From contig JAXHLS010000002.1 in NCBI GenBank assembly GCA_034522055.1, positions 496,001-560,000 on the forward strand: a stretch of 64,000 nt of DNA, read 5' to 3'. Below are positions 1-64,000 of the stretch, piece by piece; position 1 is the stretch's first letter, and each line of letters starts with the position of its first letter. The notes under the pieces were generated by a model, which was not told the DNA's origin, made no database searches, and saw only the letters and a program-made list of their open reading frames with translations. The translations under genes were made by a program, and so were the position numbers. Source of the stretch: Gammaproteobacteria bacterium (GTDB lineage: Bacteria > Pseudomonadota > Gammaproteobacteria > JAABTG01).

Positions 1-2
1 CC

Positions 3-1043
3 GAGGCCCTGGACATCCTCATGCAGCACCAGGACCTGGCCCGTAGCGCCATCTTCCTGGTGGAAGGCGACACCCTGGTGTTCGTTGCCGGCGCGGAACT
101 CTCCCGGCCGGCGGTCCAGGGCACCGTTCCCTTGGGATGGCAGCGCTTGCCCGAATACGGAACCCGCGTGTGCGTGGGCGAAGGCTTGCTGGGCATCGCC
201 GCCTCCACCCGCGAGCCTCAGTACGAACCGCAGTGTTCCATCGCCCGCATGCTGGGCATCGAGGAAACCCCCGCCACCGCGGTCCGGGGCTCGGTGTTGT
301 GCATGCCCATCGTCACCGGCGACACGGTGTTCGGCGTCACCGCCGTCTTCCATCCCGAGACGGATCACTTCCAACACGGGCACCGCCACGCCCTGGCCCT
401 GTTCTGCGGCGTGGTCGGCCACATGCTGGCGAGTCACCGGGTGGTGCGGCGCATGGAGCAGGCGGTGGAGCACCGCACACGCCAGCTAGCCCAGGCCCTC
501 AAGGAGGCCGAGGAACTGCGGCGGCGCTACCAGGAACTGTCCACCGTGGACGAGCTCACCACCCTCCACAACCGGCGCTTTTTCTTTCCCGAGGCCGAGG
601 CCGCGGTCGCCCGCGCGGTGCGTCACAAGGAGGCTTTGTGCCTGCTGGTGATGGACCTCGATCACTTCAAGCGCGTCAACGACAGCTTCGGCCACGCCGC
701 GGGGGACCAGGTACTGCGGGACGTCGCCGGGGTGCTGCGCCAGCACACCCGTGAAGGTGACATCCTGGCCCGCACCGGCGGCGAGGAGTTCGTGGTGGCC
801 CTGCCCCACACCAGCGCCTCCGGGGCCCGCAGCCTGGCCGAGCGTATACGCGCCCGCATCGAGGATCTGGCCTGGCCCCAGGTGTCGAAGAACATGCGCG
901 TCACCGCCAGCATCGGCGTCGCCTGCCTGGACGATGACGGCGAGGACGGCGCCCGCCAGCAGCTGGAACGACTCATGCGCCACGGAGACCAGGCCATGTA
1001 CTGCTGCAAGCGCGATGGCCGCAACCGGGTGGCGGTATCCTGA
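3..1043 (+). CDS. GAF-GGDEF diguanylate cyclase, 5' end outside window
   Basis: The reading frame is open from base 3, so the true start lies upstream; 346 residues are visible. The first ~140 residues look like a GAF-type sensor fold. A short coiled coil rich in Glu, Arg and Gln (around EQAVEHRTRQLAQALKEAEE) links it to a GGDEF domain. The catalytic loop reads GGEEF, so it should be an active cyclase making cyclic di-GMP from two GTP. Five residues upstream is REGD, which fits the RxxD inhibitory site used for product feedback. No membrane segment is visible in this part, so this portion looks cytosolic. The signal sensed by the GAF domain cannot be told from sequence. An ATG at 21 exists, but nothing marks it as the start because the frame continues upstream. 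Confidence 0.9.
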   Translation, partial: EALDILMQHQDLARSAIFLVEGDTLVFVAGAELSRPAVQGTVPLGWQRLPEYGTRVCVGEGLLGIAASTREPQYEPQCSIARMLGIEETPATAVRGSVLCMPIVTGDTVFGVTAVFHPETDHFQHGHRHALALFCGVVGHMLASHRVVRRMEQAVEHRTRQLAQALKEAEELRRRYQELSTVDELTTLHNRRFFFPEAEAAVARAVRHKEALCLLVMDLDHFKRVNDSFGHAAGDQVLRDVAGVLRQHTREGDILARTGGEEFVVALPHTSASGARSLAERIRARIEDLAWPQVSKNMRVTASIGVACLDDDGEDGARQQLERLMRHGDQAMYCCKRDGRNRVAVS

Positions 1044-1081
1044 TCGCCCTCCCAGAGAGACAGACCCGGACGCGCCGTGTA

Positions 1082-1113
1082 AAATCCGACTAAATTACTC
1101 AACATTTAGTCGG
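1082..1113 (+). promoter_or_regulatory. Dyad operator resembling an IscR/Rrf2 type-1 site
   Basis: Two overlapping signals lie just upstream of the DUF255 gene. A perfect 10-bp inverted repeat, CCGACTAAAT at 1086-1095 and ATTTAGTCGG at 1104-1113, has an 8-nt spacer. In addition, 1082-1106 agrees with about 20 of 25 positions of the E. coli IscR type-1 consensus (core GACTAAATTA then CTCAAC). The dyad ends 11 bp before the start codon, where a bound regulator would block transcription or initiation. The identity of the regulator is inference; no Rrf2 gene is in the window. Confidence 0.5.
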
Positions 1114-1124
1114 GAGCGCGGCCC

Positions 1125-3206
1125 ATGTCAGCACCACAGCCCTACACCAATGCCCTCGCGGGCGAGACCAGCCCCTACCTGCTGCAGCACGCCCACAACC
1201 CCGTGGCCTGGTATCCCTGGGGCGAGGAGGCCCTGACCAAGGCACGGGACGATGGCAAGCCCATCCTGCTGTCCATCGGTTATTCCGCCTGCCACTGGTG
1301 CCACGTGATGGCCCACGAATCCTTCGAGGACGAGACCACGGCCCGGCTCATGAACGAACTCTTCGTGTGTATCAAGGTGGACCGCGAGGAGCGTCCGGAC
1401 CTCGACCGCATCTACCAGACGGCCCATCAGATGCTGGCCCAGCGCCCGGGTGGCTGGCCCCTGACCATGTTCCTCACCCACGACGACCACACGCCCTTCT
1501 TCGGCGGCACCTATTTTCCCAGGGAACGCCGTTACGGCATGCCGGCCTTCAGGGAGCTGCTCGAGGGCGTGGCCCGCGCCTATCGCGAGCAGCAGGCCGA
1601 GATCCGCACCCAGAACCAGGAGATGATCACCGCCCTGCAACGCGTCGATGCCACCCGCCTCGACTCCGGTGTGCGCCTCGATGGCGCCCCCCTGGAGCTG
1701 GCGCGCCAGCAGATCCAACAGGCCTTCGACGCGCATCACGGTGGCTTCGGCGAGGCGCCCAAGTTTCCCCATCCCACCAATATCGAGCGCCTGCTGCGCC
1801 ACGAGGCCGCCACCCGCGCCAGCGGGCGAGTGGACGAGCAGGCCGGCCACATGGCCCTGTTCACCCTGGAGCGCATGGCCCGCGGCGGCATCTACGACCA
1901 GCTGGGAGGCGGCTTCTCCCGCTACTCCGTGGACAACCACTGGATGATCCCCCACTTCGAGAAGATGCTCTACGACAACGGCCCGCTGCTCGCCCTCTAC
2001 GGCGAGGCCTGGCAGCTCGCCCCCAACCCCCTGTTCAAGCGGGTGGTGGTGGAGACCGCGGGCTGGGTGATGCGGGAGATGCAATCCCCGGAAGGCGGCT
2101 ACTACTCCAGCCTGGACGCCGACTCCGAGGGCGAGGAAGGGCGCTTCTACGTGTGGGAGCCTGACCAGGCGCGGGCCCTGCTGACGGCCGACCAGTATGC
2201 CGTGCTGGCCCACCGCTTCGGCCTCGACCGCGAGGCCAACTTCGAGGGCCGCTGGCATCTCCACACCTACCACACCCTGGAGGAGACCGCCGCCCACGCA
2301 GGGTTGGACACCGCCACGGCCGCGGCCCTGCTGGACGAGGCCCGCACCATCCTCTTCCGGGAACGCGAGCAGCGCGTGCGCCCGGGCCGGGACGACAAAG
2401 TACTCACGGCCTGGAACGGCCTCATGATCAAGGGCATGGCCACCGCGGCGCGGGTGTTCGCCGAGCCCGCCTGGGCCGACTCCGCCGACCGGGCCCTGGA
2501 CTTCCTGCGCGGGAACATGTGGCGGGACGGCCGCCTGCTCGCCACTTACAAGGACGGGCGCGCCCACCTCGACGCCTACCTGGACGACTACGCCTACCTC
2601 ATGGACGGCATCCTGGCCCTGCTGGCCGTACGCTGGCGCACCACCGACCTGGAACTATGCGTGGCCCTGGCGGAGGTGCTGCTGGCGCGTTTCGAGGACC
2701 GGGAGAACGGCGGTTTCTTCTTCACCGCCGACGACCACGAGGCCCTCATCCACCGCCCCAAGTCCCTGGGGGACGACTCCATGCCGTCCGGCAACGGCAT
2801 CGCCGCCCATGGCCTCATCCGGCTCGGCCATCTCCTGGGGGAGACCCGCTACCTGGATGCCGCCGAGCGCACCCTGCGCGCCGCCTGGCCCGCCATCGGC
2901 CGCCTGCCCCACGCCCACAACGCCCTGCTGCTGGCCCTGGAGGAGTACCTGAACGCCACCACCAGCGTGGTCATCCGCGGCGCTGCCGGCGAGTTGCCCC
3001 GCTGGCAGGAGACCGTCAACGCCGCCTACGCGCCGCGCCGCCAGGTGTTCGCCATCCCCGCCGGTGAGGCCAGCCTCCCCGGCGCCCTCGCCGAACGGAG
3101 CGCACCGGACAGCGGCGCCATCGCCTACGTGTGCGAGGGCTTCGCCTGCAGCACCCCCATCACCAGCCCCGAGGAACTGCAACAGCGCCTCACCGCCGCC
3201 TCCTGA
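1125..3206 (+). CDS. DUF255 thioredoxin-domain protein (YyaL/SSP411-like)
   Basis: A 693-residue protein of the DUF255 family (B. subtilis YyaL, mammalian SPATA20/SSP411). The N-terminal ~160 residues form a thioredoxin-like domain with a CHWC active-site motif (Cys56 and Cys59) in the family context [14 protein letters not shown]. The rest is an (alpha/alpha)6 barrel like those of N-acylglucosamine epimerases and glycosidases, with family motifs [15 protein letters not shown] and HFEKMLYDN. Length is normal for the family. No signal peptide is seen, so it is probably cytosolic. The biochemical role of the family is unsettled; a redox function on sugars or proteins is a guess. An IscR-like dyad lies just upstream, which would fit redox control. 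The ATG at 1125 precedes the conserved [19 protein letters not shown] start of the family. Confidence 0.9.
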
Positions 3207-3242
3207 CACCTTAATTTGCTCGGGGCCCGTACGGCGGGCCTG

Positions 3243-3321
3243 GATGTCGGGATGAATCCCGACCTACATCCGTGCCGCAGGAACGGGCGGTGGCCGTATA
3301 TTTGTCGGGCTTCTGCCCGAC
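3243..3321. repeat. Two REP-like palindromes in a gene gap
   Basis: Between the convergent DUF255 and PfkB genes are two hairpins. GTCGGGAT-GA-ATCCCGAC lies at 3246-3263, within a longer unit from 3243 to 3270 that ends in CCTACATC. GTCGGGC-TTCT-GCCCGAC lies at 3304-3321. They are relatives of the GTCGG...CCGAC palindromes at 7.4, 33.0, 37.9, 38.8 and 40.6 kb. They are likely extragenic repeats, and could also weakly insulate the two convergent transcripts. Confidence 0.6.
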
Positions 3322-3341
3322 ATCCCCGGCCGCGCCAAACC

Positions 3342-4280
3342 CTATTTGAAATCGTAACCGAAGGCGGTGCGGAAACGGGCGGCGAATTCGTCCGGCGAAA
3401 AACGGTGGTTCTGGGTGCCGTGGTGCTCGATCTTGATGGCGCCCATGAGGGCCGCCAGGCGGCCGATGGTCTCCCAGTCCATGTCGTTCATGAGGCCGTA
3501 CAGGAGGCCGGCACGATAGGCGTCGCCGCAGCCCGTGGGATCGTTGATGGTGGTCACCGAAACCGAGGGGATCTCCGTACGCATGTCGGGGCGGGCGTGG
3601 ATCACGGATCCTTCGGCGCCCTTGGTGATAATCAGGGCCTCCACCCGGTCCATGACATCCTGCTCGCTGTAGCCCGTGCGGTCCTGCAACAGTCGCCACT
3701 CGTAGTCGTTCACCGTCACCCACGTGGCCTGCTCGATGAAGGTCTGCAACTCGTCCTTCTGAAACATGGGCAGACCCTGACCCGGGTCGAAGATGAAGGG
3801 GATATCCGCCTTCGCGAACTGCTCGGCATGCTCGATCATGCCGTCCCGGCCATCCGGCGAGACCATGCCGATGGTGACGCCCTTGGCGGCGCCTACCTCG
3901 TTGAGGTGGGCGTAGTTCATGGCCCCGGGATGGAAGGCGGTGATCTGGTTGTCGTCCTTGTCGGTGGTGATGAACGCCTGGGCAGTGAAGGTACCGTCCA
4001 CCGTGCGCAGATGTTGCCGGGAAATGCCGTTGTCATCCATCCACGTCCCATAGGGGGCGAAGTCCTCGCCCACGGTTCCCATGGGCATGGGCTTGCCCCC
4101 CAGCAGCTTCAGGTTGTAGGCGATGTTGCCGGCACAGCCGCCGAATTCGCGGCGCATGTCGGGCACCAGGAAAGACACATTGAGGATATGCACCTGGTCC
4201 GGCAGGATGTGATTCTTGAATTGGTCATGGAACATCATGATGTTGTCGAAAGCGAAGGAACCACATATCAGTGCGGACAT
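3342..4280 (-). CDS. PfkB-family (adenosine/ribokinase-like) sugar or nucleoside kinase
   Basis: 312 residues, normal for ribokinase/PfkB kinases. The N-terminal signature is present as GGCAGNIAYNLKLLGG. The C-terminal phosphate-transfer motif is DPTGCGDAYRAG, where the usual GAGD is GCGD; the catalytic Asp is retained. The protein resembles the bacterial 'carbohydrate kinase' subgroup that includes adenosine kinase-like enzymes. The substrate cannot be fixed from sequence: adenosine, ribose or another sugar are all possible. The ATG at 4280 is preceded on the coding strand by an AGGGGAAAA ribosome-binding stretch. It is divergent from the phospholipase D gene, with an AT-rich shared promoter region (about 4281-4385). 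Confidence 0.85.
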   Translation of the reverse strand: MSALICGSFAFDNIMMFHDQFKNHILPDQVHILNVSFLVPDMRREFGGCAGNIAYNLKLLGGKPMPMGTVGEDFAPYGTWMDDNGISRQHLRTVDGTFTAQAFITTDKDDNQITAFHPGAMNYAHLNEVGAAKGVTIGMVSPDGRDGMIEHAEQFAKADIPFIFDPGQGLPMFQKDELQTFIEQATWVTVNDYEWRLLQDRTGYSEQDVMDRVEALIITKGAEGSVIHARPDMRTEIPSVSVTTINDPTGCGDAYRAGLLYGLMNDMDWETIGRLAALMGAIKIEHHGTQNHRFSPDEFAARFRTAFGYDFK

Positions 4281-4385
4281 GGTTATCTTTTCCCCTATTT
4301 GTTTAATGCTTTGAATAATCTAATTAATCGATCAGTTTGCCATTTCCGCGGGGTATCCGTCCAACGGAGACACGGCGCCCGGTCA

Positions 4386-6629
4386 ATGAAACGATGTGAA
4401 ACTGCTATCATGCATGCCTCGACCCATGTCCGACCCCCAGCCGCGGCCCCGCGCGACGGGTACCCCAAGGACACCAACGTTCCTGCAACAATGGCCGCCG
4501 ATCACACAATTCTCCGCGAATCCACCAACTGCTGGCGCATCCTGCCCGCCGAGCGGCTCGCCTTTCTCATCGACGGCGAGGCCTATTTCCGTGCCGTGCG
4601 GGAGGCCATGGCGGGCGCCCGCCACAGCATCCTCATCCTCGGTTGGGACATCGACACCCGGGTACGGCTGATCCGTGAGGACAAGGCGGACGACCTGCCC
4701 GACGCCTTCGGAGAATTCCTCTATACCCTGGTCACGAAGAACCCCCAGTTGCAGGTACGGGTGCTGAACTGGGACTGGGCCGTACTCTATGCCGCCGAGC
4801 GCCAGTGGCTGCCCCTCTACAAGCTGGACTGGCACCGTCACCCCCGCCTGCGTTACGAACTGGACGACGACTGTCCCTTCGGAGCCTCCCAGCACCAGAA
4901 GATCGTCGTCGTCGACCATCACCTCGCCTTCGTCGGCGGCATGGACCTGTCACGGGACCGCTGGGACCGGCCCGACCACGCCCCCGGCGACCCCCTGCGG
5001 GTGAATGCCGAGGGCCAGCCCTATCCCCCGTTCCACGACATCCAGGCCATGGTGGAGGGCGAGGCGGCCCTGGCCGTGGACGAGCTGGCACGCCAGCGCT
5101 GGTGGCGCTGTACCGGGGAGACCCTGAAGGCGACACCACCGGTGGACTCATCGCCCTGGCCCGGGCATGTGGAGGCCCACCTGCGTCCGTCCCGCGTGGG
5201 CATCGTCCGCACCGACCCGGCCTACAACGGGCGTCCCGAGGTGCGGGAAGTGGAGCGTCTCTACCTGGATGCCATCGCCGCCGCGCGGCGCTGGATCTAC
5301 ATCGAGAATCAGTACTTCAGCGCCCCCGTCCTGGCGGATGCCCTGGCGGCCCGGTTGGAGGAACCCGACGGGCCCGAGGTGGTGATGGTACTGCCCCTGA
5401 AGACGGGCGGATGGCTGGAGCAGCACACCATGGACGTCCTGCGCTCGCGCCTGCTGCGGCGGCTCGACGCGGCCCGCCATCCCGACCGCCTGCGCATCTA
5501 TTACCCCCACCGCGAGGACCTCGGTGACGGTTACATCTCCGTCCATGGCAAGGTGATGGTGGTGGACGACACCCTGGCCCGCGTGGGCTCGGCCAATCTG
5601 AGCAACCGCTCCATGGGGCTGGACACGGAATGTGACATCGCCGTGGAGGCCACCACAGACACCGAACGCGACGGCGTGGCCGGCCTGCGCAACCGCCTGC
5701 TCGCCGAGCACCTGGGTAGCGACGCGGCCACGGTGGCGCGCCGGATTGCCAGCGCCGACTCCCTGGTGGCAGGCATCGAGGCCCTGCGCGGCGGTCCGCG
5801 CACCCTCGAATATCTGGAGGCCGCAGTGCCCGACCTGGCCGACGAATTGTTGCCGGAACATGACATCGTCGACCCCGAAGCCCCCATCACCCCCGAGGAA
5901 TTGGCCGAGCGCCTCATCCCCGAGGACGAGCGCAAGTCCATCCTCGGCCAGATGGGTCCCGTCCTCTCCATCCTGGCGGTGTTGCTGGGACTGGCGGCGG
6001 CGTGGCGCTGGACGCCCCTCGGGGGCCTGCTGGAGGTGGACGCCCTGGTGGCCGCGGCCGGCACGGCCGGCGAATCCTTCGGCGGCGCCCTGCTACTGCT
6101 GGCGGCCTTCGTGGCCGGAGGCATCCTCTCGGTGCCCGTGACCCTGATGATCATCGTCACCGTGCTGGTGGCCGGCCCCTGGCTCGGCTTCGGTCTGGCC
6201 CTGACGGGCAGCATCGCCAGCGCCGTGGCCAGCTACTGGATCGGCTCCGCCACGGGACGCCGGCTGCTGCGCCGCCTCTCCGGCGGGCGCATCAACAGGC
6301 TCAGCCGGCGCCTCGCCCAGCGGGGGATCCTCACCATCATCACCCTGCGCATCGTGCCCGTGGCCCCCTTCACCGTGATCAACATGGTGGCCGGGGCCTC
6401 CCACATCCGCTTCCGCGACTTCGTGCTGGGCACCCTCGTCGGTATGGGACCCGGGGTGTTCGCCATCGCCCTGTTCACGGACCGCGTGGCGGCCGCCATC
6501 CGCAAGCCCGATCTGCCCGAGTTCGCCGTCCTCGCGGCCGTCACCGGCGGCATCGTGGCCCTGATCTGGGGCGTCCACAACTGGCTGGTTCGCCGGGGCC
6601 AACGCAACGGCAAAGACGAAAAGGCATAA
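4386..6629 (+). CDS. Phospholipase D-like enzyme fused to a VTT/DedA membrane domain
   Basis: About 747 residues from the ATG at 4386; ATGs at 4410 and 4491 are alternatives, since no start has a convincing ribosome site. Two HKD catalytic motifs are visible: HQKIVVVD near residue 170 and HGKVMVVD near residue 386, the second followed by GSANLSNRSMGLDTECD. This is the pattern of cardiolipin synthases and phosphatidyltransferases. The C-terminal ~190 residues are a VTT (DedA/SNARE-associated) membrane domain with several hydrophobic helices and the conserved RIVPVAPFTVINMVAGA segment. The protein should act on phospholipids at the inner membrane, possibly coupling head-group exchange to lipid flipping, which is inference. 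The next gene, an EEP phosphodiesterase, starts 5 bp after its stop. That pairing recalls E. coli clsB-ybhP. The open frame upstream to 3216 overlaps the PfkB gene and is not part of the protein. Confidence 0.88.
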   Translation: MKRCETAIMHASTHVRPPAAAPRDGYPKDTNVPATMAADHTILRESTNCWRILPAERLAFLIDGEAYFRAVREAMAGARHSILILGWDIDTRVRLIREDKADDLPDAFGEFLYTLVTKNPQLQVRVLNWDWAVLYAAERQWLPLYKLDWHRHPRLRYELDDDCPFGASQHQKIVVVDHHLAFVGGMDLSRDRWDRPDHAPGDPLRVNAEGQPYPPFHDIQAMVEGEAALAVDELARQRWWRCTGETLKATPPVDSSPWPGHVEAHLRPSRVGIVRTDPAYNGRPEVREVERLYLDAIAAARRWIYIENQYFSAPVLADALAARLEEPDGPEVVMVLPLKTGGWLEQHTMDVLRSRLLRRLDAARHPDRLRIYYPHREDLGDGYISVHGKVMVVDDTLARVGSANLSNRSMGLDTECDIAVEATTDTERDGVAGLRNRLLAEHLGSDAATVARRIASADSLVAGIEALRGGPRTLEYLEAAVPDLADELLPEHDIVDPEAPITPEELAERLIPEDERKSILGQMGPVLSILAVLLGLAAAWRWTPLGGLLEVDALVAAAGTAGESFGGALLLLAAFVAGGILSVPVTLMIIVTVLVAGPWLGFGLALTGSIASAVASYWIGSATGRRLLRRLSGGRINRLSRRLAQRGILTIITLRIVPVAPFTVINMVAGASHIRFRDFVLGTLVGMGPGVFAIALFTDRVAAAIRKPDLPEFAVLAAVTGGIVALIWGVHNWLVRRGQRNGKDEKA

Positions 6630-6634
6630 CCCCT

Positions 6635-7345
6635 TTGTCCCCGGCCCCTATCCACGGCGCAGCCCCCCCCGGCCGCCTCACGGTGGCCACCTACAACATC
6701 CACGCCGGAGTGGGCCGCGACCGCCACACCAACCTTCCCCGCCTGACCGCCGTCATCAGGGAACTGGACGCCGACATCATCGCCCTCCAGGAAGTGCTGG
6801 GACAGGAGGTACTGGACATGCTGGCGGAGGCCACCGGCTACCACGCACTGGCCGGTCCCACGCTGCTGAAGGACGGACGGCACTACGGCAACGCGGTGCT
6901 CACCGCCCTGCCCGTCGACAACGTCGAGCGCATCGACCTCAGCGTATTCCGGCGCGAACCCCGCGGGGCCATCGATGTGCGCCTGGCCGCCGGTGCCGGC
7001 GGCCTGCGACTGTTGGTCACGCACCTCGGCCTCGCCCCCGGAGAACGACGCCACCAGACCCTGCGCCTGCTCGAACAGCTGGAACAGGGACCGCCCGCCG
7101 GCATCACCCTGCTGGTGGGCGACCTCAACGAGTGGTTGCTATGGGGACGCCCCCGGCGCTGGCTCACCCGCTGGTTCGCCCGCACCCCGGCCCCCGCGAC
7201 CTTTCCCGCCCTCCTGCCCCTGCTGGCCCTCGACCGCATCTGGGTGCGCCCGCGCCCGCGCCTCGTCTCCGTCACCGCCCACCGCTCCCCGCTGGCCCGC
7301 ATCGCCTCCGACCACCTGCCCCTCAAGGCCGTGGTCGAGGTATAA
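6635..7345 (+). CDS. Endonuclease/exonuclease/phosphatase (EEP) family protein, YbhP-like
   Basis: 236 residues from a TTG at 6635, 5 bp after the phospholipase gene; the only later GTG falls inside the fold. EEP motifs are in order: VATYNIHAGVGRD (metal and substrate Asn), IIALQEVLG (metal Glu), LVGDLNEW (Asp/Asn pair) and the C-terminal SDHLPL (catalytic His). It is a Mg-dependent phosphodiesterase or phosphatase. Family members cut DNA, inositol phosphates or sphingolipids. The tight coupling to a PLD-VTT protein suggests a lipid or head-group phosphodiester substrate. No signal peptide or membrane segment is seen. GC is very high, as in its neighbours. Confidence 0.82.
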   Translation: MSPAPIHGAAPPGRLTVATYNIHAGVGRDRHTNLPRLTAVIRELDADIIALQEVLGQEVLDMLAEATGYHALAGPTLLKDGRHYGNAVLTALPVDNVERIDLSVFRREPRGAIDVRLAAGAGGLRLLVTHLGLAPGERRHQTLRLLEQLEQGPPAGITLLVGDLNEWLLWGRPRRWLTRWFARTPAPATFPALLPLLALDRIWVRPRPRLVSVTAHRSPLARIASDHLPLKAVVEV

Positions 7346-7405
7346 ACCCCGGGTGGTGTTGTCCTACAAACACCCCCACCGCTCGTTCCAGCGACACGGA
7401 TGCGG

Positions 7406-7423
7406 GTCGGGATTCATCCCGCC
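7406..7423. repeat. REP-like palindrome
   Basis: GTCGGGAT-TC-ATCCCGCC is an imperfect hairpin between the EEP gene and gluconokinase. It belongs to the same family as the palindromes at 3246 and 3304. Confidence 0.5.
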
Positions 7424-7524
7424 CCCCGGCCGAATGCTGTAATCCGGGGGCGCACGACACCGGGGCTTGGGTTCATAATGGCGCCCGGACAACACGGTCG
7501 CAGACCGACACCAAAGGGTATTTC

Positions 7525-8010
7525 TTGATCATCGTCATCATGGGGGTATCGGGCTCGGGCAAGAGCACCCTGGGGCGTGCCCTCGCGGCACGGCTGGGGT
7601 GGGACTTCATCGAGGGGGACGACCACCATCCCGCCGCCAACATCGCGCGCATGAGCGCGGGCCGGCCCCTCACCGAGGCCGATCGGCTGCCGTGGCTGCA
7701 GCGGCTCAACGAGATCCTGTTAGCCCAAGGGGCAACGGGTACCATACTGGCCTGCTCGGCCCTGAAGCGCAGCCACCGGCACCTGCTGGCGGACGGCATC
7801 CCCGACATCCGCTTCGCCTACCTGTGCGGCGACCCCGAGATGATCCGGGAGCGCATCGCATCGCGCCGGGGACACTTCATGCCGGCCGAACTCCTGGACA
7901 GCCAGGTGGCCGCCCTGGAACCGCCCGAGGACGCCGTGCTGGTGCCCATCCACCTGACCACCCCGGAGCAAGCGGCCCTCATCCTGGACACCCTCGGTCT
8001 CGCCCCATGA
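7525..8010 (+). CDS. gntK: Gluconokinase
   Basis: 161 residues, normal for the GntK family. It begins at TTG 7525, with AAAGGG at 7513-7518 as ribosome site; the start gives the family N-terminus MIIVIMGVSGSGKST. The Walker A motif GVSGSGKST is at residues 7-15. Further family marks are DFIEGDDHHP, NIARMSAGRPLTEADRLPWL and ILACSALKRSHR. It phosphorylates gluconate with ATP to 6-phosphogluconate, feeding the Entner-Doudoroff or pentose phosphate pathway. It is translationally coupled to the lactonase gene by an ATGA overlap. Starting at the later ATG (7540) would cut off the first beta strand. Confidence 0.93.
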   Translation: MIIVIMGVSGSGKSTLGRALAARLGWDFIEGDDHHPAANIARMSAGRPLTEADRLPWLQRLNEILLAQGATGTILACSALKRSHRHLLADGIPDIRFAYLCGDPEMIRERIASRRGHFMPAELLDSQVAALEPPEDAVLVPIHLTTPEQAALILDTLGLAP

Positions 8011-8861
8011 CGCCGGCGACCCTCTCCACCACCGTGGCGGCCACCGGCCTCGCCTTTCCCGAGGGGCCGCGCTGGCATGACGGACGCCTGTGGTTCACGG
8101 ACCAGCACGCCCGCGCCATCATGACCCTGGACGGGGCCGGATCCCTCACCACCGTGGCCACCACCACCGACCTGCCGGGCGGCCTCGGCTGGCTGCCCGA
8201 CGGCACCCTGATGGTGGTCTACATGACCGGGCGGCGCCTGATGAAGGTGGGGCCGGAAGGCATCACGGAATACGCCGACCTCTCGGCCTTCGCCCCCTGG
8301 CACTGCAACGACATGGTGGTGGATACCGCCGGGCGCATCTACTCCGGCAACTTCGGCTTCGACCTCCACGGCGGCGAGGCCCCCCGTGCCAGCGAGCTGC
8401 TGCTGGTGGACGAGGATGGCCGCGTGGAGGTCTTCGCCCCCGACCTGATGTTCGCCAACGGCTGCGCCATCACCCCCGACGGCACCACCCTGCTGGTGGC
8501 CGAGACCTTCGCCCACCGCGTCACGGCCTTCGCCCTCGACCCCCACGGGCGCATGGCGGCCCGCCGGGTGTGGGCGGAACTGGGTGACGCCACCCCCGAT
8601 GGCATCTGCCTGGATGCCGAAGGCGCCCTGTGGATCGCCTCCCCCGGCAGCGGGGAGTTGCTGCGGGTGGCGGCCGGTGGCAGCCTGCTGGCCCGCTGCA
8701 CCACCACGGGTACCCCCTACGCCTGCATGCTGGGGGGTGCCGACCGGCGTACCCTCTATGTCTGCACGGCGGAGACGGACAGCCCCGAAGACGCCCCGCG
8801 GTTGCGCAGCGGCCGCATAGAGCAACTGCGCGTCGAGGTACCGGGAGCAGGACGCCCCTGA
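8007..8861 (+). CDS. SMP-30/gluconolactonase family hydrolase
   Basis: 284 residues forming a six-bladed propeller of the SMP-30/gluconolactonase/LRE family. The N-terminal LAFPEGPRWHDGRLWFTDQH carries the metal-binding Glu. Also present are the APWHCNDMVVDTAGRIYSGNFGF segment with the metal Asn and the ATPDGICLDAEGALWIA segment with the metal Asp. It likely opens D-glucono-1,5-lactone or a similar sugar lactone using a divalent metal. The ATG overlaps the gluconokinase stop by four bases, a strong sign of co-expression. With the downstream dehydrogenase this forms a consecutive glucose-lactone-gluconate-6-phosphogluconate route. No signal peptide is seen, so a cytosolic location is expected. 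Confidence 0.9.
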   Translation: MTPATLSTTVAATGLAFPEGPRWHDGRLWFTDQHARAIMTLDGAGSLTTVATTTDLPGGLGWLPDGTLMVVYMTGRRLMKVGPEGITEYADLSAFAPWHCNDMVVDTAGRIYSGNFGFDLHGGEAPRASELLLVDEDGRVEVFAPDLMFANGCAITPDGTTLLVAETFAHRVTAFALDPHGRMAARRVWAELGDATPDGICLDAEGALWIASPGSGELLRVAAGGSLLARCTTTGTPYACMLGGADRRTLYVCTAETDSPEDAPRLRSGRIEQLRVEVPGAGRP

Positions 8862-8945
8862 AATAAGTTTCCCGACACCGTTTACTACTGCGCCATTGCG
8901 GCGCTGCGAGTGAAAAATGCGATCATCCGAACAAGGAACCCCGAC

Positions 8946-9761
8946 ATGAGCCACCTGCATCCCGATACCCTGCGCGGCCAGCGTGCCCTGGTGACCGGCG
9001 GCAATTCCGGCATCGGCGCCGCCGTCGCCCGCGCCCTGGCCATGGCCGGCGCCCGAGTGGCCATCAACTACGTGGCCAACCCGGAGGACGCCCATCGGCT
9101 GGTTAACGAGATCAAAGCCGACGGCGGTGAGGCCATGGCCATCGAGGCCGACGTCAGCAGCGAGGACGAGGTGCGATCCATGTTCGACGCCGTCATCGAC
9201 GCCTGGGGCAGCCTGGAGATCCTGGTGGCCAACGCCGGCATCCAGCGCGACGCGCCGTTCCAGGAGATGACCCTGCGCCAGTGGCAGCAGGTGCTGGACG
9301 TCAACCTCACGGGCCAGTTCCTGTGCACCCGCGAGGCGGTGCGCGAGTTCTGCCGCCGCGGCGTCATCCCCGAGGTGTCCTGCGCCGCCGGCAAGATCAT
9401 CTGCATGTCCTCGGTGCACGACGTCATCCCGTGGGCCGGCCATGTCAACTACGCCGCCTCCAAGGGCGGCCTGCTCATGTTCATGAAGAGCCTGGCCCAG
9501 GAGGTGGCCCACAACCGTATCCGCGTCAACGCCATCTCCCCCGGCGCCATCCGCACCCCCATCAACCGCAGCGCCTGGGAGACCCCCGAGGCGGAGGCCG
9601 AACTGCTGCGGCTCATCCCCTACGAGCGCGTGGGCGACCCCATGGACATCGGCCACGCGGCGGTGTGGCTGGCCTCCGATGCCTCGGACTACGTCACTGG
9701 CACCACCCTCTACGTGGACGGCGGCATGACCCTCTATCCCGGTTTCCGCGAGGGCGGTTAG
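8946..9761 (+). CDS. SDR oxidoreductase, probable glucose 1-dehydrogenase
   Basis: 271 residues, a classical short-chain dehydrogenase. The cofactor motif TGGNSGIG is at residues 17-24, NAG is present, and the catalytic Ser and YAASK (Tyr-x3-Lys) lie in VNYAASKGGLL. The C-terminal YVTGTTLYVDGGMTLYPGF is typical of bacterial glucose 1-dehydrogenase-like SDRs. The ATG at 8946 follows an AAGGA ribosome site; an upstream in-frame ATG at 8910 lacks one. It most likely oxidises glucose, or a related aldose, to the lactone with NAD(P)+. Substrate assignment rests on family likeness and on the adjacent lactonase and gluconokinase. The debranching enzyme starts 3 bp after its stop. Confidence 0.85.
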   Translation: MSHLHPDTLRGQRALVTGGNSGIGAAVARALAMAGARVAINYVANPEDAHRLVNEIKADGGEAMAIEADVSSEDEVRSMFDAVIDAWGSLEILVANAGIQRDAPFQEMTLRQWQQVLDVNLTGQFLCTREAVREFCRRGVIPEVSCAAGKIICMSSVHDVIPWAGHVNYAASKGGLLMFMKSLAQEVAHNRIRVNAISPGAIRTPINRSAWETPEAEAELLRLIPYERVGDPMDIGHAAVWLASDASDYVTGTTLYVDGGMTLYPGFREGG

Positions 9762-9764
9762 GCC

Positions 9765-11891
9765 GTGACCCGATCACCCCCCTTCGTGCGCCTGGGACCG
9801 GAGATCTGCCAGGACCCGACGGCCGCCGGCGTGCGCGAATGGTGGCTGGCCAACGGCATCGGCGGCTACGCCGGGGGCACCGTGTCCGGGGCCCTCACCC
9901 GCCGCTACCACGGCCTGCTCATCGCCCCTTTCCATCCCCCCCTGGGGCGCACCCTGGTCTTCACCAAGGCCGACGCGGTGCTGGTGGACGGCCACCGCGA
10001 GACCCCGCTTCACACCAACCACTGGGGCGGCGGCGTGGTGGCCCCCCGGGGCTACGCGCACATCCAGGGCTTTCATCTCGACCACGGACTGCCGGTGTGG
10101 CACCTCACGGTGGACGGCCTCGAGCTGGAGCAGCGCATCTGGATGGAGCACGGCGAGAACCATACCCGCGTGGCCTTCCGCTGGACCGGTGGGGAACGGG
10201 ACACGGCGCCCCGCCTCCGCCTCGGCCTCCTGGCCGCCTGGCGGGACCACCATGGCAGCAGCCAGCCCGGAGCCTTCGCCATCCACGGCGAGCTGACCGA
10301 CGACGCCCTGCGCGTCCACCTGCCCGGCGAGCGTTGGCTGGAGATCCACGGGGACGGCGCCACCTTCACCACCGACCACACCTGGATGGAGAACTTCTCC
10401 CTCGATCGGGAGCGCGAGCGCGGTCTGGATGACCGGGACACCCACCTGCGGGTGGGGGCGGCGGAGCTGACCCTGGAGCGCGATGCCTGGGTAGGCATCG
10501 GGGTGGCCCTGGACGCGCCCGGCCGGGGCGACCTCGAGGCATCCCTGGCGGCCGCCCTGGCGCGCCGGGAGGCCCTCCATCCCCCCGCCCTGCCGGGTAT
10601 TCCCGCCGCCGTGGTGCCGCCGTGCATACGCCAACTGGTGGATGCCGCCGATGCCTACCTGGTCCACCTCGACGGCTCGGGGGAGGCGCCTCGCGCCTCC
10701 GTCATCGCCGGCTATCCCTGGTTCGGCGACTGGGGCCGGGACACCATGATCGCCCTGCCCGGTCTCACCCTGGCCACCGGCCGGCCGGCCCTGGCCCGCA
10801 AGGTGTTGCTGGCCTTCACCGGGCACGTCAGCGAGGGCATGGTGCCCAACCGCTTCCCCGAGGCCGGCAGCGCCCCCGAGTACAACACCGTGGACGCCGC
10901 CCTGTGGTTCATCGAGGGCTGGCGCACCTATTTCGAGGCCACTATGGACCGCGCCACCCTCAACGCTGTGTTTCCGGTGCTGGCGGGGATCGTCGAGGCC
11001 TACCGCCGGGGTACGCGCTATGGCATCGCCATGGACCCCGCCGACGGCCTGATACGGGCCGGCGAGCCCGGCCAGCAGCTCACCTGGATGGACGCCCGGG
11101 TGGATGGGCGCGAGGTGACGCCGCGCCACGGCAAGCCCGTGGAGGTCAACGCCCTGTGGTTCAACGCCCTAGCCACCCTGAGCACCCTGGCCCGGGTGCT
11201 CGGCCGGGACGGCGGCGACTTCGCCAGCCTCGCCCGCGGCACCGCGGCGGGCTTCGGGCGCTTCCGGCGCCCGGCCGGCGGCCTCTTCGATGTCATCGAC
11301 GGCCCCGCCGGCCACGACGACGCCATTCGCCCCAACCAGGTCCTCGCCGTCAGCCTGCCCTTCTCGCCCCTGGACGCCGCCGCCCGCCAAGCGGTGGTGA
11401 CGGAGTGCCGGGAAAACCTGCTCACCCCCTTCGGCCTGCGCTCCCTGGCCGCTTCTCATCCCCGCTATCGGGGGCGCTACGAGGGGGGCGTGGCGGAACG
11501 CGACGGCGGTTACCACCAGGGCCCGGTATGGGCCTGGCTGCTGGGCCATTTCGCCCGCGCCGAGTATCGCACCAGCGGCGACGGCGATACCGCCAAGGCC
11601 CGCCTCGCCCTCATGGCCGGCCACCTGTTCGAGGCGGGCCTCGGCCACATCGGCGAGATCTTCGACGGCGACCCGCCCCACGCCCCCCGCGGCGCCCCCG
11701 CCCAGGCCTGGTCAGTGGCCTGCACCCTGGAAGCGTGGTGGCGACTGCACCGTGCCCAGACATCCCGCCGCACGACCCCGCCGTCATGCCCCACCACCCG
11801 GCCGCCGGGATACGAGACCCCCAAAGGACGGGATTTTAAGGTATCAGGAACCGTTTCCGCGGGCGCTGAAAAATCTGGAAACGGTTCCTGA
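9765..11891 (+). CDS. Amylo-alpha-1,6-glucosidase / glycogen debranching enzyme
   Basis: 708 residues from GTG 9765, 3 bp after the SDR stop. The N-terminal GDE_N domain has WWLANGIGGYAGG and TRRYHGLLIAP. The C-terminal (alpha/alpha)6 catalytic domain carries GYPWFGDWGRDTMIALPG and EYNTVDAALWF, the family's acid residues. It removes alpha-1,6 branches from glycogen or other glucans, releasing glucose. The usual C-terminus ends near LEAWWRLHRAQ. The last ~30 residues are low complexity, and the final ones are encoded by a large inverted repeat (11840-11895). That repeat appears to have displaced the original stop. Together with the GH63 enzyme it supplies glucose to the upstream oxidative genes. 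Confidence 0.9.
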   Translation: MTRSPPFVRLGPEICQDPTAAGVREWWLANGIGGYAGGTVSGALTRRYHGLLIAPFHPPLGRTLVFTKADAVLVDGHRETPLHTNHWGGGVVAPRGYAHIQGFHLDHGLPVWHLTVDGLELEQRIWMEHGENHTRVAFRWTGGERDTAPRLRLGLLAAWRDHHGSSQPGAFAIHGELTDDALRVHLPGERWLEIHGDGATFTTDHTWMENFSLDRERERGLDDRDTHLRVGAAELTLERDAWVGIGVALDAPGRGDLEASLAAALARREALHPPALPGIPAAVVPPCIRQLVDAADAYLVHLDGSGEAPRASVIAGYPWFGDWGRDTMIALPGLTLATGRPALARKVLLAFTGHVSEGMVPNRFPEAGSAPEYNTVDAALWFIEGWRTYFEATMDRATLNAVFPVLAGIVEAYRRGTRYGIAMDPADGLIRAGEPGQQLTWMDARVDGREVTPRHGKPVEVNALWFNALATLSTLARVLGRDGGDFASLARGTAAGFGRFRRPAGGLFDVIDGPAGHDDAIRPNQVLAVSLPFSPLDAAARQAVVTECRENLLTPFGLRSLAASHPRYRGRYEGGVAERDGGYHQGPVWAWLLGHFARAEYRTSGDGDTAKARLALMAGHLFEAGLGHIGEIFDGDPPHAPRGAPAQAWSVACTLEAWWRLHRAQTSRRTTPPSCPTTRPPGYETPKGRDFKVSGTVSAGAEKSGNGS

Positions 11892-11895
11892 CACC
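11840..11895. repeat. Large inverted repeat across the debranching-enzyme stop codon
   Basis: The arms at 11840-11858 and 11877-11895 are 19 bp each with one mismatch (GGTATCAGGAACCGTTTCC against the complement of GGAAACGGTTCCTGACACC). The loop is 18 nt. The TGA of the debranching enzyme lies in the right arm. The CCTGACACC end recurs at about 3203-3212, directly after the DUF255 gene. It is a REP/RAYT-type or terminator-like palindrome; no transposase is nearby. There is no T-run, so it is not a classical terminator. Confidence 0.75.
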
Positions 11896-11913
11896 CTTTC
11901 TGCGGAGCATGAA

Positions 11914-14616
<2,703 letters not shown>

Positions 14617-14671
14617 GGCAACCGTGCTCAAGCCCACCTGAAACCTGAAGAAAGCCATTGCCGGAGCCGCC

Positions 14672-15322
14672 GTGCAGGAACAGCCACCCTCACCGGGGAA
14701 CCGCCCCATACCCGTCGTCACCGTCCTGCTCATCGCCAACGGCCTGAGCTACATGCTGATGCTGGGAGCACCCTACGCGGCGTTCCAGCACTTCGCGTTG
14801 TGGCCCCTCGGCACCGACATCGGCTACGGGCTGCCGGCGGCTTTGGAGCCCGGTCATTTCGCTCCGTGGCAGTTGCTTACCTACGCCTTCCTGCACGGCG
14901 GGCTGTTTCACCTGTTCGTCAATATGTTCGTGCTGTGGATGTTCGGCGCCCCCGTCGAACGGGTGTGGGGATCGGCGACCTTCCTCGGCTACTACCTGTT
15001 CTGCGTGGTGGGGGCGGGCCTGGTGCAGGTGGCCCTGGGTTACGCCGGCATCCTGCCGCCGGCCCCCTCGGTGGGCGCCTCCGGCGGCGTGTTTGCCATC
15101 CTCCTGGCCTTCGGGCTCAAGTTCCCGAACCAGATGGTGATGCTGCTTATCCCGCCCATTCCCATGAAGGCCAAGTATTTCGTGGTCTTCGTCGGCATCC
15201 TGGAACTGGTGGCGGGGGTCTACGGGACCCGGCAGGGCGTGGCCCACTTCGCCCATCTCGCGGGCATGGTGTTCGGGCTGCTGTTCGTGCTCATCTTCCG
15301 GCCCTACCCCCAGGCCAGGTGA
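14672..15322 (+). CDS. Rhomboid-family intramembrane serine protease
   Basis: 216 residues from GTG 14672, with about six hydrophobic helices. The catalytic dyad is visible: Ser137 in GASGG, and His195 in AHFAHLAGMVFG. The oxyanion-side motif FLHGGLFHLFVNM (His75, His80, Asn84) is present. It should cut transmembrane substrates in the inner membrane. It resembles the compact bacterial rhomboid subfamily that keeps the six-helix core. No adjacent substrate is obvious; the next gene encodes a PEP-CTERM protein, but rhombosortases act on GlyGly-CTERM proteins, so pairing is not implied. It lies 55 bp after GH63 in the same direction and may be the last gene of that transcript. Confidence 0.9.
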   Translation: MQEQPPSPGNRPIPVVTVLLIANGLSYMLMLGAPYAAFQHFALWPLGTDIGYGLPAALEPGHFAPWQLLTYAFLHGGLFHLFVNMFVLWMFGAPVERVWGSATFLGYYLFCVVGAGLVQVALGYAGILPPAPSVGASGGVFAILLAFGLKFPNQMVMLLIPPIPMKAKYFVVFVGILELVAGVYGTRQGVAHFAHLAGMVFGLLFVLIFRPYPQAR

Positions 15323-15392
15323 CGGGGACCGGCCCCGGTGTTCGGCCCGGATGGGCGTACTGCTCCACTTTGGGCGACTACCGGCCAAAACG

Positions 15393-15422
15393 AAAAAACC
15401 TGCCGCGGAACTCCGCGGCAGG
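15393..15422 (-). terminator. Rho-independent terminator of the PEP-CTERM gene
   Basis: On the minus strand a perfect 10-bp stem (CCTGCCGCGG / CCGCGGCAGG) with a 4-nt loop is followed directly by six T. It lies 37 bp past the PEP-CTERM stop codon, in the expected direction. The run of T is absent on the + side, so it is unidirectional. Confidence 0.9.
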
Positions 15423-15458
15423 GTGTTGGCCGCCGGCCGGCGGGTGCAAAACCTCGTT

Positions 15459-16358
15459 TCAGGCCCGCGCCTTGCGCCGGCTCCAGCCGAGGCCCGCCAG
15501 GCCCAGCCCCATCAGGGCCACAGTGGCGGGCTCCGGGATGGTGGGGTCGGTGGGGTCGGTGCCGCTGAAGCTGCCCGCCTCCAGGAAAACCGCCGAGTCG
15601 AGGATACGGTCACCACCATCACCGACCACGAGCTTCATGGTGTGACTGCCGGCGCCGAGGCCGAGGATGGAGGCCGTGAAGACGTCGGTGAAGCCATCGT
15701 ACTCGACGTCGAAGAACGGCCCGCCGTCGTCCAGATCGTTGTTGTTGAACAACGAGCAGTTGGATCCCCCGGGCGGAGCGAAGGGGTTGTCGCAGTTCAC
15801 GGTGTCGATATTCACCGGGTCGCTGGTGCCGGGCACGAGGGCGATATTCACGCCGTCCACGAAGAAGCCGAAGGCGTCATTCACCGTACCACCGACGAAC
15901 TCGTTGTACTCCTCCGACGCGAACACATAACTGAAAAACAGGTCGCCGGTGGTGGTGGTGAACTCGAACACGATGCCCGCGGCGTCAAAGGTGGGGTCCG
16001 GACTCGCGGTGTCGAGGTCGGCATCACCGGGATTGCCGAAATCGGTGGTCGTAGCATCGAGAGCATTGGGCCCCACCGCATCGGCGGCATCGCCACTGGA
16101 AAAGATCACACCCTCATCGATGCCGATGGCGCCGCCGGCGCCCGAGAAGGTGCCGGAGGCCAGTGCATCGCCGATGAAGGACTCGGTACCGCCAACGACG
16201 GTGATGCCACTGCCCGCGCCTGCCAACAAAGCGGCGAGGGTGGCGGCATCACCGGCCGAAGTCTGGTCGATCACCAGGGCATTAGCCCCCCCTGGGGCCA
16301 GCAGCGCTGCGCCAAGGGCGGAGGCGAGGGCGCCTTTACGTAGATTAGATTTGGCCAT
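15459..16358 (-). CDS. PEP-CTERM protein with choice-of-anchor L domain
   Basis: 299 residues. An N-terminal signal peptide (RKGALASALGAALLAPGGANA) is followed by a choice-of-anchor L domain (GIDEGVIFSSGDA, FSYVFASEEYNEFVGGTVND, FGFFVDGVNIALVPG). The protein ends in a PEP-CTERM sorting tag: IPEPATVALMGLGLAGLGW, then the basic tail SRRKARA. Such proteins are exported by Sec, processed by EpsH-type exosortase and linked to the surface or exopolysaccharide. No exosortase is in the window. A cysteine pair brackets the DNPFAPPGGSN loop. Expression seems single-gene: an AT-rich upstream region and its own terminator. The function of the anchored domain is not known. Confidence 0.9.
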   Translation of the reverse strand: MAKSNLRKGALASALGAALLAPGGANALVIDQTSAGDAATLAALLAGAGSGITVVGGTESFIGDALASGTFSGAGGAIGIDEGVIFSSGDAADAVGPNALDATTTDFGNPGDADLDTASPDPTFDAAGIVFEFTTTTGDLFFSYVFASEEYNEFVGGTVNDAFGFFVDGVNIALVPGTSDPVNIDTVNCDNPFAPPGGSNCSLFNNNDLDDGGPFFDVEYDGFTDVFTASILGLGAGSHTMKLVVGDGGDRILDSAVFLEAGSFSGTDPTDPTIPEPATVALMGLGLAGLGWSRRKARA

Positions 16359-16950
16359 TGAACTTTAACTCCTGTGTTTGATTTTCAACCATATACGTGG
16401 AACAAACAGCAACACTCAATCACAAGCAAACTCCATGCCATGGCCCGACGCGCTCAATGAAATTGAATAAAATAAATGCCTTAAAAAACGCCGCGTGGAG
16501 TCGAGCCGATCTTTAACCGCGAGACTGTAAAATCTACCGACAAGGTTCCAGCCGATGGTGCCTCAACCCAGGAACCTTGGAAGATCGGGCATGGTTTTTT
16601 CAGTTATCCCACGGCCGCGCGGGAGTGGGCCGCCGGGCTAACGCCCATTCCATCCAACGCCCACTGGACCGGTTAGCCTCACGGGGCCCTATGCCGCCGC
16701 TTCGTATTCGCCAAGCTGGGCCACCGACTGGCGGAGGTCATCCGGCATATGAGGAGATGAGCCATGGGCATCAACACCTGCAAGACCGGCTCATGACATC
16801 GCCCCCGCCGCCGGTCCATGGGCCGGGTCACCGCTCGTGACGAACGGGCAGCCGACCTCGATGGACGGGCTGATGCAACCCCGCCGGCCGCCGCGGAACG
16901 GTGCGCAGGAGGCCTTCCCCCGCTGCCCGGCGGCACTTACCATAGACCCC
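16359..16950. other. Gene-free stretch with AT-rich promoter region and nested dyad
   Basis: About 590 bp separate the PEP-CTERM gene and the four-cysteine protein. The part next to the PEP-CTERM gene (16359-16500) is clearly AT-richer than its surroundings and should hold that gene's promoter. Further on are a 9-bp inverted repeat (CAAGGTTCC at 16541-16549, GGAACCTTG at 16571-16579) and an outer pair (GCCGATCTT at 16505-16513, AAGATCGGGC at 16581-16590), with six T at about 16595. From 16600 to 16950 the frames are short and I see no convincing gene. Confidence 0.5.
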
Positions 16951-17367
16951 ATGAGCGATCTGAAATGCCCCTTTTCAGTGGTGCTGGCGGCGGCCAGTGC
17001 GCACTGCCGCCACGCCCGCGAGGTGGTGCGCCGGGGCGGGGTGGAATACGACTGCACCGTGCCCGGGGCTCATGCCGTGTGCCACGAACTCGCAGAGCAC
17101 CTGAAGGCCAGGGCCCTGCCGGCCCTGGGCCATGAAGACGACCTCACGGTGACGCCGAAGAGCGTCTACGAACGTATTCTGCTGGGGGGTGTACAGGGCC
17201 TGGGAGCGGCCGGCGACGGGTTGGACCCGGCCGACGCCACCGCCGACATCTGGACCACGGTGGACGCCGCGCGCCGCCGCCACGGCGCCGTGGCCGCCAT
17301 CCCGGATGACGCGTTCATCCCGGCCATCGAGGCCTGCACCCTCCGCAAACGCCGGCGCCGGACCTGA
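16951..17367 (+). CDS. Small conserved-looking protein with four cysteines, function unknown
   Basis: 138 residues from ATG 16951. I do not recognise a named family. The first ~50 residues carry four Cys in the order LKCPF, AHCRH, YDCTV and AVCHEL, each flanked by polar or aromatic residues, which could bind a metal or an Fe-S cluster. The rest is helix-prone, with GVQGLGAAGDGLDPADA and a basic C-terminus RKRRRRT. No signal peptide or membrane segment is seen. Codon use is GC-rich like the neighbours, which supports a real gene. The start could be moved upstream to 16837 in the same frame, but that part is low complexity and the Cys-rich domain begins right at 16951. Confidence 0.6.
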   Translation: MSDLKCPFSVVLAAASAHCRHAREVVRRGGVEYDCTVPGAHAVCHELAEHLKARALPALGHEDDLTVTPKSVYERILLGGVQGLGAAGDGLDPADATADIWTTVDAARRRHGAVAAIPDDAFIPAIEACTLRKRRRRT

Positions 17368-17399
17368 GGCGCCGCTGACCCGCACCGCTCCCGCCGGGC

Positions 17400-17624
17400 G
17401 GAATTCACTCCGTCCCTTGTTCCCCATCACCCAGCGGGAAGGCGCCGGCAGCACCCTTCTGCCCGCCCCGCAACGCCTACTGCCGCAGGCTGCCCATGGA
17501 CCTGAAGACGGGCATCTTCTCCATCCTCCGGACCGCCGTTGGCGGGACCATCGGCTGGCAGGTCTACAGAAACACGCGCGATACCGCTCCCCGGGCTTGG
17601 GTCTGGGGCAAGGGCAAGGGATAA
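17400..17624 (+). pseudogene. Decayed copy of the RND adaptor gene start and its upstream region
   Basis: Bases 17400-17567 align without large gaps to 33509-33677, which is the upstream region and first ~24 codons of the RND adaptor gene. Most positions match. The copied frame starts at ATG 17496 (MDLKTGIFSILRTAVGGTIGWQVY, against [24 protein letters not shown]). It then loses all likeness and stops at 17624 after 42 codons. The frame lacks the rest of the adaptor, so it is a fragment. It ends 41 bp before the ABC transporter start and may supply promoter or leader sequence to that operon. Confidence 0.75.
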
Positions 17625-17665
17625 TGGGCGGCCACACCCGAGGACTCTCCAGCGAAGGACGCTGC

Positions 17666-19822
17666 ATGGACCACACACCCGGCCACACCCCCTCGTCGGC
17701 GAACGACCCCCTCGCCGGCGCGCTGGTGGTGGTGACCCGCCATCACCGGCGGCCGCTGTCGGCGGCCGCATTGACCGCGGGGCTGCCCCTGGAGCATGGC
17801 CGCCTCACCCCGGCCCTGTTCATCCGCGCCGCCGAGCGTGCGGGGCTGGCGGCCGGGCTGGTGCAGCGGCCGCTGGCCAGGCTGTCGGCGCGGGTGCTGC
17901 CGGCGGTGCTGCTGCTCGAGGACGGCGACGCCGTGGTGCTGATGGCCGTGGACGGCGACGAGGCGACGGTGGTGGAGCCTGCCACCGGCGGCGGTGAGGT
18001 GCGACTGCCGGTGACGGAACTGGAGGCCGAATACACCGGCAGGGCGCTGCTCGCCAGGCCCGCCCACCGCTTCGCCGGCCCCGCCGATGAGTCCTCCCCG
18101 GCACTCACGGGGCACTGGTTCTGGTCCACCCTGAGGCGCTCGTGGCCGGCCTACGCCGAGGTGGTGGTGGCCTCGCTGCTCATCAACCTGTTCGCCCTCG
18201 CCACGCCTCTGTTCGTGATGAACGTGTACGACCGGGTGGTCCCCAACCAGGCGGTGGAGACCCTGTGGGTGCTGGCCATCGGCGTCGGCATCGTGCTGGT
18301 GTTCGACTTCCTGATGAAGGCCGTGCGGGGCTATTTCATCGACATGGCCGGCAAGCGGGCGGACATCCTGCTCTCCAGCCATATCTTTCGGCATGTCCTG
18401 GGAGTTCAGCTCGCTGCCCGGCCCGGCTCCGTGGGGGCCTTCGCCAACAACCTCCAGGAATTCGAGTCCTTCCGCGACTTCTTCACCTCGGCTACCCTGG
18501 CCACGGTCATCGACCTGCCCTTCGTGCTCATCTTCATCGCCGTTATCTACGCCATCGGCGGCCCGTCCCTGGCGCTGCTGCCGGCCATCGCCATCCCCGT
18601 GGTGATCTTAACGGGACTGCTGCTCCAGTACGGGGCACGCGGCCTCATCGAGCGCATGTTCCAGGCCACCGCCCGCCGCCACGCCGTACTGGTGGAGACC
18701 CTGATGGGCCTGGACACGGTCAAGGCCCAGGGCGCCGAGGGCCAGGTACAGCGGGATTGGGAACAGCGGGTGGGGGAGATCGCCCGCCTCGGACTCAAGG
18801 CCCGTTTCCTGTCCTCCGGGGGCGTCAGCTTCGCCCAGCTGGTCCAGCAACTCACCTACGTGGCCGTCATCGTCCAGGGGGTATACCTGATCGCCGCGGG
18901 CAGCCTCACCATGGGTGGGCTCATCGCCTGCGCCATCCTCACCGGGCGGGCGTTGACACCCATGGGCCAGGTGGCGGGCCTGCTCACCCGCTATCACCAG
19001 TCCCGCGCCGCCTACCGCACCCTGGACCAAATCATGGCCCTGCCCGAGGAACGCCCGCTGGAGCGGCGCTTCCTGCACCGGGACGGGCTGCGGGGCGAGA
19101 TCGAGTTTCGGGACGTGACCTTCCGCTACCCGGACCAACAGGTCCCGGCCCTGGAGCGCGTCAGCCTGCACATCCGCCCGGGGCAACGGGTGGCCCTGGT
19201 GGGGCCGGTGGGCTCGGGCAAGAGCACCGTGCAACGCCTGCTCCTGAAGTTTTACGTGCCCCAGGAGGGGAACATCCTGGTGGATGGAACCGACCTCAAC
19301 CAGTTGGACCCGGCGGAGATCCGCCGTGACATGGGCTACGTGCCCCAGGACATCACCCTGGTGAGCGGCACGGTGCGGGACAACATCGTCTACGGTAATG
19401 CTCACGTGGACGACGAGGCGGTGGTGCGGGCCGCCCGGCTCGCTGGTATCCACGATTTCCTGAGCCGCCACCCCGATGGCTATGACCTGCAGGTGGGGGA
19501 GCAGGGGCGTGCCCTGTCCGGGGGACAACGCCAGGGGATCGCCATCGCCCGGGCCCTGCTGCTGGACCCGCCGCTGCTGCTCCTGGACGAACCCACGGGC
19601 AGCATGGACAGTGGCGCCGAGCAGCGATTCCTGGGCCGCTTGCTCCAGGAGCAGGCCGGGCGCGACAGGACCCTGTTACTGGTGACCCACCGCACCACCC
19701 TGCTGCCCCTGGTGGACCGGCTCATCGTCCTGGACCGGGGCCGGGTGGTGGCCGACGGCCCGCGGGACACGGTCCTCCAGGCCCTGTCGGGGAACGACCC
19801 CGGCCGTGAAACGGCCAACTGA
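17666..19822 (+). CDS. Type I secretion ABC transporter with C39-like domain
   Basis: 718 residues from ATG 17666, preceded by GAAGGA. An N-terminal ~130-residue C39-peptidase-like domain lacks the catalytic Cys, so it should dock substrate rather than cut it, as in HlyB. The membrane domain follows (about residues 155-430) with several helices, including VVVASLLINLFALATPLFVM. The nucleotide-binding domain has Walker A GPVGSGKST, signature LSGGQRQ, Walker B LLLLDEPTGSMD and the switch His in LLVTHRTTL. It belongs to the LssB/LapB-like group that exports large RTX adhesins. The HlyD adaptor begins 13 bp downstream. The giant repeat protein and a TolC-like channel encoded opposite complete the system. 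Confidence 0.93.
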   Translation: MDHTPGHTPSSANDPLAGALVVVTRHHRRPLSAAALTAGLPLEHGRLTPALFIRAAERAGLAAGLVQRPLARLSARVLPAVLLLEDGDAVVLMAVDGDEATVVEPATGGGEVRLPVTELEAEYTGRALLARPAHRFAGPADESSPALTGHWFWSTLRRSWPAYAEVVVASLLINLFALATPLFVMNVYDRVVPNQAVETLWVLAIGVGIVLVFDFLMKAVRGYFIDMAGKRADILLSSHIFRHVLGVQLAARPGSVGAFANNLQEFESFRDFFTSATLATVIDLPFVLIFIAVIYAIGGPSLALLPAIAIPVVILTGLLLQYGARGLIERMFQATARRHAVLVETLMGLDTVKAQGAEGQVQRDWEQRVGEIARLGLKARFLSSGGVSFAQLVQQLTYVAVIVQGVYLIAAGSLTMGGLIACAILTGRALTPMGQVAGLLTRYHQSRAAYRTLDQIMALPEERPLERRFLHRDGLRGEIEFRDVTFRYPDQQVPALERVSLHIRPGQRVALVGPVGSGKSTVQRLLLKFYVPQEGNILVDGTDLNQLDPAEIRRDMGYVPQDITLVSGTVRDNIVYGNAHVDDEAVVRAARLAGIHDFLSRHPDGYDLQVGEQGRALSGGQRQGIAIARALLLDPPLLLLDEPTGSMDSGAEQRFLGRLLQEQAGRDRTLLLVTHRTTLLPLVDRLIVLDRGRVVADGPRDTVLQALSGNDPGRETAN

Positions 19823-19835
19823 GCCCAACTGAACC

Positions 19836-21161
19836 ATGGCGAAACGACCCCGCCACAAGGAGACCGACTTCCTGCCCGAGGTGGATGCGGCCCACCTGGA
19901 ACGCCTGCCCCGGGCGGGCCACCTGATCCTGTGGCTCACCGTCCTCTTCCTGGCCGCGGCCCTGGCCTGGGCCTGGTGGGCCGAGGTCGACGAGGTCACC
20001 CGCGCCGACGGGCGGGTCATCCCATCGAGCCAGGTGCAGGTGGTCCAGAACCTGGAAGGGGGCATCGTGTCGGCGATCCTGGTGCGCGAGGGCGACTGGG
20101 TGGACCGGGACCAGGTGCTGCTGCGCATCGACGACACCCGTTTCTCCGCCACCATGCGCGAGGGCCGCCTGCGCATCGCCAGCCTCGAGGCCCGTATCGG
20201 TCGCCTCGCGGCGGAGGTGGAGGAGCGGCCCTTCGTCGTGCCACCGGATCTCGACCGGCAGAAGGGTGAACTCTACGCCGGCGAGCTGGCCCTTTATCAC
20301 TCGCGCCAGCAGGAACTCACCAACAGCGTGGACATCCTGCGCCAGCAGCTGACCCAGAAGACCCAGGAGCTGCGGGAGCTGCAGGCCGAGCGGGACAAGC
20401 TCGTCCGGGGCCTCGCCCTGGCGCGCAAGGAGCTGGAGATCACGGCGCCGCTGGTGGATAAGGGCGCCATGTCGGAGATGGACCTCATCCGCCGGGAGCG
20501 GGACGTCAACGACCTCGCCGGCCAGTTGGAGATGGTGCGGCTCGCCATCCCCCGCGTGCGCGCCGCCATCGAGGAGGCCGAGGGCCGGATCCGCGAGCGC
20601 CGCCTGCGCTTCATCACCGAGGCCCGGACCCAACTCAACGAGGCCCGGGCCGAACTCGACAGCCTGGAGGAAAGCAACATCAGCGCCGCCGACCGGGTGC
20701 GGCGCACCGCGGTGCGCGCACCGTTGGCCGGTACCGTCAAGCAGGTCATGGTCACCACCCTGGGCGGGGTCATCCAGCCGGGCATGGACCTGGTGGAGAT
20801 CGTCCCCGCCGAGGACACCCTGCTGGTGGAGGCCCGGGTAAGACCCGCCGACATCGCCTTCCTCCACCCCGGCCAGCCCGCCACGGTCAAGCTCACCGCC
20901 TACGACTTCGCCATCTACGGCGGCCTGGAGGCCACCCTGGAGCACATCAGCGCCGACTCCATCATGGACGAGCAGGGGGAACACTTTTTCGAGATCCGGC
21001 TGCGCACCAAAGAGACACACCTGGGGTCGGAGGAGGCCCCCCTGCCCATCATGTCCGGCATGACCGCCAGCGTGGACATCCTCACCGGCAGGAAGACCAT
21101 CCTGGATTACCTCATGAAGCCCATCCGCCGGGCCCAGGAGCGCGCCCTGCGGGAGCGCTGA
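19836..21161 (+). CDS. HlyD-family type I secretion adaptor
   Basis: 441 residues. A short cytoplasmic N-terminus is followed by one membrane helix (LILWLTVLFLAAALAWAWW). Next come the lipoyl half-motif (QVVQNLEGGIVSAILVREG), a long coiled-coil hairpin (about residues 105-280), the second lipoyl half (RTAVRAPLAGTVKQVMVTT) and a beta-barrel C-terminus. This is the layout of HlyD/LapC adaptors bridging the inner-membrane ABC transporter and the outer-membrane channel. Length is normal. Its stop is followed by about 155 bp without a clear terminator before the convergent giant substrate gene. Confidence 0.93.
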   Translation: MAKRPRHKETDFLPEVDAAHLERLPRAGHLILWLTVLFLAAALAWAWWAEVDEVTRADGRVIPSSQVQVVQNLEGGIVSAILVREGDWVDRDQVLLRIDDTRFSATMREGRLRIASLEARIGRLAAEVEERPFVVPPDLDRQKGELYAGELALYHSRQQELTNSVDILRQQLTQKTQELRELQAERDKLVRGLALARKELEITAPLVDKGAMSEMDLIRRERDVNDLAGQLEMVRLAIPRVRAAIEEAEGRIRERRLRFITEARTQLNEARAELDSLEESNISAADRVRRTAVRAPLAGTVKQVMVTTLGGVIQPGMDLVEIVPAEDTLLVEARVRPADIAFLHPGQPATVKLTAYDFAIYGGLEATLEHISADSIMDEQGEHFFEIRLRTKETHLGSEEAPLPIMSGMTASVDILTGRKTILDYLMKPIRRAQERALRER

Positions 21162-21318
21162 CGGCGCTCACAATCCGCCGACTCGGCCTGCAGGCGCCGC
21201 CTCGATGAAGGCCGCGGGCCGGAACCAGGCGGCCGACTGCCCCGGCGCCCTGGAATAGGCGCACCCAGCGGCATTCCGGCCGGGTGGCCGGCAGGAGCCC
21301 CTCGCAGGCGAGGTGCCT

Positions 21319-24300
21319 CTACCCCACCAGCACCTGGGTGTCCACCGCCAGCTCGTCTGCCATGAACACCGTGGCGGCCAGGCCGGCGTGGGTGTAGGGG
21401 GTGTACTGGGTGCCGCCGATGTCCACCGCGGCCCCGGCGCTCACGTCGGCCGGGTCATCGGCGAACAGGTTGACGCTATCCCCCTCGTCCCCATCCACCA
21501 CCACCTGGCGGGTGTCATCGGCAGTGAACAGGTTGAAATCCTGCGCCAGATCGAAGACCCGGGCGAAGGACAGCGCCAGGGTGTTGTCCCCCGTCCCCGT
21601 GAGATCGATGCGCTCCACGCTCTCGGTGTTGAGCCGTCCCATGCCGCTGAAGTCGATGAGTTCGCCGGCCCCCGCCACCCGGAGGGTGTCCACGCCGCCG
21701 CCGCCCACCACCCGGGTGTCGAGGGCGTCGTAGACGATAGTGTCGTTGCCCAGGCCACCGGCGGCGGTGTCGGCGCCGGGGCCGCCATCCAGGACATCGT
21801 CCCCGGCACCGCCGATGAGGTGGTCGTCGCCGTCCAGACCGTTGAGGATGTCGTCACCCGCGAGGCCGAGGAGATATTCCCCGGCCCCGGTACCGGTCAC
21901 GGTGTCGGCGCCCGCGCTGCCCTCCACCACGGCGGCCCCGGCCGTGGGCCGGCCGAAGACCACGTAGCTTTCACCGGCGAGGTCATTGCCGTTGGGGTCG
22001 GCGCCGTAGGCCCCGATGAGGAGGTCGTCGATACCGTCGCCGTTGACGTCTCCGGCGCCCGCCACCGAGTTGCCGGAAAAGTCGTTCGCCGCGATGCCGG
22101 TGAGCACGAAGCCGTTGCTGCCGGTAAGGGCCCCCAGGTCCATGCTGGCTCCGAAGCCCCCGGCGCGGCCGAAGACCACGTAGCTCTCGCCGGCGGCGCT
22201 GTTGCCGTCGGGGTCGGCGCCAAAGGCCCCGATGAGGAGATCATGGATGCCGTCGCCGTTGACGTCCCCGGCGCCGGCCACCGAGACGCCGGAGCGGTCG
22301 CCGCTGCCGATGCCGGTGAGCACGAAGCCGTCGCTGCCGTCGAGGGTGCCGAGGTCAAGGCTGGCCCCGAAGCCCCCGGCGCGCCCGAAGACGACATAGC
22401 TCTCGCCGGCAGAACCGGTGCCGTTGGGGTCGGCATCCTGTGCCCCGATGAGCAGGTCGTCGATGCCGTCGCCGTTGACGTCGCCGGTGCCCGCCACCGC
22501 GCGACCGGAGAAGTCGAGGCTATCGATGCCGGTGAGCACGAAGCCGTCGCTGCCATCGAGGGCCCCGAGGTCCACGCTGGCCCCGAAGCCTCCGGCGCGG
22601 CCGAAGACCACGTAGCTCTCTCCGGCCTGGTTATTGCCGTTGGGGTCGGCGCCGTCGGCCCCGATGAGGAGGTCGTCGATGCCATCGCCGTTGACGTCGC
22701 CGGCACGGGAGACAGAAGAACCCGCCCCGTCGCCGCTGTCGATACCGGTAAGCACGAAGCCGTCGCTGCCATCGAGGGCCCCGAGGTCCACGCTGTCCCC
22801 GAAGCCCCCGACGCGGCCGAAGACCACGTAGCTCTCGCCGGCATTACTGTTGCCGTTGGGATCGGCGAGGTAGGCCCCGATGAGGAGGTCGGCGATGCCG
22901 TCGCCGTTGACGTCCCCGGCGCCGGCCACCGAGACGCCGGAGCGGTCGAAGCTGTCGATGCCGGTGAGCACGAAGCCGTCACTGCCGTCGAGGGCACCGA
23001 GGTTGATGCTGGTTCCGAAACCCCCGGCACGGCCGAAGACCACGTAGCTCTCGCCCGCCGTGCTGTTGCCGTTGGGGTCGGCGTAGTGGGCCCCGATGAG
23101 GAGGTCGTCGATGCCGTCGCCATTGACATCCCCCGCGCCGGATACTGAGCGGCCGGAGTAATCGTTGAGGTCGATGCCGGTGAGTACGAAGCCGTCGCTG
23201 CCATCCAGCGCCCCGAGGTCCACGCTGGCCGCGAAGCCCCCGGCATGGCCGAAGACCACGTAGCTCTCGCCGGCATCACTGGTGCCGTTGGGGTCGGCGC
23301 GGAAGGCCCCGATGATGAGGTCGTCGATGCCATCGCCGTTGACGTCCCCGGCGCCGGCCACCGAGTAGCCGGAGCGGTCGCCGCCGTCGATACCGTTCAG
23401 CACGAAGCCCGCGCTGCCGTCGCCGCCGTTGGCCGCCAGCAGGCTCCCCAGGTCGAAGACCTCCGGGGTGAGGCCGCCGGCGAGGGTCATGCCCTGCTCC
23501 ACCAGCAGCACGGCCTGGCCCTGGGTGAAGCGCTGGTAGGTGACGGCGTCCACCACCTCGGTGCCCTCGTCCACCCAGCCGCTGTCGGTGGTCTGCACCG
23601 TGTCGGCGGCATCGCCCCGCACCCGCAGGGTGTTGCGGGCATCGGTGACGGCGAACAGGGCAGTGGCGTCCAGCACCAGGGTGTTGTCGGCGTTGGTGCG
23701 GATATCGAAGATCTCGATATCCCGGTACTCGCTGTAGTGGGAGGCGCCGGGGTCGCCGCGGCCGGTGGTGAGGTCGATGGTGAGGTTCGAGCCGGCGGGG
23801 CCGGTGGTGACGGTGTCGTCACCGCCGCCGCCCACCACCCGGGTGTCGAGGGCATCGTAGACGATGGTGTCGTTGCCGGGGCCGCCGGCGGCGGTGTCGG
23901 CGCCAGGGCCACCATCCAGGAAGTCGTCCCCGGCGCCGCCGATGAGGTGGTCGTCACCATCCAGACCGTTGAGGATGTCGTCACCCACGAGGCCCAGCAG
24001 GTATTCCCCGGCCCCGGTGCCGTCCAGGGGCGCATCGGCAAGATCTGTGCCCTCCACCGCGGCGGCCCCGGCGGTGGGCCGGCCGAAGACCACGTAGCTC
24101 TCGCCGGCATCGGTGTTGTCGTTGGGGTCGGCCAAGTTGGCCCCGACGAGCAGGTCGTCGATGCCGTCGCCGTTGACGTCTCCGGCACCGGCCACCGAGC
24201 GGCCGGAGAAGTCACCGCCGTCGATGCCGGTGAGAACAAAGCCGTCGCTTCCGAGGGCGGCGAGGTCCACGCTCGCCCCGAAGCCCCCGGCGCGCCCGAA

Positions 24301-27300
24301 CACCACGTAGCTCTCGCCGGCATTACTGTTGCCGTTGGGGTCGGCGCCAAAGGCCCCGATGAGGAGGTCGGCGATGCCGTCGCCGTTGACATCCCCGACG
24401 CCGGCCACCGAGCGGCCGGAGAAATCACCGCCGCCGATGCCGTTGAGCACGAAGCCGTCGCTGCCGTCCAAGGCGCCTAGGTCCACGCTCGCCCCGAAGC
24501 CCCCGGCGCGGCCAAAGACCACGTAGCTCTCGCCGGCATTACTGTTGTCGTTGGGGTCGGCGCCCCGGGCCCCGATGATGAGATCGTCGATGCCATCGCC
24601 GTTGACGTCGCCGGCGCCGGCCACTGAATAGCCGGAACGGTCGTCAAAGTCGATGCCGGTGAGCACAAAGCCGTCACTGCCATCGAGCGCCCCGACGTCC
24701 ACGCCGGCCCCGAAGCCCCCGGCGCGGCCAAAGACCACGTAGCTCTCGCCGGCGCTGCTGTTGCCGTTGGGGTCGGCGCGCCAGGCCCCGATAAGGAGGT
24801 CGGCGATGCCGTCGCCATTGACATCTCCGGCACCCGCCACCGAGCGGCCGGAGTAGTCGTCGCCGTCGATGCCGGTGAGCACGAAGCCGTCGCTGCCTTC
24901 CAGGGCGCCGAGGTCCACGCTCGCCCCGAAGCCCCCGGCACGCCCGAACACCACGTAGCTCTCGCCGGCATTACTGTTGCCGTTGGGGTCGGCGTAGTAG
25001 GCCCCAATGAGGAGTTCCGCGATGCCGTCGCCGTTGATGTCTCCGGCGCCGGCCACCGAAACGCCGGAGTTGTCAAAACTGTCAATGCCGGTAAGCACGA
25101 AGCCGTCGCTGCCTTCGAGGGCGCCGAGGTCCACGCTCGCCCCAAAGCCCCCGGCACGGCCGAAGACCACGTAGCTCTCGCCGGCATCACTGGTGCCGTT
25201 GGGGTCGGCGCGGTAGGCCCCTATGAGGAGGTCGTCGATGCCGTCGCCGTTGACGTCCCCGGCGCCGGCTACCGAGTAGCCAGAGCGGTCGTCGAAGTCG
25301 ATGCCGGTGAGCACGAAGCCGTCGCTGCCTTCGAGGGCGCCGAGGTCGATGCTGGCCCCGAAGCCCCCGGCGCGCCCGAAGACCACGTAGCTCTCGCCGG
25401 CATCACTGGTGCCGTTGGGGTCGGCGCCCGAGGCCCCGATGATGAGGTCATCGATACCGTCGCCGTTGATGTCTCCGGCGCCGGCCACCGAGATGCCGGA
25501 AAAGTCACTGGTATCGATGCCGTTGACCACGAAGCCCGCGCTGCCGTCGCCGCCGTTGGCCCCCAGCAGGCTCGCTAGGTCGAAGACCCCCGCCGGGCCG
25601 GCATCGTCGATGCCGGAGAGGGTCACTGTCACGGTACCCGTGTCGGTGGCGCCGTTGCCGTCGCTTACCGTGTAGCCGAAGGTGTCGGTGGCGGTCTCGC
25701 CCGCGGCAAGGGATTCGAACTGGCCGTTGGGATCGTAGGCGAAGGTGCCGTCGGGATTGACGGTGAGCAGGGCCCCGGAGGCCAGGGTGATCGGGCTGCC
25801 CACGGCCGCACCGGAGCCGTCGACGGCGCTGATGGTGAGGGTGTCGCCGACATCCGGATCGGAGTCCGCGCCGTTGCCGTTGTCGGCGAGCAGGTTGCCA
25901 CCGAGGACCGTGTTCTCATCGGTGGCCACGGCGTCATCCGCGGCCACCGGCGCGTCGTTGACGCCGGTGACGGTCACCGTGACGGTGGCGGTGTCGGTAC
26001 CGCCGTTGCCGTCGCTGACGGTGTAGCCGAAGGTATCGGTGGAGGTCTCGCCCGCGGCCAGGGATTCGAACTGGCCGTTGGGGTCGTAGTTGAATGTGCC
26101 GTCGCCGTTGCTGGTCACCAGGCCCTGGGTGGCGGTGGTATCCAGGGCGCTGACGAACAGGACGTCCGACGCGTCCGGATCGGTGTCGTTGGCCAGCACG
26201 TTGGCGGTGGTGAGAACGGTGTCCTCGTCGGTGGTGGCCAGGTCGTCCTGGGCCGTGGGTCCATCGTTGACCCCGGTGACGGTGAGCGTGACGGTGGCGG
26301 TGTCGGTGGCGCCGTTGCCGTCGCTTACCGTGTAGCCGAAGGTGTCGGTGGCGGTCTCGCCCGCGGCAAGGGATTCGAACTGGCCGTTGGGATCGTAGGC
26401 GAAGGTGCCGTCGGGATTGACGGTGAGCAGGGCCCCGGAGGCCAGGGTGATCGGGCTGCCCACGGCCGCACCGGAGCCGTCGACGGCGCTGATGGTGAGG
26501 GTGTCGCCGACATCCGGATCGGAGTCCGCGCCGTTGCCGTTGTCGGCGAGCAGGTTGCCACCGAGGACCGTGTTCTCATCGGTGGCCACGGCGTCATCCG
26601 CGGCCACCGGCGCGTCGTTGACGCCGGTGACGGTCACCGTGACGGTGGCGGTGTCGGTACCGCCGTTGCCGTCGCTGACGGTGTAGCCGAAGGTATCGGT
26701 GGAGGTCTCGCCCGCGGCCAGGGATTCGAACTGGCCGTTGGAGTCGTAGTTGAATGTGCCGTCGCCGTTGCTGGTCACCAGGCCCTGGGTGGCGGTGGTA
26801 TCCAGGGCACTAACAAACAGGAGGTCGCCGTCGGTGTCGTTGGCCAGCACATTGGCGGTGGTGAGAACGGTATCCTCGTCGGTGGTGGCCAGGTCGTCCT
26901 GGGCCGTGGGTCCATCGTTGACCCCGGTGACGGTGACCGTGACGGTGGCGGTGTCGGTGTCGGTGGCGCCGTTGCCGTCGCTTACCGTGTAGCCGAAGGT
27001 GTCGGTGGCGGTCTCGCCCGCGGCAAGGGATTCGAACTGGCCGTTGGGATCGTAGGCGAAGGTGCCGTCGGAATTGACGGTGAGCAGGGCCCCGGAGGCC
27101 AGGGTGATCGGGCTGCCCACGGCCGCACCGGAGCCGTCGACGGCGCTGATGGTGAGGGTGTCGCCGACATCCGGATCGGAGTCCGCGCCGTTGCCGTTGT
27201 CGGCGAGCAGGTTGCCACCGAGGACCGTGTTCTCATCGGTGGCCACGGCGTCATCCGCGGCCACCGGCGCGTCGTTGACGCCGGTGACGGTCACCGTGAC

Positions 27301-30060
27301 GGTGGCGGTGTCGGTACCGCCGTTGCCGTCGCTGACGGTGTAGCCGAAGGTATCGGTGGAGGTCTCGCCCGCGGCCAGGGATTCGAACTGGCCGTTGGGG
27401 TCGTAGTTGAATGTGCCGTCGCCGTTGCTGGTCACCAGGCCCTGGGTGGCGGTGGTATCCAGGGCGCTGACGAACAGGACGTCCGACGCGTCCGGATCGG
27501 TGTCGTTGGCCAGCACGTTGGCGGTGGTGAGAACGGTGTCCTCGTCGGTGGTGGCCAGGTCGTCCTGGGCCGTGGGTCCATCGTTGACCCCGGTGACGGT
27601 GAGCGTGACGGTGGCGGTGTCGGTGGCGCCGTTGCCGTCGCTTACCGTGTAGCCGAAGGTGTCGGTGGCGGTCTCGCCCGCGGCAAGGGATTCGAACTGG
27701 CCGTTGGGATCGTAGGCGAAGGTGCCGTCGGGATTGACGGTGAGCAGGGCCCCGGAGGCCAGGGTGATCGGGCTGCCCACGGCCGCACCGGAGCCGTCGA
27801 CGGCGCTGATGGTGAGGGTGTCGCCGACATCCGGATCGGAGTCCGCGCCGTTGCCGTTGTCGGCGAGCAGGTTGCCACCGAGGACCGTGTTCTCATCGGT
27901 GGCCACGGCGTCATCCGCGGCCACCGGCGCGTCGTTGACGCCGGTGACGGTCACCGTGACGGTGGCGGTGTCGGTACCGCCGTTGCCGTCGCTGACGGTG
28001 TAGCCGAAGGTATCGGTGGTGGTCTCGCCCGCGGCCAGGGATTCGAACTGGCCGTTGGGGTCGTAGTTGAATGTGCCGTCGCCGTTGCTGGTCACCAGGC
28101 CCTGGGTGGCGGTGGTATCCAGGGCGCTGACGAACAGGACGTCCGACGCGTCCGGATCGGTGTCGTTGGCCAGCACGTTGGCGGTGGTGAGAACGGTGTC
28201 CTCGTTGGTGGTGGCCAGGTCGTCCTGCGCCGTGGGTCCATCATTGGCAGCGGTGACGGTGACCGTGACGGAGGCGGTGTCGGTGGCGCCGTTGCCGTCG
28301 CTGACGGTGTAGCCGAAGGTGTCGGTGGCGGTCTCGCCCCCGTTCAGGGCCCCGAACTGGTCGTTGGGATCGTAGGCGAAGGTGCCGTCGGGATTGACGG
28401 TGAGCAGGGCCCCGGAGGCCAGGGTGATCGGGCTGCCCACGGCCGCACCGGAGCCGTCGACGGCGCTGATGGTGAGGGTGTCGCCGGCATCCGGATCGGA
28501 GTCCGCGCCGTTGCCGTTGTCGGCGAGCAGGTTGCCACCGAGGACCGTGTTCTCATCGGTGGCCACGGCGTCATCCGCGGCCACCGGCGCGTCGTTGACG
28601 CCGGTGACGGTAATAAAGGCGGTGGCGGTGGCGGTGCCGCCACGGGCATCCGTGACGGTATAGTTGATGCCCTCGGTGAGGGATTTACCCTGACGAAGCT
28701 GCTGGTAGAGGTCGCTGGTGCGCGGGTCGAAGGTGAGGGTGCCGTCCGGCGTGAGGGTGATGGTGGAGCCGCTCAGGGACTGGAGGTTAGCAGAGACCAC
28801 TGCAATGCCATCGCCATCCGGGTCGGTATCGTTGGCCAGCACGTTGAGGGTGACGGATGCGTCCTCACTGGTGCTCGCCGTGTCGTCGGCAGGCGTGGGC
28901 GGGGCGTTCAGCAGCACCGTCTGGGGCTCGGTCCCGGGTGCCAGCGCGTCCTCCGGGGGGGGCGGTGGCGGGTCCCCGCCGTCGTCCTGGCCGCCATCGG
29001 CGCCGCCGTCCGCGGCGGTGTCCTCGCCCCCGGGGCCGTCATCGCCGTCGTCGTCATCGGCGTCCGGGGCGCCGGGCGCGAACTCGTTGAAGCCGCCGGC
29101 ATCCTGGGCCTGTTGCTCGGCGGGATCTTCCTGTTCCTGCTCCTGGGGCGTGGGCCGCGGCGGCAGCTTGTTCTGGAAGTCGGCCTTCATGGCCGGCGGG
29201 GCCTGGTAGACCGGAATCGGTGCATCGCCCGGGGCGACGGTGGTGGCGGTATCGGTGCGGATCAGGCTGACGATGCCGGTGCCGTTGACGTCCTGGACTT
29301 CGAGGATGCCGCTGGAATGCAGGATATGGGTGGTACCGTCCGACTCCACCTCGCCGTCCAGCTCGCTGCCGCGAATGCCGATGGTGGCCACCGGGGTCTT
29401 GATGGTGGAGTGGCGCCCGGTCTGGAGTTCGGCGAGCTTGCCGCTGACATAGCGGAAGGCGCCGATGAGCACGGTGGAGGCGAAGCTGCCCTCGGAGGCC
29501 TCGGGCTGGTAGGTGAACTCGTCCAGCACGGCGCGGGCGTTGGCGCCCAGCTGGAAGAAGGTGCCGTCCTGGAAGCGGATGCTGACGAAGCCGCTCTTGG
29601 TCTCGAGGACATCACCCTCGAACACCGCGTCGCCGTGCTTGAGCAGGCGCAGCTCGCCGTCGGCACCCCGGGCGGTGACCACGCCCCCAAGGTTCCTGAC
29701 GGTGCCGATCCTGGCGGCGTCGGGCTCGGCCGAGAAACGGGCACGGATGCTGTCCAGCAGCCCGGCCACCTGCACCGGCTCGGGGGCCGGGCCCGCCAGG
29801 GCGAGGACGGTGGCACCGTGGACCTTGGGCCCGCCGGGGGACACCAGATCGGCGGGCGCGGCGGCCTTGAAGTAGTCCTGGAGCACGTGCTCGCGACCCC
29901 CGGGCTGGCGCAGCACCAGGTCGGCGCCCTGGCGCAGGTACTCGCCCTGAAGCAGAAGCGGTGCATCGTCGACGAGGCGGACAGGCGCCCCCCCGGCACT
30001 GTCCGCGACTGCCGCTCCCGGCGTGAGAGCACCCGATTCCGTATTGATCGGCCCCTTCAT
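21319..30060 (-). CDS. Giant FecR/cadherin-like/FG-GAP/RTX surface protein, type I secretion substrate
   Basis: 2,913 residues from ATG 30060 with GGGGAGG ribosome site. Order: residues 1-115, a BapA-prefix-like region with no signal peptide; 118-280, a FecR-like domain (TVRNLGGVVTARG, STIKTPVATIGIRGSEL); 304-380, an acidic Pro/Gly/Gln linker; 388-1490, cadherin/VCBS-like domains, mostly alternating A (~115 aa) and B (~104 aa) types; about 1492-2010, seven FG-GAP blades (GDVNGDGIDDLLIGA); then RTX nonapeptides (GGAGDDFLDGGPGAD) and a beta-rich linker; about 2197-2913, a second copy of the whole blade-RTX module. Asp-rich GDVNGDG loops and RTX repeats should bind Ca2+ and fold outside the cell. 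The lack of Sec signal, RTX near the C-terminus and the flanking exporter genes mark it as the substrate of this system. A role in adhesion or biofilm is inferred. Confidence 0.92.
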   Translation of the reverse strand: MKGPINTESGALTPGAAVADSAGGAPVRLVDDAPLLLQGEYLRQGADLVLRQPGGREHVLQDYFKAAAPADLVSPGGPKVHGATVLALAGPAPEPVQVAGLLDSIRARFSAEPDAARIGTVRNLGGVVTARGADGELRLLKHGDAVFEGDVLETKSGFVSIRFQDGTFFQLGANARAVLDEFTYQPEASEGSFASTVLIGAFRYVSGKLAELQTGRHSTIKTPVATIGIRGSELDGEVESDGTTHILHSSGILEVQDVNGTGIVSLIRTDTATTVAPGDAPIPVYQAPPAMKADFQNKLPPRPTPQEQEQEDPAEQQAQDAGGFNEFAPGAPDADDDDGDDGPGGEDTAADGGADGGQDDGGDPPPPPPEDALAPGTEPQTVLLNAPPTPADDTASTSEDASVTLNVLANDTDPDGDGIAVVSANLQSLSGSTITLTPDGTLTFDPRTSDLYQQLRQGKSLTEGINYTVTDARGGTATATAFITVTGVNDAPVAADDAVATDENTVLGGNLLADNGNGADSDPDAGDTLTISAVDGSGAAVGSPITLASGALLTVNPDGTFAYDPNDQFGALNGGETATDTFGYTVSDGNGATDTASVTVTVTAANDGPTAQDDLATTNEDTVLTTANVLANDTDPDASDVLFVSALDTTATQGLVTSNGDGTFNYDPNGQFESLAAGETTTDTFGYTVSDGNGGTDTATVTVTVTGVNDAPVAADDAVATDENTVLGGNLLADNGNGADSDPDVGDTLTISAVDGSGAAVGSPITLASGALLTVNPDGTFAYDPNGQFESLAAGETATDTFGYTVSDGNGATDTATVTLTVTGVNDGPTAQDDLATTDEDTVLTTANVLANDTDPDASDVLFVSALDTTATQGLVTSNGDGTFNYDPNGQFESLAAGETSTDTFGYTVSDGNGGTDTATVTVTVTGVNDAPVAADDAVATDENTVLGGNLLADNGNGADSDPDVGDTLTISAVDGSGAAVGSPITLASGALLTVNSDGTFAYDPNGQFESLAAGETATDTFGYTVSDGNGATDTDTATVTVTVTGVNDGPTAQDDLATTDEDTVLTTANVLANDTDGDLLFVSALDTTATQGLVTSNGDGTFNYDSNGQFESLAAGETSTDTFGYTVSDGNGGTDTATVTVTVTGVNDAPVAADDAVATDENTVLGGNLLADNGNGADSDPDVGDTLTISAVDGSGAAVGSPITLASGALLTVNPDGTFAYDPNGQFESLAAGETATDTFGYTVSDGNGATDTATVTLTVTGVNDGPTAQDDLATTDEDTVLTTANVLANDTDPDASDVLFVSALDTTATQGLVTSNGDGTFNYDPNGQFESLAAGETSTDTFGYTVSDGNGGTDTATVTVTVTGVNDAPVAADDAVATDENTVLGGNLLADNGNGADSDPDVGDTLTISAVDGSGAAVGSPITLASGALLTVNPDGTFAYDPNGQFESLAAGETATDTFGYTVSDGNGATDTGTVTVTLSGIDDAGPAGVFDLASLLGANGGDGSAGFVVNGIDTSDFSGISVAGAGDINGDGIDDLIIGASGADPNGTSDAGESYVVFGRAGGFGASIDLGALEGSDGFVLTGIDFDDRSGYSVAGAGDVNGDGIDDLLIGAYRADPNGTSDAGESYVVFGRAGGFGASVDLGALEGSDGFVLTGIDSFDNSGVSVAGAGDINGDGIAELLIGAYYADPNGNSNAGESYVVFGRAGGFGASVDLGALEGSDGFVLTGIDGDDYSGRSVAGAGDVNGDGIADLLIGAWRADPNGNSSAGESYVVFGRAGGFGAGVDVGALDGSDGFVLTGIDFDDRSGYSVAGAGDVNGDGIDDLIIGARGADPNDNSNAGESYVVFGRAGGFGASVDLGALDGSDGFVLNGIGGGDFSGRSVAGVGDVNGDGIADLLIGAFGADPNGNSNAGESYVVFGRAGGFGASVDLAALGSDGFVLTGIDGGDFSGRSVAGAGDVNGDGIDDLLVGANLADPNDNTDAGESYVVFGRPTAGAAAVEGTDLADAPLDGTGAGEYLLGLVGDDILNGLDGDDHLIGGAGDDFLDGGPGADTAAGGPGNDTIVYDALDTRVVGGGGDDTVTTGPAGSNLTIDLTTGRGDPGASHYSEYRDIEIFDIRTNADNTLVLDATALFAVTDARNTLRVRGDAADTVQTTDSGWVDEGTEVVDAVTYQRFTQGQAVLLVEQGMTLAGGLTPEVFDLGSLLAANGGDGSAGFVLNGIDGGDRSGYSVAGAGDVNGDGIDDLIIGAFRADPNGTSDAGESYVVFGHAGGFAASVDLGALDGSDGFVLTGIDLNDYSGRSVSGAGDVNGDGIDDLLIGAHYADPNGNSTAGESYVVFGRAGGFGTSINLGALDGSDGFVLTGIDSFDRSGVSVAGAGDVNGDGIADLLIGAYLADPNGNSNAGESYVVFGRVGGFGDSVDLGALDGSDGFVLTGIDSGDGAGSSVSRAGDVNGDGIDDLLIGADGADPNGNNQAGESYVVFGRAGGFGASVDLGALDGSDGFVLTGIDSLDFSGRAVAGTGDVNGDGIDDLLIGAQDADPNGTGSAGESYVVFGRAGGFGASLDLGTLDGSDGFVLTGIGSGDRSGVSVAGAGDVNGDGIHDLLIGAFGADPDGNSAAGESYVVFGRAGGFGASMDLGALTGSNGFVLTGIAANDFSGNSVAGAGDVNGDGIDDLLIGAYGADPNGNDLAGESYVVFGRPTAGAAVVEGSAGADTVTGTGAGEYLLGLAGDDILNGLDGDDHLIGGAGDDVLDGGPGADTAAGGLGNDTIVYDALDTRVVGGGGVDTLRVAGAGELIDFSGMGRLNTESVERIDLTGTGDNTLALSFARVFDLAQDFNLFTADDTRQVVVDGDEGDSVNLFADDPADVSAGAAVDIGGTQYTPYTHAGLAATVFMADELAVDTQVLVG
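21690..23470 (-). repeat. Second propeller-RTX module (seven FG-GAP blades)
   Basis: Within the giant gene, seven ~216-bp units (72 residues) encode one FG-GAP blade each, with GDVNGDGIxDLLIGA, AGESYVVFGRxGGFG and GSDGFVLTGI at fixed spacing. I counted seven GDVNGDG cores here. The propeller part is about 21960-23470 and the RTX part about 21690-21935. It is a paralogous copy of the module at 23.8-25.6 kb. Confidence 0.85.
23830..25585 (-). repeat. First propeller-RTX module (seven FG-GAP blades)
   Basis: Seven FG-GAP blades of ~216 bp, two with GDINGDG and five with GDVNGDG, span about 24070-25585. They are followed by RTX nonapeptides at about 23830-24050. Linker text such as DALDTRVVGGGGDDT is shared with the second module, which shows that the entire block was duplicated. 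Seven is the usual blade number of integrin-alpha-like propellers. Confidence 0.85.
25616..28609 (-). repeat. Near-identical 660-bp tandem repeats encoding paired cadherin-like domains
   Basis: Five A-type and four B-type domains alternate with a period of 660 bp (657 bp for one unit). Landmark sequence recurs at 25745, 26405, 27062, 27722 and 28382. The middle units look almost base-identical. One unit lost 9 bp (NDTDGDLLFV instead of NDTDPDASDVLFV) and gained 6 bp (DTDT), explaining 657. The copy nearest the N-terminus is the most diverged. Such arrays change length by recombination and are also prone to assembly collapse. Confidence 0.92.
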
Positions 30061-30278
30061 GGCACCTCCCCCCTTGGTCGCTTCACGGTGGCCATCGGCC
30101 GGGCCACCGCTCCCTGTTCACTGACGACATCGCCAACGGCCGCGCTGGACACGGGCCCCGGGCCCGGCCTTTACCGGCAAACAAAATCTGCCTAGGCAAG
30201 AAACATTCCCACTCCATGGCCGCCATGGCCCATCAATGACTTGGCGGCGGCACACGGCCTCCCAGGTACGCCATGTGT

Positions 30279-30306
30279 AAAAAAAACCGACACCCCCATT
30301 TGGGGG
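30279..30306 (-). terminator. Probable terminator after the TolC-like gene
   Basis: On the minus strand a stem CCCCCA/TGGGGG with a 2-nt loop is followed, after 6 nt, by eight T. It lies just beyond the TolC-like stop at 30311 and before the giant gene. It may limit read-through, so the giant gene probably also has its own promoter in 30061-30278. The gap between stem and T-run lowers confidence. Confidence 0.5.
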
Positions 30307-30310
30307 AGGC

Positions 30311-31657
30311 TCATTCCACCCGCGCGGAATACCGGGTCCCCTCGGGCAGGTCGATGCCCAGGCCGGGGGCCAGCCCCCCCAACGCCCGCAGCACCCGGTA
30401 GACCCCCAGCATCTCTGTATACAGGCCGGTAATGTAGGAAACCCGCGCCGACAGCAGCTCGTTCTCCGAGTCGAGGACATCCAGTAGGGTGCGCTGGCCG
30501 ATGTTGAACTGCTCGAGGTAGGCCTGGAGCACCTGCTCGCTGGCCTCCACATGGGACAACAGGAAAGGTATGCGCTCCCGGGACGTGTCCCAGGCATTCC
30601 ACTCGAGGTTCACCTCCTCGGCCGTCACGCGACGCTCATCGGCCACGCGGTTCATGGCCCGGCTGATGTCGTGGGCGGCCTGGCGGTGGCGGGCCGCATC
30701 GGCGCCACCCCGGTAGAGGTTATAGCGGGCCACGGCCATTAGGCGGGTATCGTTGTTGTCACCCTCCACGCCATCGATGTCCTCGTTCTCGTTCACCGAC
30801 AGCTCGAGGTCGACACGCGGAAAGAAGGCGGAGCGGGTGGCGTCACGGGTGGCCCTGGCGGCTTCGAGTTCGGCGAGCGCGGTCTCGATGCGCGGATGCT
30901 CCTCGTTGGCCCGGCGCAGGGTCGCCGCCCGATCTTCCGGCAGCCTGGCGCGCGGGGGCTCGGGCCTCACCAGGCGGCCCGGGGGCGGGCCGACGACGCG
31001 CTCGAAGTTGGCCTCGGCGTTGCGGACGTCACGCCTGGCCCGGGACAGCCGGGACTCGGCGAGCGCGAGACGGCCCAGGGTCTGCTGGACATCGGCCTTG
31101 TTGCCGGCACCACCGCCGGAGCGGGCGCGGATCTTCTCGAGGATGTCACGGTGGGTGGCGACGTTACGCTCGGTGATGTCAACGATCTCGCGCCGGCGCA
31201 GCACCTCGAGGAAGGCCTCCGTGGCGCGCATCGCGTTGTCCTCGGCGGTATTGGCGAACCCCGTGGCGGCGGAGGCAATCAGGGCCTCGCTGCGCGCCAC
31301 CTCGCTGCGGGTGCGAAAGCCATCGAAGAGCATCTGGCTCAGGGTCAGGTTGGCCTCCTCGCGATCCAGGTAGACATCGCCGTCGCCAGCGAGCCGGGTA
31401 CTGGGGTCGTCGGTGCGCTCGCGGCCGAGGCCGATGGTGAGGTCAAGGGTCGGCAGATAACCCGCGAAGGCCTGGGTACGTCCCTCGTCGGCCGCGCGGC
31501 GCGCGTCCCGGCGGCCCAGGACCACGGGGTTGGTCGAAAGGGTGTGGCGGACCACCCCCTCGAGGGTAGTGAGGTCCACGGCTGTGGCCTCGGCTGCGGA
31601 TACGGTCTGGATGGTGTGCAGCAGTAACGCCGCGATGGCGAGTATGGCCCCTTTCAC
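30311..31657 (-). CDS. TolC-family outer-membrane channel of the type I secretion system
   Basis: 448 residues from GTG 31657 with an AGGGGGGG stretch upstream. The signal peptide is MKGAILAIAALLLHTIQTVSA. The body shows the duplicated TolC fold: long helices with coiled-coil character (SEVARSEALIASAATGF, RILELxxxRARSGGGAG-type segments) and repeated VSYITGLYTEMLGVYRVLRALG near the C-terminus. It should form the outer-membrane tunnel for the ABC-HlyD pair. Gene order on the minus strand is TIGR03032 protein, this channel, then the giant substrate. An AT-rich stretch (31690-31770) upstream is the likely promoter. Confidence 0.92.
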   Translation of the reverse strand: MKGAILAIAALLLHTIQTVSAAEATAVDLTTLEGVVRHTLSTNPVVLGRRDARRAADEGRTQAFAGYLPTLDLTIGLGRERTDDPSTRLAGDGDVYLDREEANLTLSQMLFDGFRTRSEVARSEALIASAATGFANTAEDNAMRATEAFLEVLRRREIVDITERNVATHRDILEKIRARSGGGAGNKADVQQTLGRLALAESRLSRARRDVRNAEANFERVVGPPPGRLVRPEPPRARLPEDRAATLRRANEEHPRIETALAELEAARATRDATRSAFFPRVDLELSVNENEDIDGVEGDNNDTRLMAVARYNLYRGGADAARHRQAAHDISRAMNRVADERRVTAEEVNLEWNAWDTSRERIPFLLSHVEASEQVLQAYLEQFNIGQRTLLDVLDSENELLSARVSYITGLYTEMLGVYRVLRALGGLAPGLGIDLPEGTRYSARVE

Positions 31658-31689
31658 GTCCCCCCCCTAAAAATTCCCTGTGTGACGTC

Positions 31690-31770
31690 AACGCCGACTC
31701 GCGGCGAACATTCTTGTATCAAGTATATTCTAAAAAATATCTTCTAAATAGACTATCTTGCGAAGCCCTG
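31690..31770 (-). promoter_or_regulatory. AT-rich promoter region of the TolC-like gene
   Basis: This short stretch is far more AT-rich than the flanking genes. On the minus strand it contains TATACT as a possible -10 hexamer, but no good -35 at the right distance. It separates the TIGR03032 gene from the TolC-like gene. The exact promoter is not resolved. Confidence 0.35.
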
Positions 31771-31788
31771 TAAAGTCGCCCGTGACCC

Positions 31789-32877
31789 TCAGAGGGCACC
31801 CGGCTCACCCATCATCAGGTGGCGGCGGATCTCGTCGGACTTGAAACCCAGGGCCATGGGCCGCCGCACACCGGCCAGGGTCACCACGTCGTAGAGTTCC
31901 TCCACGATGCCCTCGATGCGCACCGAATGCACCACGTCCCCCGACCTGAGATCGATGACCTCCAGGCCGCAGCGGGCCGTGGCCTTGCGCCGCGCCAGCT
32001 CGTCGTCGAGCACCAGGCCCTGGAAGGTCTTGTTGTGGCGGGGCAGCGACAGGCCCACCACGGCGTAGTTGCCGATGAAGCTCAGGCCGCGCATGTAGCC
32101 GGGACAGAAGGCCACCGGCTCGAACCGGCCCTTTTCCAGGTCGGCATAACCGAAGTAGCCGCGCCCGGAATCGAGCAGCCAGAGCCTGCCCTGGTACAAC
32201 CGCGGCGAATGGGGCATGGAGAGGTCGCCCAGCACCACCTCGCCACTGGGCACCTCCATCAGCACCCCACCTTTGGAGCGGTGCTCCCGCCAGCCGTCAG
32301 CCACGTCGGACTCGCTCACGCTGGTCACGTAGCGGACCTGCCCATCCGCCGTCGCCAGGCCGTTGAGGTGGCAACGGTCCTCCGCCGCCAGCCTGGAGAT
32401 GAAGGGCGGCTGCCACAGGGGCGTGAAGCTGTGGGTCTCACTGGTGGTGGCGAGGCAGCTGAACAGGGTGTTGACGAACACCGGGCGCCCGCTGGCGTCC
32501 ACCGTGATGTCGTGGATGTCCAGGTCGCCGGTAACGTAGCCCAACTGCGGGATATACAGGGCATCGTAGCCGTCGTGTGCCTCCCCCGGCTCGAAGGCCT
32601 GTTCGAAGCGCCACAACTGGTACAGGGAACTCATGTAAAGGGTGCGCGCATCGGGCGAGGCATACATGCCCATGCAACGGTTGAAGGTGCGCTCGAAGAT
32701 GGACAGGCGCTGGTCTGGGCCCAGGCCGATGAAGAACACCTTGCCCGTCTGGTAGGTGGTGAAGGCCAGGCTCGCCTTCTGCTCCGCGAGCCAGGCGGTG
32801 AACTGGCGGCTGGCGGAGATCTCCAGGCGGGGAGGTTGCTCGGCGCCGGCGGCGTTGGCCTCGTCCGTTGGGGTCAT
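31789..32877 (-). CDS. TIGR03032-family protein, function unknown
   Basis: 362 residues from ATG 32877; a TTG at 32904 would add nine residues. The body matches my knowledge of TIGR03032: SLAFTTYQTGKVFFIG, FNRCMGMYASPDARTLYMSSLYQLWRF, GDLDIHDITVDASGRPVFVNTLFSCLAT, MPHSPRLYQGRLWLLDSGRGYFG and FCPGYMRGLSFIGNYAVVGLS. The fold is probably a beta propeller. No signal peptide is visible. Function is unknown. Here it sits directly upstream of the TolC-like and giant substrate genes in the same direction, so a role in the secretion locus, perhaps in folding or modifying the substrate, is a reasonable guess but unproven. Confidence 0.85.
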   Translation of the reverse strand: MTPTDEANAAGAEQPPRLEISASRQFTAWLAEQKASLAFTTYQTGKVFFIGLGPDQRLSIFERTFNRCMGMYASPDARTLYMSSLYQLWRFEQAFEPGEAHDGYDALYIPQLGYVTGDLDIHDITVDASGRPVFVNTLFSCLATTSETHSFTPLWQPPFISRLAAEDRCHLNGLATADGQVRYVTSVSESDVADGWREHRSKGGVLMEVPSGEVVLGDLSMPHSPRLYQGRLWLLDSGRGYFGYADLEKGRFEPVAFCPGYMRGLSFIGNYAVVGLSLPRHNKTFQGLVLDDELARRKATARCGLEVIDLRSGDVVHSVRIEGIVEELYDVVTLAGVRRPMALGFKSDEIRRHLMMGEPGAL

Positions 32878-33049
32878 TCCTTGGATTCCGTGTTGATTCG
32901 GCAATGGATGTTAACCCCGAGACGTTAAGTAATAAAGGCGACGGGGGAAATACTCGGAACGGCCACATTGAACGACACCAAGTGTTGATGTCGTGATTCC
33001 TTCCTCACTCCACAACCTACAGGCTGACCCCCTGGCGCCAGAAAGAGGC

Positions 33050-33130
33050 GTAGGTCGGCTGCTCTTGGCAGCCGACGAGATTCGGCGGTTTGCGGGCGCG
33101 GATGTCGGTTGCCGAGAGCAACCGACCTAC
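33050..33130. repeat. Pair of REP-like palindromes
   Basis: GTCGGCTGC-tcttg-GCAGCCGAC is at 33054-33076 and GTCGGTTGC-cgaga-GCAACCGAC at 33104-33126, each with perfect 9-bp arms. The GTAGGT and CCTAC flanks point outward, so the two form a head-to-tail pair like a BIME. Relatives lie at 37893, 37938, 38823 and 40592. Confidence 0.8.
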
Positions 33131-33287
33131 AGACTGCTTGACAGGAAATGGAGTATCTACGAGCTCCTGCGGCCCCGGAGATGGTGCTCGGCAGGGCGGG
33201 GGACCTGAGGGGAACGTCTCGCGCTCCCGCCGGTCGTTTATACTGTTGTCCGGTTCTTCAGCCGGACCCGGACACCACCTGGCGCAC

Positions 33288-33486
33288 TAACGTGAAAGTC
33301 GCGAAGCACGATCTCCCCTCTCCCGCTGGGACAAATCCGTCGGGAACGGATTTGAACGCGCCTCGGCGCGGCCCGCAGGGCGCAGGGCAGGATGCCCGGA
33401 GTACAGGGATGGGGTGAGGGAACTCTCCTGGCGATACGCGCTCCGCTTTCATCATTTCGGGTAGCTCGTATCGCCATGAGAGTTAA
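33288..33486. repeat. Dispersed repeat with conserved hairpin, copy 1
   Basis: It shares with 60371-60499 the left end TAACGTGAAAGTCGCGAAGC..., the internal GATGGGGTGAGGGAAC, the hairpin arm TGGCGATACGCGCTCC and the right end CGCCATGAGAGTTAA. This copy carries about 70 extra bases in the left half. The hairpin arms pair in both copies despite base changes. Confidence 0.75.
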
Positions 33487-33605
33487 CCCGACGCCCCTCA
33501 CCCCAACCGGAATCCACTCCATCCCTTGCTCCCCGTGACCCCATCCCGACACCGCCGGCAGCGCCCCTCGACCCGCCCCCCGGCGCCCGCCGCGGCAGGT
33601 AGCCC

Positions 33606-34790
33606 ATGGGCCTGAGGACGGGCATTTTCCTCGCCCTCCTGGCCGCCGTGGGTTGGACCATCGGCTGGCAGGTCTACGAGCGCCTCGACCCGGGGGAGGC
33701 GGCAGCCGCGGACCAAGGCAAACCGGAACGACGGCCGGTGCCCGTGGAGGTGGCGGACATCGCTACGGGCACCATCGCCCTGCGCCGCCAGTTCACCGGC
33801 ACCCTGGAGGCGCGGGCCGAGTTCGTGGTGTCGCCCAAGGTGGGCGGGCGGCTCGTGCGGTTGACGGCGGACCTCGGGGATGCCGTCAAGCGGGACGAGG
33901 TGGTGGCCCTCATCGATGATGCCGAACACCGCCAGGCCCTGGCCCAGGCCGAGGCGGATCTCGCCGTGGCCAGGGCCAACCTGGCGGAGGCGCGAAGCCA
34001 GCTCATCATCGCGGAGCGTGAGCTGGAGCGCATCGAGCAGCTCCAGCAGCGGGGCGTCAGTTCCGTGTCCCAGCGCGACGTGGCCATGGCCGATCAACTC
34101 GCCAAACAGGCCCAGGTGGAGGTGGGCCGCGCCCAAGTGGCGCGGGCGGAGGCGGCGGTGGAGACCGCGCGCATCCGCCTCGACTACACCCGGGTACGGG
34201 CGACCTGGCAGCAGGGCGACGGCGAGCGTGTGGTGGCCCAACGCTACGTGGACGAGGGTGAGACGGTGTCCGAGAACGCCTCCCTGCTGCGCATCGTGGC
34301 CCTCCACCCCATCACCGCGGTATTCCACGTCACGGAGCGGGACTACGCCCTCCTGGCACCCGGGCAGCGGGTGGACATCGGCACCGACGCCTATCCGGGG
34401 GAGGCCTTCCCGGGGACCATCTCCCGTATCGCCCCGGTGTTCCGGGAGGATACCCGCCAGGCCCGGGTGGAGGTGGCGGTGGAGAATCCGGATCTGCGCC
34501 TCAAACCCGGCATGTACGCCCGCGCCCGGGTGGTGCTGGACGCCGTTGACGGTGCCACCATCGTGCCCGAGCGGGCCCTGGCCAAGCGCGATGGCGAGGT
34601 GGGCGTGTTCGTGCTGGCCCCGGGCAGCGACCACGCGCGCTGGCGCCCCGTCACCCCGGGCATTCGCGAGGCCGGCCGCGTGCAGGTGAGCGGCGAAGGC
34701 CTCGAGGGTCGGGTGGTGACCCTCGGCCAGCAGTTGTTGGAGGACGGCTCCGAGGTGCTGCTGGCGGACGCCGGCGGAGGCCCGGGATGA
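33606..34790 (+). CDS. RND efflux periplasmic adaptor (MFP)
   Basis: 394 residues. An N-terminal membrane anchor ([17 protein letters not shown]) is followed by paired lipoyl halves ([20 protein letters not shown] and the later DYTRVRATW strand), a coiled-coil hairpin rich in Ala, Glu and Gln (about residues 110-190), then beta-barrel and membrane-proximal domains ([37 protein letters not shown]). This is the AcrA/MexA family layout. Its stop overlaps the RND pump start by four bases, so the two are co-translated. The first ~24 codons and 95 bp upstream are duplicated at 17.4 kb. No outer-membrane channel gene follows; the TolC-like protein at 30.3 kb or one elsewhere may serve. Confidence 0.92.
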
Positions 34791-37700
34791 ACCTGGCCCG
34801 CGCCAGCGTGTGTCGCCCGGTGTTCACCGCCATGGTGACCCTGATGGTGGTGGTGCTGGGCTCCATGGCCCTCACCCGCCTGCAGATCGACCTCCTACCC
34901 AGCATCGAGCTCCCCACCCTCACGGTGCGCACCCAGTTCGACGGCGCCGACCCCATCGTGATGGAACGCCTGGTGACCCAGATCGTGGAGGAGGTGGTCG
35001 CCACCGTGCCCGGCGTGGAGGAGATGGTGTCCCAGTCCTACGAGGGCAACAGCAGCGTGCGGGTGAACTTCGGCTGGGGCACCGACATCGACACCGCGGC
35101 GGTGGACGTGCGCGCCACCCTCGAGGACGAGATCAGCGAGCTGCCCGACGACGTGGTGGGGCCGCGGGTCTCCAAGTTCGACGTGGACAGCTTTCCGGTG
35201 GTGCTGCTGGGGGTCTCCAGCTGGCTGGAACCGGTGGAGTTGACCCAGCTGGTGGAGGACCAGCTACGCTACCGCTTCGCCCGCCTGCCGGGGGTGGCAC
35301 AGGTGGATCCCTGGGGCGGCTTCAACCGCGAGGTGCGGGTGGAGCTGGACCCGGCCCGGGTAAACGCCCTGGGGCTGCCCCTCAACGACATCACCGAGGC
35401 CCTGCGCGATGCCAACCTCGACCTGCCGGCGGGCAAGATCGAGGAGGGCCAGCACGAGGTCACCCTGCGCGCCCCCGCCGAGTTCCGGGACCTGGACCAG
35501 ATCCGCGATACGGTCATCAGCCGCCGCGACGGCGTCACCGTCACCCTGGGCCAGATCGCCACGGTGCAGGACACCTACGAGAAGCTCTCCCGCATCATCC
35601 GCGTCAACGGCGAGCGCGGCCTGCGCCTGGCCATCCGCAAGCAGCCCGGGGCCAACACCGTGGAGGTGGCCCAGGCGGTGCTGGCCGAGGCCGAGGAAAT
35701 CAACCGCGCCTTTCCCCAGGTGCGGGTGGTGCCGGTGATCAACCAGGGCAACTTCATCGAGCGGGCCATCGCCAACGTGGCCCGCACCCTGCTCTACGGC
35801 GGCGTGCTGGCGGTGCTGGTGCTGCTGTTCTTCCTGCGGGACCTGCGCAGCACCCTGGTGATCTCCCTGGCCATCCCCATCTCCCTCATCGCCACCTTCG
35901 CCCTGCTGTTCTTCGGCGGCTTTACCCTGAACCTCATGTCCCTGGGGGGCCTCGCCCTGGGAGTGGGCATGATGGTGGACAGCTCCGTGGTGGTACTGGA
36001 GAACATCTTCCGCCACCACCGCGCCGACGGTGCCACGGCGGCCACCGCCGCGGTGGAGGGCACCGGCGAGGTGGCCTCGGCGGTGGTGGCCGGCACCCTC
36101 ACGACCCTGGTGATCTTCCTGCCCCTGGTGTTCGTGCGCGGGGTCTCCGGGGTGCTGTTCAAGGAGCTGGCTTACGTCATCATGTTCTCCCTGGCCTGCG
36201 CCCTGCTGGTGGCCCTGTCCCTGGTGCCCATGCTGGCATCGAGGCTACTGGCGAGCCCGCAGCCGCCCGGGGCCGGCGGCGGCCCGGACCGCCTGGCGGC
36301 CGGCATCGGTCGCGGCCTGGAGGCCCTGGAAAAAGGTTACGGGGCATTCCTCGAGACCGTGCTGGGATGGCGCTGGACCACCCTGCTGGTGGCCTTCGGC
36401 ATCTTCGGTGCCACCCTGCTGCTGGCGCCCCTGCTGGGCAGTGAGTTCATGCCCCCCAGCGACGAGGGCGAGGTGCGGGTGACCGGCGAGATGGACGTGG
36501 GCACCCGCCTCGAACTCGTCGACCACCAGGCCCGGCTCATGGAGCAGCTCATCTACGACGCCGTGCCCGAGGCCGAGTCCTCGGTGGTGAGTGTCACCGC
36601 CTCCGGCACCCGGGGCAGCACCAAGGCCCGGGCCGAGGTGCGCCTGTCCCTGGTGCCCGCCCGGGAGCGTGAGCGCTCCAACACCGCCATCGCCGCGGAT
36701 CTGCGGGAACGCCTGGAAGGCCGCATCCCGGGCATGAAGATCCGCACCCGCGCGCCCCAGGGCCAGTTCCTGCTGGAACGCCTGCTGCGCACCGACGAGG
36801 GTGTCACCGTGGAGGTGCGGGGCTTCGACCTCGACACCCTGGACCTGCTGGCCCACCAGGTGGTGGATAACATCGAGGACGTCCCCGGCATCACCGACGT
36901 GGAGTTCAGCCGCGAGGCCGGCATCCCCCAGCAGGAGATCGAGGTGGACCGGGGCAAGGTGGCAGATCTCGGCCTGGCGGTGCGGGACGTGGCCGAGGCC
37001 ATACAGATCGCCGTGGCGGGGTCCAAGGCGGGGGAGTACCGCGTGGCGGGCAATTCCTACCGCATCCTGGTGCAGCTCGAGGACGCCGAGCAGCGTTCCC
37101 TGGACGAGATCCTGGACCTCACCCTGCGCACCCCCGATGGCCAGCAGGTGGCCGTACGCAACCTGGTGACCACGAAGACCGGCCGCGGGCCGGTGACCAT
37201 CGGGCGCAAGGACCAGCAGCGCAAGATCACCGTCATCGGCAACGTCGCCGGGCGGGATCTCGGCTCGGTGGCCGCGGACGTGCAGCAGCGCCTGGAGCGC
37301 ATCGCCCGCCCCGTGGGCTATGACCTCAACATCGAGGGCAACTTCGAGGAGCAGCAGAAGGCCTTCGACGAGATGGTGGTGTCCCTGGTGCTGGCCCTGG
37401 TGCTGGTCTACATGGTGCTGGCCTCCCAGTACGAGTCCTTCGGCGACCCCCTCATCGTCATGTTCACGGTGCCCCTGGCGGCCATCGGCGTCATCCTGAC
37501 GCTGTTCCTCACCGACACCACCCTCAATCTGCAGTCCGGCATCGGCTGCATCATGCTGGCGGGCATCGTGGTGAACAACGCCATCCTGCTGGTGGACCAG
37601 GCCGGCCGCCTGCGCCGCGGCGGCATGGCCACCAACGAGGCGGTGGCCGAGGCCGGCCGGCGCCGCCTGCGCCCCGTGCTCATGACCAGCCTCACCACCA

Positions 37701-37888
37701 TCCTCGCCCTCATGCCCCTGGCCCTGGGGATCGGTGAGGGCACCGACGCCCAGGCCCCCCTGGCCCGCGTGGTGGTGGGCGGCCTCGCCTCCTCCGCCCT
37801 CATCACCCTGGCGGTGATCCCCGTGGTCTACTCCCTGTTCCACCGCGGCGGGCGCCGCCGCCCGGCCGGGGATGCGGTGCCGGCGTAG
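34787..37888 (+). CDS. RND-family efflux pump permease (HAE1-like)
   Basis: 1,033 residues, typical length for AcrB/MdtB relatives. The first helix begins at the N-terminus ([18 protein letters not shown]). Two large periplasmic loops and two six-helix bundles follow, with conserved segments [24 protein letters not shown] and [20 protein letters not shown]. It is a proton-driven exporter working with the adaptor encoded just upstream. The substrate is not predictable from sequence. The last ~120 bases of the gene, together with a REP palindrome, are duplicated at 38.7 kb. Confidence 0.93.
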
Positions 37889-37919
37889 GGCCGTCGGCTG
37901 CCAGGAGCAGCCGACCTAC
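37769..37919 (+). repeat. Direct repeat, left copy (RND pump 3' end)
   Basis: The last 120 bp of the RND pump gene and the adjoining REP palindrome recur at 38699-38849 exactly 930 bp downstream, with about five differences in 151 bp. The toxin-antitoxin pair lies between the two copies. Confidence 0.9.
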
Positions 37920-38173
37920 GCCAAGGCCCGCCCGTAGGTCGGTTGCTCCCGGCAACCGACATCCGCGCCGGCAAACCGCCGGGGTCCGGTCGGGGTTCCT
38001 CCTGAATCCTGTCATGGAGTAACTTGACCCCAAATGGGGGTTATTCTTATACGTAACTGGAGTGTTCGTTCGTTTCTGGAACACGCCCTTACACGGTACA
38101 GGTAAACACGAACCTGGATGCATTACCCGACGATCAGGCCGTTAACGCTTAAGAGCGATTGAAGGAGACCACC
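37889..38173. other. Gap between RND pump and antitoxin with REP palindromes
   Basis: 285 bp without a convincing gene. It holds two 9-bp palindromes with 5-nt loops: GTCGGCTGC...GCAGCCGAC at 37893-37915 and GTCGGTTGC...GCAACCGAC at 37938-37960. An AT-richer stretch (38030-38130) likely holds the toxin-antitoxin promoter; it includes CCCCAAATGGGGG near 38027-38039, a short dyad. Confidence 0.6.
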
Positions 38174-38353
38174 ATGCAACCCGTCAAACAGGACGCCCTG
38201 GAGACCATTGATAAACTGCCCGATGACACCGACATGGACGAGATCATGTACCAGCTCTATGTGCTGGATAAAATCCGCAAGGGTCAAGTGGCCGCCGAAC
38301 AGGGCAAAACCACCGCCAGCGAGAATTTGAAGCGCGAGATCGATACATGGTGA
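38174..38353 (+). CDS. Antitoxin of a RelE/ParE-type toxin-antitoxin pair
   Basis: 59 residues from ATG 38174, preceded by AAGGAG at a good distance. The sequence (ALETIDKLPDDTDMDEIMYQ, LYVLDKIRKGQVAAEQGKTT, then LKREIDTW) matches the small antitoxins often found before ParE/RelE toxins in gammaproteobacteria and cyanobacteria. The Asp/Glu-rich N-terminal helix and the GKTTASENLKRE tail fit toxin wrapping. No classical DNA-binding fold is evident. It overlaps the toxin gene by 7 bases. Autoregulation is expected for such pairs, and an AT-rich promoter region lies upstream. Confidence 0.85.
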   Translation: MQPVKQDALETIDKLPDDTDMDEIMYQLYVLDKIRKGQVAAEQGKTTASENLKREIDTW

Positions 38354-38640
38354 TCTGGTCGGACCCGGCCAAAGCTGACCTGCGCGCTATTCACGACTTC
38401 ATCGCCCACGACTCGGCGCACTACGCCAGGAAGGTCACCCAGGATATCGTGATCAGAACCGATGGGCTTGATGAACTGCCACGCTGGGGGAAGATGGTGC
38501 CGGAACTCGGCAGTGAGACCATCCGCGAGTTGTCGCTTTACTCCTATCGCATCCTCTACGAAATCAAGGCACCGGACATCGTCGTGCTGGCCGTGATCCA
38601 CAAAAGAAGAGATTTGCAGCCGGAGATGATTGAACGCTAA
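38347..38640 (+). CDS. RelE/ParE-family toxin
   Basis: 97 residues. The fold signature of the superfamily is clear: MVIWSDPAKADLRAIHDFIA, YARKVTQDIVIRTDGLDELPRWGKMVPELG and the C-terminal YSYRILYEIKAPDIVVLAVIHKRRDL. These match ParE-like proteins with the conserved tyrosine and arginine in YRILYE. ParE members poison gyrase and RelE members cut mRNA; the sequence alone does not decide, but the RRDL-type end leans to ParE. The start overlaps the antitoxin stop. The pair lies inside a 930-bp duplication unit. Confidence 0.88.
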   Translation: MVIWSDPAKADLRAIHDFIAHDSAHYARKVTQDIVIRTDGLDELPRWGKMVPELGSETIRELSLYSYRILYEIKAPDIVVLAVIHKRRDLQPEMIER

Positions 38641-38698
38641 CCCCCGCACAGGACAAACGGCTAAAACAACAAGCGCCGCATAGCGGGATGTGGGCGGA

Positions 38699-38849
38699 GT
38701 GGTGGTGGGCGGCCTCGCCTCCTCCGCCCTCATCACCCTGGCGGTGATCCCCGCGGTCTACTCCCTGTTCCACCGCGGCGGGCGCCGCCGCCCGGCCGGG
38801 GATGCGGTGCCGGCGTAGGTCCGTCGGCTGCCGGGAGCAGCCGAGCTAC
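38699..38849 (+). repeat. Direct repeat, right copy (RND pump 3' end, promoterless remnant)
   Basis: A copy of the last ~120 bp of the RND pump gene, including its stop codon and a degenerate REP palindrome (38823-38845). Only the C-terminal ~39 codons are present, so it is a gene fragment. Recombination between this copy and the left one would excise the toxin-antitoxin pair and leave an intact pump gene. Confidence 0.9.
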
Positions 38850-38877
38850 ACCCCTCTCCGCACGTACAGCGGCCGGC

Positions 38878-40224
38878 TCATGGGCCGCCCGGCGCCTTGA
38901 TGCGATTGCCCAGATCGGCGGGGGCATGAAAAACGAAGGCCCGCCCCCGCTTTCCCTGATCCAGCAACCCGAGTTCAGCCAGTTTCTGCAGGTCGGTACG
39001 TGCAGTCTGGGTCGTGACACGATGAGAACGTTGATGACTCTTGACCGTATAACCATGGCCGGCATGGCGCAGGGCATGACTCAGCAACGCCATCTGACGA
39101 TGGTTGAATCGGTCGGCCAGACGAGGCGCATGGCGGAGGAGGTTTTCGGCGCTCTGCTGTTCGCGGATCTTCCGGTTGAGATACTCGTGCAGCCCATCGA
39201 TGGCCTTCTGAATGATCCGCAGATGGTAGAGCACGAAGTAGGTCGCATCGTTATCGTCGGTTTCGGTGTGCAGGTAGGCTCGGGCATACCGGGCCGGGGC
39301 CTGCACCAGCAGGCGCGAGATGGACAGGTACTCCATCAGCCAGTATCCCGACCGCACCATACTCCAGTAGAACAGGGCGCGAGCCGTACGGCCGTTACCG
39401 TCGACGAAGGGGTGATCGTAGCCGAGCATGAAATGTACCAGGATGGCTCGAATGACGGGGTGCACAAAAGGTTCTTGGTCATATTCCCGGTTGGCGAAGG
39501 CACAGAGGCGCTCCAGGCGCGCCCCCAGGCTGGCGGCTGCGGGCGGTTCGTGAAGTACCGCTGTCCCGGTGGGATCCGTGACGACGATGCGCTCGTCGGC
39601 ACGGCGGAAGCGACCGGCGGCAGCGGGGTCATCCAGGGTGTCGCCGGTGGCCATGCGGTGTAGTTCCAGGATACGGGCGGGCGTGAACGGCTCGTTCCTG
39701 ATCTGCCGGATCTCCTCCATCACCAGGTAGTTGTTCACGATCATCCGTTCGCTGCGATCCCGAGGCTTGCGTCCACTGCGCAGCATGTTCCGCGCTTCTT
39801 CCCCGGTAGTGGACGCCCCCTCGAGCTGGCTCGAAGTGATGGCCTCTTCCATCAGCGAACTGACCAGATAGCGATCGCGATCTTCTCCGGACACGACCTG
39901 CCGTTCCATGGCGATCTCGCCGGCCGCGTGCCGGTCGATCTCGTGCAAGGCCTCGAGTACCGCATCGGGCATGACGAAGACCATCGGGTGGTCATATTTG
40001 TCTACTAGCGGAAGGGGTTTCTCCATGCCGCGGCGGGCCATCTTGAGGCCGGCCCACCACTCTTCGTGGCTGAGTCCCTCCGGCGGATTACGGTGACGCA
40101 GTTCATCCCAATGCAGATAAAGCCCCTCGTGGGTGGGCGACATACCGAATAGTTCCGTGAAGCGCTGCGCACCGACCTGCTGCATCAGTATTTCGAATTT
40201 CGGCGGTGTCAGGGGTATCTTCAT
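38878..40224 (-). CDS. Fic-family protein with C-terminal winged helix
   Basis: 448 residues. The Fic core motif is intact: HPFVDGNGRTAR, giving the catalytic His and the anion-binding Gly-Asn-Gly-Arg. The N-terminal inhibitory helix motif SSQLEG is also present, marking a class II, self-inhibited enzyme. The C-terminus resembles a winged-helix domain (HRVTTQTARTDLQKLAELGLLDQGKRGRAFVF). Fic enzymes mostly transfer AMP from ATP to Tyr, Ser or Thr of target proteins. The target here is unknown. Two matching 21-bp dyads lie 45 and 128 bp upstream of the start, which with the DNA-binding tail suggests autoregulation. Confidence 0.92.
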   Translation of the reverse strand: MKIPLTPPKFEILMQQVGAQRFTELFGMSPTHEGLYLHWDELRHRNPPEGLSHEEWWAGLKMARRGMEKPLPLVDKYDHPMVFVMPDAVLEALHEIDRHAAGEIAMERQVVSGEDRDRYLVSSLMEEAITSSQLEGASTTGEEARNMLRSGRKPRDRSERMIVNNYLVMEEIRQIRNEPFTPARILELHRMATGDTLDDPAAAGRFRRADERIVVTDPTGTAVLHEPPAAASLGARLERLCAFANREYDQEPFVHPVIRAILVHFMLGYDHPFVDGNGRTARALFYWSMVRSGYWLMEYLSISRLLVQAPARYARAYLHTETDDNDATYFVLYHLRIIQKAIDGLHEYLNRKIREQQSAENLLRHAPRLADRFNHRQMALLSHALRHAGHGYTVKSHQRSHRVTTQTARTDLQKLAELGLLDQGKRGRAFVFHAPADLGNRIKAPGGP

Positions 40225-40268
40225 GCGGCCATGGGGTAAGTCGCAGGTCCGCTGCCCGCGGGTAAAAA

Positions 40269-40289
40269 GCTAATTTTGTATAAGTTAGC
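40269..40289. promoter_or_regulatory. Operator-like 21-bp dyad 1 upstream of fic
   Basis: Pattern GCTAATTT-n5-TAAGTTAGC, an imperfect inverted repeat. It matches the second dyad at 16 of 21 positions with identical outer halves (GCTAA and TTAGC). It lies 45 bp upstream of the Fic start codon, in the region where the promoter is expected. Confidence 0.6.
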
Positions 40290-40341
40290 ATTTAATTGGC
40301 CCCATTCAATCGGCCATTAGCCATGATTATCCGGTCCATGG

Positions 40342-40372
40342 GCACTTAAGTGCTAATTTATCTTAAATTAGC
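40342..40372. promoter_or_regulatory. Operator-like 21-bp dyad 2 with adjoining palindrome
   Basis: GCTAATTTA-TCT-TAAATTAGC at 40352-40372 is a perfect 9-bp inverted repeat. The palindrome GCACTTAAGTGC at 40342-40353 overlaps its left end. Its centre is 83 bp from that of dyad 1, near eight helical turns. Confidence 0.65.
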
Positions 40373-40464
40373 ACTAAATTAACCCTTGACTCTCAGGCCC
40401 CGGCAGGGGAACGGGGCTGGAACGTGCGGCAGGATCTGTTCGGGCCCAGGGGCAACCGGCCGGG

Positions 40465-40584
40465 GCCCGCCACCCGTCCGCCAGACTGGGCAGCCATGCC
40501 AGGGCCCGGGAACCCAGGCGCGGTGCTGTCTCGACGCACAGCTTGACTCAGAGTCCCGCGACCATGAGCGCATGGAGTTCGTAG
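40465..40584 (-). pseudogene. Remnant of the neighbouring GT2 glycosyltransferase gene
   Basis: Bases 40465-40565 align to 41815-41915, the 3' part of the GT2 gene, with most positions matching. Bases 40567-40584 then match 42230-42246, further inside that gene. So about 315 bp are missing between the two parts. No start, stop or catalytic region remains. It is a decayed partial copy on the same strand as the intact gene. Confidence 0.75.
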
Positions 40585-40627
40585 TGGGACTGTCGGCTGC
40601 CAGGAGCAGCCGACTCACGCCCCTGGA

Positions 40628-41149
40628 TCAGGGAACGCCCACCTCGGCAGACACACGGACCAGCAGGGCCGAGAAGAATGCCCGGTCCGCGGCATCGAGG
40701 TCGTGGTGGCCGGCCAGGAACTCGCCCACCTCGAGCGCCGAGCATCGCCCCATCAACCTGCCGTCCTCCCTGGTGAGGGACTCCCGCACGAAGTCGGCGG
40801 CGGAGCCATGACACTGGCTGCACTCGTTCATGAAGCGCGGTGGTGAGGTGGCCTGGGCGAGCAACATGCGGTAGAGACCGTCGGCGTCCTGGCCCTGGGC
40901 GTAGTGATGACCCATGAATTCCTTGATATCCCGCGCGGGGCGACCCCGCAGCTCGCCGTCCTCCACCGCGAGCCAGGCGCGGGCGAATTCGCCTGAATGG
41001 CCGTGGCATTCCGCGCAGCGGTCATCCCACATCCGGTGCAGATCACTGGCTGCGGCACCCGGCATAGCCAACACGGCACCGCACCCGATGCCTATCGCCC
41101 AGCGCCGAATAAGTGCCGGTGAGAAAAACAACCGATTGATAATCTTCAT
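40628..41149 (-). CDS. Periplasmic dihaem c-type cytochrome
   Basis: 173 residues from ATG 41149; an upstream ATG at 41212 would add a weak 21-residue extension before the signal peptide. The export signal is LIRRWAIGIGCGAVLAMPGAAA. Two haem-binding motifs are visible, CAECH at residues 45-49 and CSQCH at 110-114, in two similar halves (WDDRCAECHGHSGEFAR, MNECSQCHGSAADFVR). This suggests an internal duplication. It should carry electrons in the periplasm. The redox partner is unknown; the next gene upstream is a membrane thioredoxin. Confidence 0.85.
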   Translation of the reverse strand: MKIINRLFFSPALIRRWAIGIGCGAVLAMPGAAASDLHRMWDDRCAECHGHSGEFARAWLAVEDGELRGRPARDIKEFMGHHYAQGQDADGLYRMLLAQATSPPRFMNECSQCHGSAADFVRESLTREDGRLMGRCSALEVGEFLAGHHDLDAADRAFFSALLVRVSAEVGVP

Positions 41150-41221
41150 GTTCCGCTTGACCGTCGAGCGAGTGACAATAGCTAATATAGGCGTGATTGG
41201 CCGCCACATCATCTCTCCGCA

Positions 41222-41767
41222 TCACCCCCACCCCGCCAGCCACAGCCGCAGCCGCAGGCCCCAGGCGCTGGTGTAGCCGCGGGTGACGAAGCGGATATGG
41301 CCGTCGCCGTCCAGCACGAACACCGCCGGCACGCCGCGCACGCCGTAGCGTCCGGCGAGGACGCCCGTGGCATCGGCGATGGCGGGCCAGTCCAGACCGG
41401 CCTCCTCCAGATAGGCCGCCACCTCCGAAGCCGGCCCGGAATGCAGCGCCACCGTGACCCCCGGGTGGTCGGCGAGGATGCCGTCCATGGCGCCCTGGCT
41501 GGCGGCGCACAGGGGGCACCACTCGGCCCAGAAGTAGATCAACGACGGACGCCCCTGGAGGGCGGCGAGGGAGAAGGACCGGCCGTCGGTGAGGGTGGCG
41601 GCGATGGCGGGCGCGGGGCCACGGGCCGCGTCCCGGGTCATGAAGCGCTCCACCCCCAGCAGGATGACCACCAGCAATAACAGCTCACCCGCCAGGACGG
41701 TGAGCCGGCGCGGCGTCAGGCGACCGCGCAGCCAGGCCCCGGCACGCCGGCGCTCATCAGGCGCCAT
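41222..41767 (-). CDS. Membrane-anchored thioredoxin-like protein (ScsD/TlpA type)
   Basis: 181 residues from ATG 41767, overlapping the stop of the glycosyltransferase gene by 11 bases. One N-terminal membrane helix (LTVLAGELLLLVVILLGV) places the thioredoxin domain in the periplasm. The active site is WCPLC (Cys84, Cys87), and the cis-Pro region reads GVRGVPAVFVLD. It resembles ScsD and TlpA proteins, which reduce disulfides in copper stress or cytochrome c maturation. A dihaem cytochrome lies directly downstream, so a role in its maturation is plausible but inferred. Confidence 0.88.
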   Translation of the reverse strand: MAPDERRRAGAWLRGRLTPRRLTVLAGELLLLVVILLGVERFMTRDAARGPAPAIAATLTDGRSFSLAALQGRPSLIYFWAEWCPLCAASQGAMDGILADHPGVTVALHSGPASEVAAYLEEAGLDWPAIADATGVLAGRYGVRGVPAVFVLDGDGHIRFVTRGYTSAWGLRLRLWLAGWG

Positions 41768-42800
41768 GACCGCGCCCCTCCGGTCGCCCCCGGTAGGCCG
41801 CAAGGGCCGTCGGCGCCCGCCACCAGCCCGCCAGGCGGGGCAGCCATGCCAGGGCCCGGGGCCCCAGGCGCGGCACCGCCTCGACGCACAGCTTGACCCA
41901 GATCGCCGCCACCATGGCATCCAGGGCCCGGGGATCGTAACGCCCCACGGCCCGGTTCGCGGCCCGGATCCCCTCCAGCCACGCCCGGGCCCAGGCCAGA
42001 TAGTCCTCGTCCAGGCCCCCTTCCAGGTGGCGGACGCGCCACAGGGCGTAGTGGCGCGCGAGGTCGTCGTCACCGGGCTCGAGCCCGAGGGCACGGAGTT
42101 CCGCGGCCATGATGGCCAGTTTCCTTTCCCGGCCGAGTTCCCAGGTGGCACGCGTGAAGCGGCCCTCGTGCTGGCGCGCGTAGACCAGCACCTCCGGCAG
42201 GTTGGCCAGCCGGTGATGCACCGCCATGCGGGCATGGAGCTCGTAGTCCTGGCAGCGGGTGAAGGCCTCGTCGTAGCCGTACTCCCGGGCCACGGCCGTG
42301 CGCAGCATCACCGAGCGGTTGCGCAGGGCGCAGCGGAACAGCAGATGCACGTCCACGTCGGCCGCCCGCAGGGGCTCACGACGCACCCGGAGGCGGCGCC
42401 GACCGCCCGCATCCACATCCCGGCCCCAGGTCCCCACCACGGCGTGGTCGGGATGGGCGTCGAGAAACGCCACCTGACGCTCCAGGCGCCGGGGATGACA
42501 GAGGTCGTCGCTGTCCAGGTTGGCCAGGTACTTGCCCCGGGCCAGCTCCAGGGCATGGTTGCGGGTACGCGGGATCCCCTGGTTCTGCTCATGGCGGGCG
42601 ATGACGATGCGCGAGTCGTGGAAGGCCTCCACCACGGCCACCGTGCCATCGCTGGAACCGTCGTCGATCACCAGCAACTCGAAGTCGGTGAAGGTCTGGG
42701 CGAGCACGCTGGTGACGGCGGCCGCGATGTGCGCCTCGCGATTGTAGGTGGGGATGAACACCGTGACCCGCGGTGCCCGGGAGCCTCCCTTCACAGACAT
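41757..42800 (-). CDS. Family 2 glycosyltransferase
   Basis: 347 residues. A GT-A fold is clear from VTVFIPTYNREAHIAAAVTS, FELLVIDDGSSDGT, RTRNHALELARGKYLANLDSDD (the DxD metal site) and ERQVAFLDAHPDHAVVGTWG. It should transfer a sugar from a nucleotide donor. No membrane helix is seen. Its 3' end overlaps the thioredoxin gene. It is divergent from the kinase-like gene at 42887. A decayed partial copy lies at 40.5 kb. Neighbouring glycan genes suggest a role in lipopolysaccharide or surface polysaccharide. Confidence 0.9.
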   Translation of the reverse strand: MSVKGGSRAPRVTVFIPTYNREAHIAAAVTSVLAQTFTDFELLVIDDGSSDGTVAVVEAFHDSRIVIARHEQNQGIPRTRNHALELARGKYLANLDSDDLCHPRRLERQVAFLDAHPDHAVVGTWGRDVDAGGRRRLRVRREPLRAADVDVHLLFRCALRNRSVMLRTAVAREYGYDEAFTRCQDYELHARMAVHHRLANLPEVLVYARQHEGRFTRATWELGRERKLAIMAAELRALGLEPGDDDLARHYALWRVRHLEGGLDEDYLAWARAWLEGIRAANRAVGRYDPRALDAMVAAIWVKLCVEAVPRLGPRALAWLPRLAGWWRAPTALAAYRGRPEGRGHGA

Positions 42801-42886
42801 GGCGCCGATGGGGCCGCGGGGCGGCCTCTACGCGGTGCCGGCACGACGCTATACTGTCGCCCCTTTGCCGGCCGGGTCTTCATCCC

Positions 42887-43711
42887 ATGCAACGATTTCG
42901 ATTTCACCAGTCCTCCGCCTATGGGGGTTGGCACCGCTTGCGGGCGGTGCTGCTGCGGATCCGCGGCGGCGGCATGGGGAAGTCCCAGCGCCTGTATTTC
43001 GTCACCCTCAATGGCCACCGCTACAAACGGTTGATCCTACAGGATTCCAGTACGGCCCGGGGTTTGGAGGCGCGCCTGGAACGGCTGGGCTTCGGGCCTG
43101 CCTTTCCCCGTGTGGTGACCCGCTATGAGAACGAGCTGTGGCTGGAGTTCGTGGACGGCCGGGCCGTGACCGCCGCGGACCCGACCCTGGTGGAGGCGGT
43201 GGCGGGTTTCTATGCCGCCCTGCATCACGACGGCCCCCGGCTGGCAACCCTCGAGGACAGTCGCCTGCTTCTGCGCCTGGGCCGGGACCTCGACTTCCTG
43301 CACCAGGCCGGGGTCCTGGACCACGAGCGCCGTACCCACCTGAAGGAGGCCGCCCACCGCCTGGCGCCCGCGACCCTGTGGATGGGCCTGGACTACGTGG
43401 ACCCGGTGCTCAAGAACTTCGTGCTGCGGGATGACGGTGCCGGCCTGTGTGCCGTGGATGCCGAGAGCCTGGTGGATGACCATCCCCTCGGTAGCGGTAT
43501 CGCCAAGGCCCTGATCCACTGGCTGCGGCCCTGGGAAGAGGACTTCTGGGGTCACTTCGAGGCCGCGGGCGGACCCGCCATCCGCGAGGCCTTCCCCTTC
43601 GTGGAACTCTGCTTCGTCGCCCGCTGGACCAAGACCAAGGTGCTTACCGGCAAACACAAGGTGGTTGATCCGCGTCACTTCGAACCATTCCTTGTAACCC
43701 CATCCGGCTGA
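42887..43711 (+). CDS. Kinase-fold (LPS core kinase/APH-like) protein
   Basis: 274 residues from ATG 42887. The fold looks like the protein-kinase/APH superfamily: an N-terminal lobe with HRYKRLILQDSSTARGLEAR, a hinge around ENELWLEFVDGR, and a C-lobe catalytic loop DYVDPVLKNFVLRDD followed by LCAVDAESL, which corresponds to the metal-binding DFG position. This resembles lipopolysaccharide core kinases and Kdo kinase more than antibiotic kinases. The classic HxD is replaced by DYVDP, so catalytic activity is not certain. It sits among glycosyltransferases, which supports a role in surface-glycan modification. Confidence 0.65.
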   Translation: MQRFRFHQSSAYGGWHRLRAVLLRIRGGGMGKSQRLYFVTLNGHRYKRLILQDSSTARGLEARLERLGFGPAFPRVVTRYENELWLEFVDGRAVTAADPTLVEAVAGFYAALHHDGPRLATLEDSRLLLRLGRDLDFLHQAGVLDHERRTHLKEAAHRLAPATLWMGLDYVDPVLKNFVLRDDGAGLCAVDAESLVDDHPLGSGIAKALIHWLRPWEEDFWGHFEAAGGPAIREAFPFVELCFVARWTKTKVLTGKHKVVDPRHFEPFLVTPSG

Positions 43712-43794
43712 AGTCCAAGGCATGGGTTCCATGCCCCGGCACTGGCCAAACCTCGACGGGGGCGAGGGCCACAGCCCGTGGGTTGCCCCGTCGC

Positions 43795-43870
43795 CAGCGT
43801 CCCTGGATGCCGGCTTGCGCCGGCATGACCATTGATGCGGCCGACATGACGATTCATGCGCCGGCATGAC
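43795..43870. repeat. Short palindromes of the ATGCCGGC type
   Basis: ATGCCGGC-TTGC-GCCGGCAT at 43807-43826 is a perfect hairpin. A partial second copy (GCGCCGGCATGAC) follows near 43857-43870. It is a common extragenic repeat pattern in proteobacteria, distinct from the GTCGG family elsewhere in the window. Confidence 0.6.
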
Positions 43871-43953
43871 GTTCGACCGACCGAGCCCAGGGGGTCTGTC
43901 TCGCCCTTGGTGACGGAAGACCGGCAACGTCTGCGCGGACGATTCAACGCGCC

Positions 43954-46413
43954 TCAGGCGTCCACTGCCTGGCCCGTGGCGAGACGACCATCACCCGATA
44001 CACCGCCGCCCGGTACCTCTCGCCAGTGCCGCTCCCCCAGCCCCTCACGGATCCACGCCACGGTGAGCGCCAGCTCGTCGGGGGGCGGGATGGGCGCCGG
44101 GCCTTCGCTCTCCGCTCCCAGGGGCCGCACCAGGCCCCGGGCCAGCAGTTCCTGGTGCAGCCGCCCCATGTCCCGGGCCGTCTGCAGGACCCCTGCGGCC
44201 ACCAGGCGGTCGCGCCAGCGGCCCCGCCAGTCCTGCTGCCGCGGCGTACCCCGGTGGCTCGCCATGGGGTTGCTGCCGGTGAGGAACTGCCCGACGCCCC
44301 GCACCCAGCACCCCAGGCCGGGGGCGGCCTCCGCCAGGGGGAAGAGTTCCACCGGGCGCCCGGTGGCCACCGTCTCCGCCAACATGGAGGCGCTGTCGCC
44401 GGTCACCACGAAGCGGTCACAGGAGGCCAGATAGACCCCCAGCGGGTTGGTCTCAGCACCGGCGCCCCAGCGGTGCCGATGGGCCGGCACGTCGATGGCA
44501 TCGAACAGCGCCGTCACCGCCGCCGCCGGCGTGCGCGGGCTGGTGGTGAGCAGCAGTGACCCACCATGGCGGCGCGCGAGGTCATTGAGCAGCCCCCCCA
44601 GACGCCGGCCTTCGGTGGCATCGAAGCGGTAAGACAGGCTGCCACCACCCACCAGGACACCGATCCAGGGGCGTGGCAGGCCGGCGAAGGCCTCCTGCCA
44701 GTGGGCCGTCTCGGTGGGATCATCCTGGGCGGGCGGGCGATTGAGAGGCAATACATTGCACCTGACGTTGTCGCGCAGGGGCAGGCCGTACTGGGGCGTG
44801 GTCACCACCAGGTCGAAATGGTGCAGTGGCGCCCAGGGCCGTCCCAGGTGGACGAGCTGGGTGTGCCCCCCGGATTGCGCCTTTATCCAGCGCGCCACCG
44901 GCACGCTGCGCTTGCCGCAGGCCAGGACCACATCGGGCCACGGTGCCTCCAGGGGGTCACTGGCGGCGCCGTCCACACTCCACCTCGATGGCCCCGCCAG
45001 CCCGTTGGGGAGATGATGAAAGGCATTGTAGGCTAGGCGCTTCTCCTCCCAGGGCCAGCCCAGGGCACGCGCCAGAGTCCGCAACTGCTCCGCATCCCCG
45101 TGGCGATGACCCGTGAGCACCCATACCCGCGGCGGGCGAGCGGGGTTCAGCACCCCCTCCCGCGCCGGGGCCTGGGCGCACAATCGGGTGCGCGCGCCCA
45201 GAGGATGGTAATCCAGGTGCCAGGCCAGGTGGGGATGACGGGCCGCGACGCGGCGCAGCTCGCGGCGCCACCAGTATTCCCGGCGGTGGCCGAGGGCGCC
45301 GTCGGCCACCACTGGCTGCTCCGCCACGGTGACGTAGAGCACCCGCCGGGCACGCCGGGCCAGGGCATCGAGCACCCAGGGCACGTCCTCGGCCGGCAGG
45401 TGCTCCAGCACCCCGGCCACTGCCACCATGTCGGCGGGGGCTGCGGGCCACTCGCCATGGCCGAAATCCCACGGCCACACCACCGTCACCGGCAGGGGTG
45501 GCGGCACCTCCGCCATGCCGCGGGGACCACACCACAGCAACTCCCGCACCCCCCGCTCCCGGGCCAGGGCCACCACCCCGTCGCCGGCCGGCCGGCCGGC
45601 GGCCGCCCTTTTTTTTTCTCCCGGGGCCTCTCCCGGAGTCTCTCCCGAAGCCTGGCCCAGGGCCTGGCGAGCCGCCGCGAACCAGGGGCTCGGGACGTCC
45701 TCCGAAAACACCTCGTAATCGTCGTCATCGGCGGCCCGCTGCAGTTCCTCCCACACCTCGGCCAGGGGATTGCTGTGGTAGGAGTAGGCGGTGGGCGCCG
45801 GCTGCCAGGGCTGCAGATGCAGCGCCGTGTAATGGAGCACCCCGGAACGGGCGGTCACGTATTCCAAATCCCGGGCGTTCCAGCGGCCGTCCAGGGGCCC
45901 CCACAGCCCCGCCTGCGCCGGCGCCCGGGTCAGCTCACGCTTGCGGCCGTGCCGGGCCTGCTCCAGGTTCCACCATGGGGCCATGCGCTCGCAGTCCATG
46001 ACCATCACCGAGGTGTCCTCGGCTGAGACGGCGAGATAACCCGCCTCCCCCAGGGGCAGATCGAACAGTTGCCCCGGATCCACGGTGTAGATCTGGTCCA
46101 CGTCGTTGTAGATGGCCCGCCCGCTACACCCCCCGAACTCGGGGATGGCGAAACGGTACTGGGTGAAGCCCGTGCGCCAGCCCCGGCGCCGGAAGCCCGG
46201 CAGATTCTTCATGAGATACACCCGGTACTCCCGCCCCGGGTCACGGTGGCGCGCCACCGAGTACATGAACACACGGAAGGCCCGGGACTGGTTGTCCTCG
46301 GTACCGAGAAAGATCCGCACCGGCTCCGCGCCGCCCCTGGCCTCGCCGCTGGCCGGCATCACCACGCAGGGAGGATGACCCGGCGCCGCCGGCGGTTCGA
46401 CCTTCGAGGTCAT
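43954..46413 (-). CDS. Three-domain fusion: glycosyltransferase, methyltransferase-like, ELM1-like
   Basis: 819 residues from ATG 46413 (AAGGG nearby; 46425 is an alternative, and the frame stays open to 46623). Residues ~30-215 look like a GT-A-type transferase with NDVDQIYT as the donor-metal motif. A Gly/Glu/Pro linker (EAPGEKKRAAAGRPAG) follows. Residues ~278-415 resemble a class I methyltransferase (ADMVAVAGVLEHLPAEDVPWVLDALAR), but the glycine-rich SAM loop is poor. Residues ~428-760 match the ELM1/DUF1022 glycosyltransferase-like family (VWVLTGHRHGDAEQLRTLARALGW, GVLVGGGSLSYRFD, VVTGDSASMLAETVATGRPVELFP). It is cytosolic by sequence. A multi-step glycan enzyme is inferred; the N-terminal family is the least certain. 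Confidence 0.7.
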   Translation of the reverse strand: MTSKVEPPAAPGHPPCVVMPASGEARGGAEPVRIFLGTEDNQSRAFRVFMYSVARHRDPGREYRVYLMKNLPGFRRRGWRTGFTQYRFAIPEFGGCSGRAIYNDVDQIYTVDPGQLFDLPLGEAGYLAVSAEDTSVMVMDCERMAPWWNLEQARHGRKRELTRAPAQAGLWGPLDGRWNARDLEYVTARSGVLHYTALHLQPWQPAPTAYSYHSNPLAEVWEELQRAADDDDYEVFSEDVPSPWFAAARQALGQASGETPGEAPGEKKRAAAGRPAGDGVVALARERGVRELLWCGPRGMAEVPPPLPVTVVWPWDFGHGEWPAAPADMVAVAGVLEHLPAEDVPWVLDALARRARRVLYVTVAEQPVVADGALGHRREYWWRRELRRVAARHPHLAWHLDYHPLGARTRLCAQAPAREGVLNPARPPRVWVLTGHRHGDAEQLRTLARALGWPWEEKRLAYNAFHHLPNGLAGPSRWSVDGAASDPLEAPWPDVVLACGKRSVPVARWIKAQSGGHTQLVHLGRPWAPLHHFDLVVTTPQYGLPLRDNVRCNVLPLNRPPAQDDPTETAHWQEAFAGLPRPWIGVLVGGGSLSYRFDATEGRRLGGLLNDLARRHGGSLLLTTSPRTPAAAVTALFDAIDVPAHRHRWGAGAETNPLGVYLASCDRFVVTGDSASMLAETVATGRPVELFPLAEAAPGLGCWVRGVGQFLTGSNPMASHRGTPRQQDWRGRWRDRLVAAGVLQTARDMGRLHQELLARGLVRPLGAESEGPAPIPPPDELALTVAWIREGLGERHWREVPGGGVSGDGRLATGQAVDA

Positions 46414-46637
46414 GGATTCAGGCATCCCTTGCACGGGGACAGGGCTCTGGCATTGGCATGGGGTGAATGGGGCACCTTCATATAAGGGGTTCCAAAAAGG
46501 TATTTTCAGCGGATTCGATTCCAGGGCGCAACTTGCGTGGTGGTCCCACGCATCGAGGGCGAACCAGCGGGCGAGTGACGGGAACCCGTTATCTGTTCCC
46601 GGGTCGAAGCGAAGCACAGACATCCCGGATGAGGCCC

Positions 46638-47273
46638 ATGACCCCCACTCCCCGCAGGCGTTTCCTGGTCACCGCCGGCGGCGTCCTCGCCGCCGCCGCA
46701 TCTCCCCCCTTGGCCGCGGCACTGACGGCCACGCCGCGCCAGCCCGTGGGCCCGTTCTATCCGGTGGAGCTGCCCCTGGATGATGACAACGACCTCACGC
46801 GGGTGGCGGGAGTCGATGCGCCGGCCAGGGGCCACCACGCGGAACTCACCGGCCGGCTCCTGGACGGCAACGGCCGGCCCCTGGGGGGGCTGCGGATGGA
46901 AATCTGGCAGTGCGATGCCAACGGCCGCTATCACCATCCGCGGGATGGTGGCGATGGTCGCCGCGACGCTGGCTTTCAGGGCTTCGGCCACACCATGACG
47001 GACGGTGACGGCCGCTACCGCTTCCGCACCATCCGCCCGGTGCCCTACCCCGGGCGCACCCCTCACATCCACATCGCCGTCAGGCCCCTGGGCGAGCGAC
47101 CCTTCGTGACCCAGCTCTACGTGGCGGGTGAGGAGCGCAACGACGGCGACTTCCTCTATCGGCGGGTGCCCGCGGAGAAGCGGGAGCTCGTTACCGCGGC
47201 CTTCCGGCCTGCCGGGGATGGTGAGTTGCTCCAGGCCCGCTGGGACGTGGTGCTGGGCCAGACCCCGGCCTGA
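46638..47273 (+). CDS. Intradiol ring-cleavage dioxygenase family protein, Tat-exported
   Basis: 211 residues from ATG 46638; ATG 46629 is possible. The N-terminus has a twin-arginine signal (PRRRFLVTAGGVLAAAA). The dioxygenase fold follows: QPVGPFYP, LTGRLLDGNGRPLGGLRMEIWQCDANGRYHHP (first iron Tyr), DGDGRYRFRTIRP, and YPGRTPHIHIAV with the second Tyr and two His ligands. It is the protocatechuate 3,4-dioxygenase beta-like group. Exported single-chain members exist, and their natural substrates are often unknown. There is no aromatic catabolism operon around it. It is divergent from the fusion glycosyltransferase. Confidence 0.85.
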   Translation: MTPTPRRRFLVTAGGVLAAAASPPLAAALTATPRQPVGPFYPVELPLDDDNDLTRVAGVDAPARGHHAELTGRLLDGNGRPLGGLRMEIWQCDANGRYHHPRDGGDGRRDAGFQGFGHTMTDGDGRYRFRTIRPVPYPGRTPHIHIAVRPLGERPFVTQLYVAGEERNDGDFLYRRVPAEKRELVTAAFRPAGDGELLQARWDVVLGQTPA

Positions 47274-47432
47274 GGACCGCCCGCGCCAGGCCGGCCCGCG
47301 AAGGGCCCTGAGCAACGCACCCTGGCGGAAAGAGAAGCCATGGACTTTATTTAGAGGGTGACACCTCCACGGAAGGTCCCCGGGGCGGAAAGGGGGGATG
47401 GGGTTGCACCGGAGCCGCGGAGGTGTCCCTTC

Positions 47433-48137
47433 TCAAGACCTCTTACTATGCGGAATGCTTTCAGGCTTGGAACCGATTTCGGGATCATTTCCTGCTTCAA
47501 AATAGAGGCCCAGATAGTAGGATCGATTGGTCTTCCAGAGACGGTCCAGGATCCTGTCCAGTCGGATGGCAAACCACCATGAAAGGAAAATCAGAGGCCG
47601 CAATTTCAGAATGGACGAGAATTGATGGACGGCCACCGTGAATGCCCCCAGGCCATGGGGGCGAACCACGATATTGGAGTACCCGGCATTGCTCAGCAGT
47701 ATCTCCAGGGCTTCGTGGGTGAAACGCCAGTAATCCGTCGGGTCCTTGTGGTATCTATGGAGAAAAGGGACGGCACCGAACAGGCGTCCCCCGGGCTTCA
47801 GGACTCTGCGGATTTCCCCGAGAACATTGTTCGTATCGAACACATGTTCGAGCACATTGAACAACAGGACATTATCGAAGGTGGAATCCGAAAGAGGAAA
47901 ACGCGCATTCAGATCAATCTTCAAAACATGGTCTTCGGTGGAGTAGAGATCCGAGAAGGTCAGTTGGGTATCGTCTGCCTGGGTGATGAACTCGTAATAG
48001 GATGAGGTGCCGTTCTTTGCACCCAGGTCCAGACACACCCCATGGAGCCTGACAAAGGCCGAGACGTCATGGTTCTGAACAGCTCTGAGCAACGAACTGC
48101 CCTTCATACATTCCCTGAAAAGAAACGCCCCTTTCAC
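47433..48137 (-). CDS. Class I SAM-dependent methyltransferase, AT-richer than neighbours
   Basis: 234 residues from GTG 48137, whose GTGA overlaps the upstream stop; ATG 48107 with AGGGA is an equally good start. SAM motifs are VCLDLGAKNG, then DLNARFPLSDSTFDNVLLFNVLEHV and LGEIRRVLKPGGRLFGAVPFLHRYH, in the UbiE/methyltransferase-11 pattern. Codon use and base composition are visibly less GC-rich (about half GC, by eye) than all surrounding genes, suggesting acquisition from another genome. It is the last gene of a tightly overlapping set with another methyltransferase and a glycosyltransferase, so it likely modifies a glycan or lipid. Confidence 0.85.
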   Translation of the reverse strand: MKGAFLFRECMKGSSLLRAVQNHDVSAFVRLHGVCLDLGAKNGTSSYYEFITQADDTQLTFSDLYSTEDHVLKIDLNARFPLSDSTFDNVLLFNVLEHVFDTNNVLGEIRRVLKPGGRLFGAVPFLHRYHKDPTDYWRFTHEALEILLSNAGYSNIVVRPHGLGAFTVAVHQFSSILKLRPLIFLSWWFAIRLDRILDRLWKTNRSYYLGLYFEAGNDPEIGSKPESIPHSKRS

Positions 48138-48880
48138 TCGAACCCCATATGCATGACTATGGAGTTGCGCAGCAGCGGATAGCGCCGGCAGTACAATCCG
48201 TCCATGAGGCCCCGGGGCCGTAGGGGCGATAGGGGCTTCAACGGGCCGCCGTGGCAGAGGCTGAAGCGGCGCGGCGACAAGCGCGCATCCATGGCTACCT
48301 TGGCCAAGGTGTAAGGCGTGAACCAGAAACGGTGGTCGGAGTTGATGCGCTCGACGTTGCGGCGGGCCTCGCGGGCATTGCGGTGAGAGAAGCCATTGGG
48401 GACCGTCACCACCAATTCCTCGACGCGCCCTATGAAACGCTGCCGGAGGCCGGCGAGGAAGCGTACGGGATCACCGATGTGTTCCAGCACCTCGGGTAGG
48501 AGCAGATAATCCCAGTGCTGGGCCATGAGGGGCTCACAGGGATCCTCGAGGATATCCAGGGCCGCCGCATCGACGTAGCCCAGGGTGTCACGCATATACT
48601 CGATGCCCTCCTCGTCCAGGTCCACCCCGAAGCAACGGGCGGCGACCCCGTGGAGGGCCTCGTGGAGCCACCGGCCCTGCTCCATCTTCTTTCTGATACC
48701 CGCCACGCCATGGTCCACGCAGCCCACGTGGATGACCTGCCGGCCGGCCACCAGGCGGGTGAGCACATCGAAACGCGATTCATAAACGGCGTCACCGGAC
48801 TCCAGAGCGAAGGTGGCCACCAGATCGTTGGAGAAACGTTCGCCCCGCAAGTAAGCCAGGGTCTCTGCGGTAAGTCTCAC
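48134..48880 (-). CDS. SAM-dependent methyltransferase-like protein
   Basis: 248 residues from GTG 48880, overlapping the glycosyltransferase stop by four bases. The SAM-binding strand reads QVIHVGCVDHGVAG, with CFGVDLDEEGIEYM as the acidic second strand and HWDYLLLPEVLEHIGDPVRFL as motif II. The C-terminal half (NSDHRFWFTPYTLAKVAMDA) resembles glycan-associated methyltransferases found next to family 4 glycosyltransferases. GC content is like the bulk of the window, in contrast to the following gene. Substrate unknown. Confidence 0.82.
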   Translation of the reverse strand: MRLTAETLAYLRGERFSNDLVATFALESGDAVYESRFDVLTRLVAGRQVIHVGCVDHGVAGIRKKMEQGRWLHEALHGVAARCFGVDLDEEGIEYMRDTLGYVDAAALDILEDPCEPLMAQHWDYLLLPEVLEHIGDPVRFLAGLRQRFIGRVEELVVTVPNGFSHRNAREARRNVERINSDHRFWFTPYTLAKVAMDARLSPRRFSLCHGGPLKPLSPLRPRGLMDGLYCRRYPLLRNSIVMHMGFE

Positions 48881-50169
48881 GGCGACGTCTCTCCTGTCGT
48901 TGGCCCCATGGCGCGATCATTCACCGCGGCAGCGGCCGACACCCGGCGACGACCTTCCAGGGGGGCGCCCGGTAACAGTAGGTTCAGATAACCCCGGGCG
49001 CTGCGCGCCTGGCTGAAGTCGCCACCGCGCCGGCGCAGGGTGTCGGCCGTTAGCGGGGCCTCCAGGGTACGGGCCATGGCCGCGGCGAGGGCGGCGGCGT
49101 CGCCCACCGGCACCAACTCGCCGTAACGGCCGCCCTCCAGGATCTCCGCCGGGCCGCTGGGACAGTCGGTGCTCACCACCGGGCAACCACAGGCCAGGGC
49201 CTGGATGAGCACCCCCGGCAGCCCCTCGTAGTCCGAGGACAGGACGAACAGGGACGCCCGGGCGAAGGCCGCGTAGGGATTCTCGACGAAGCCGGGCAGG
49301 GCCACGTCGACCGCGATGCCGAGTTCCCGGACCAGGGCCTCCAGCCGCCCCCGCTCGGGCCCCTCCCCCAGGATCACCAGCCGCGCCTCCCGGCCCGCCC
49401 GCAGGCGGGCGAAGGCCTGGAGCAGCAGGGGAAAGCGCTTCTGGGGCGCCAGCCGCCCGGCCCCCACGATCACCGGCGGGCCGCCGTCGGCCAGCCAGGG
49501 GTGGGGTGGCGGGGCGGCGGCGCGGGCGGGCAGTTCGGGGGTGACCACGGGATTGTAGACCGTGGTGATGGCCGTGCGGGACAAGCCCGTGGTGGCGGCG
49601 AGATCGTCGGCGACGCCATCGGACACGGCGGCGATGCCGTCGGCCCACGGGTAGGTGTGGGCCACCAGGGGGGCGATATGGCGCCAGCGCCATTTGCGGC
49701 TGCGGGCGATGGATTGGGACAGCTGGGTGCGCTCGCTCACCACCACCCGGGTGGGTGCGCCGGCGAGGCGCCGTGCCCACAGGGCCAGCAGGTTGGTGGG
49801 GGTCTTGGCCGCCAGCAGGGCCGCGGGGCGCGCCGCGGTCAGATAGCGGGCGAGGTCCCTGACGTAGGGCTGGACTGGCGCCGGGCGCAGGGGCAACAGG
49901 GCCGGGCGGGCGAGGACGCCGCGCCCGCCTGCGTCCAGACGGGCGAGGCGCAGACGGGCCGCCAGCCCACCCTCGGGATGTAGAGCCACCACCCGCACCC
50001 CCGCCGGCACCATCTCCCGGTAAGGTCCCTCGGCGCGGCACAGTACCAGCTCCACCGGATGGCCGAGGTCCTGGAAGCCCCGGGCCAGGTCCAGGATGGA
50101 ACGGCCGACGCCACCGGCGGCCAGGGAGGGCAGGAGCAGGGCGATGGGGGCTGGGTCGGGATGGTTCAT
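48877..50169 (-). CDS. Family 4 glycosyltransferase
   Basis: 430 residues with the GT-B two-domain fold. N-terminal domain: IALLLPSLAAGGVGRSILDLARG. C-terminal domain: VIVGAGRLAPQKRFPLLLQAFARL, LVILGEGPERGRLEALV, VALPGFVENPYAAF and the nucleotide-sugar site SSDYEGLPGVLIQALACG. It is a retaining transferase of the GT4 type. It heads a three-gene set on the minus strand joined by GTGA overlaps with two methyltransferases, so the products probably build or decorate one surface glycan. Confidence 0.92.
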   Translation of the reverse strand: MNHPDPAPIALLLPSLAAGGVGRSILDLARGFQDLGHPVELVLCRAEGPYREMVPAGVRVVALHPEGGLAARLRLARLDAGGRGVLARPALLPLRPAPVQPYVRDLARYLTAARPAALLAAKTPTNLLALWARRLAGAPTRVVVSERTQLSQSIARSRKWRWRHIAPLVAHTYPWADGIAAVSDGVADDLAATTGLSRTAITTVYNPVVTPELPARAAAPPPHPWLADGGPPVIVGAGRLAPQKRFPLLLQAFARLRAGREARLVILGEGPERGRLEALVRELGIAVDVALPGFVENPYAAFARASLFVLSSDYEGLPGVLIQALACGCPVVSTDCPSGPAEILEGGRYGELVPVGDAAALAAAMARTLEAPLTADTLRRRGGDFSQARSARGYLNLLLPGAPLEGRRRVSAAAAVNDRAMGPTTGETSP

Positions 50170-50212
50170 GGGACCATAGGTTCGGTGGTGACCAGACGGG
50201 GAGCGGCTGGCC

Positions 50213-51610
<1,398 letters not shown>

Positions 51611-51611
51611 C

Positions 51612-52412
51612 TCAGTCCGCCGGCACCAGGCGGCGGCGATTGAACTCGGCGATGCGCTCCCGCAGGTGGGCGATGGTCTGCTGGGTCAGCACGCTGCGTC
51701 GCTCGTCCCGCAGCTCACCCCCCAGCAGGTCCTTGAGGCGCTGCCCGGTATTGAGCATGAGTTCCAGCCCCACCTGGCCATCCACCGGCCCGGGCAGTTG
51801 CATGAACAGCGCCAGGCCGGGGGTGCTGAAGTCCTCCATGGCATCGGGGTCGAAGGTGCCGGGCTCCACCAGGCTGGCGACGCTGAACACGGCGACGCCG
51901 GCTGGGTTTGCGGCCATGCCGTAGTGGTGGAAGATGTCCATGTCGCCGAAGGTGAGACCCACCTCGTCGAAGGCGCGCAACAGCCCGGGGCCCGGGTAGG
52001 GGGCATCCGCGGGGGCCAGCAGGCTGAGGGCGATGATGAGATATTCGTCGCGGGCGGGCGAAGGCCGGGGACCGGTGGCATGGCGGCCGCCATCACGCCC
52101 GGGCGCCGGGGGCTCCGGGGCCGGCGGCGGGCGGCGGGCCGGCGCGTGGTCCTCGGGGTCCGCCCGCAGCCCCCCGAGGTCTCCCAGGTCCATGTCCTCG
52201 TCGGCCCGCCCATCGGCGCCCGCGCCGCCACCACGGTCCACGCGGCGGATCTCCCAGCTATCCAGCTCGTCGTAGAGGTCCACGTCGTCGTCCCCGCTCC
52301 GGGTGACCACGAAGTCGAGTTCGGCCTCCTTGCGGCGCCAGCGGATATAGCCGTAGACGCCGGCCGCCGCCACCGCGGCCAGGACCACGAGAATGGTGAT
52401 CAGGGATTCCAT
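51612..52412 (-). CDS. zipA: Cell division protein ZipA
   Basis: 266 residues. An N-terminal membrane helix ([20 protein letters not shown]) is followed by a basic RWRRKE patch. A long Pro/Ala/Asp-rich flexible linker (about residues 40-120) precedes the FtsZ-binding C-terminal domain. That domain has the family pattern [49 protein letters not shown] and [18 protein letters not shown]. ZipA anchors FtsZ to the inner membrane in gammaproteobacteria, so the gene also supports the taxonomic reading. It follows smc, from which it is separated by an inserted repeat element. Confidence 0.92.
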
Positions 52413-52423
52413 AGGGCTCTCCT

Positions 52424-52584
52424 AGTGTCCTGTCCCGTGAGAATGTTCAAGAGGTCGCGCCGGGCGCCGCGTGCCAGCCAAGGCGAGAGAAGGAGGCATA
52501 GCACCGCTATGGCGACGACGAACAACGCCGCATGACGCGGCGCGAACCAGCGAGAATTGAATGATTCTTGCGGGACAGGACACT
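52424..52584. mobile_element. MITE-like element between smc and zipA
   Basis: A 161-bp element bounded by inverted repeats AGTGTCCTGTCCCG (52424-52437) and CGGGACAGGACACT (52571-52584), perfect over 14 bp and recognisable over about 26 bp. It has no coding capacity. The right end abuts the smc stop codon exactly. Flanks read CTAG on the right and CCT on the left; a target duplication (CT or TA) is not certain. It looks like a non-autonomous transposon whose parent is elsewhere. Confidence 0.82.
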
Positions 52585-55500
52585 CTAGCTTGCCGCCATC
52601 TCCAGGGCGGCCTCCACGTCCACGGCCACCAGCCGGGAGACGCCGGGCTCGTTCATGGTCACGCCCACCAGAAAATCCGTCAGCTCCATGGTGAGCTTGT
52701 TGTGGGAGATGATCATGAACTGCACGCGGTCGGACATGGAACGCACCAGGTCACAGAAGCGGCTCACGTTGGCATCGTCCAGGGGTGCATCCACCTCGTC
52801 GAGCAGGCAGAAGGGGGCGGGGTTGAGCTTGAAGATGGAGAACACCAGGGCCACGGCGGTGAGGGCCTTCTCGCCACCGGAGAGCAGATGGATGGAGCTG
52901 TTGCGCTTGCCCGGCGGGCGCGCCATCACCGTCACGCCGGTCTCCAGCAGGTCGTCGCTGGTGAGTTCCAGATAGGCGTGGCCGCCGCCGAACAGCATGG
53001 GGAAGAGTTCCTTCATGCCCGCATCCACCTGCTCGAAGGTCTCCTTGAAGCGGGTACGGGTCTCGCGGTCTATCTTGCGCATGGCCCCCAGCAGGGTCTC
53101 CAGGGCCTCCGTCAGGTCTTCATGCTGGGCGTCCAGGTACTGCTTGCGCTCCGACTCCTGGTCGTACTCCTCGATGGCCGCCAGGTTGATGGGGCCGAGG
53201 CGGGCGATGCGCTGGCCCAGGGCCTCCAGGGCCTCGGACCAGGGGCCTTCGGCGGCGTCTTGCGGCAGGGCGGCCTCGACCTGCTCCCGCTCCTGCCCTT
53301 CCGCCTCCAGGGCCTCCAGCAGGCCCTGCTTGCGCACCCGGATCTCCTGTTGGCCCATGCGTGCCTGCTCCAGTTCGCCGCGGGCCCCCTCGGCCTCCTG
53401 CTCGGTGGCGCTGCGCCGTCCCGCCAGTTCCCGCATCTCGTGGTCGAGGGCCTCCACCCGGGCCCGCGCATCCCGCAGCTCGCCCTCCACGGCGAGGCGC
53501 TGGGCCAGCTTCTGCTCCAGCTCGCCCTGGGTCTGCTCCATGGGCTCCGCCATCTCGGCGAGGCTGCCCTTCACCTCCTCCACCCGCGCCGCCAGCACCT
53601 CGCTCTGGCGCGTGGCCCGGGCGATCCCCTGTTCAAGGGATTCCCGCCGCGAGCGCGCCGACTCTAGCCGCAGGGCCAGCTGCTGGGTCTCGTCCCGCAC
53701 CGCCTGATGGCGGCGCCGGGCGTCGTCCACGGCCCCCCGCAGGCCGTCCCGTTCCCGGGCCAGACCCTCACGCTCGGCGGCGTGGCGCTCCATGGCCTCC
53801 ACGTAGCCCTGCAGCTCGCCGCGGGAAGCCGCCAACACCTGTTCGTTGCGGGCCTGCTCCGCACCGATCTCCTCCAGCTCCCGGTCGATGGCGGTGAGGC
53901 GCTGGCGGGCCCGTTCGAGATGGGCCTCCCGCGCACCCACCTGGGACTGGGTGGCGCTGGCCTGGCGTTGGGCCTCCCGCAGGGCCTGCTGGAGCTCGCG
54001 CAGCTCCCCCTCCACCTGTCCCTGCTCGCCGCGCACCGCCTCCTGGCGCGCCGTGACCTCGCCGACGCGCTCCTCATGGGCGGTGATCTCCCGGTGCAGT
54101 TCCCGCATCGCCTGCTCGCGGGCCAGCACGCCGGCGCCCGATTCCTCGGAGCGGTTCACGCGCAGCCAGTTGCGGCCCAACCATACCCCCTCGGGACACA
54201 CCACCGACTCCGCCACCGCCAGGGAGGGGCGCAGGGCCAGGGCGGCGTCGAGGGTATCCGCGGTGCGCACGCCGGCCATCATGGCCCCCACCATCCACGG
54301 CGCCGCCACCTTGGATAGCAGGCCATCGGAGGCCGTTGCCGTCTCTTCCACCACGCCGCTGTCCACCAGGCCCAGCATGCCCTGCTCGAACTCGTCCACG
54401 GCCGCCGCGGCGGCGGCGAAGCGCTCCGTACACACCGCCTCCAAGTGGTGGCCCAGCACCGTCTCCACCGCCCGTTCCCAGCCGGGCTCGACTGTCAGGG
54501 CCTCGGCGAGGCGGCGCTCTCCCGCCACGTCGCGCGCCGCCAGCCACGCCGCCACCGCACCGCCTTTGGCCAGCACCTGCTCCTGCAGGGCCTCCAGGGA
54601 CGCCAGCCGTCCCCGCGCCTGCTCCAGCCCCTGGCGGGCGGCATGGAGCTGATTGGCCAGCTCGGCCCCCTGCTCCCGCAGCTCGCTGCCGCGGCCCTGG
54701 GCCTGGCGGGTCTGATCATCCAGGCGCTGCTGCTCGCCCTGGGCCTGTTGCAGGCGCTCCCGCAGCTGCGCCAACTCCTGCTCCAGACCATCGGTGCCGA
54801 GACCACCGCGTTCGCCCTCGAGACGCTGGCGGCGACTACGCAGGCGGTCCAGCCCCTGGTCGAGATTATGGATGCGGGTGCGTTCCACCTCCGCCTGGCG
54901 GGCCTTCTCGGCGGCATCCTGGTTGAAGACCTCCCAGCGCTCCTGCCATTCCCGCAATGCGCTCTCGGCACTGCCCAGGGCCTCGGCCTCGGCCGCCTCG
55001 TCGCCGCGCAGGGCCTCGAGACGCGGGCCATCCCGCTCCAGCAGGGTCACCAGCTCTGCCAACTGGCGCCGATCGTCGCTGATGTGGCTGTCCGCCTCCG
55101 CCACCGCCTCCGCGGCGCGCCGGGACTCCCGCTCAAGCTGCTCGCGCCGTTCCCGCAGGTGCTGGATGGCCTGCTCCAGGCGCGCCACGTCCGCCCCCAC
55201 GCCGTAGTACCGCGACTGCACCGCGTTGAAGGCGTCGTTGGCCTCCACGTGGGCCTCGCGGCGCTGCTCCATCTCGCTTTCCGTGTCCCGGATGGCCGCC
55301 ACCAGCCGCTCGTAGGCGGTCTCCAGTTCCCGTACCCGGCGCTGCTCCTCGGTATCCCGGCGGTCCAGGGCCTGCCACCGCAATACCGTGAGTTCCGCCT
55401 TCAAACGGCGCTCCTCGGCCTTCATCTCCTTGTACTTCTCGGCGTTGCGGGCCTGGCGCTGGAGGCGTTGCAGTTGCTTGTCCAGCTCGTCCCGCACGTC

Positions 55501-56085
55501 GCCGAGGCGGGCCAGGTTCTCCTCGGTGTGGCGCATGCGGTTCTCGGTCTCGCGGCGGCGCTCCTTGTACTTGGAGATCCCCGCCGCCTCCTCGATGAAG
55601 CCCCGCAGCTCCTCGGGCTTGGCCTCGATGACGCGGGAGATCATGCCCTGCTCGATGATGGCGTAGCTGCGCGGCCCGAGGCCGGTACCCAGGAACACAT
55701 CCATGATGTCGCGGCGCCGGCAGCGCACGCCGTTGAGGAAATAGCTGGACTGGCCGTCCCGGGACACCTGACGCCGCACCGAGATCTCGTTGTACTCGGC
55801 GTACTGCCCCCCCAGCAGCCCCTCGCTATTGTCGAACATCAGCTCGATGGTAGCCTGGCCTACCGGCTGGCGGGTATTGGAGCCGTTGAAGATGACGTCC
55901 GCCATGGAGTCGCCGCGCAGGTGCTTGGCGGAACTCTCGCCCATCACCCAGCGTATGGCGTCGATGATGTTGGACTTGCCGCAACCGTTGGGGCCCACGA
56001 TCCCCACCAGGTTGCTGGGCAACACCAGGGAGGTGGGATCGACGAAGGACTTGAAGCCCGCGAGCTTTATCTTGGCCAGACGCAT
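52585..56085 (-). CDS. smc: Chromosome segregation protein SMC
   Basis: 1,166 residues, full length. The N-terminal head has Walker A VGPNGCGKSN and the motif AIRWVMGE. Two long coiled-coil arms follow (about 170-500 and 660-1000), rich in Glu, Arg, Gln and Ala. The hinge lies around residues 510-660. The C-terminal head has the signature LLSGGEKALTAVALVF and Walker B FCLLDEVDAPLDDANV. It condenses and separates chromosomes in the nucleoid, usually with ScpA/ScpB, which are not in this window. ATG 56085 fits the family start MRLAKIKLAGFKSF. It is the first gene of the smc-zipA-sthA run. Confidence 0.96.
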   Translation of the reverse strand: MRLAKIKLAGFKSFVDPTSLVLPSNLVGIVGPNGCGKSNIIDAIRWVMGESSAKHLRGDSMADVIFNGSNTRQPVGQATIELMFDNSEGLLGGQYAEYNEISVRRQVSRDGQSSYFLNGVRCRRRDIMDVFLGTGLGPRSYAIIEQGMISRVIEAKPEELRGFIEEAAGISKYKERRRETENRMRHTEENLARLGDVRDELDKQLQRLQRQARNAEKYKEMKAEERRLKAELTVLRWQALDRRDTEEQRRVRELETAYERLVAAIRDTESEMEQRREAHVEANDAFNAVQSRYYGVGADVARLEQAIQHLRERREQLERESRRAAEAVAEADSHISDDRRQLAELVTLLERDGPRLEALRGDEAAEAEALGSAESALREWQERWEVFNQDAAEKARQAEVERTRIHNLDQGLDRLRSRRQRLEGERGGLGTDGLEQELAQLRERLQQAQGEQQRLDDQTRQAQGRGSELREQGAELANQLHAARQGLEQARGRLASLEALQEQVLAKGGAVAAWLAARDVAGERRLAEALTVEPGWERAVETVLGHHLEAVCTERFAAAAAAVDEFEQGMLGLVDSGVVEETATASDGLLSKVAAPWMVGAMMAGVRTADTLDAALALRPSLAVAESVVCPEGVWLGRNWLRVNRSEESGAGVLAREQAMRELHREITAHEERVGEVTARQEAVRGEQGQVEGELRELQQALREAQRQASATQSQVGAREAHLERARQRLTAIDRELEEIGAEQARNEQVLAASRGELQGYVEAMERHAAEREGLARERDGLRGAVDDARRRHQAVRDETQQLALRLESARSRRESLEQGIARATRQSEVLAARVEEVKGSLAEMAEPMEQTQGELEQKLAQRLAVEGELRDARARVEALDHEMRELAGRRSATEQEAEGARGELEQARMGQQEIRVRKQGLLEALEAEGQEREQVEAALPQDAAEGPWSEALEALGQRIARLGPINLAAIEEYDQESERKQYLDAQHEDLTEALETLLGAMRKIDRETRTRFKETFEQVDAGMKELFPMLFGGGHAYLELTSDDLLETGVTVMARPPGKRNSSIHLLSGGEKALTAVALVFSIFKLNPAPFCLLDEVDAPLDDANVSRFCDLVRSMSDRVQFMIISHNKLTMELTDFLVGVTMNEPGVSRLVAVDVEAALEMAAS

Positions 56086-56253
56086 GGATCAGCCCGCACG
56101 GCCCGTCGGGTGGGCGCTGGGGATGCAGGGGGATGGGCGGATCGCAGTAGGTGCCATAAGGCGCTCGATTCTAAACCAAGCGGGGCGCCTTGACAGCAGT
56201 GGGCCCGTTGCGGTGATGTGGCGGGGAAATCCACCACCCACAACGACACCATC

Positions 56254-56643
56254 ATGACCAGCCAACCCAGCAACGACCTCGAGACCTTCGACAACCCCCA
56301 GCCGGAGCGGGACTACACTATCCGCATCCGCGTCCCCGAGTTCACCTGCCTGTGTCCCAAGACCGGGCAGCCCGATTTCGCCACTCTGTACTTAGACTAC
56401 GTGCCCGAGCGCCGCTGCGTGGAGCTGAAATCCCTCAAGCTCTACGTGTGGTCCTTCCGGGACCAGGGGGCGTTCCATGAGGCCGTGACCAACCGCATCC
56501 TCGACGACCTGGTGGCGGCCGTGGCGCCGCGCTTCATGCGCCTGACGGCGGAGTTCAGCGTGCGCGGCGGCATCTACACCACGGTGGTGGCCGAACACCG
56601 GGACCCGGCATGGGAGCCCCCGGCCCGGGTGGAGTTGCCCTGA
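56254..56643 (+). CDS. queF: NADPH-dependent 7-cyano-7-deazaguanine reductase (short QueF)
   Basis: 129 residues from ATG 56254; a GTG at 56218 gives a 12-residue extension without family likeness. The active-site Cys lies in [16 protein letters not shown]. The NADPH/substrate motif is [23 protein letters not shown] with the conserved Glu, and [22 protein letters not shown] closes the tunnelling fold. It reduces preQ0 to preQ1 in queuosine synthesis. This is the short unimodular form rather than the long E. coli type. gluQRS, the other queuosine-pathway-like enzyme in the window, lies at 62 kb. An FGGY kinase starts 37 bp downstream. Confidence 0.93.
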
Positions 56644-56679
56644 CCCCGGCGCAACCGGAGCCGCAAGCCCTCTCGTCCC

Positions 56680-57990
56680 ATGAGCACGACCCTCTCCCCT
56701 TCATCGACGCCCGCGGGCCTGTTCCTCGGCATCGACTTCGGCACCTCGGGCTGCCGGGCGGTGCTGGTGGACGGCCGGGGCGAGGAAGTAGGGCGGACCC
56801 AGGTCCCCCTGCCCGCACCCGAGGGCAGCGACGGCCACGCCGAGCAGGCGCCGGCCCTGTGGTGGGAGGCCCTGGTGGCGGTGGTGCGGGCCCTGGGGCT
56901 GGAGGCCCGGCCGGCGCCCGTGGTGGCCGTGGCGGTGGACGGCACGTCCGCCTCCCTGCTGCTGGCGGACGCCGGGGGCCGTCCCCTCGGCCCCGCCCTC
57001 ATGTACAACGACCGCCGCTCCGTGGCGGAGGCCGCGGCGGTGGCCCGGGTGGCGCCGCCCGGCAGCGCCGCCCACGGGCCCACGGCGGCCCTGGCCAAGC
57101 TGCTGCACCTGGCGCCGCGCCACGGCGCGGCCGCCCACGCTCTGCACCAGGCGGACTGGGTCACGGGCCGCCTGCTGGGCCGCTTCGGCCACAGCGACGA
57201 GAACAATGCCCTCAAGCTGGGTTACGACCCGGCCGCCCGCCAGTGGCCGGCCTGGCTGGACGAACTGGGGGTGGAGCGCCGCCTGCTGCCCGCGGTGGTG
57301 CCCCCTGGCACTCCCCTCGGCACCGTGGGGGCCGAGGCCGCCCGCGAACTGCGCCTGGGCGGAAACCCCAGGGTCATGGCCGGCACCACCGACAGCACCG
57401 CCGCCTTCATCGCCGCCGGTGCCTCTGACCCCGGCGACGCCGTCACCTCCCTGGGCAGCACCCTGGTGCTCAAGGTCCTCGCCACCACCCCCGTGAGCGC
57501 CCCGGAATACGGCGTCTACAGCCACCGCCTGGGGGATGTCTGGCTGGCGGGCGGGGCCTCCAACAGCGGCGGCGCGGCCCTGCTGCGCCACTTCGACCAT
57601 GACCAACTCCAGGCCCTCACCCCCCGCCTGTGCCCCGACGAACCCACCGGCCTGGACTACTACCCCCTGCCCGCCAGCGGCGAGCGCTTCCCGGTCAGCG
57701 ACTCCACCCTGACACCCCGGGAGGCCCCCCGCCCCGCCGACGACGTACGGTTCCTGCAGGGCCTGCTGGAGGGCATGGCGGCCATCGAGGCCCGGGGCTA
57801 CCGCCTGCTGCAGGAACTCGGCGCCCCCTACCCCCGCCGGGTCATCACCACCGGCGGCGGCGCCGCCAACCAGGCCTGGCGGGTCATGCGCGAACGGGCC
57901 CTTGGCGTCCCCGTGACCGTGGCCACCCACGGCGACGCCGCCTACGGCGCCGCCCTGCTTGCTCTGCGCGGCTGCCGGGACAATGACTGA
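56680..57990 (+). CDS. FGGY-family carbohydrate kinase
   Basis: 436 residues, short for the family but with all key parts. The N-terminal phosphate-1 motif is FLGIDFGTSGCRAVLVD, followed by VAVAVDGTSASLLL. The central domain includes MAGTTDSTAAFIAAGA. The C-terminal ATP site reads RRVITTGGGAANQAWRVMRERALGVPV and ATHGDAAYGAALLA. It resembles the ribulokinase/xylulokinase-like group found in cyanobacteria and plants; a pentulose substrate is most likely but not certain. The coding sequence is extremely GC-rich. The stop lies in a tandem CAATGACTGATTAAC duplication where a repeat element begins. Confidence 0.85.
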   Translation: MSTTLSPSSTPAGLFLGIDFGTSGCRAVLVDGRGEEVGRTQVPLPAPEGSDGHAEQAPALWWEALVAVVRALGLEARPAPVVAVAVDGTSASLLLADAGGRPLGPALMYNDRRSVAEAAAVARVAPPGSAAHGPTAALAKLLHLAPRHGAAAHALHQADWVTGRLLGRFGHSDENNALKLGYDPAARQWPAWLDELGVERRLLPAVVPPGTPLGTVGAEAARELRLGGNPRVMAGTTDSTAAFIAAGASDPGDAVTSLGSTLVLKVLATTPVSAPEYGVYSHRLGDVWLAGGASNSGGAALLRHFDHDQLQALTPRLCPDEPTGLDYYPLPASGERFPVSDSTLTPREAPRPADDVRFLQGLLEGMAAIEARGYRLLQELGAPYPRRVITTGGGAANQAWRVMRERALGVPVTVATHGDAAYGAALLALRGCRDND

Positions 57991-58328
57991 TTAACCAATG
58001 ACTGATTAACTACGAAAGACGCGAAAGGCGCGAAAAAATAAAAAACTGAGGAAAGCTGAATTATTCGTTTTCCTGCACGACCTATGAATGGGCCGTCGTC
58101 TCAGTCACTTAAGCTTTGGAAACGCATTCGCTTAAAACGAGTTCTTCACGAATCACTTCGGCTATCTGTGATAGCGAGGATTCGGGCAACCACCCTTCCC
58201 CTTCAAGAATCGGTTGTTTTTTCGCGCCTTTCGCGTCTTTCGTAGTTAAAAAATCTTTTCATCCATGATTTGGCGGGTGCCCGTGGAATGGCCTAGGATC
58301 CGGGGTTGCTCAAACCCCCAGGGACCCC
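57981..58328. mobile_element. Inverted-repeat element (MITE-like) between FGGY kinase and cysZ
   Basis: Perfect 33-bp inverted arms occupy 58006-58038 and 58217-58249; the left arm begins TTAACTACGAAAGACGCG. The element is about 244 bp and AT-richer inside than the flanking genes. On its left, CAATGACTGATTAAC is repeated in tandem (57981-58009), with the first copy including the kinase stop. The arms contain the iterated GCGAAAG/ACGAAAG heptamer known from widespread proteobacterial intergenic repeats. Nothing is encoded. Bases 58250-58328 should hold the cysZ promoter. Confidence 0.82.
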
Positions 58329-59102
58329 ATGGCCAAGCTCAAGAACAACCCCGTCACCGGGGCCACCTATCTGATACGCGGCATTCCCCTCATCTTCAAG
58401 AAGGGCGTCAAGCGCTTCGTGGCCGTGCCCCTGCTCATCAACATCGTGCTGTTCGTGTTCGCCGTCTATTTCGCCCTCGGCCAGGTGCAGGCGCTGGACC
58501 TGTGGCTGCAGGAGCAACTGCCCGGCTGGCTGGAATGGCTCACCTGGGTGCTCTATCCCCTGTTCGGCCTGGCCATGCTGCTGGCGGTGTTCTTCGGCTT
58601 CTCCGTGCTGGCCAACATCATCGCGGCGCCCTTCAACGCCTTCCTCGCCGATGCCGTGGAACGCCAGCTCACCGGTCGCAAGGCCGAGGGGTCCGGCGCC
58701 GGGGTGGTGCGGGAGGTGCTGGTGACCATCGGTGCCGAATTGCGCAAGCTGCTCTACTTCGCCACCTGGGGCATACCGCTGCTGATCCTGTCGGTGATCC
58801 CCGGCCTCAATATCGCGGCACCGTTCCTGTGGGCCCTGTTCGGCGCGTGGATGCTGGCGGTGGAGTACACGGATTACCCCATGGGCAACCACGGCATCAC
58901 CTTCCCGCGCCAGAAGAAGATCCTGGCGGGACGACGGCTGCTGTCCCTGGGTTTCGGCGGCATGGCCACGGTGGCCCTGATGATACCGGTGGCCAACTTC
59001 GTGGTGATCCCGGTGGCGGTGGCGGGCGCCACGGCCCTGTGGGTGGACCAGTTTAAGGACGCCCCGGGCACCGCGGTCGACTCCGCCGCCGACCCAGCCT
59101 GA
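58329..59102 (+). CDS. cysZ: Sulfate transporter CysZ
   Basis: 257 residues from ATG 58329, with AGGGA just upstream. The N-terminal family motif is NPVTGATYLIRGIPLIFKKG, followed by FVAVPLLINIVLFVFAVYFALG. Several hydrophobic helices occur in the EI24/CysZ pattern, with the conserved NIIAAPFNAFLADAVER and LILSVIPGLNIAAPFLWALFGAWMLAVEYTDYPMGNHG segments. It brings sulfate into the cytosol for assimilation. It is convergent with the aminotransferase gene; the gap is 23 bp with no clear terminator. Confidence 0.93.
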   Translation: MAKLKNNPVTGATYLIRGIPLIFKKGVKRFVAVPLLINIVLFVFAVYFALGQVQALDLWLQEQLPGWLEWLTWVLYPLFGLAMLLAVFFGFSVLANIIAAPFNAFLADAVERQLTGRKAEGSGAGVVREVLVTIGAELRKLLYFATWGIPLLILSVIPGLNIAAPFLWALFGAWMLAVEYTDYPMGNHGITFPRQKKILAGRRLLSLGFGGMATVALMIPVANFVVIPVAVAGATALWVDQFKDAPGTAVDSAADPA

Positions 59103-59125
59103 GGGTCAGCCGCTGCGGCCCGGCG

Positions 59126-60310
59126 TCAGGACAGATACCCCGCCAGGCGCTCCACCCCCTCCTCCAGGCGGGCCAGGGAGGTGGTGTAGGAAAAGCGCAC
59201 ATGGCGGGCCGCCCCGTGGGCGCCGAAGTCCCGTCCCGGCGTCACCGCCACTCCCGTACGCTCCAGGAGGTCGAAGCAGAAGGCGTAACTGTCGTCGGTG
59301 AAGGGGCTGCAATCGGCGTACACGTAGAAGGCGCCGGTGGGCTCCACCGGGATGCCGAAACCGAGGTCCCGCAGGGCCGGCACCAGGAAGTCCCGGCGTT
59401 CCCTGAAGGCATCGCGGCGGGCGTCCAGGATCTCCAGCGTGGCGGGCTCGAAGGCCGCGAGGGCCGCGTACTGGGAGATGGTGGGGGCGGAGATGAACAG
59501 GTTCTGGGCGAGACGGTCAAGCTCCGGCACCAGGTACTCGGGGGCCACCAGCCAGCCCAAGCGCCAACCCGTCATGCCGAAATACTTGGAGAAGCTGTTG
59601 ATCACCAGCAGGTCCTCTCCCAGGGACAGGGCGGTGAAGTCCTCGCCATCGTAGACCAGCCCCTGGTATATCTCGTCCACCAGGAGATGAATATCCCGTT
59701 GCCAGGTTTCATGGTGAATGGCCGCCAGTTCGGCGCCGGACAGGGTTGTGCCGGTGGGATTGGAGGGCGTGGCCACCAGCACCCCGCGGGTGGCGGGGGT
59801 GGCGTGTTCGCGCACATGGGCGGCCGTGAGCTGGTAGGCCGTGTCGGCCGCCACCGGCACGCCCACCGCCCGGCCCTCCACGAAACGCACGAAATGACGA
59901 TTGCAGGGATAACCCGGATCCGCCAGCAGCACCTCGTCCCCGGGGCCCACCACGGTCCCTATGGCGAGCAGCAGGGCACCGGAGGAGCCGGTGGTGATGA
60001 GGATGCGCTCGGGACCCACGTGCAGGCCATAGCGCCGCTGATAATAGCCCGCGATGGCCTCCCGCAGGGCCATCACCCCGGTGGCCGGGGTGTAGCGGGT
60101 GCGCCCCGCCGCCAGGGCCTGCTGGCCCGCCTCCAGGATGGGCGCCGGAGTATCGAAATCCGGCTCCCCCAGCTCCATGTGGATAATATCCCGCCCCGCC
60201 GCCTCCAGGGCCTTGGCCCGCGCCAACACCTCCATGACGTAGAAACTGTCTATTGCGCGCACCCGCGCCGTGGCGCCCAGGGAAGTCGGGGCTGCGGATT
60301 GATCTGTCAT
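59126..60310 (-). CDS. PLP-dependent aminotransferase, class I/II
   Basis: 394 residues. Fold-type I aminotransferase marks: GRDIIHMELGEPDFDTPAPI, RYTPATGVMALREAIAGYY, the PLP-phosphate segment ITTGSSGALLLA, VATPSNPTGTT, and the Schiff-base Lys in VINSFSKYFGMTGWRLGW. The C-terminal substrate Arg is in ARHVRFSY. It belongs to the aspartate/alanine aminotransferase-like subgroup; the amino donor cannot be fixed. Upstream of its start lies a run of TTTTGAATT units that forms the left end of a repeat element. Confidence 0.9.
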   Translation of the reverse strand: MTDQSAAPTSLGATARVRAIDSFYVMEVLARAKALEAAGRDIIHMELGEPDFDTPAPILEAGQQALAAGRTRYTPATGVMALREAIAGYYQRRYGLHVGPERILITTGSSGALLLAIGTVVGPGDEVLLADPGYPCNRHFVRFVEGRAVGVPVAADTAYQLTAAHVREHATPATRGVLVATPSNPTGTTLSGAELAAIHHETWQRDIHLLVDEIYQGLVYDGEDFTALSLGEDLLVINSFSKYFGMTGWRLGWLVAPEYLVPELDRLAQNLFISAPTISQYAALAAFEPATLEILDARRDAFRERRDFLVPALRDLGFGIPVEPTGAFYVYADCSPFTDDSYAFCFDLLERTGVAVTPGRDFGAHGAARHVRFSYTTSLARLEEGVERLAGYLS

Positions 60311-60315
60311 GGGCG

Positions 60316-60563
60316 CAATTTTGAATTCTGAATTTTGAATTTTGAATTCCGGTGTTCGCTGCGCTCACCATTAACGTGAAAGTCGCGAAGCACGATCTCC
60401 CCCTCTCCCTTTGGGAGAGGGATGGGGTGAGGGAACGAACATGGCGATACGCGCTCCTCTTTCATCATCTTGGCCGGCGCGTAACGCCATGAGAGTTAAT
60501 CATGAAAAAACCCCGTGCGCCCCGGCGCACTCATCAATTCATAATTCAAAATTCAAAATTGGC
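60316..60563. mobile_element. Element bounded by TTTTGAATT inverted repeats, with nested dispersed repeat
   Basis: The left end (60316-60349) and the right end (60536-60563) consist of the AT-rich unit TTTTGAATT in opposite directions, alike over about 25 bp. Between them lies the dispersed repeat 60371-60499. The right end supplies the last codons of the HAD gene. The whole looks like a non-autonomous insertion between the aminotransferase and HAD genes. Confidence 0.65.
60371..60499. repeat. Dispersed repeat with conserved hairpin, copy 2
   Basis: Second copy of the element at 33288-33486. The hairpin arms here read TGGCGATACGCGC and GCGCGTAACGCCA; in the other copy they are TGGCGATACG-CGCT and AGCTCGTATCGCCA. 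Base changes in the arms largely keep pairing. This copy is 129 bp and also holds CTCTCCCTTTGGGAGAG, a small inner hairpin. Confidence 0.75.
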
Positions 60564-61319
60564 GGCCCTGTGAACTTCACGTACCAACTCGACATCAAGC
60601 CACTCGTGGCCGCCGGCATCCCCCCCCAGCACCCCAAACGGCCGCTCCACCTCTCCCATGGAATCCAACACCAGGGCGGCGCCGGTGAAGTCGTGGTCCA
60701 CCGTGAAGGTGCTCGTGGTGACGATGACCGGCAGGCCCGCACCCCGGGCCGCACGCACCCCGGGGCCGGAGTCCTCGAAGGCGATGGCCGCGGTGGGAGC
60801 CAACCCCATCTCCCTCAGCACGTATTCGTAGATGTCCGGGGCCGGCTTCTTGTGGGGCACCACCCCGCCGGCCCCCACCACCTCGAACCAGTCCATGGCG
60901 CCGGGGCCAAGGGTGTGCTCCAGCAGCGCCTCCACGTTGGCCGGGGTGGTGGTGGTGGCGATGGCCAGGCGCAAGCCCGCCTCCCGGGCCTCCCGCAGCA
61001 GGCGTTCGACCCCGGGGCGCAGGGCGATGGCGCCGCCCTCCAGCATGGCCACGTAGTGGCGGGTCTTGGCCGCGTGGAGGGCGGCAATGGACTCGTTCAC
61101 GGGTTCGGGGGGCCGGGTGGCAGGCTCCCAGGCCTTCAGGTAATGGGCCATGCGCTCCTTGCCGCCGGTGACCTCCAGCAGGCGGGTGTAATCCCCCGTA
61201 CTCCACTCCCAGTCGAGGCCGGCGTCCGCGAAGGCGTGATTGAACGCCGCCAGATGCCCGGCCTCGGTATCCGCCAGGGTACCGTCCACGTCGAATATCA
61301 GGGCTTCCAGGGTAGCCAT
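60546..61319 (-). CDS. CbbY-like HAD phosphatase
   Basis: 257 residues. HAD motifs: DVDGTLADTE (nucleophile Asp), IATTTTPANVEALL (motif II Thr), PHKKPAPDIYEYVL (motif III Lys) and AIAFEDSGPGVRAA (motif IV acids). The cap region WEWSTGDYTRLLEVTGGKERMAHY is that of CbbY, the phosphatase removing the Rubisco inhibitor xylulose-1,5-bisphosphate. This suggests a Calvin-cycle host. The extreme C-terminus (NFEF) is encoded by an AT-rich repeat end, so the original terminus was replaced. ATG 61319 is the natural start. Confidence 0.88.
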   Translation of the reverse strand: MATLEALIFDVDGTLADTEAGHLAAFNHAFADAGLDWEWSTGDYTRLLEVTGGKERMAHYLKAWEPATRPPEPVNESIAALHAAKTRHYVAMLEGGAIALRPGVERLLREAREAGLRLAIATTTTPANVEALLEHTLGPGAMDWFEVVGAGGVVPHKKPAPDIYEYVLREMGLAPTAAIAFEDSGPGVRAARGAGLPVIVTTSTFTVDHDFTGAALVLDSMGEVERPFGVLGGDAGGHEWLDVELVREVHRAANFEF

Positions 61320-61559
61320 TACGGAGCCTCCAGTCAGGGGCCACGGACTCTACCACGCGATTCCGACCCGGGCCACGCCACGGCGGCCCGTTCGTTGCGC
61401 CTATACGGGGCTTCTGGTATACAGGCGCGCTTGATTTGCGCAAGCCTCTCCTCAACAACGGGGCTGACGCTGGAACAACCGGACGGGCCGGTATCAACCG
61501 GCCCTGGCCTGACATCGAGACCTCTTCGAGTTTTGAAGGTCGCGCGGGAGTAGACATAG

Positions 61560-61982
61560 ATGCCTGAGCAAATACCCCAAGGACAGATCGAGCCCTACCA
61601 GGAGAAAAAGGGCGAGGAGTACATGAACGACCGTCAGGTTGAGCATTTCCGCGCCATCCTGGAGGATTGGCGCAAGCAGCTCATGATGGAGGTGGATCGC
61701 ACCGTGCACCACATGCAGGACGACGTCACCAACTTCCCGGATCCCAACGATCGGGCCAGCCAGGAGTCCGATTTCGCGTTGGAACTGCGTACCCGCGACC
61801 GGGAACGCAAGCTCATCCGCAAGATCGACAAGACCCTGGACAACCTCGACAACGGCGATTACGGCTACTGTGAGTCCTGCGGCGTCGAGATCGGCATCCG
61901 CCGCCTGGAAGCCCGCCCCACCGCCACCCTGTGCGTGGACTGCAAACAGCTCGAAGAGATCAAGGAAAAGCAACGGGCCTGA
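61560..61982 (+). CDS. dksA: RNA polymerase-binding transcription factor DksA
   Basis: 140 residues. An N-terminal tail and a long coiled coil ([32 protein letters not shown]) precede the tip with acidic residues [14 protein letters not shown]. The Zn finger is [18 protein letters not shown] then CVDC, with the second pair 17 residues on. DksA enters the RNA polymerase secondary channel and works with ppGpp to control rRNA and amino-acid promoters. Ribosome site GGGAGT lies before ATG 61560. gluQRS follows, as in many gammaproteobacteria. The 240 bp upstream should contain the promoter. Confidence 0.95.
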
Positions 61983-62905
61983 ACGGGGAACCACACCACG
62001 CTGCCGGCCCGCCGCCGGCGGCCTATGTAGGCCGGTTCGCCCCCTCGCCCACCGGCCCGCTGCACTTCGGCTCCCTGGTGGCGGCGGTGGGCAGCTACCT
62101 GGAAGCCCGGCGCCACGGCGGCACGTGGCTGGTGCGCATGGAGGATGTGGACGAGCCACGCACCGTGGCCGGGGCCGCCCACGGTATCCTCGCCACCCTC
62201 GAGCGTTATGGGCTGCGATGGGACGGCCTGGTCCTCTACCAGAGCGACCGTTCCGCCATCTATCACGCCGCCCTCCAGCGCCTTCTGCAAGGCCACCAGG
62301 CCTTCCCCTGCGGCTGTACCCGCAAAGAGGTGGGCGGTGGCGTGTATCCCGGCACCTGCCGCCTCGGCCTGCCCCGGGGCCGCGAGCCCCGCTCGGTGCG
62401 GGTGCATACCGCGGGAGTCCGCATCACCGTACGGGACCAGGTCCAGGGCACCTTCATCCAGGACCTGGAGCGCGATGTCGGGGACTTCGTGGTGAAGCGA
62501 GGAGACGGCTATATCGCTTACCAGCTGGCGGTGGTGGTGGACGATGCCGAGCAGGGCGTGACCCACGTGGTGCGCGGCGCCGATCTGCTGGATTCCACGC
62601 CCCGCCAGGTCCATCTCCAGCGCCTCCTGGGTTATCCCGAACCCGCTTACCTGCACCTGCCCGTGGCCATCAACAGCTGGGGCAACAAGCTCTCGAAGCA
62701 GACCGGCGCCGCGGCCGTCGACCACCACCCCCCGGTGAGCGTGCTGTGGAAGGTGATGGATTTCCTCAATCAAGGGCCGCCGCCGGAGCTGGCCCGGGCG
62801 GACCTGCCGGGCTTCTGGTCGTGGGCCTACGCCGCATGGGATGCGGAACGCGTGCCGCACATGACCGCCATCCAGGTCTCCAACCACCTGCTGGACCCGG
62901 CCTGA
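61931..62905 (+). CDS. gluQ: Glutamyl-Q tRNA(Asp) synthetase
   Basis: Up to 324 residues. The class I synthetase HIGH-like motif lies in [16 protein letters not shown]. The zinc site uses CGCTRKEV and YPGTC. The KMSKS-like loop is NKLSKQTGA. It lacks the anticodon-binding domain of GluRS, which defines GluQRS. It attaches glutamate to queuosine at position 34 of tRNA-Asp. No ATG is available: GTG 61931 overlaps dksA by 52 bp, while CTG 61979, 12 nt after AAGGA, overlaps the dksA stop and is an alternative. Conserved sequence starts about 30 codons after 61931, so the true start is unsettled. Confidence 0.9.
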
Positions 62906-62971
62906 CCGGGAACGGGTGATCGGTGTTGGGGCGTGATGCCTGCCCTTATAGAGTGCATTACACAGCGCAAC

Positions 62972-62986
62972 GCACATTGTTGGTGC
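62972..62986 (+). promoter_or_regulatory. NtrC-binding-site-like dyad
   Basis: GCACATTGTTGGTGC has the GCAC-N7-GTGC layout of the enterobacterial NtrC consensus, and the right half TTGGTGC is identical to it. It lies about 90 bp upstream of the sigma-54 promoter match, a normal distance for an enhancer. Confidence 0.6.
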
Positions 62987-63061
62987 TTACCGCGCCCAGT
63001 GCAGCTGCGCTGTATGCATGTCGAACCCCGTCATTACCTGTTTTGCCCGACTTGCATAAGC

Positions 63062-63077
63062 TGGCATGGAGATTGCT
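63062..63077 (+). promoter_or_regulatory. Sigma-54 (RpoN) promoter upstream of ureD
   Basis: TGGCATGGAGATTGCT matches the -24/-12 consensus TGGCACG-N4-TTGCW at all but one position, with GG and GC separated by exactly 10 nt. It points toward ureD, which begins about 200 bp downstream. Confidence 0.75.
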
Positions 63078-63276
63078 CCCGCATACTCGAGAAATACAAC
63101 GGATTGTTGCGCTGAACCGCAGCAGCTGTGTCTCTGGGGCATGGGGAGCATGCAGGAAAAGGACAGATTTATTGCGATGTTGATCCGCGGCCTGGCGCGC
63201 TGGGACAGGCGGGCGGTAACGCTCCAGCGCAGTACAGTCCCGCCGGGCCCCCTTGCCTTGTGGGGGCAACTGCTGC

Positions 63277-64000
63277 ATGTCCTGCGCTGAACCGGCCCTG
63301 CAGGGCGAAACCGCTCCGGCCGGCTGGCAGGCCGAACTCGCACTGCGGCTGGCGCACCGGGACGGGCGCACCCGGGTGGTGCAGCGCCGACATCGGGGCC
63401 CGCTCAATCTGCAACGGGCCTTTTATCCCGAAGGCGAGGTGGCGCATCTATATCTGCTGCATCCACCCGGCGGGGTGGTCGGCGGCGATGATCTGCAGAT
63501 CGACATCCAAGTCGACGCCGGGGGACACGCCGTGGTGACAACACCGGCCGCGGGGAAGCTCTATCGCAGTGACGGACGCCGTGCGCGGCTGCGTCAAACC
63601 CTGAAACTGGAGCCGGCAGCCGTGCTGGAGTGGCTGCCGCAGGAAACCATCGTCTATGCGGGTGCCGAGGCCGACAGCCTGACGCGGGTCGAACTCCAGC
63701 CGGGGAGCCGCTTCATCGGTTGGGAGATGTTGTGTCTGGGGCGCCCTGCCGCAGGCGAGGCCTTCGAGCACGGCGACCTGCGCCAGCGTTTCGAGATCTG
63801 GCGCCAGGGGCAACCACTGTGGCTGGAGCGGGCACGATTCATTGGCGGCTCCGCCGCCCTGGCCGCGGCCTGGGGCCTGCACGGGCGGCCACTCGCCGCC
63901 ACCCTGGTTGCCGTCGGCAGCGCCCACGATCTGGCGCCAAGGATACGCAACGAGGTCGAGGTCGGGCCCGATGAGGCCTTTGCCGTTACCCAGCTCGACG
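63277..64000 (+). CDS. ureD: Urease accessory protein UreD, 3' end outside window
   Basis: 241 residues are visible from ATG 63277; the frame is still open at base 64000. Family motifs: GPLNLQRAFYPEGEVAHLYL, HPPGGVVGGDDLQIDIQV, AVVTTPAAGKLYRSDG, LEWLPQETIVYAGAEADSLT and FIGWEMLCLGRPAAGEAF. UreD (UreH) binds the urease apoenzyme and channels nickel during activation with UreF and UreG. In proteobacteria it usually opens the ureDABC operon, so structural genes are expected to follow. A sigma-54 promoter and an NtrC-like site upstream suggest activation under nitrogen limitation. Ribosome site is weak (GGGGG 10 nt upstream). Confidence 0.93.
   Translation, partial: MSCAEPALQGETAPAGWQAELALRLAHRDGRTRVVQRRHRGPLNLQRAFYPEGEVAHLYLLHPPGGVVGGDDLQIDIQVDAGGHAVVTTPAAGKLYRSDGRRARLRQTLKLEPAAVLEWLPQETIVYAGAEADSLTRVELQPGSRFIGWEMLCLGRPAAGEAFEHGDLRQRFEIWRQGQPLWLERARFIGGSAALAAAWGLHGRPLAATLVAVGSAHDLAPRIRNEVEVGPDEAFAVTQLD

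Follow-up and report, generated by a model that had tools for sequence, protein, structure and literature searches.

Sphingolipids are now regarded as widespread among bacteria, and to our knowledge few enzymes that build the sugar part of their head groups have been described. The ceramide/ceramide-phosphoglycerate cluster of Caulobacter (CC_1168-CC_1152) resembles the gene neighbourhoods described here, in which spt, acpR, cerR, aasR, cerS and LptF/LptG paralogues are likewise found near the family under study, but its described head group is phosphoglycerate rather than a glycan, and the accessible part of its description names no glycosyltransferase in the cluster. KdoT of Acinetobacter baumannii (2903) belongs to the ELM1 family and is a proven CMP-Kdo transferase, with an SRRT donor-site motif and R180 defined by mutagenesis (PMC12856342). 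It is a single-domain protein that acts on Kdo2-lipid A. The literature on ELM1 yielded one biochemically characterised bacterial member and no biochemistry for any member of the three-domain family, and a search for ELM1 together with sphingolipids, with most subscription journals outside its reach, gave nothing but unrelated papers among those listed.

The protein analysed here is encoded in a 64,000-nucleotide stretch of gammaproteobacterial DNA (the window) and carries the only ELM1 domain of its genome. It shares with KdoT the ELM1 family, the GT-B fold and an envelope glycolipid context, and an SxRT-like motif in its C-terminal half is a candidate counterpart of the KdoT motif. In contrast to KdoT, it joins the ELM1 domain to a GT8-like and a methyltransferase-like domain, and its family tracks with ceramide genes. 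On balance, we consider it probable that the protein combines two glycosyltransferase activities to assemble an acidic head group on ceramide from putative substrates, with a methyltransferase-like domain as a non-catalytic linker.

Gene, genomic context and distribution of the fusion

The 819-residue frame of the initial annotation lies on the minus strand (Table 1); read on the plus strand, the interval 43954-46413 contains stops. Upstream in-frame starts would lengthen the ORF to 889 residues. An AAGGGA sequence lies about 11 nt 5' of ATG 46413, and homology begins at the 819-residue start; ATG 46413, which fits both the onset of homology and the AAGGGA spacing, therefore appears to be the preferred start. 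An assembly artefact joining separate genes, a concern raised in the initial annotation, was ruled out, because the same fusion recurs in many independent assemblies, with relatives that align full length in dozens of them, including the complete genome AP024683.1 (L020). In a genome of the same genus (G001), the gene order is conserved on both sides and a contig break falls in the linker.

Altogether 57 further three-domain ORFs were found in Pseudomonadota, Nitrospirota, Planctomycetota, Myxococcota and Binatota. The fusion had been described as unusual for ELM1-like proteins; it is rare among them, yet it is a conserved architecture that defines a recurrent family. Three copies of the three-domain gene lie within one region of Azotobacter beijerinckii (L018:617-10800), and two tandem copies were observed in Kushneria sinocarnis (L015:3331-8364). 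Residue conservation was counted over 80 aligned members, comprising 58 three-domain proteins (the window protein included) and 22 two-domain relatives. Pfam matches were counted over 56 aligned three-domain proteins and a 23-row two-domain set, the first row of which is the window middle domain.

The set of GT4, GT2 and three-domain genes is kept in Salinicola, Stutzerimonas and others, and the ORF at 42773..43711 had no match in Pfam or NCBIfam. Elsewhere, the window contains a 2913-residue open frame (21319-30060, minus strand) and a 176-nt direct repeat (37761-37936 and 38691-38866) whose copies, 930 nt apart, share 92% identity.

Table 1. Features of the three-domain gene and its neighbours, in window coordinates.
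Feature	Coordinates	Strand	Remarks
Three-domain gene, 819 aa	43954..46413	minus	ATG 46413-46411, stop 43956-43954; homologues aligned full length
Domain 1, residues 29-245, GT8-like GT-A glycosyltransferase	45679..46329	minus	Pfam GT8 in relatives; GT8 structure matches
DxD motif D104-V105-D106 in NDVDQIY	46096..46104	minus	D104 in 79/80, D106 in 78/80 members
HxTxxxxQPW motif, residues 194-203	45805..45834	minus	H194, T196, Q201, W203 in 80/80; resembles GT8 C-terminal HxGxxKPW
Low-complexity linker, residues 246-275 (ASGETPGEAPGEKK)	45589..45678	minus	pLDDT 53-69 in blocks 251-280; G001 contigs break there
Domain 2, residues 276-415, degenerate class I methyltransferase-like, without glycine-rich SAM loop	45169..45588	minus	Alignment and model
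Domain 3, residues 425-795, ELM1 (PF06258) GT-B glycosyltransferase domain	44029..45141	minus	Pfam and model
SPRT motif, residues 625-628	44530..44541	minus	Candidate counterpart of KdoT SRRT donor-site motif, from an alignment of family members
GT2 glycosyltransferase, conserved neighbour	41757..42800	minus	PF00535; 50-54% identical neighbours in L013, L014, L015, L038, L062, L069
Kinase-like protein, assigned by eye only	42773..43711	plus	True start probably internal to ORF; relatives beside family gene in L038, L021
Separate methyltransferase (Methyltransf_11)	47433..48137	minus	
Second methyltransferase-like gene	48134..48880	minus	Overlaps GT4 gene
GT4 glycosyltransferase, conserved neighbour	48877..50169	minus	73-76% identical in Salinicola and Stutzerimonas loci

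Two glycosyltransferase domains and a degenerate middle domain

The AlphaFold2 model of the window protein had a pLDDT of 88.3 and a pTM of 0.90. With the window protein alone, ELM1 was the sole Pfam match, domains 1 and 2 being below threshold; single-sequence NCBIfam and PDB sequence searches gave no identification of these two domains, and profile searches against PDB sequences returned nothing useful. The domain search and structure prediction proposed in the initial annotation backed the N-terminal and middle domains through the profiles of relatives and through the model.

GT8 (PF01501) matched 8 of the 56 three-domain proteins and 6 members of the two-domain set at E < 0.01, and was absent from the matches of the window protein. 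Model residues 29-234 aligned with the GT8 structure 3tzt with a Z of 17.1 (rmsd 2.8, 189 residues), and domain 1 also matched GlyE (Z 16.1) and LgtC (1g9r, Z 16.0). Besides the residues of the HxTxxxxQPW motif, R181, D182 and E184 are present in 80/80 three- and two-domain members. Judged from the alignment, this conservation pattern is as expected for a working GT8-like enzyme. What had been described as an N-terminal DxD transferase-like part is a GT8-like GT-A domain, with its near-invariant DxD and its match to 3tzt. It shares the GT-A fold, the DxD and the HxGxxKPW-like motif with LgtC, GlyE and 3tzt, but identity to these enzymes is about 18-22%, PF01501 catches only some family members, and the family is fused to ELM1. 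The bifunctional glycosyltransferase WbbM (6u4b), whose second module belongs to a different family, also carries two transferase modules per chain. One of them matched domain 1 with a Z of 16.4, but WbbM is without a methyltransferase-like spacer.

In agreement with the earlier ELM1/DUF1022 assignment, PF06258 matched residues 439-695 of the window protein (E 1.7e-52, 178.9 bits vs. a gathering score of 27), and ELM1 was matched in 56/56 three-domain proteins. Model residues 425-795 matched GT-B enzymes, including UDP-GlcNAc 2-epimerases (Z 18), MGD1 (Z 16.8) and MurG (Z 16.6). The strict form [ST]SxRT of the putative donor-site motif is found in 39 of the 58 three-domain forms and near forms in a few others, and the motif is altered mainly in Geminicoccaceae.

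Folded alone, domain 2 had a pLDDT of 75; its top structural matches were mainly class I methyltransferases (Z about 8-10), and Foldseek gave no match at E < 0.001. Methyltransf_23 was matched in 3/56 three-domain forms and 10/23 rows of the two-domain set. Because PLP enzymes scored close behind the methyltransferases, the predicted methyltransferase fold is likely but not certain. SAM motif I, which reads LLDYGSGK in relatives, is preserved in 17/22 two-domain forms vs. 2/58 three-domain forms and lost in 5/22 vs. 56/58 (Fisher p = 4e-11, uncorrected for relatedness). In the tree of domain 1, the two-domain forms fall into one clade of 22 (support 100/99), inside which motif I is absent in two separate lineages. 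The window protein reads LLWCGPRGM at this position instead of a glycine-rich SAM motif, and the poor SAM loop noted earlier was thus correctly recognised. D343, W346, W382 and W398 are almost invariant, indicating that the domain is retained without its cofactor loop. Domain 2 is therefore most likely a former methyltransferase that serves as a non-catalytic linker or spacer.

Ceramide genes, lipid A genes and a putative CMP-sugar donor

As ORF picking was rough in GC-rich loci and some neighbour ORFs were mis-chosen, neighbours were counted by tblastn, with the ceramide proteins of the window genome as queries. A ceramide gene was found within about 6 kb of the family gene in 35/79 loci, and an MsbA-like ABC transporter was near it in 23/79. 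Serine palmitoyltransferase (SPT) was detected at 400 bits or more in 36 of the 50 carrier genomes, was split at contig ends in three more, and was not clearly found in six or so. In 21 carrier genomes it lies on the same contig within 16 kb of the family gene. SPT was present in 3/51 class relatives without a good ELM1 match, a comparison unmatched for phylogeny, and the ceramide linkage is independent of it.

In Nitrospirales, the order is HIT, acyl-ACP synthetase, CerR-like epimerase/reductase, ACP and SPT, directly followed by the family gene, with a surface-carbohydrate gene downstream; some loci also have GFO/IDH, NeuB, HAD and CMP-sugar synthetase genes there. The interpretation of these Nitrospirales neighbours as exbD-msbA-waaA was discarded, as Pfam identified ceramide genes. 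SPT lies 15.2 kb from the family gene in Salinicola, and LptF/LptG pairs recur near the family gene. In P. luteola, LptF/LptG is accompanied by a lipid kinase (DAGK), a CDP-alcohol transferase and a cytidylyltransferase-like gene, the last three resembling published CPG genes by type (PMC11324152, PMC10331486). A single-domain ELM1 gene immediately follows SPT in G002 and G100; in G002 (L107:7520-10580), ACP, SPT and this gene are consecutive, possibly an unfused version of the same pathway.

In the window genome, contig C6 carries a ceramide cluster, with a bCerS-like acyltransferase, acyl-ACP synthetase, CerR-like protein, ACP, SPT (an NCBIfam equivalog, 623 bits vs. a cutoff of 500) and MsbA-like ABC transporter, and an LptF/LptG pair alongside. 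The window copy of the family gene lies on contig C2 without linkage to this cluster, and its acceptor is therefore assigned by orthology. The MsbA-like ABC transporter adjoins SPT on C6 (L106:11134-12903), and in other genomes its homologues immediately precede the family gene; it is possibly the sphingolipid flippase.

LpxC and WaaA were both undetected in ten genomes (G060, G063, G064, G065, G068, G070, G072, G075, G094 and G100), each of which encodes both the family protein and SPT (the latter as fragments in G070). Among them are a complete genome (G063), Marinimicrococcus flavescens (G060) and Arboricoccus pini (G075). Therefore, Kdo-lipid A cannot be the acceptor in these bacteria. A CMP-sugar synthetase of 126-138 bits was found in seven of the ten (G063, G065, G068, G070, G072, G075 and G094). 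A strong match was absent in G060, one of the ten, and in G083. The window genome encodes one WaaA and one strong CMP-sugar synthetase and so also makes Kdo, which leaves an LPS acceptor some probability there.

A KdsB-type CMP-3-deoxyulosonate synthetase gene lies about 1.5 kb from the family gene in G079, G081, G096 and G097, an assignment checked for L048 of G081 (295 bits vs. 255), and is accompanied by HpcH/HpaI aldolase and dehydrogenase genes in G079, G081 and G097. These findings favour a CMP-3-deoxyulosonic acid as donor, which need not hold for all members. The altered SxRT in Geminicoccaceae and the lack of a strong synthetase match in G060 and G083 suggest that some members use a donor other than CMP-Kdo. 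In the first 4.8 kb of L045, L048, L067 and L068, genes for a KdsB-type synthetase, 2-hydroxyacid dehydrogenase, sugar epimerase and HAD protein lie beside the family gene, joined by an HpcH/HpaI aldolase gene in L045, L048 and L068; this set may form a pathway devoted to making an unusual 3-deoxy-ulosonic acid.

Proposed function and competing explanations

The domains, their conservation, the loss of the SAM loop, the linkage to ceramide genes and the occurrence in bacteria without lipid A are seen directly in the sequences. We infer most strongly that the family acts on ceramide glycolipids; which lipid accepts the sugars, which two donors supply them, in what order the steps run and how the product is transported are likewise inferred. 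The enzyme would work in the cytoplasm, extending the head group of a ceramide-based lipid. Its GT8-like domain would transfer a sugar from a nucleotide-sugar donor, with the metal held by the DxD, and its ELM1 GT-B domain, like KdoT, would use a CMP-activated donor and transfer an acidic 3-deoxy-ulosonic acid, either Kdo or a related sugar, with the former methyltransferase serving as a structural spacer between them. The associated MsbA-like ABC transporter would then flip the completed lipid, and the LptF/LptG paralogues would carry it outward.

An LPS inner-core enzyme, in which ELM1 would add Kdo to Kdo2-lipid A like KdoT and the GT8 domain the next sugar, has the KdoT precedent, the WaaA and CMP-Kdo-type synthetase of the window genome, and two-domain relatives that adjoin a WaaA-like gene. 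However, the ten carriers without both LpxC and WaaA weakened this initially favoured idea, and the neighbourhoods contain ceramide rather than lpx or waa genes, so we regard it as unlikely. A role in capsular or exopolysaccharide synthesis unrelated to sphingolipids, with the linkage reflecting general clustering of glycan genes, would account for neighbouring GT2, GT4, Wzx-like and surface-carbohydrate genes; it is distinctly doubtful, as the ceramide genes are specific and recurrent across phyla, and few dedicated export systems were seen beyond MsbA-like and LptF/LptG. It is least probable, and indeed very improbable, that the enzyme is trifunctional, its middle domain still methylating a glycan or lipid with SAM. 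The probable methyltransferase-like fold, the four conserved residues and the intact motif I of most two-domain forms would agree with this, but nearly all three-domain forms, including the window protein, have lost that motif, and separate methyltransferase genes lie nearby.

The bifunctional ceramide head-group enzyme thus remains our preferred reading. Since both glycosyltransferase domains are well supported, the multi-step surface-glycan enzyme of the initial annotation was right in outline. Three enzyme steps are unsupported, because the middle domain is most likely inactive as a methyltransferase, and a ceramide-based glycolipid is a more probable target than a generic surface glycan.

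That the SAM loop was lost repeatedly while the domain itself was kept is a clear example of what is most likely a former methyltransferase now acting as a spacer. Conserved as a fusion and found together with ceramide genes over several phyla, the family is a specific and testable candidate for a head-group enzyme, and it suggests KdoT-like chemistry on ceramide in bacteria without lipid A. Several Geminicoccaceae are without LpxC and WaaA. We tentatively suggest that some bacteria may build an LPS-like acidic oligosaccharide on ceramide, to which this bifunctional enzyme would add a CMP-activated 3-deoxyulosonic acid, and that in Geminicoccaceae the product may replace lipopolysaccharide.
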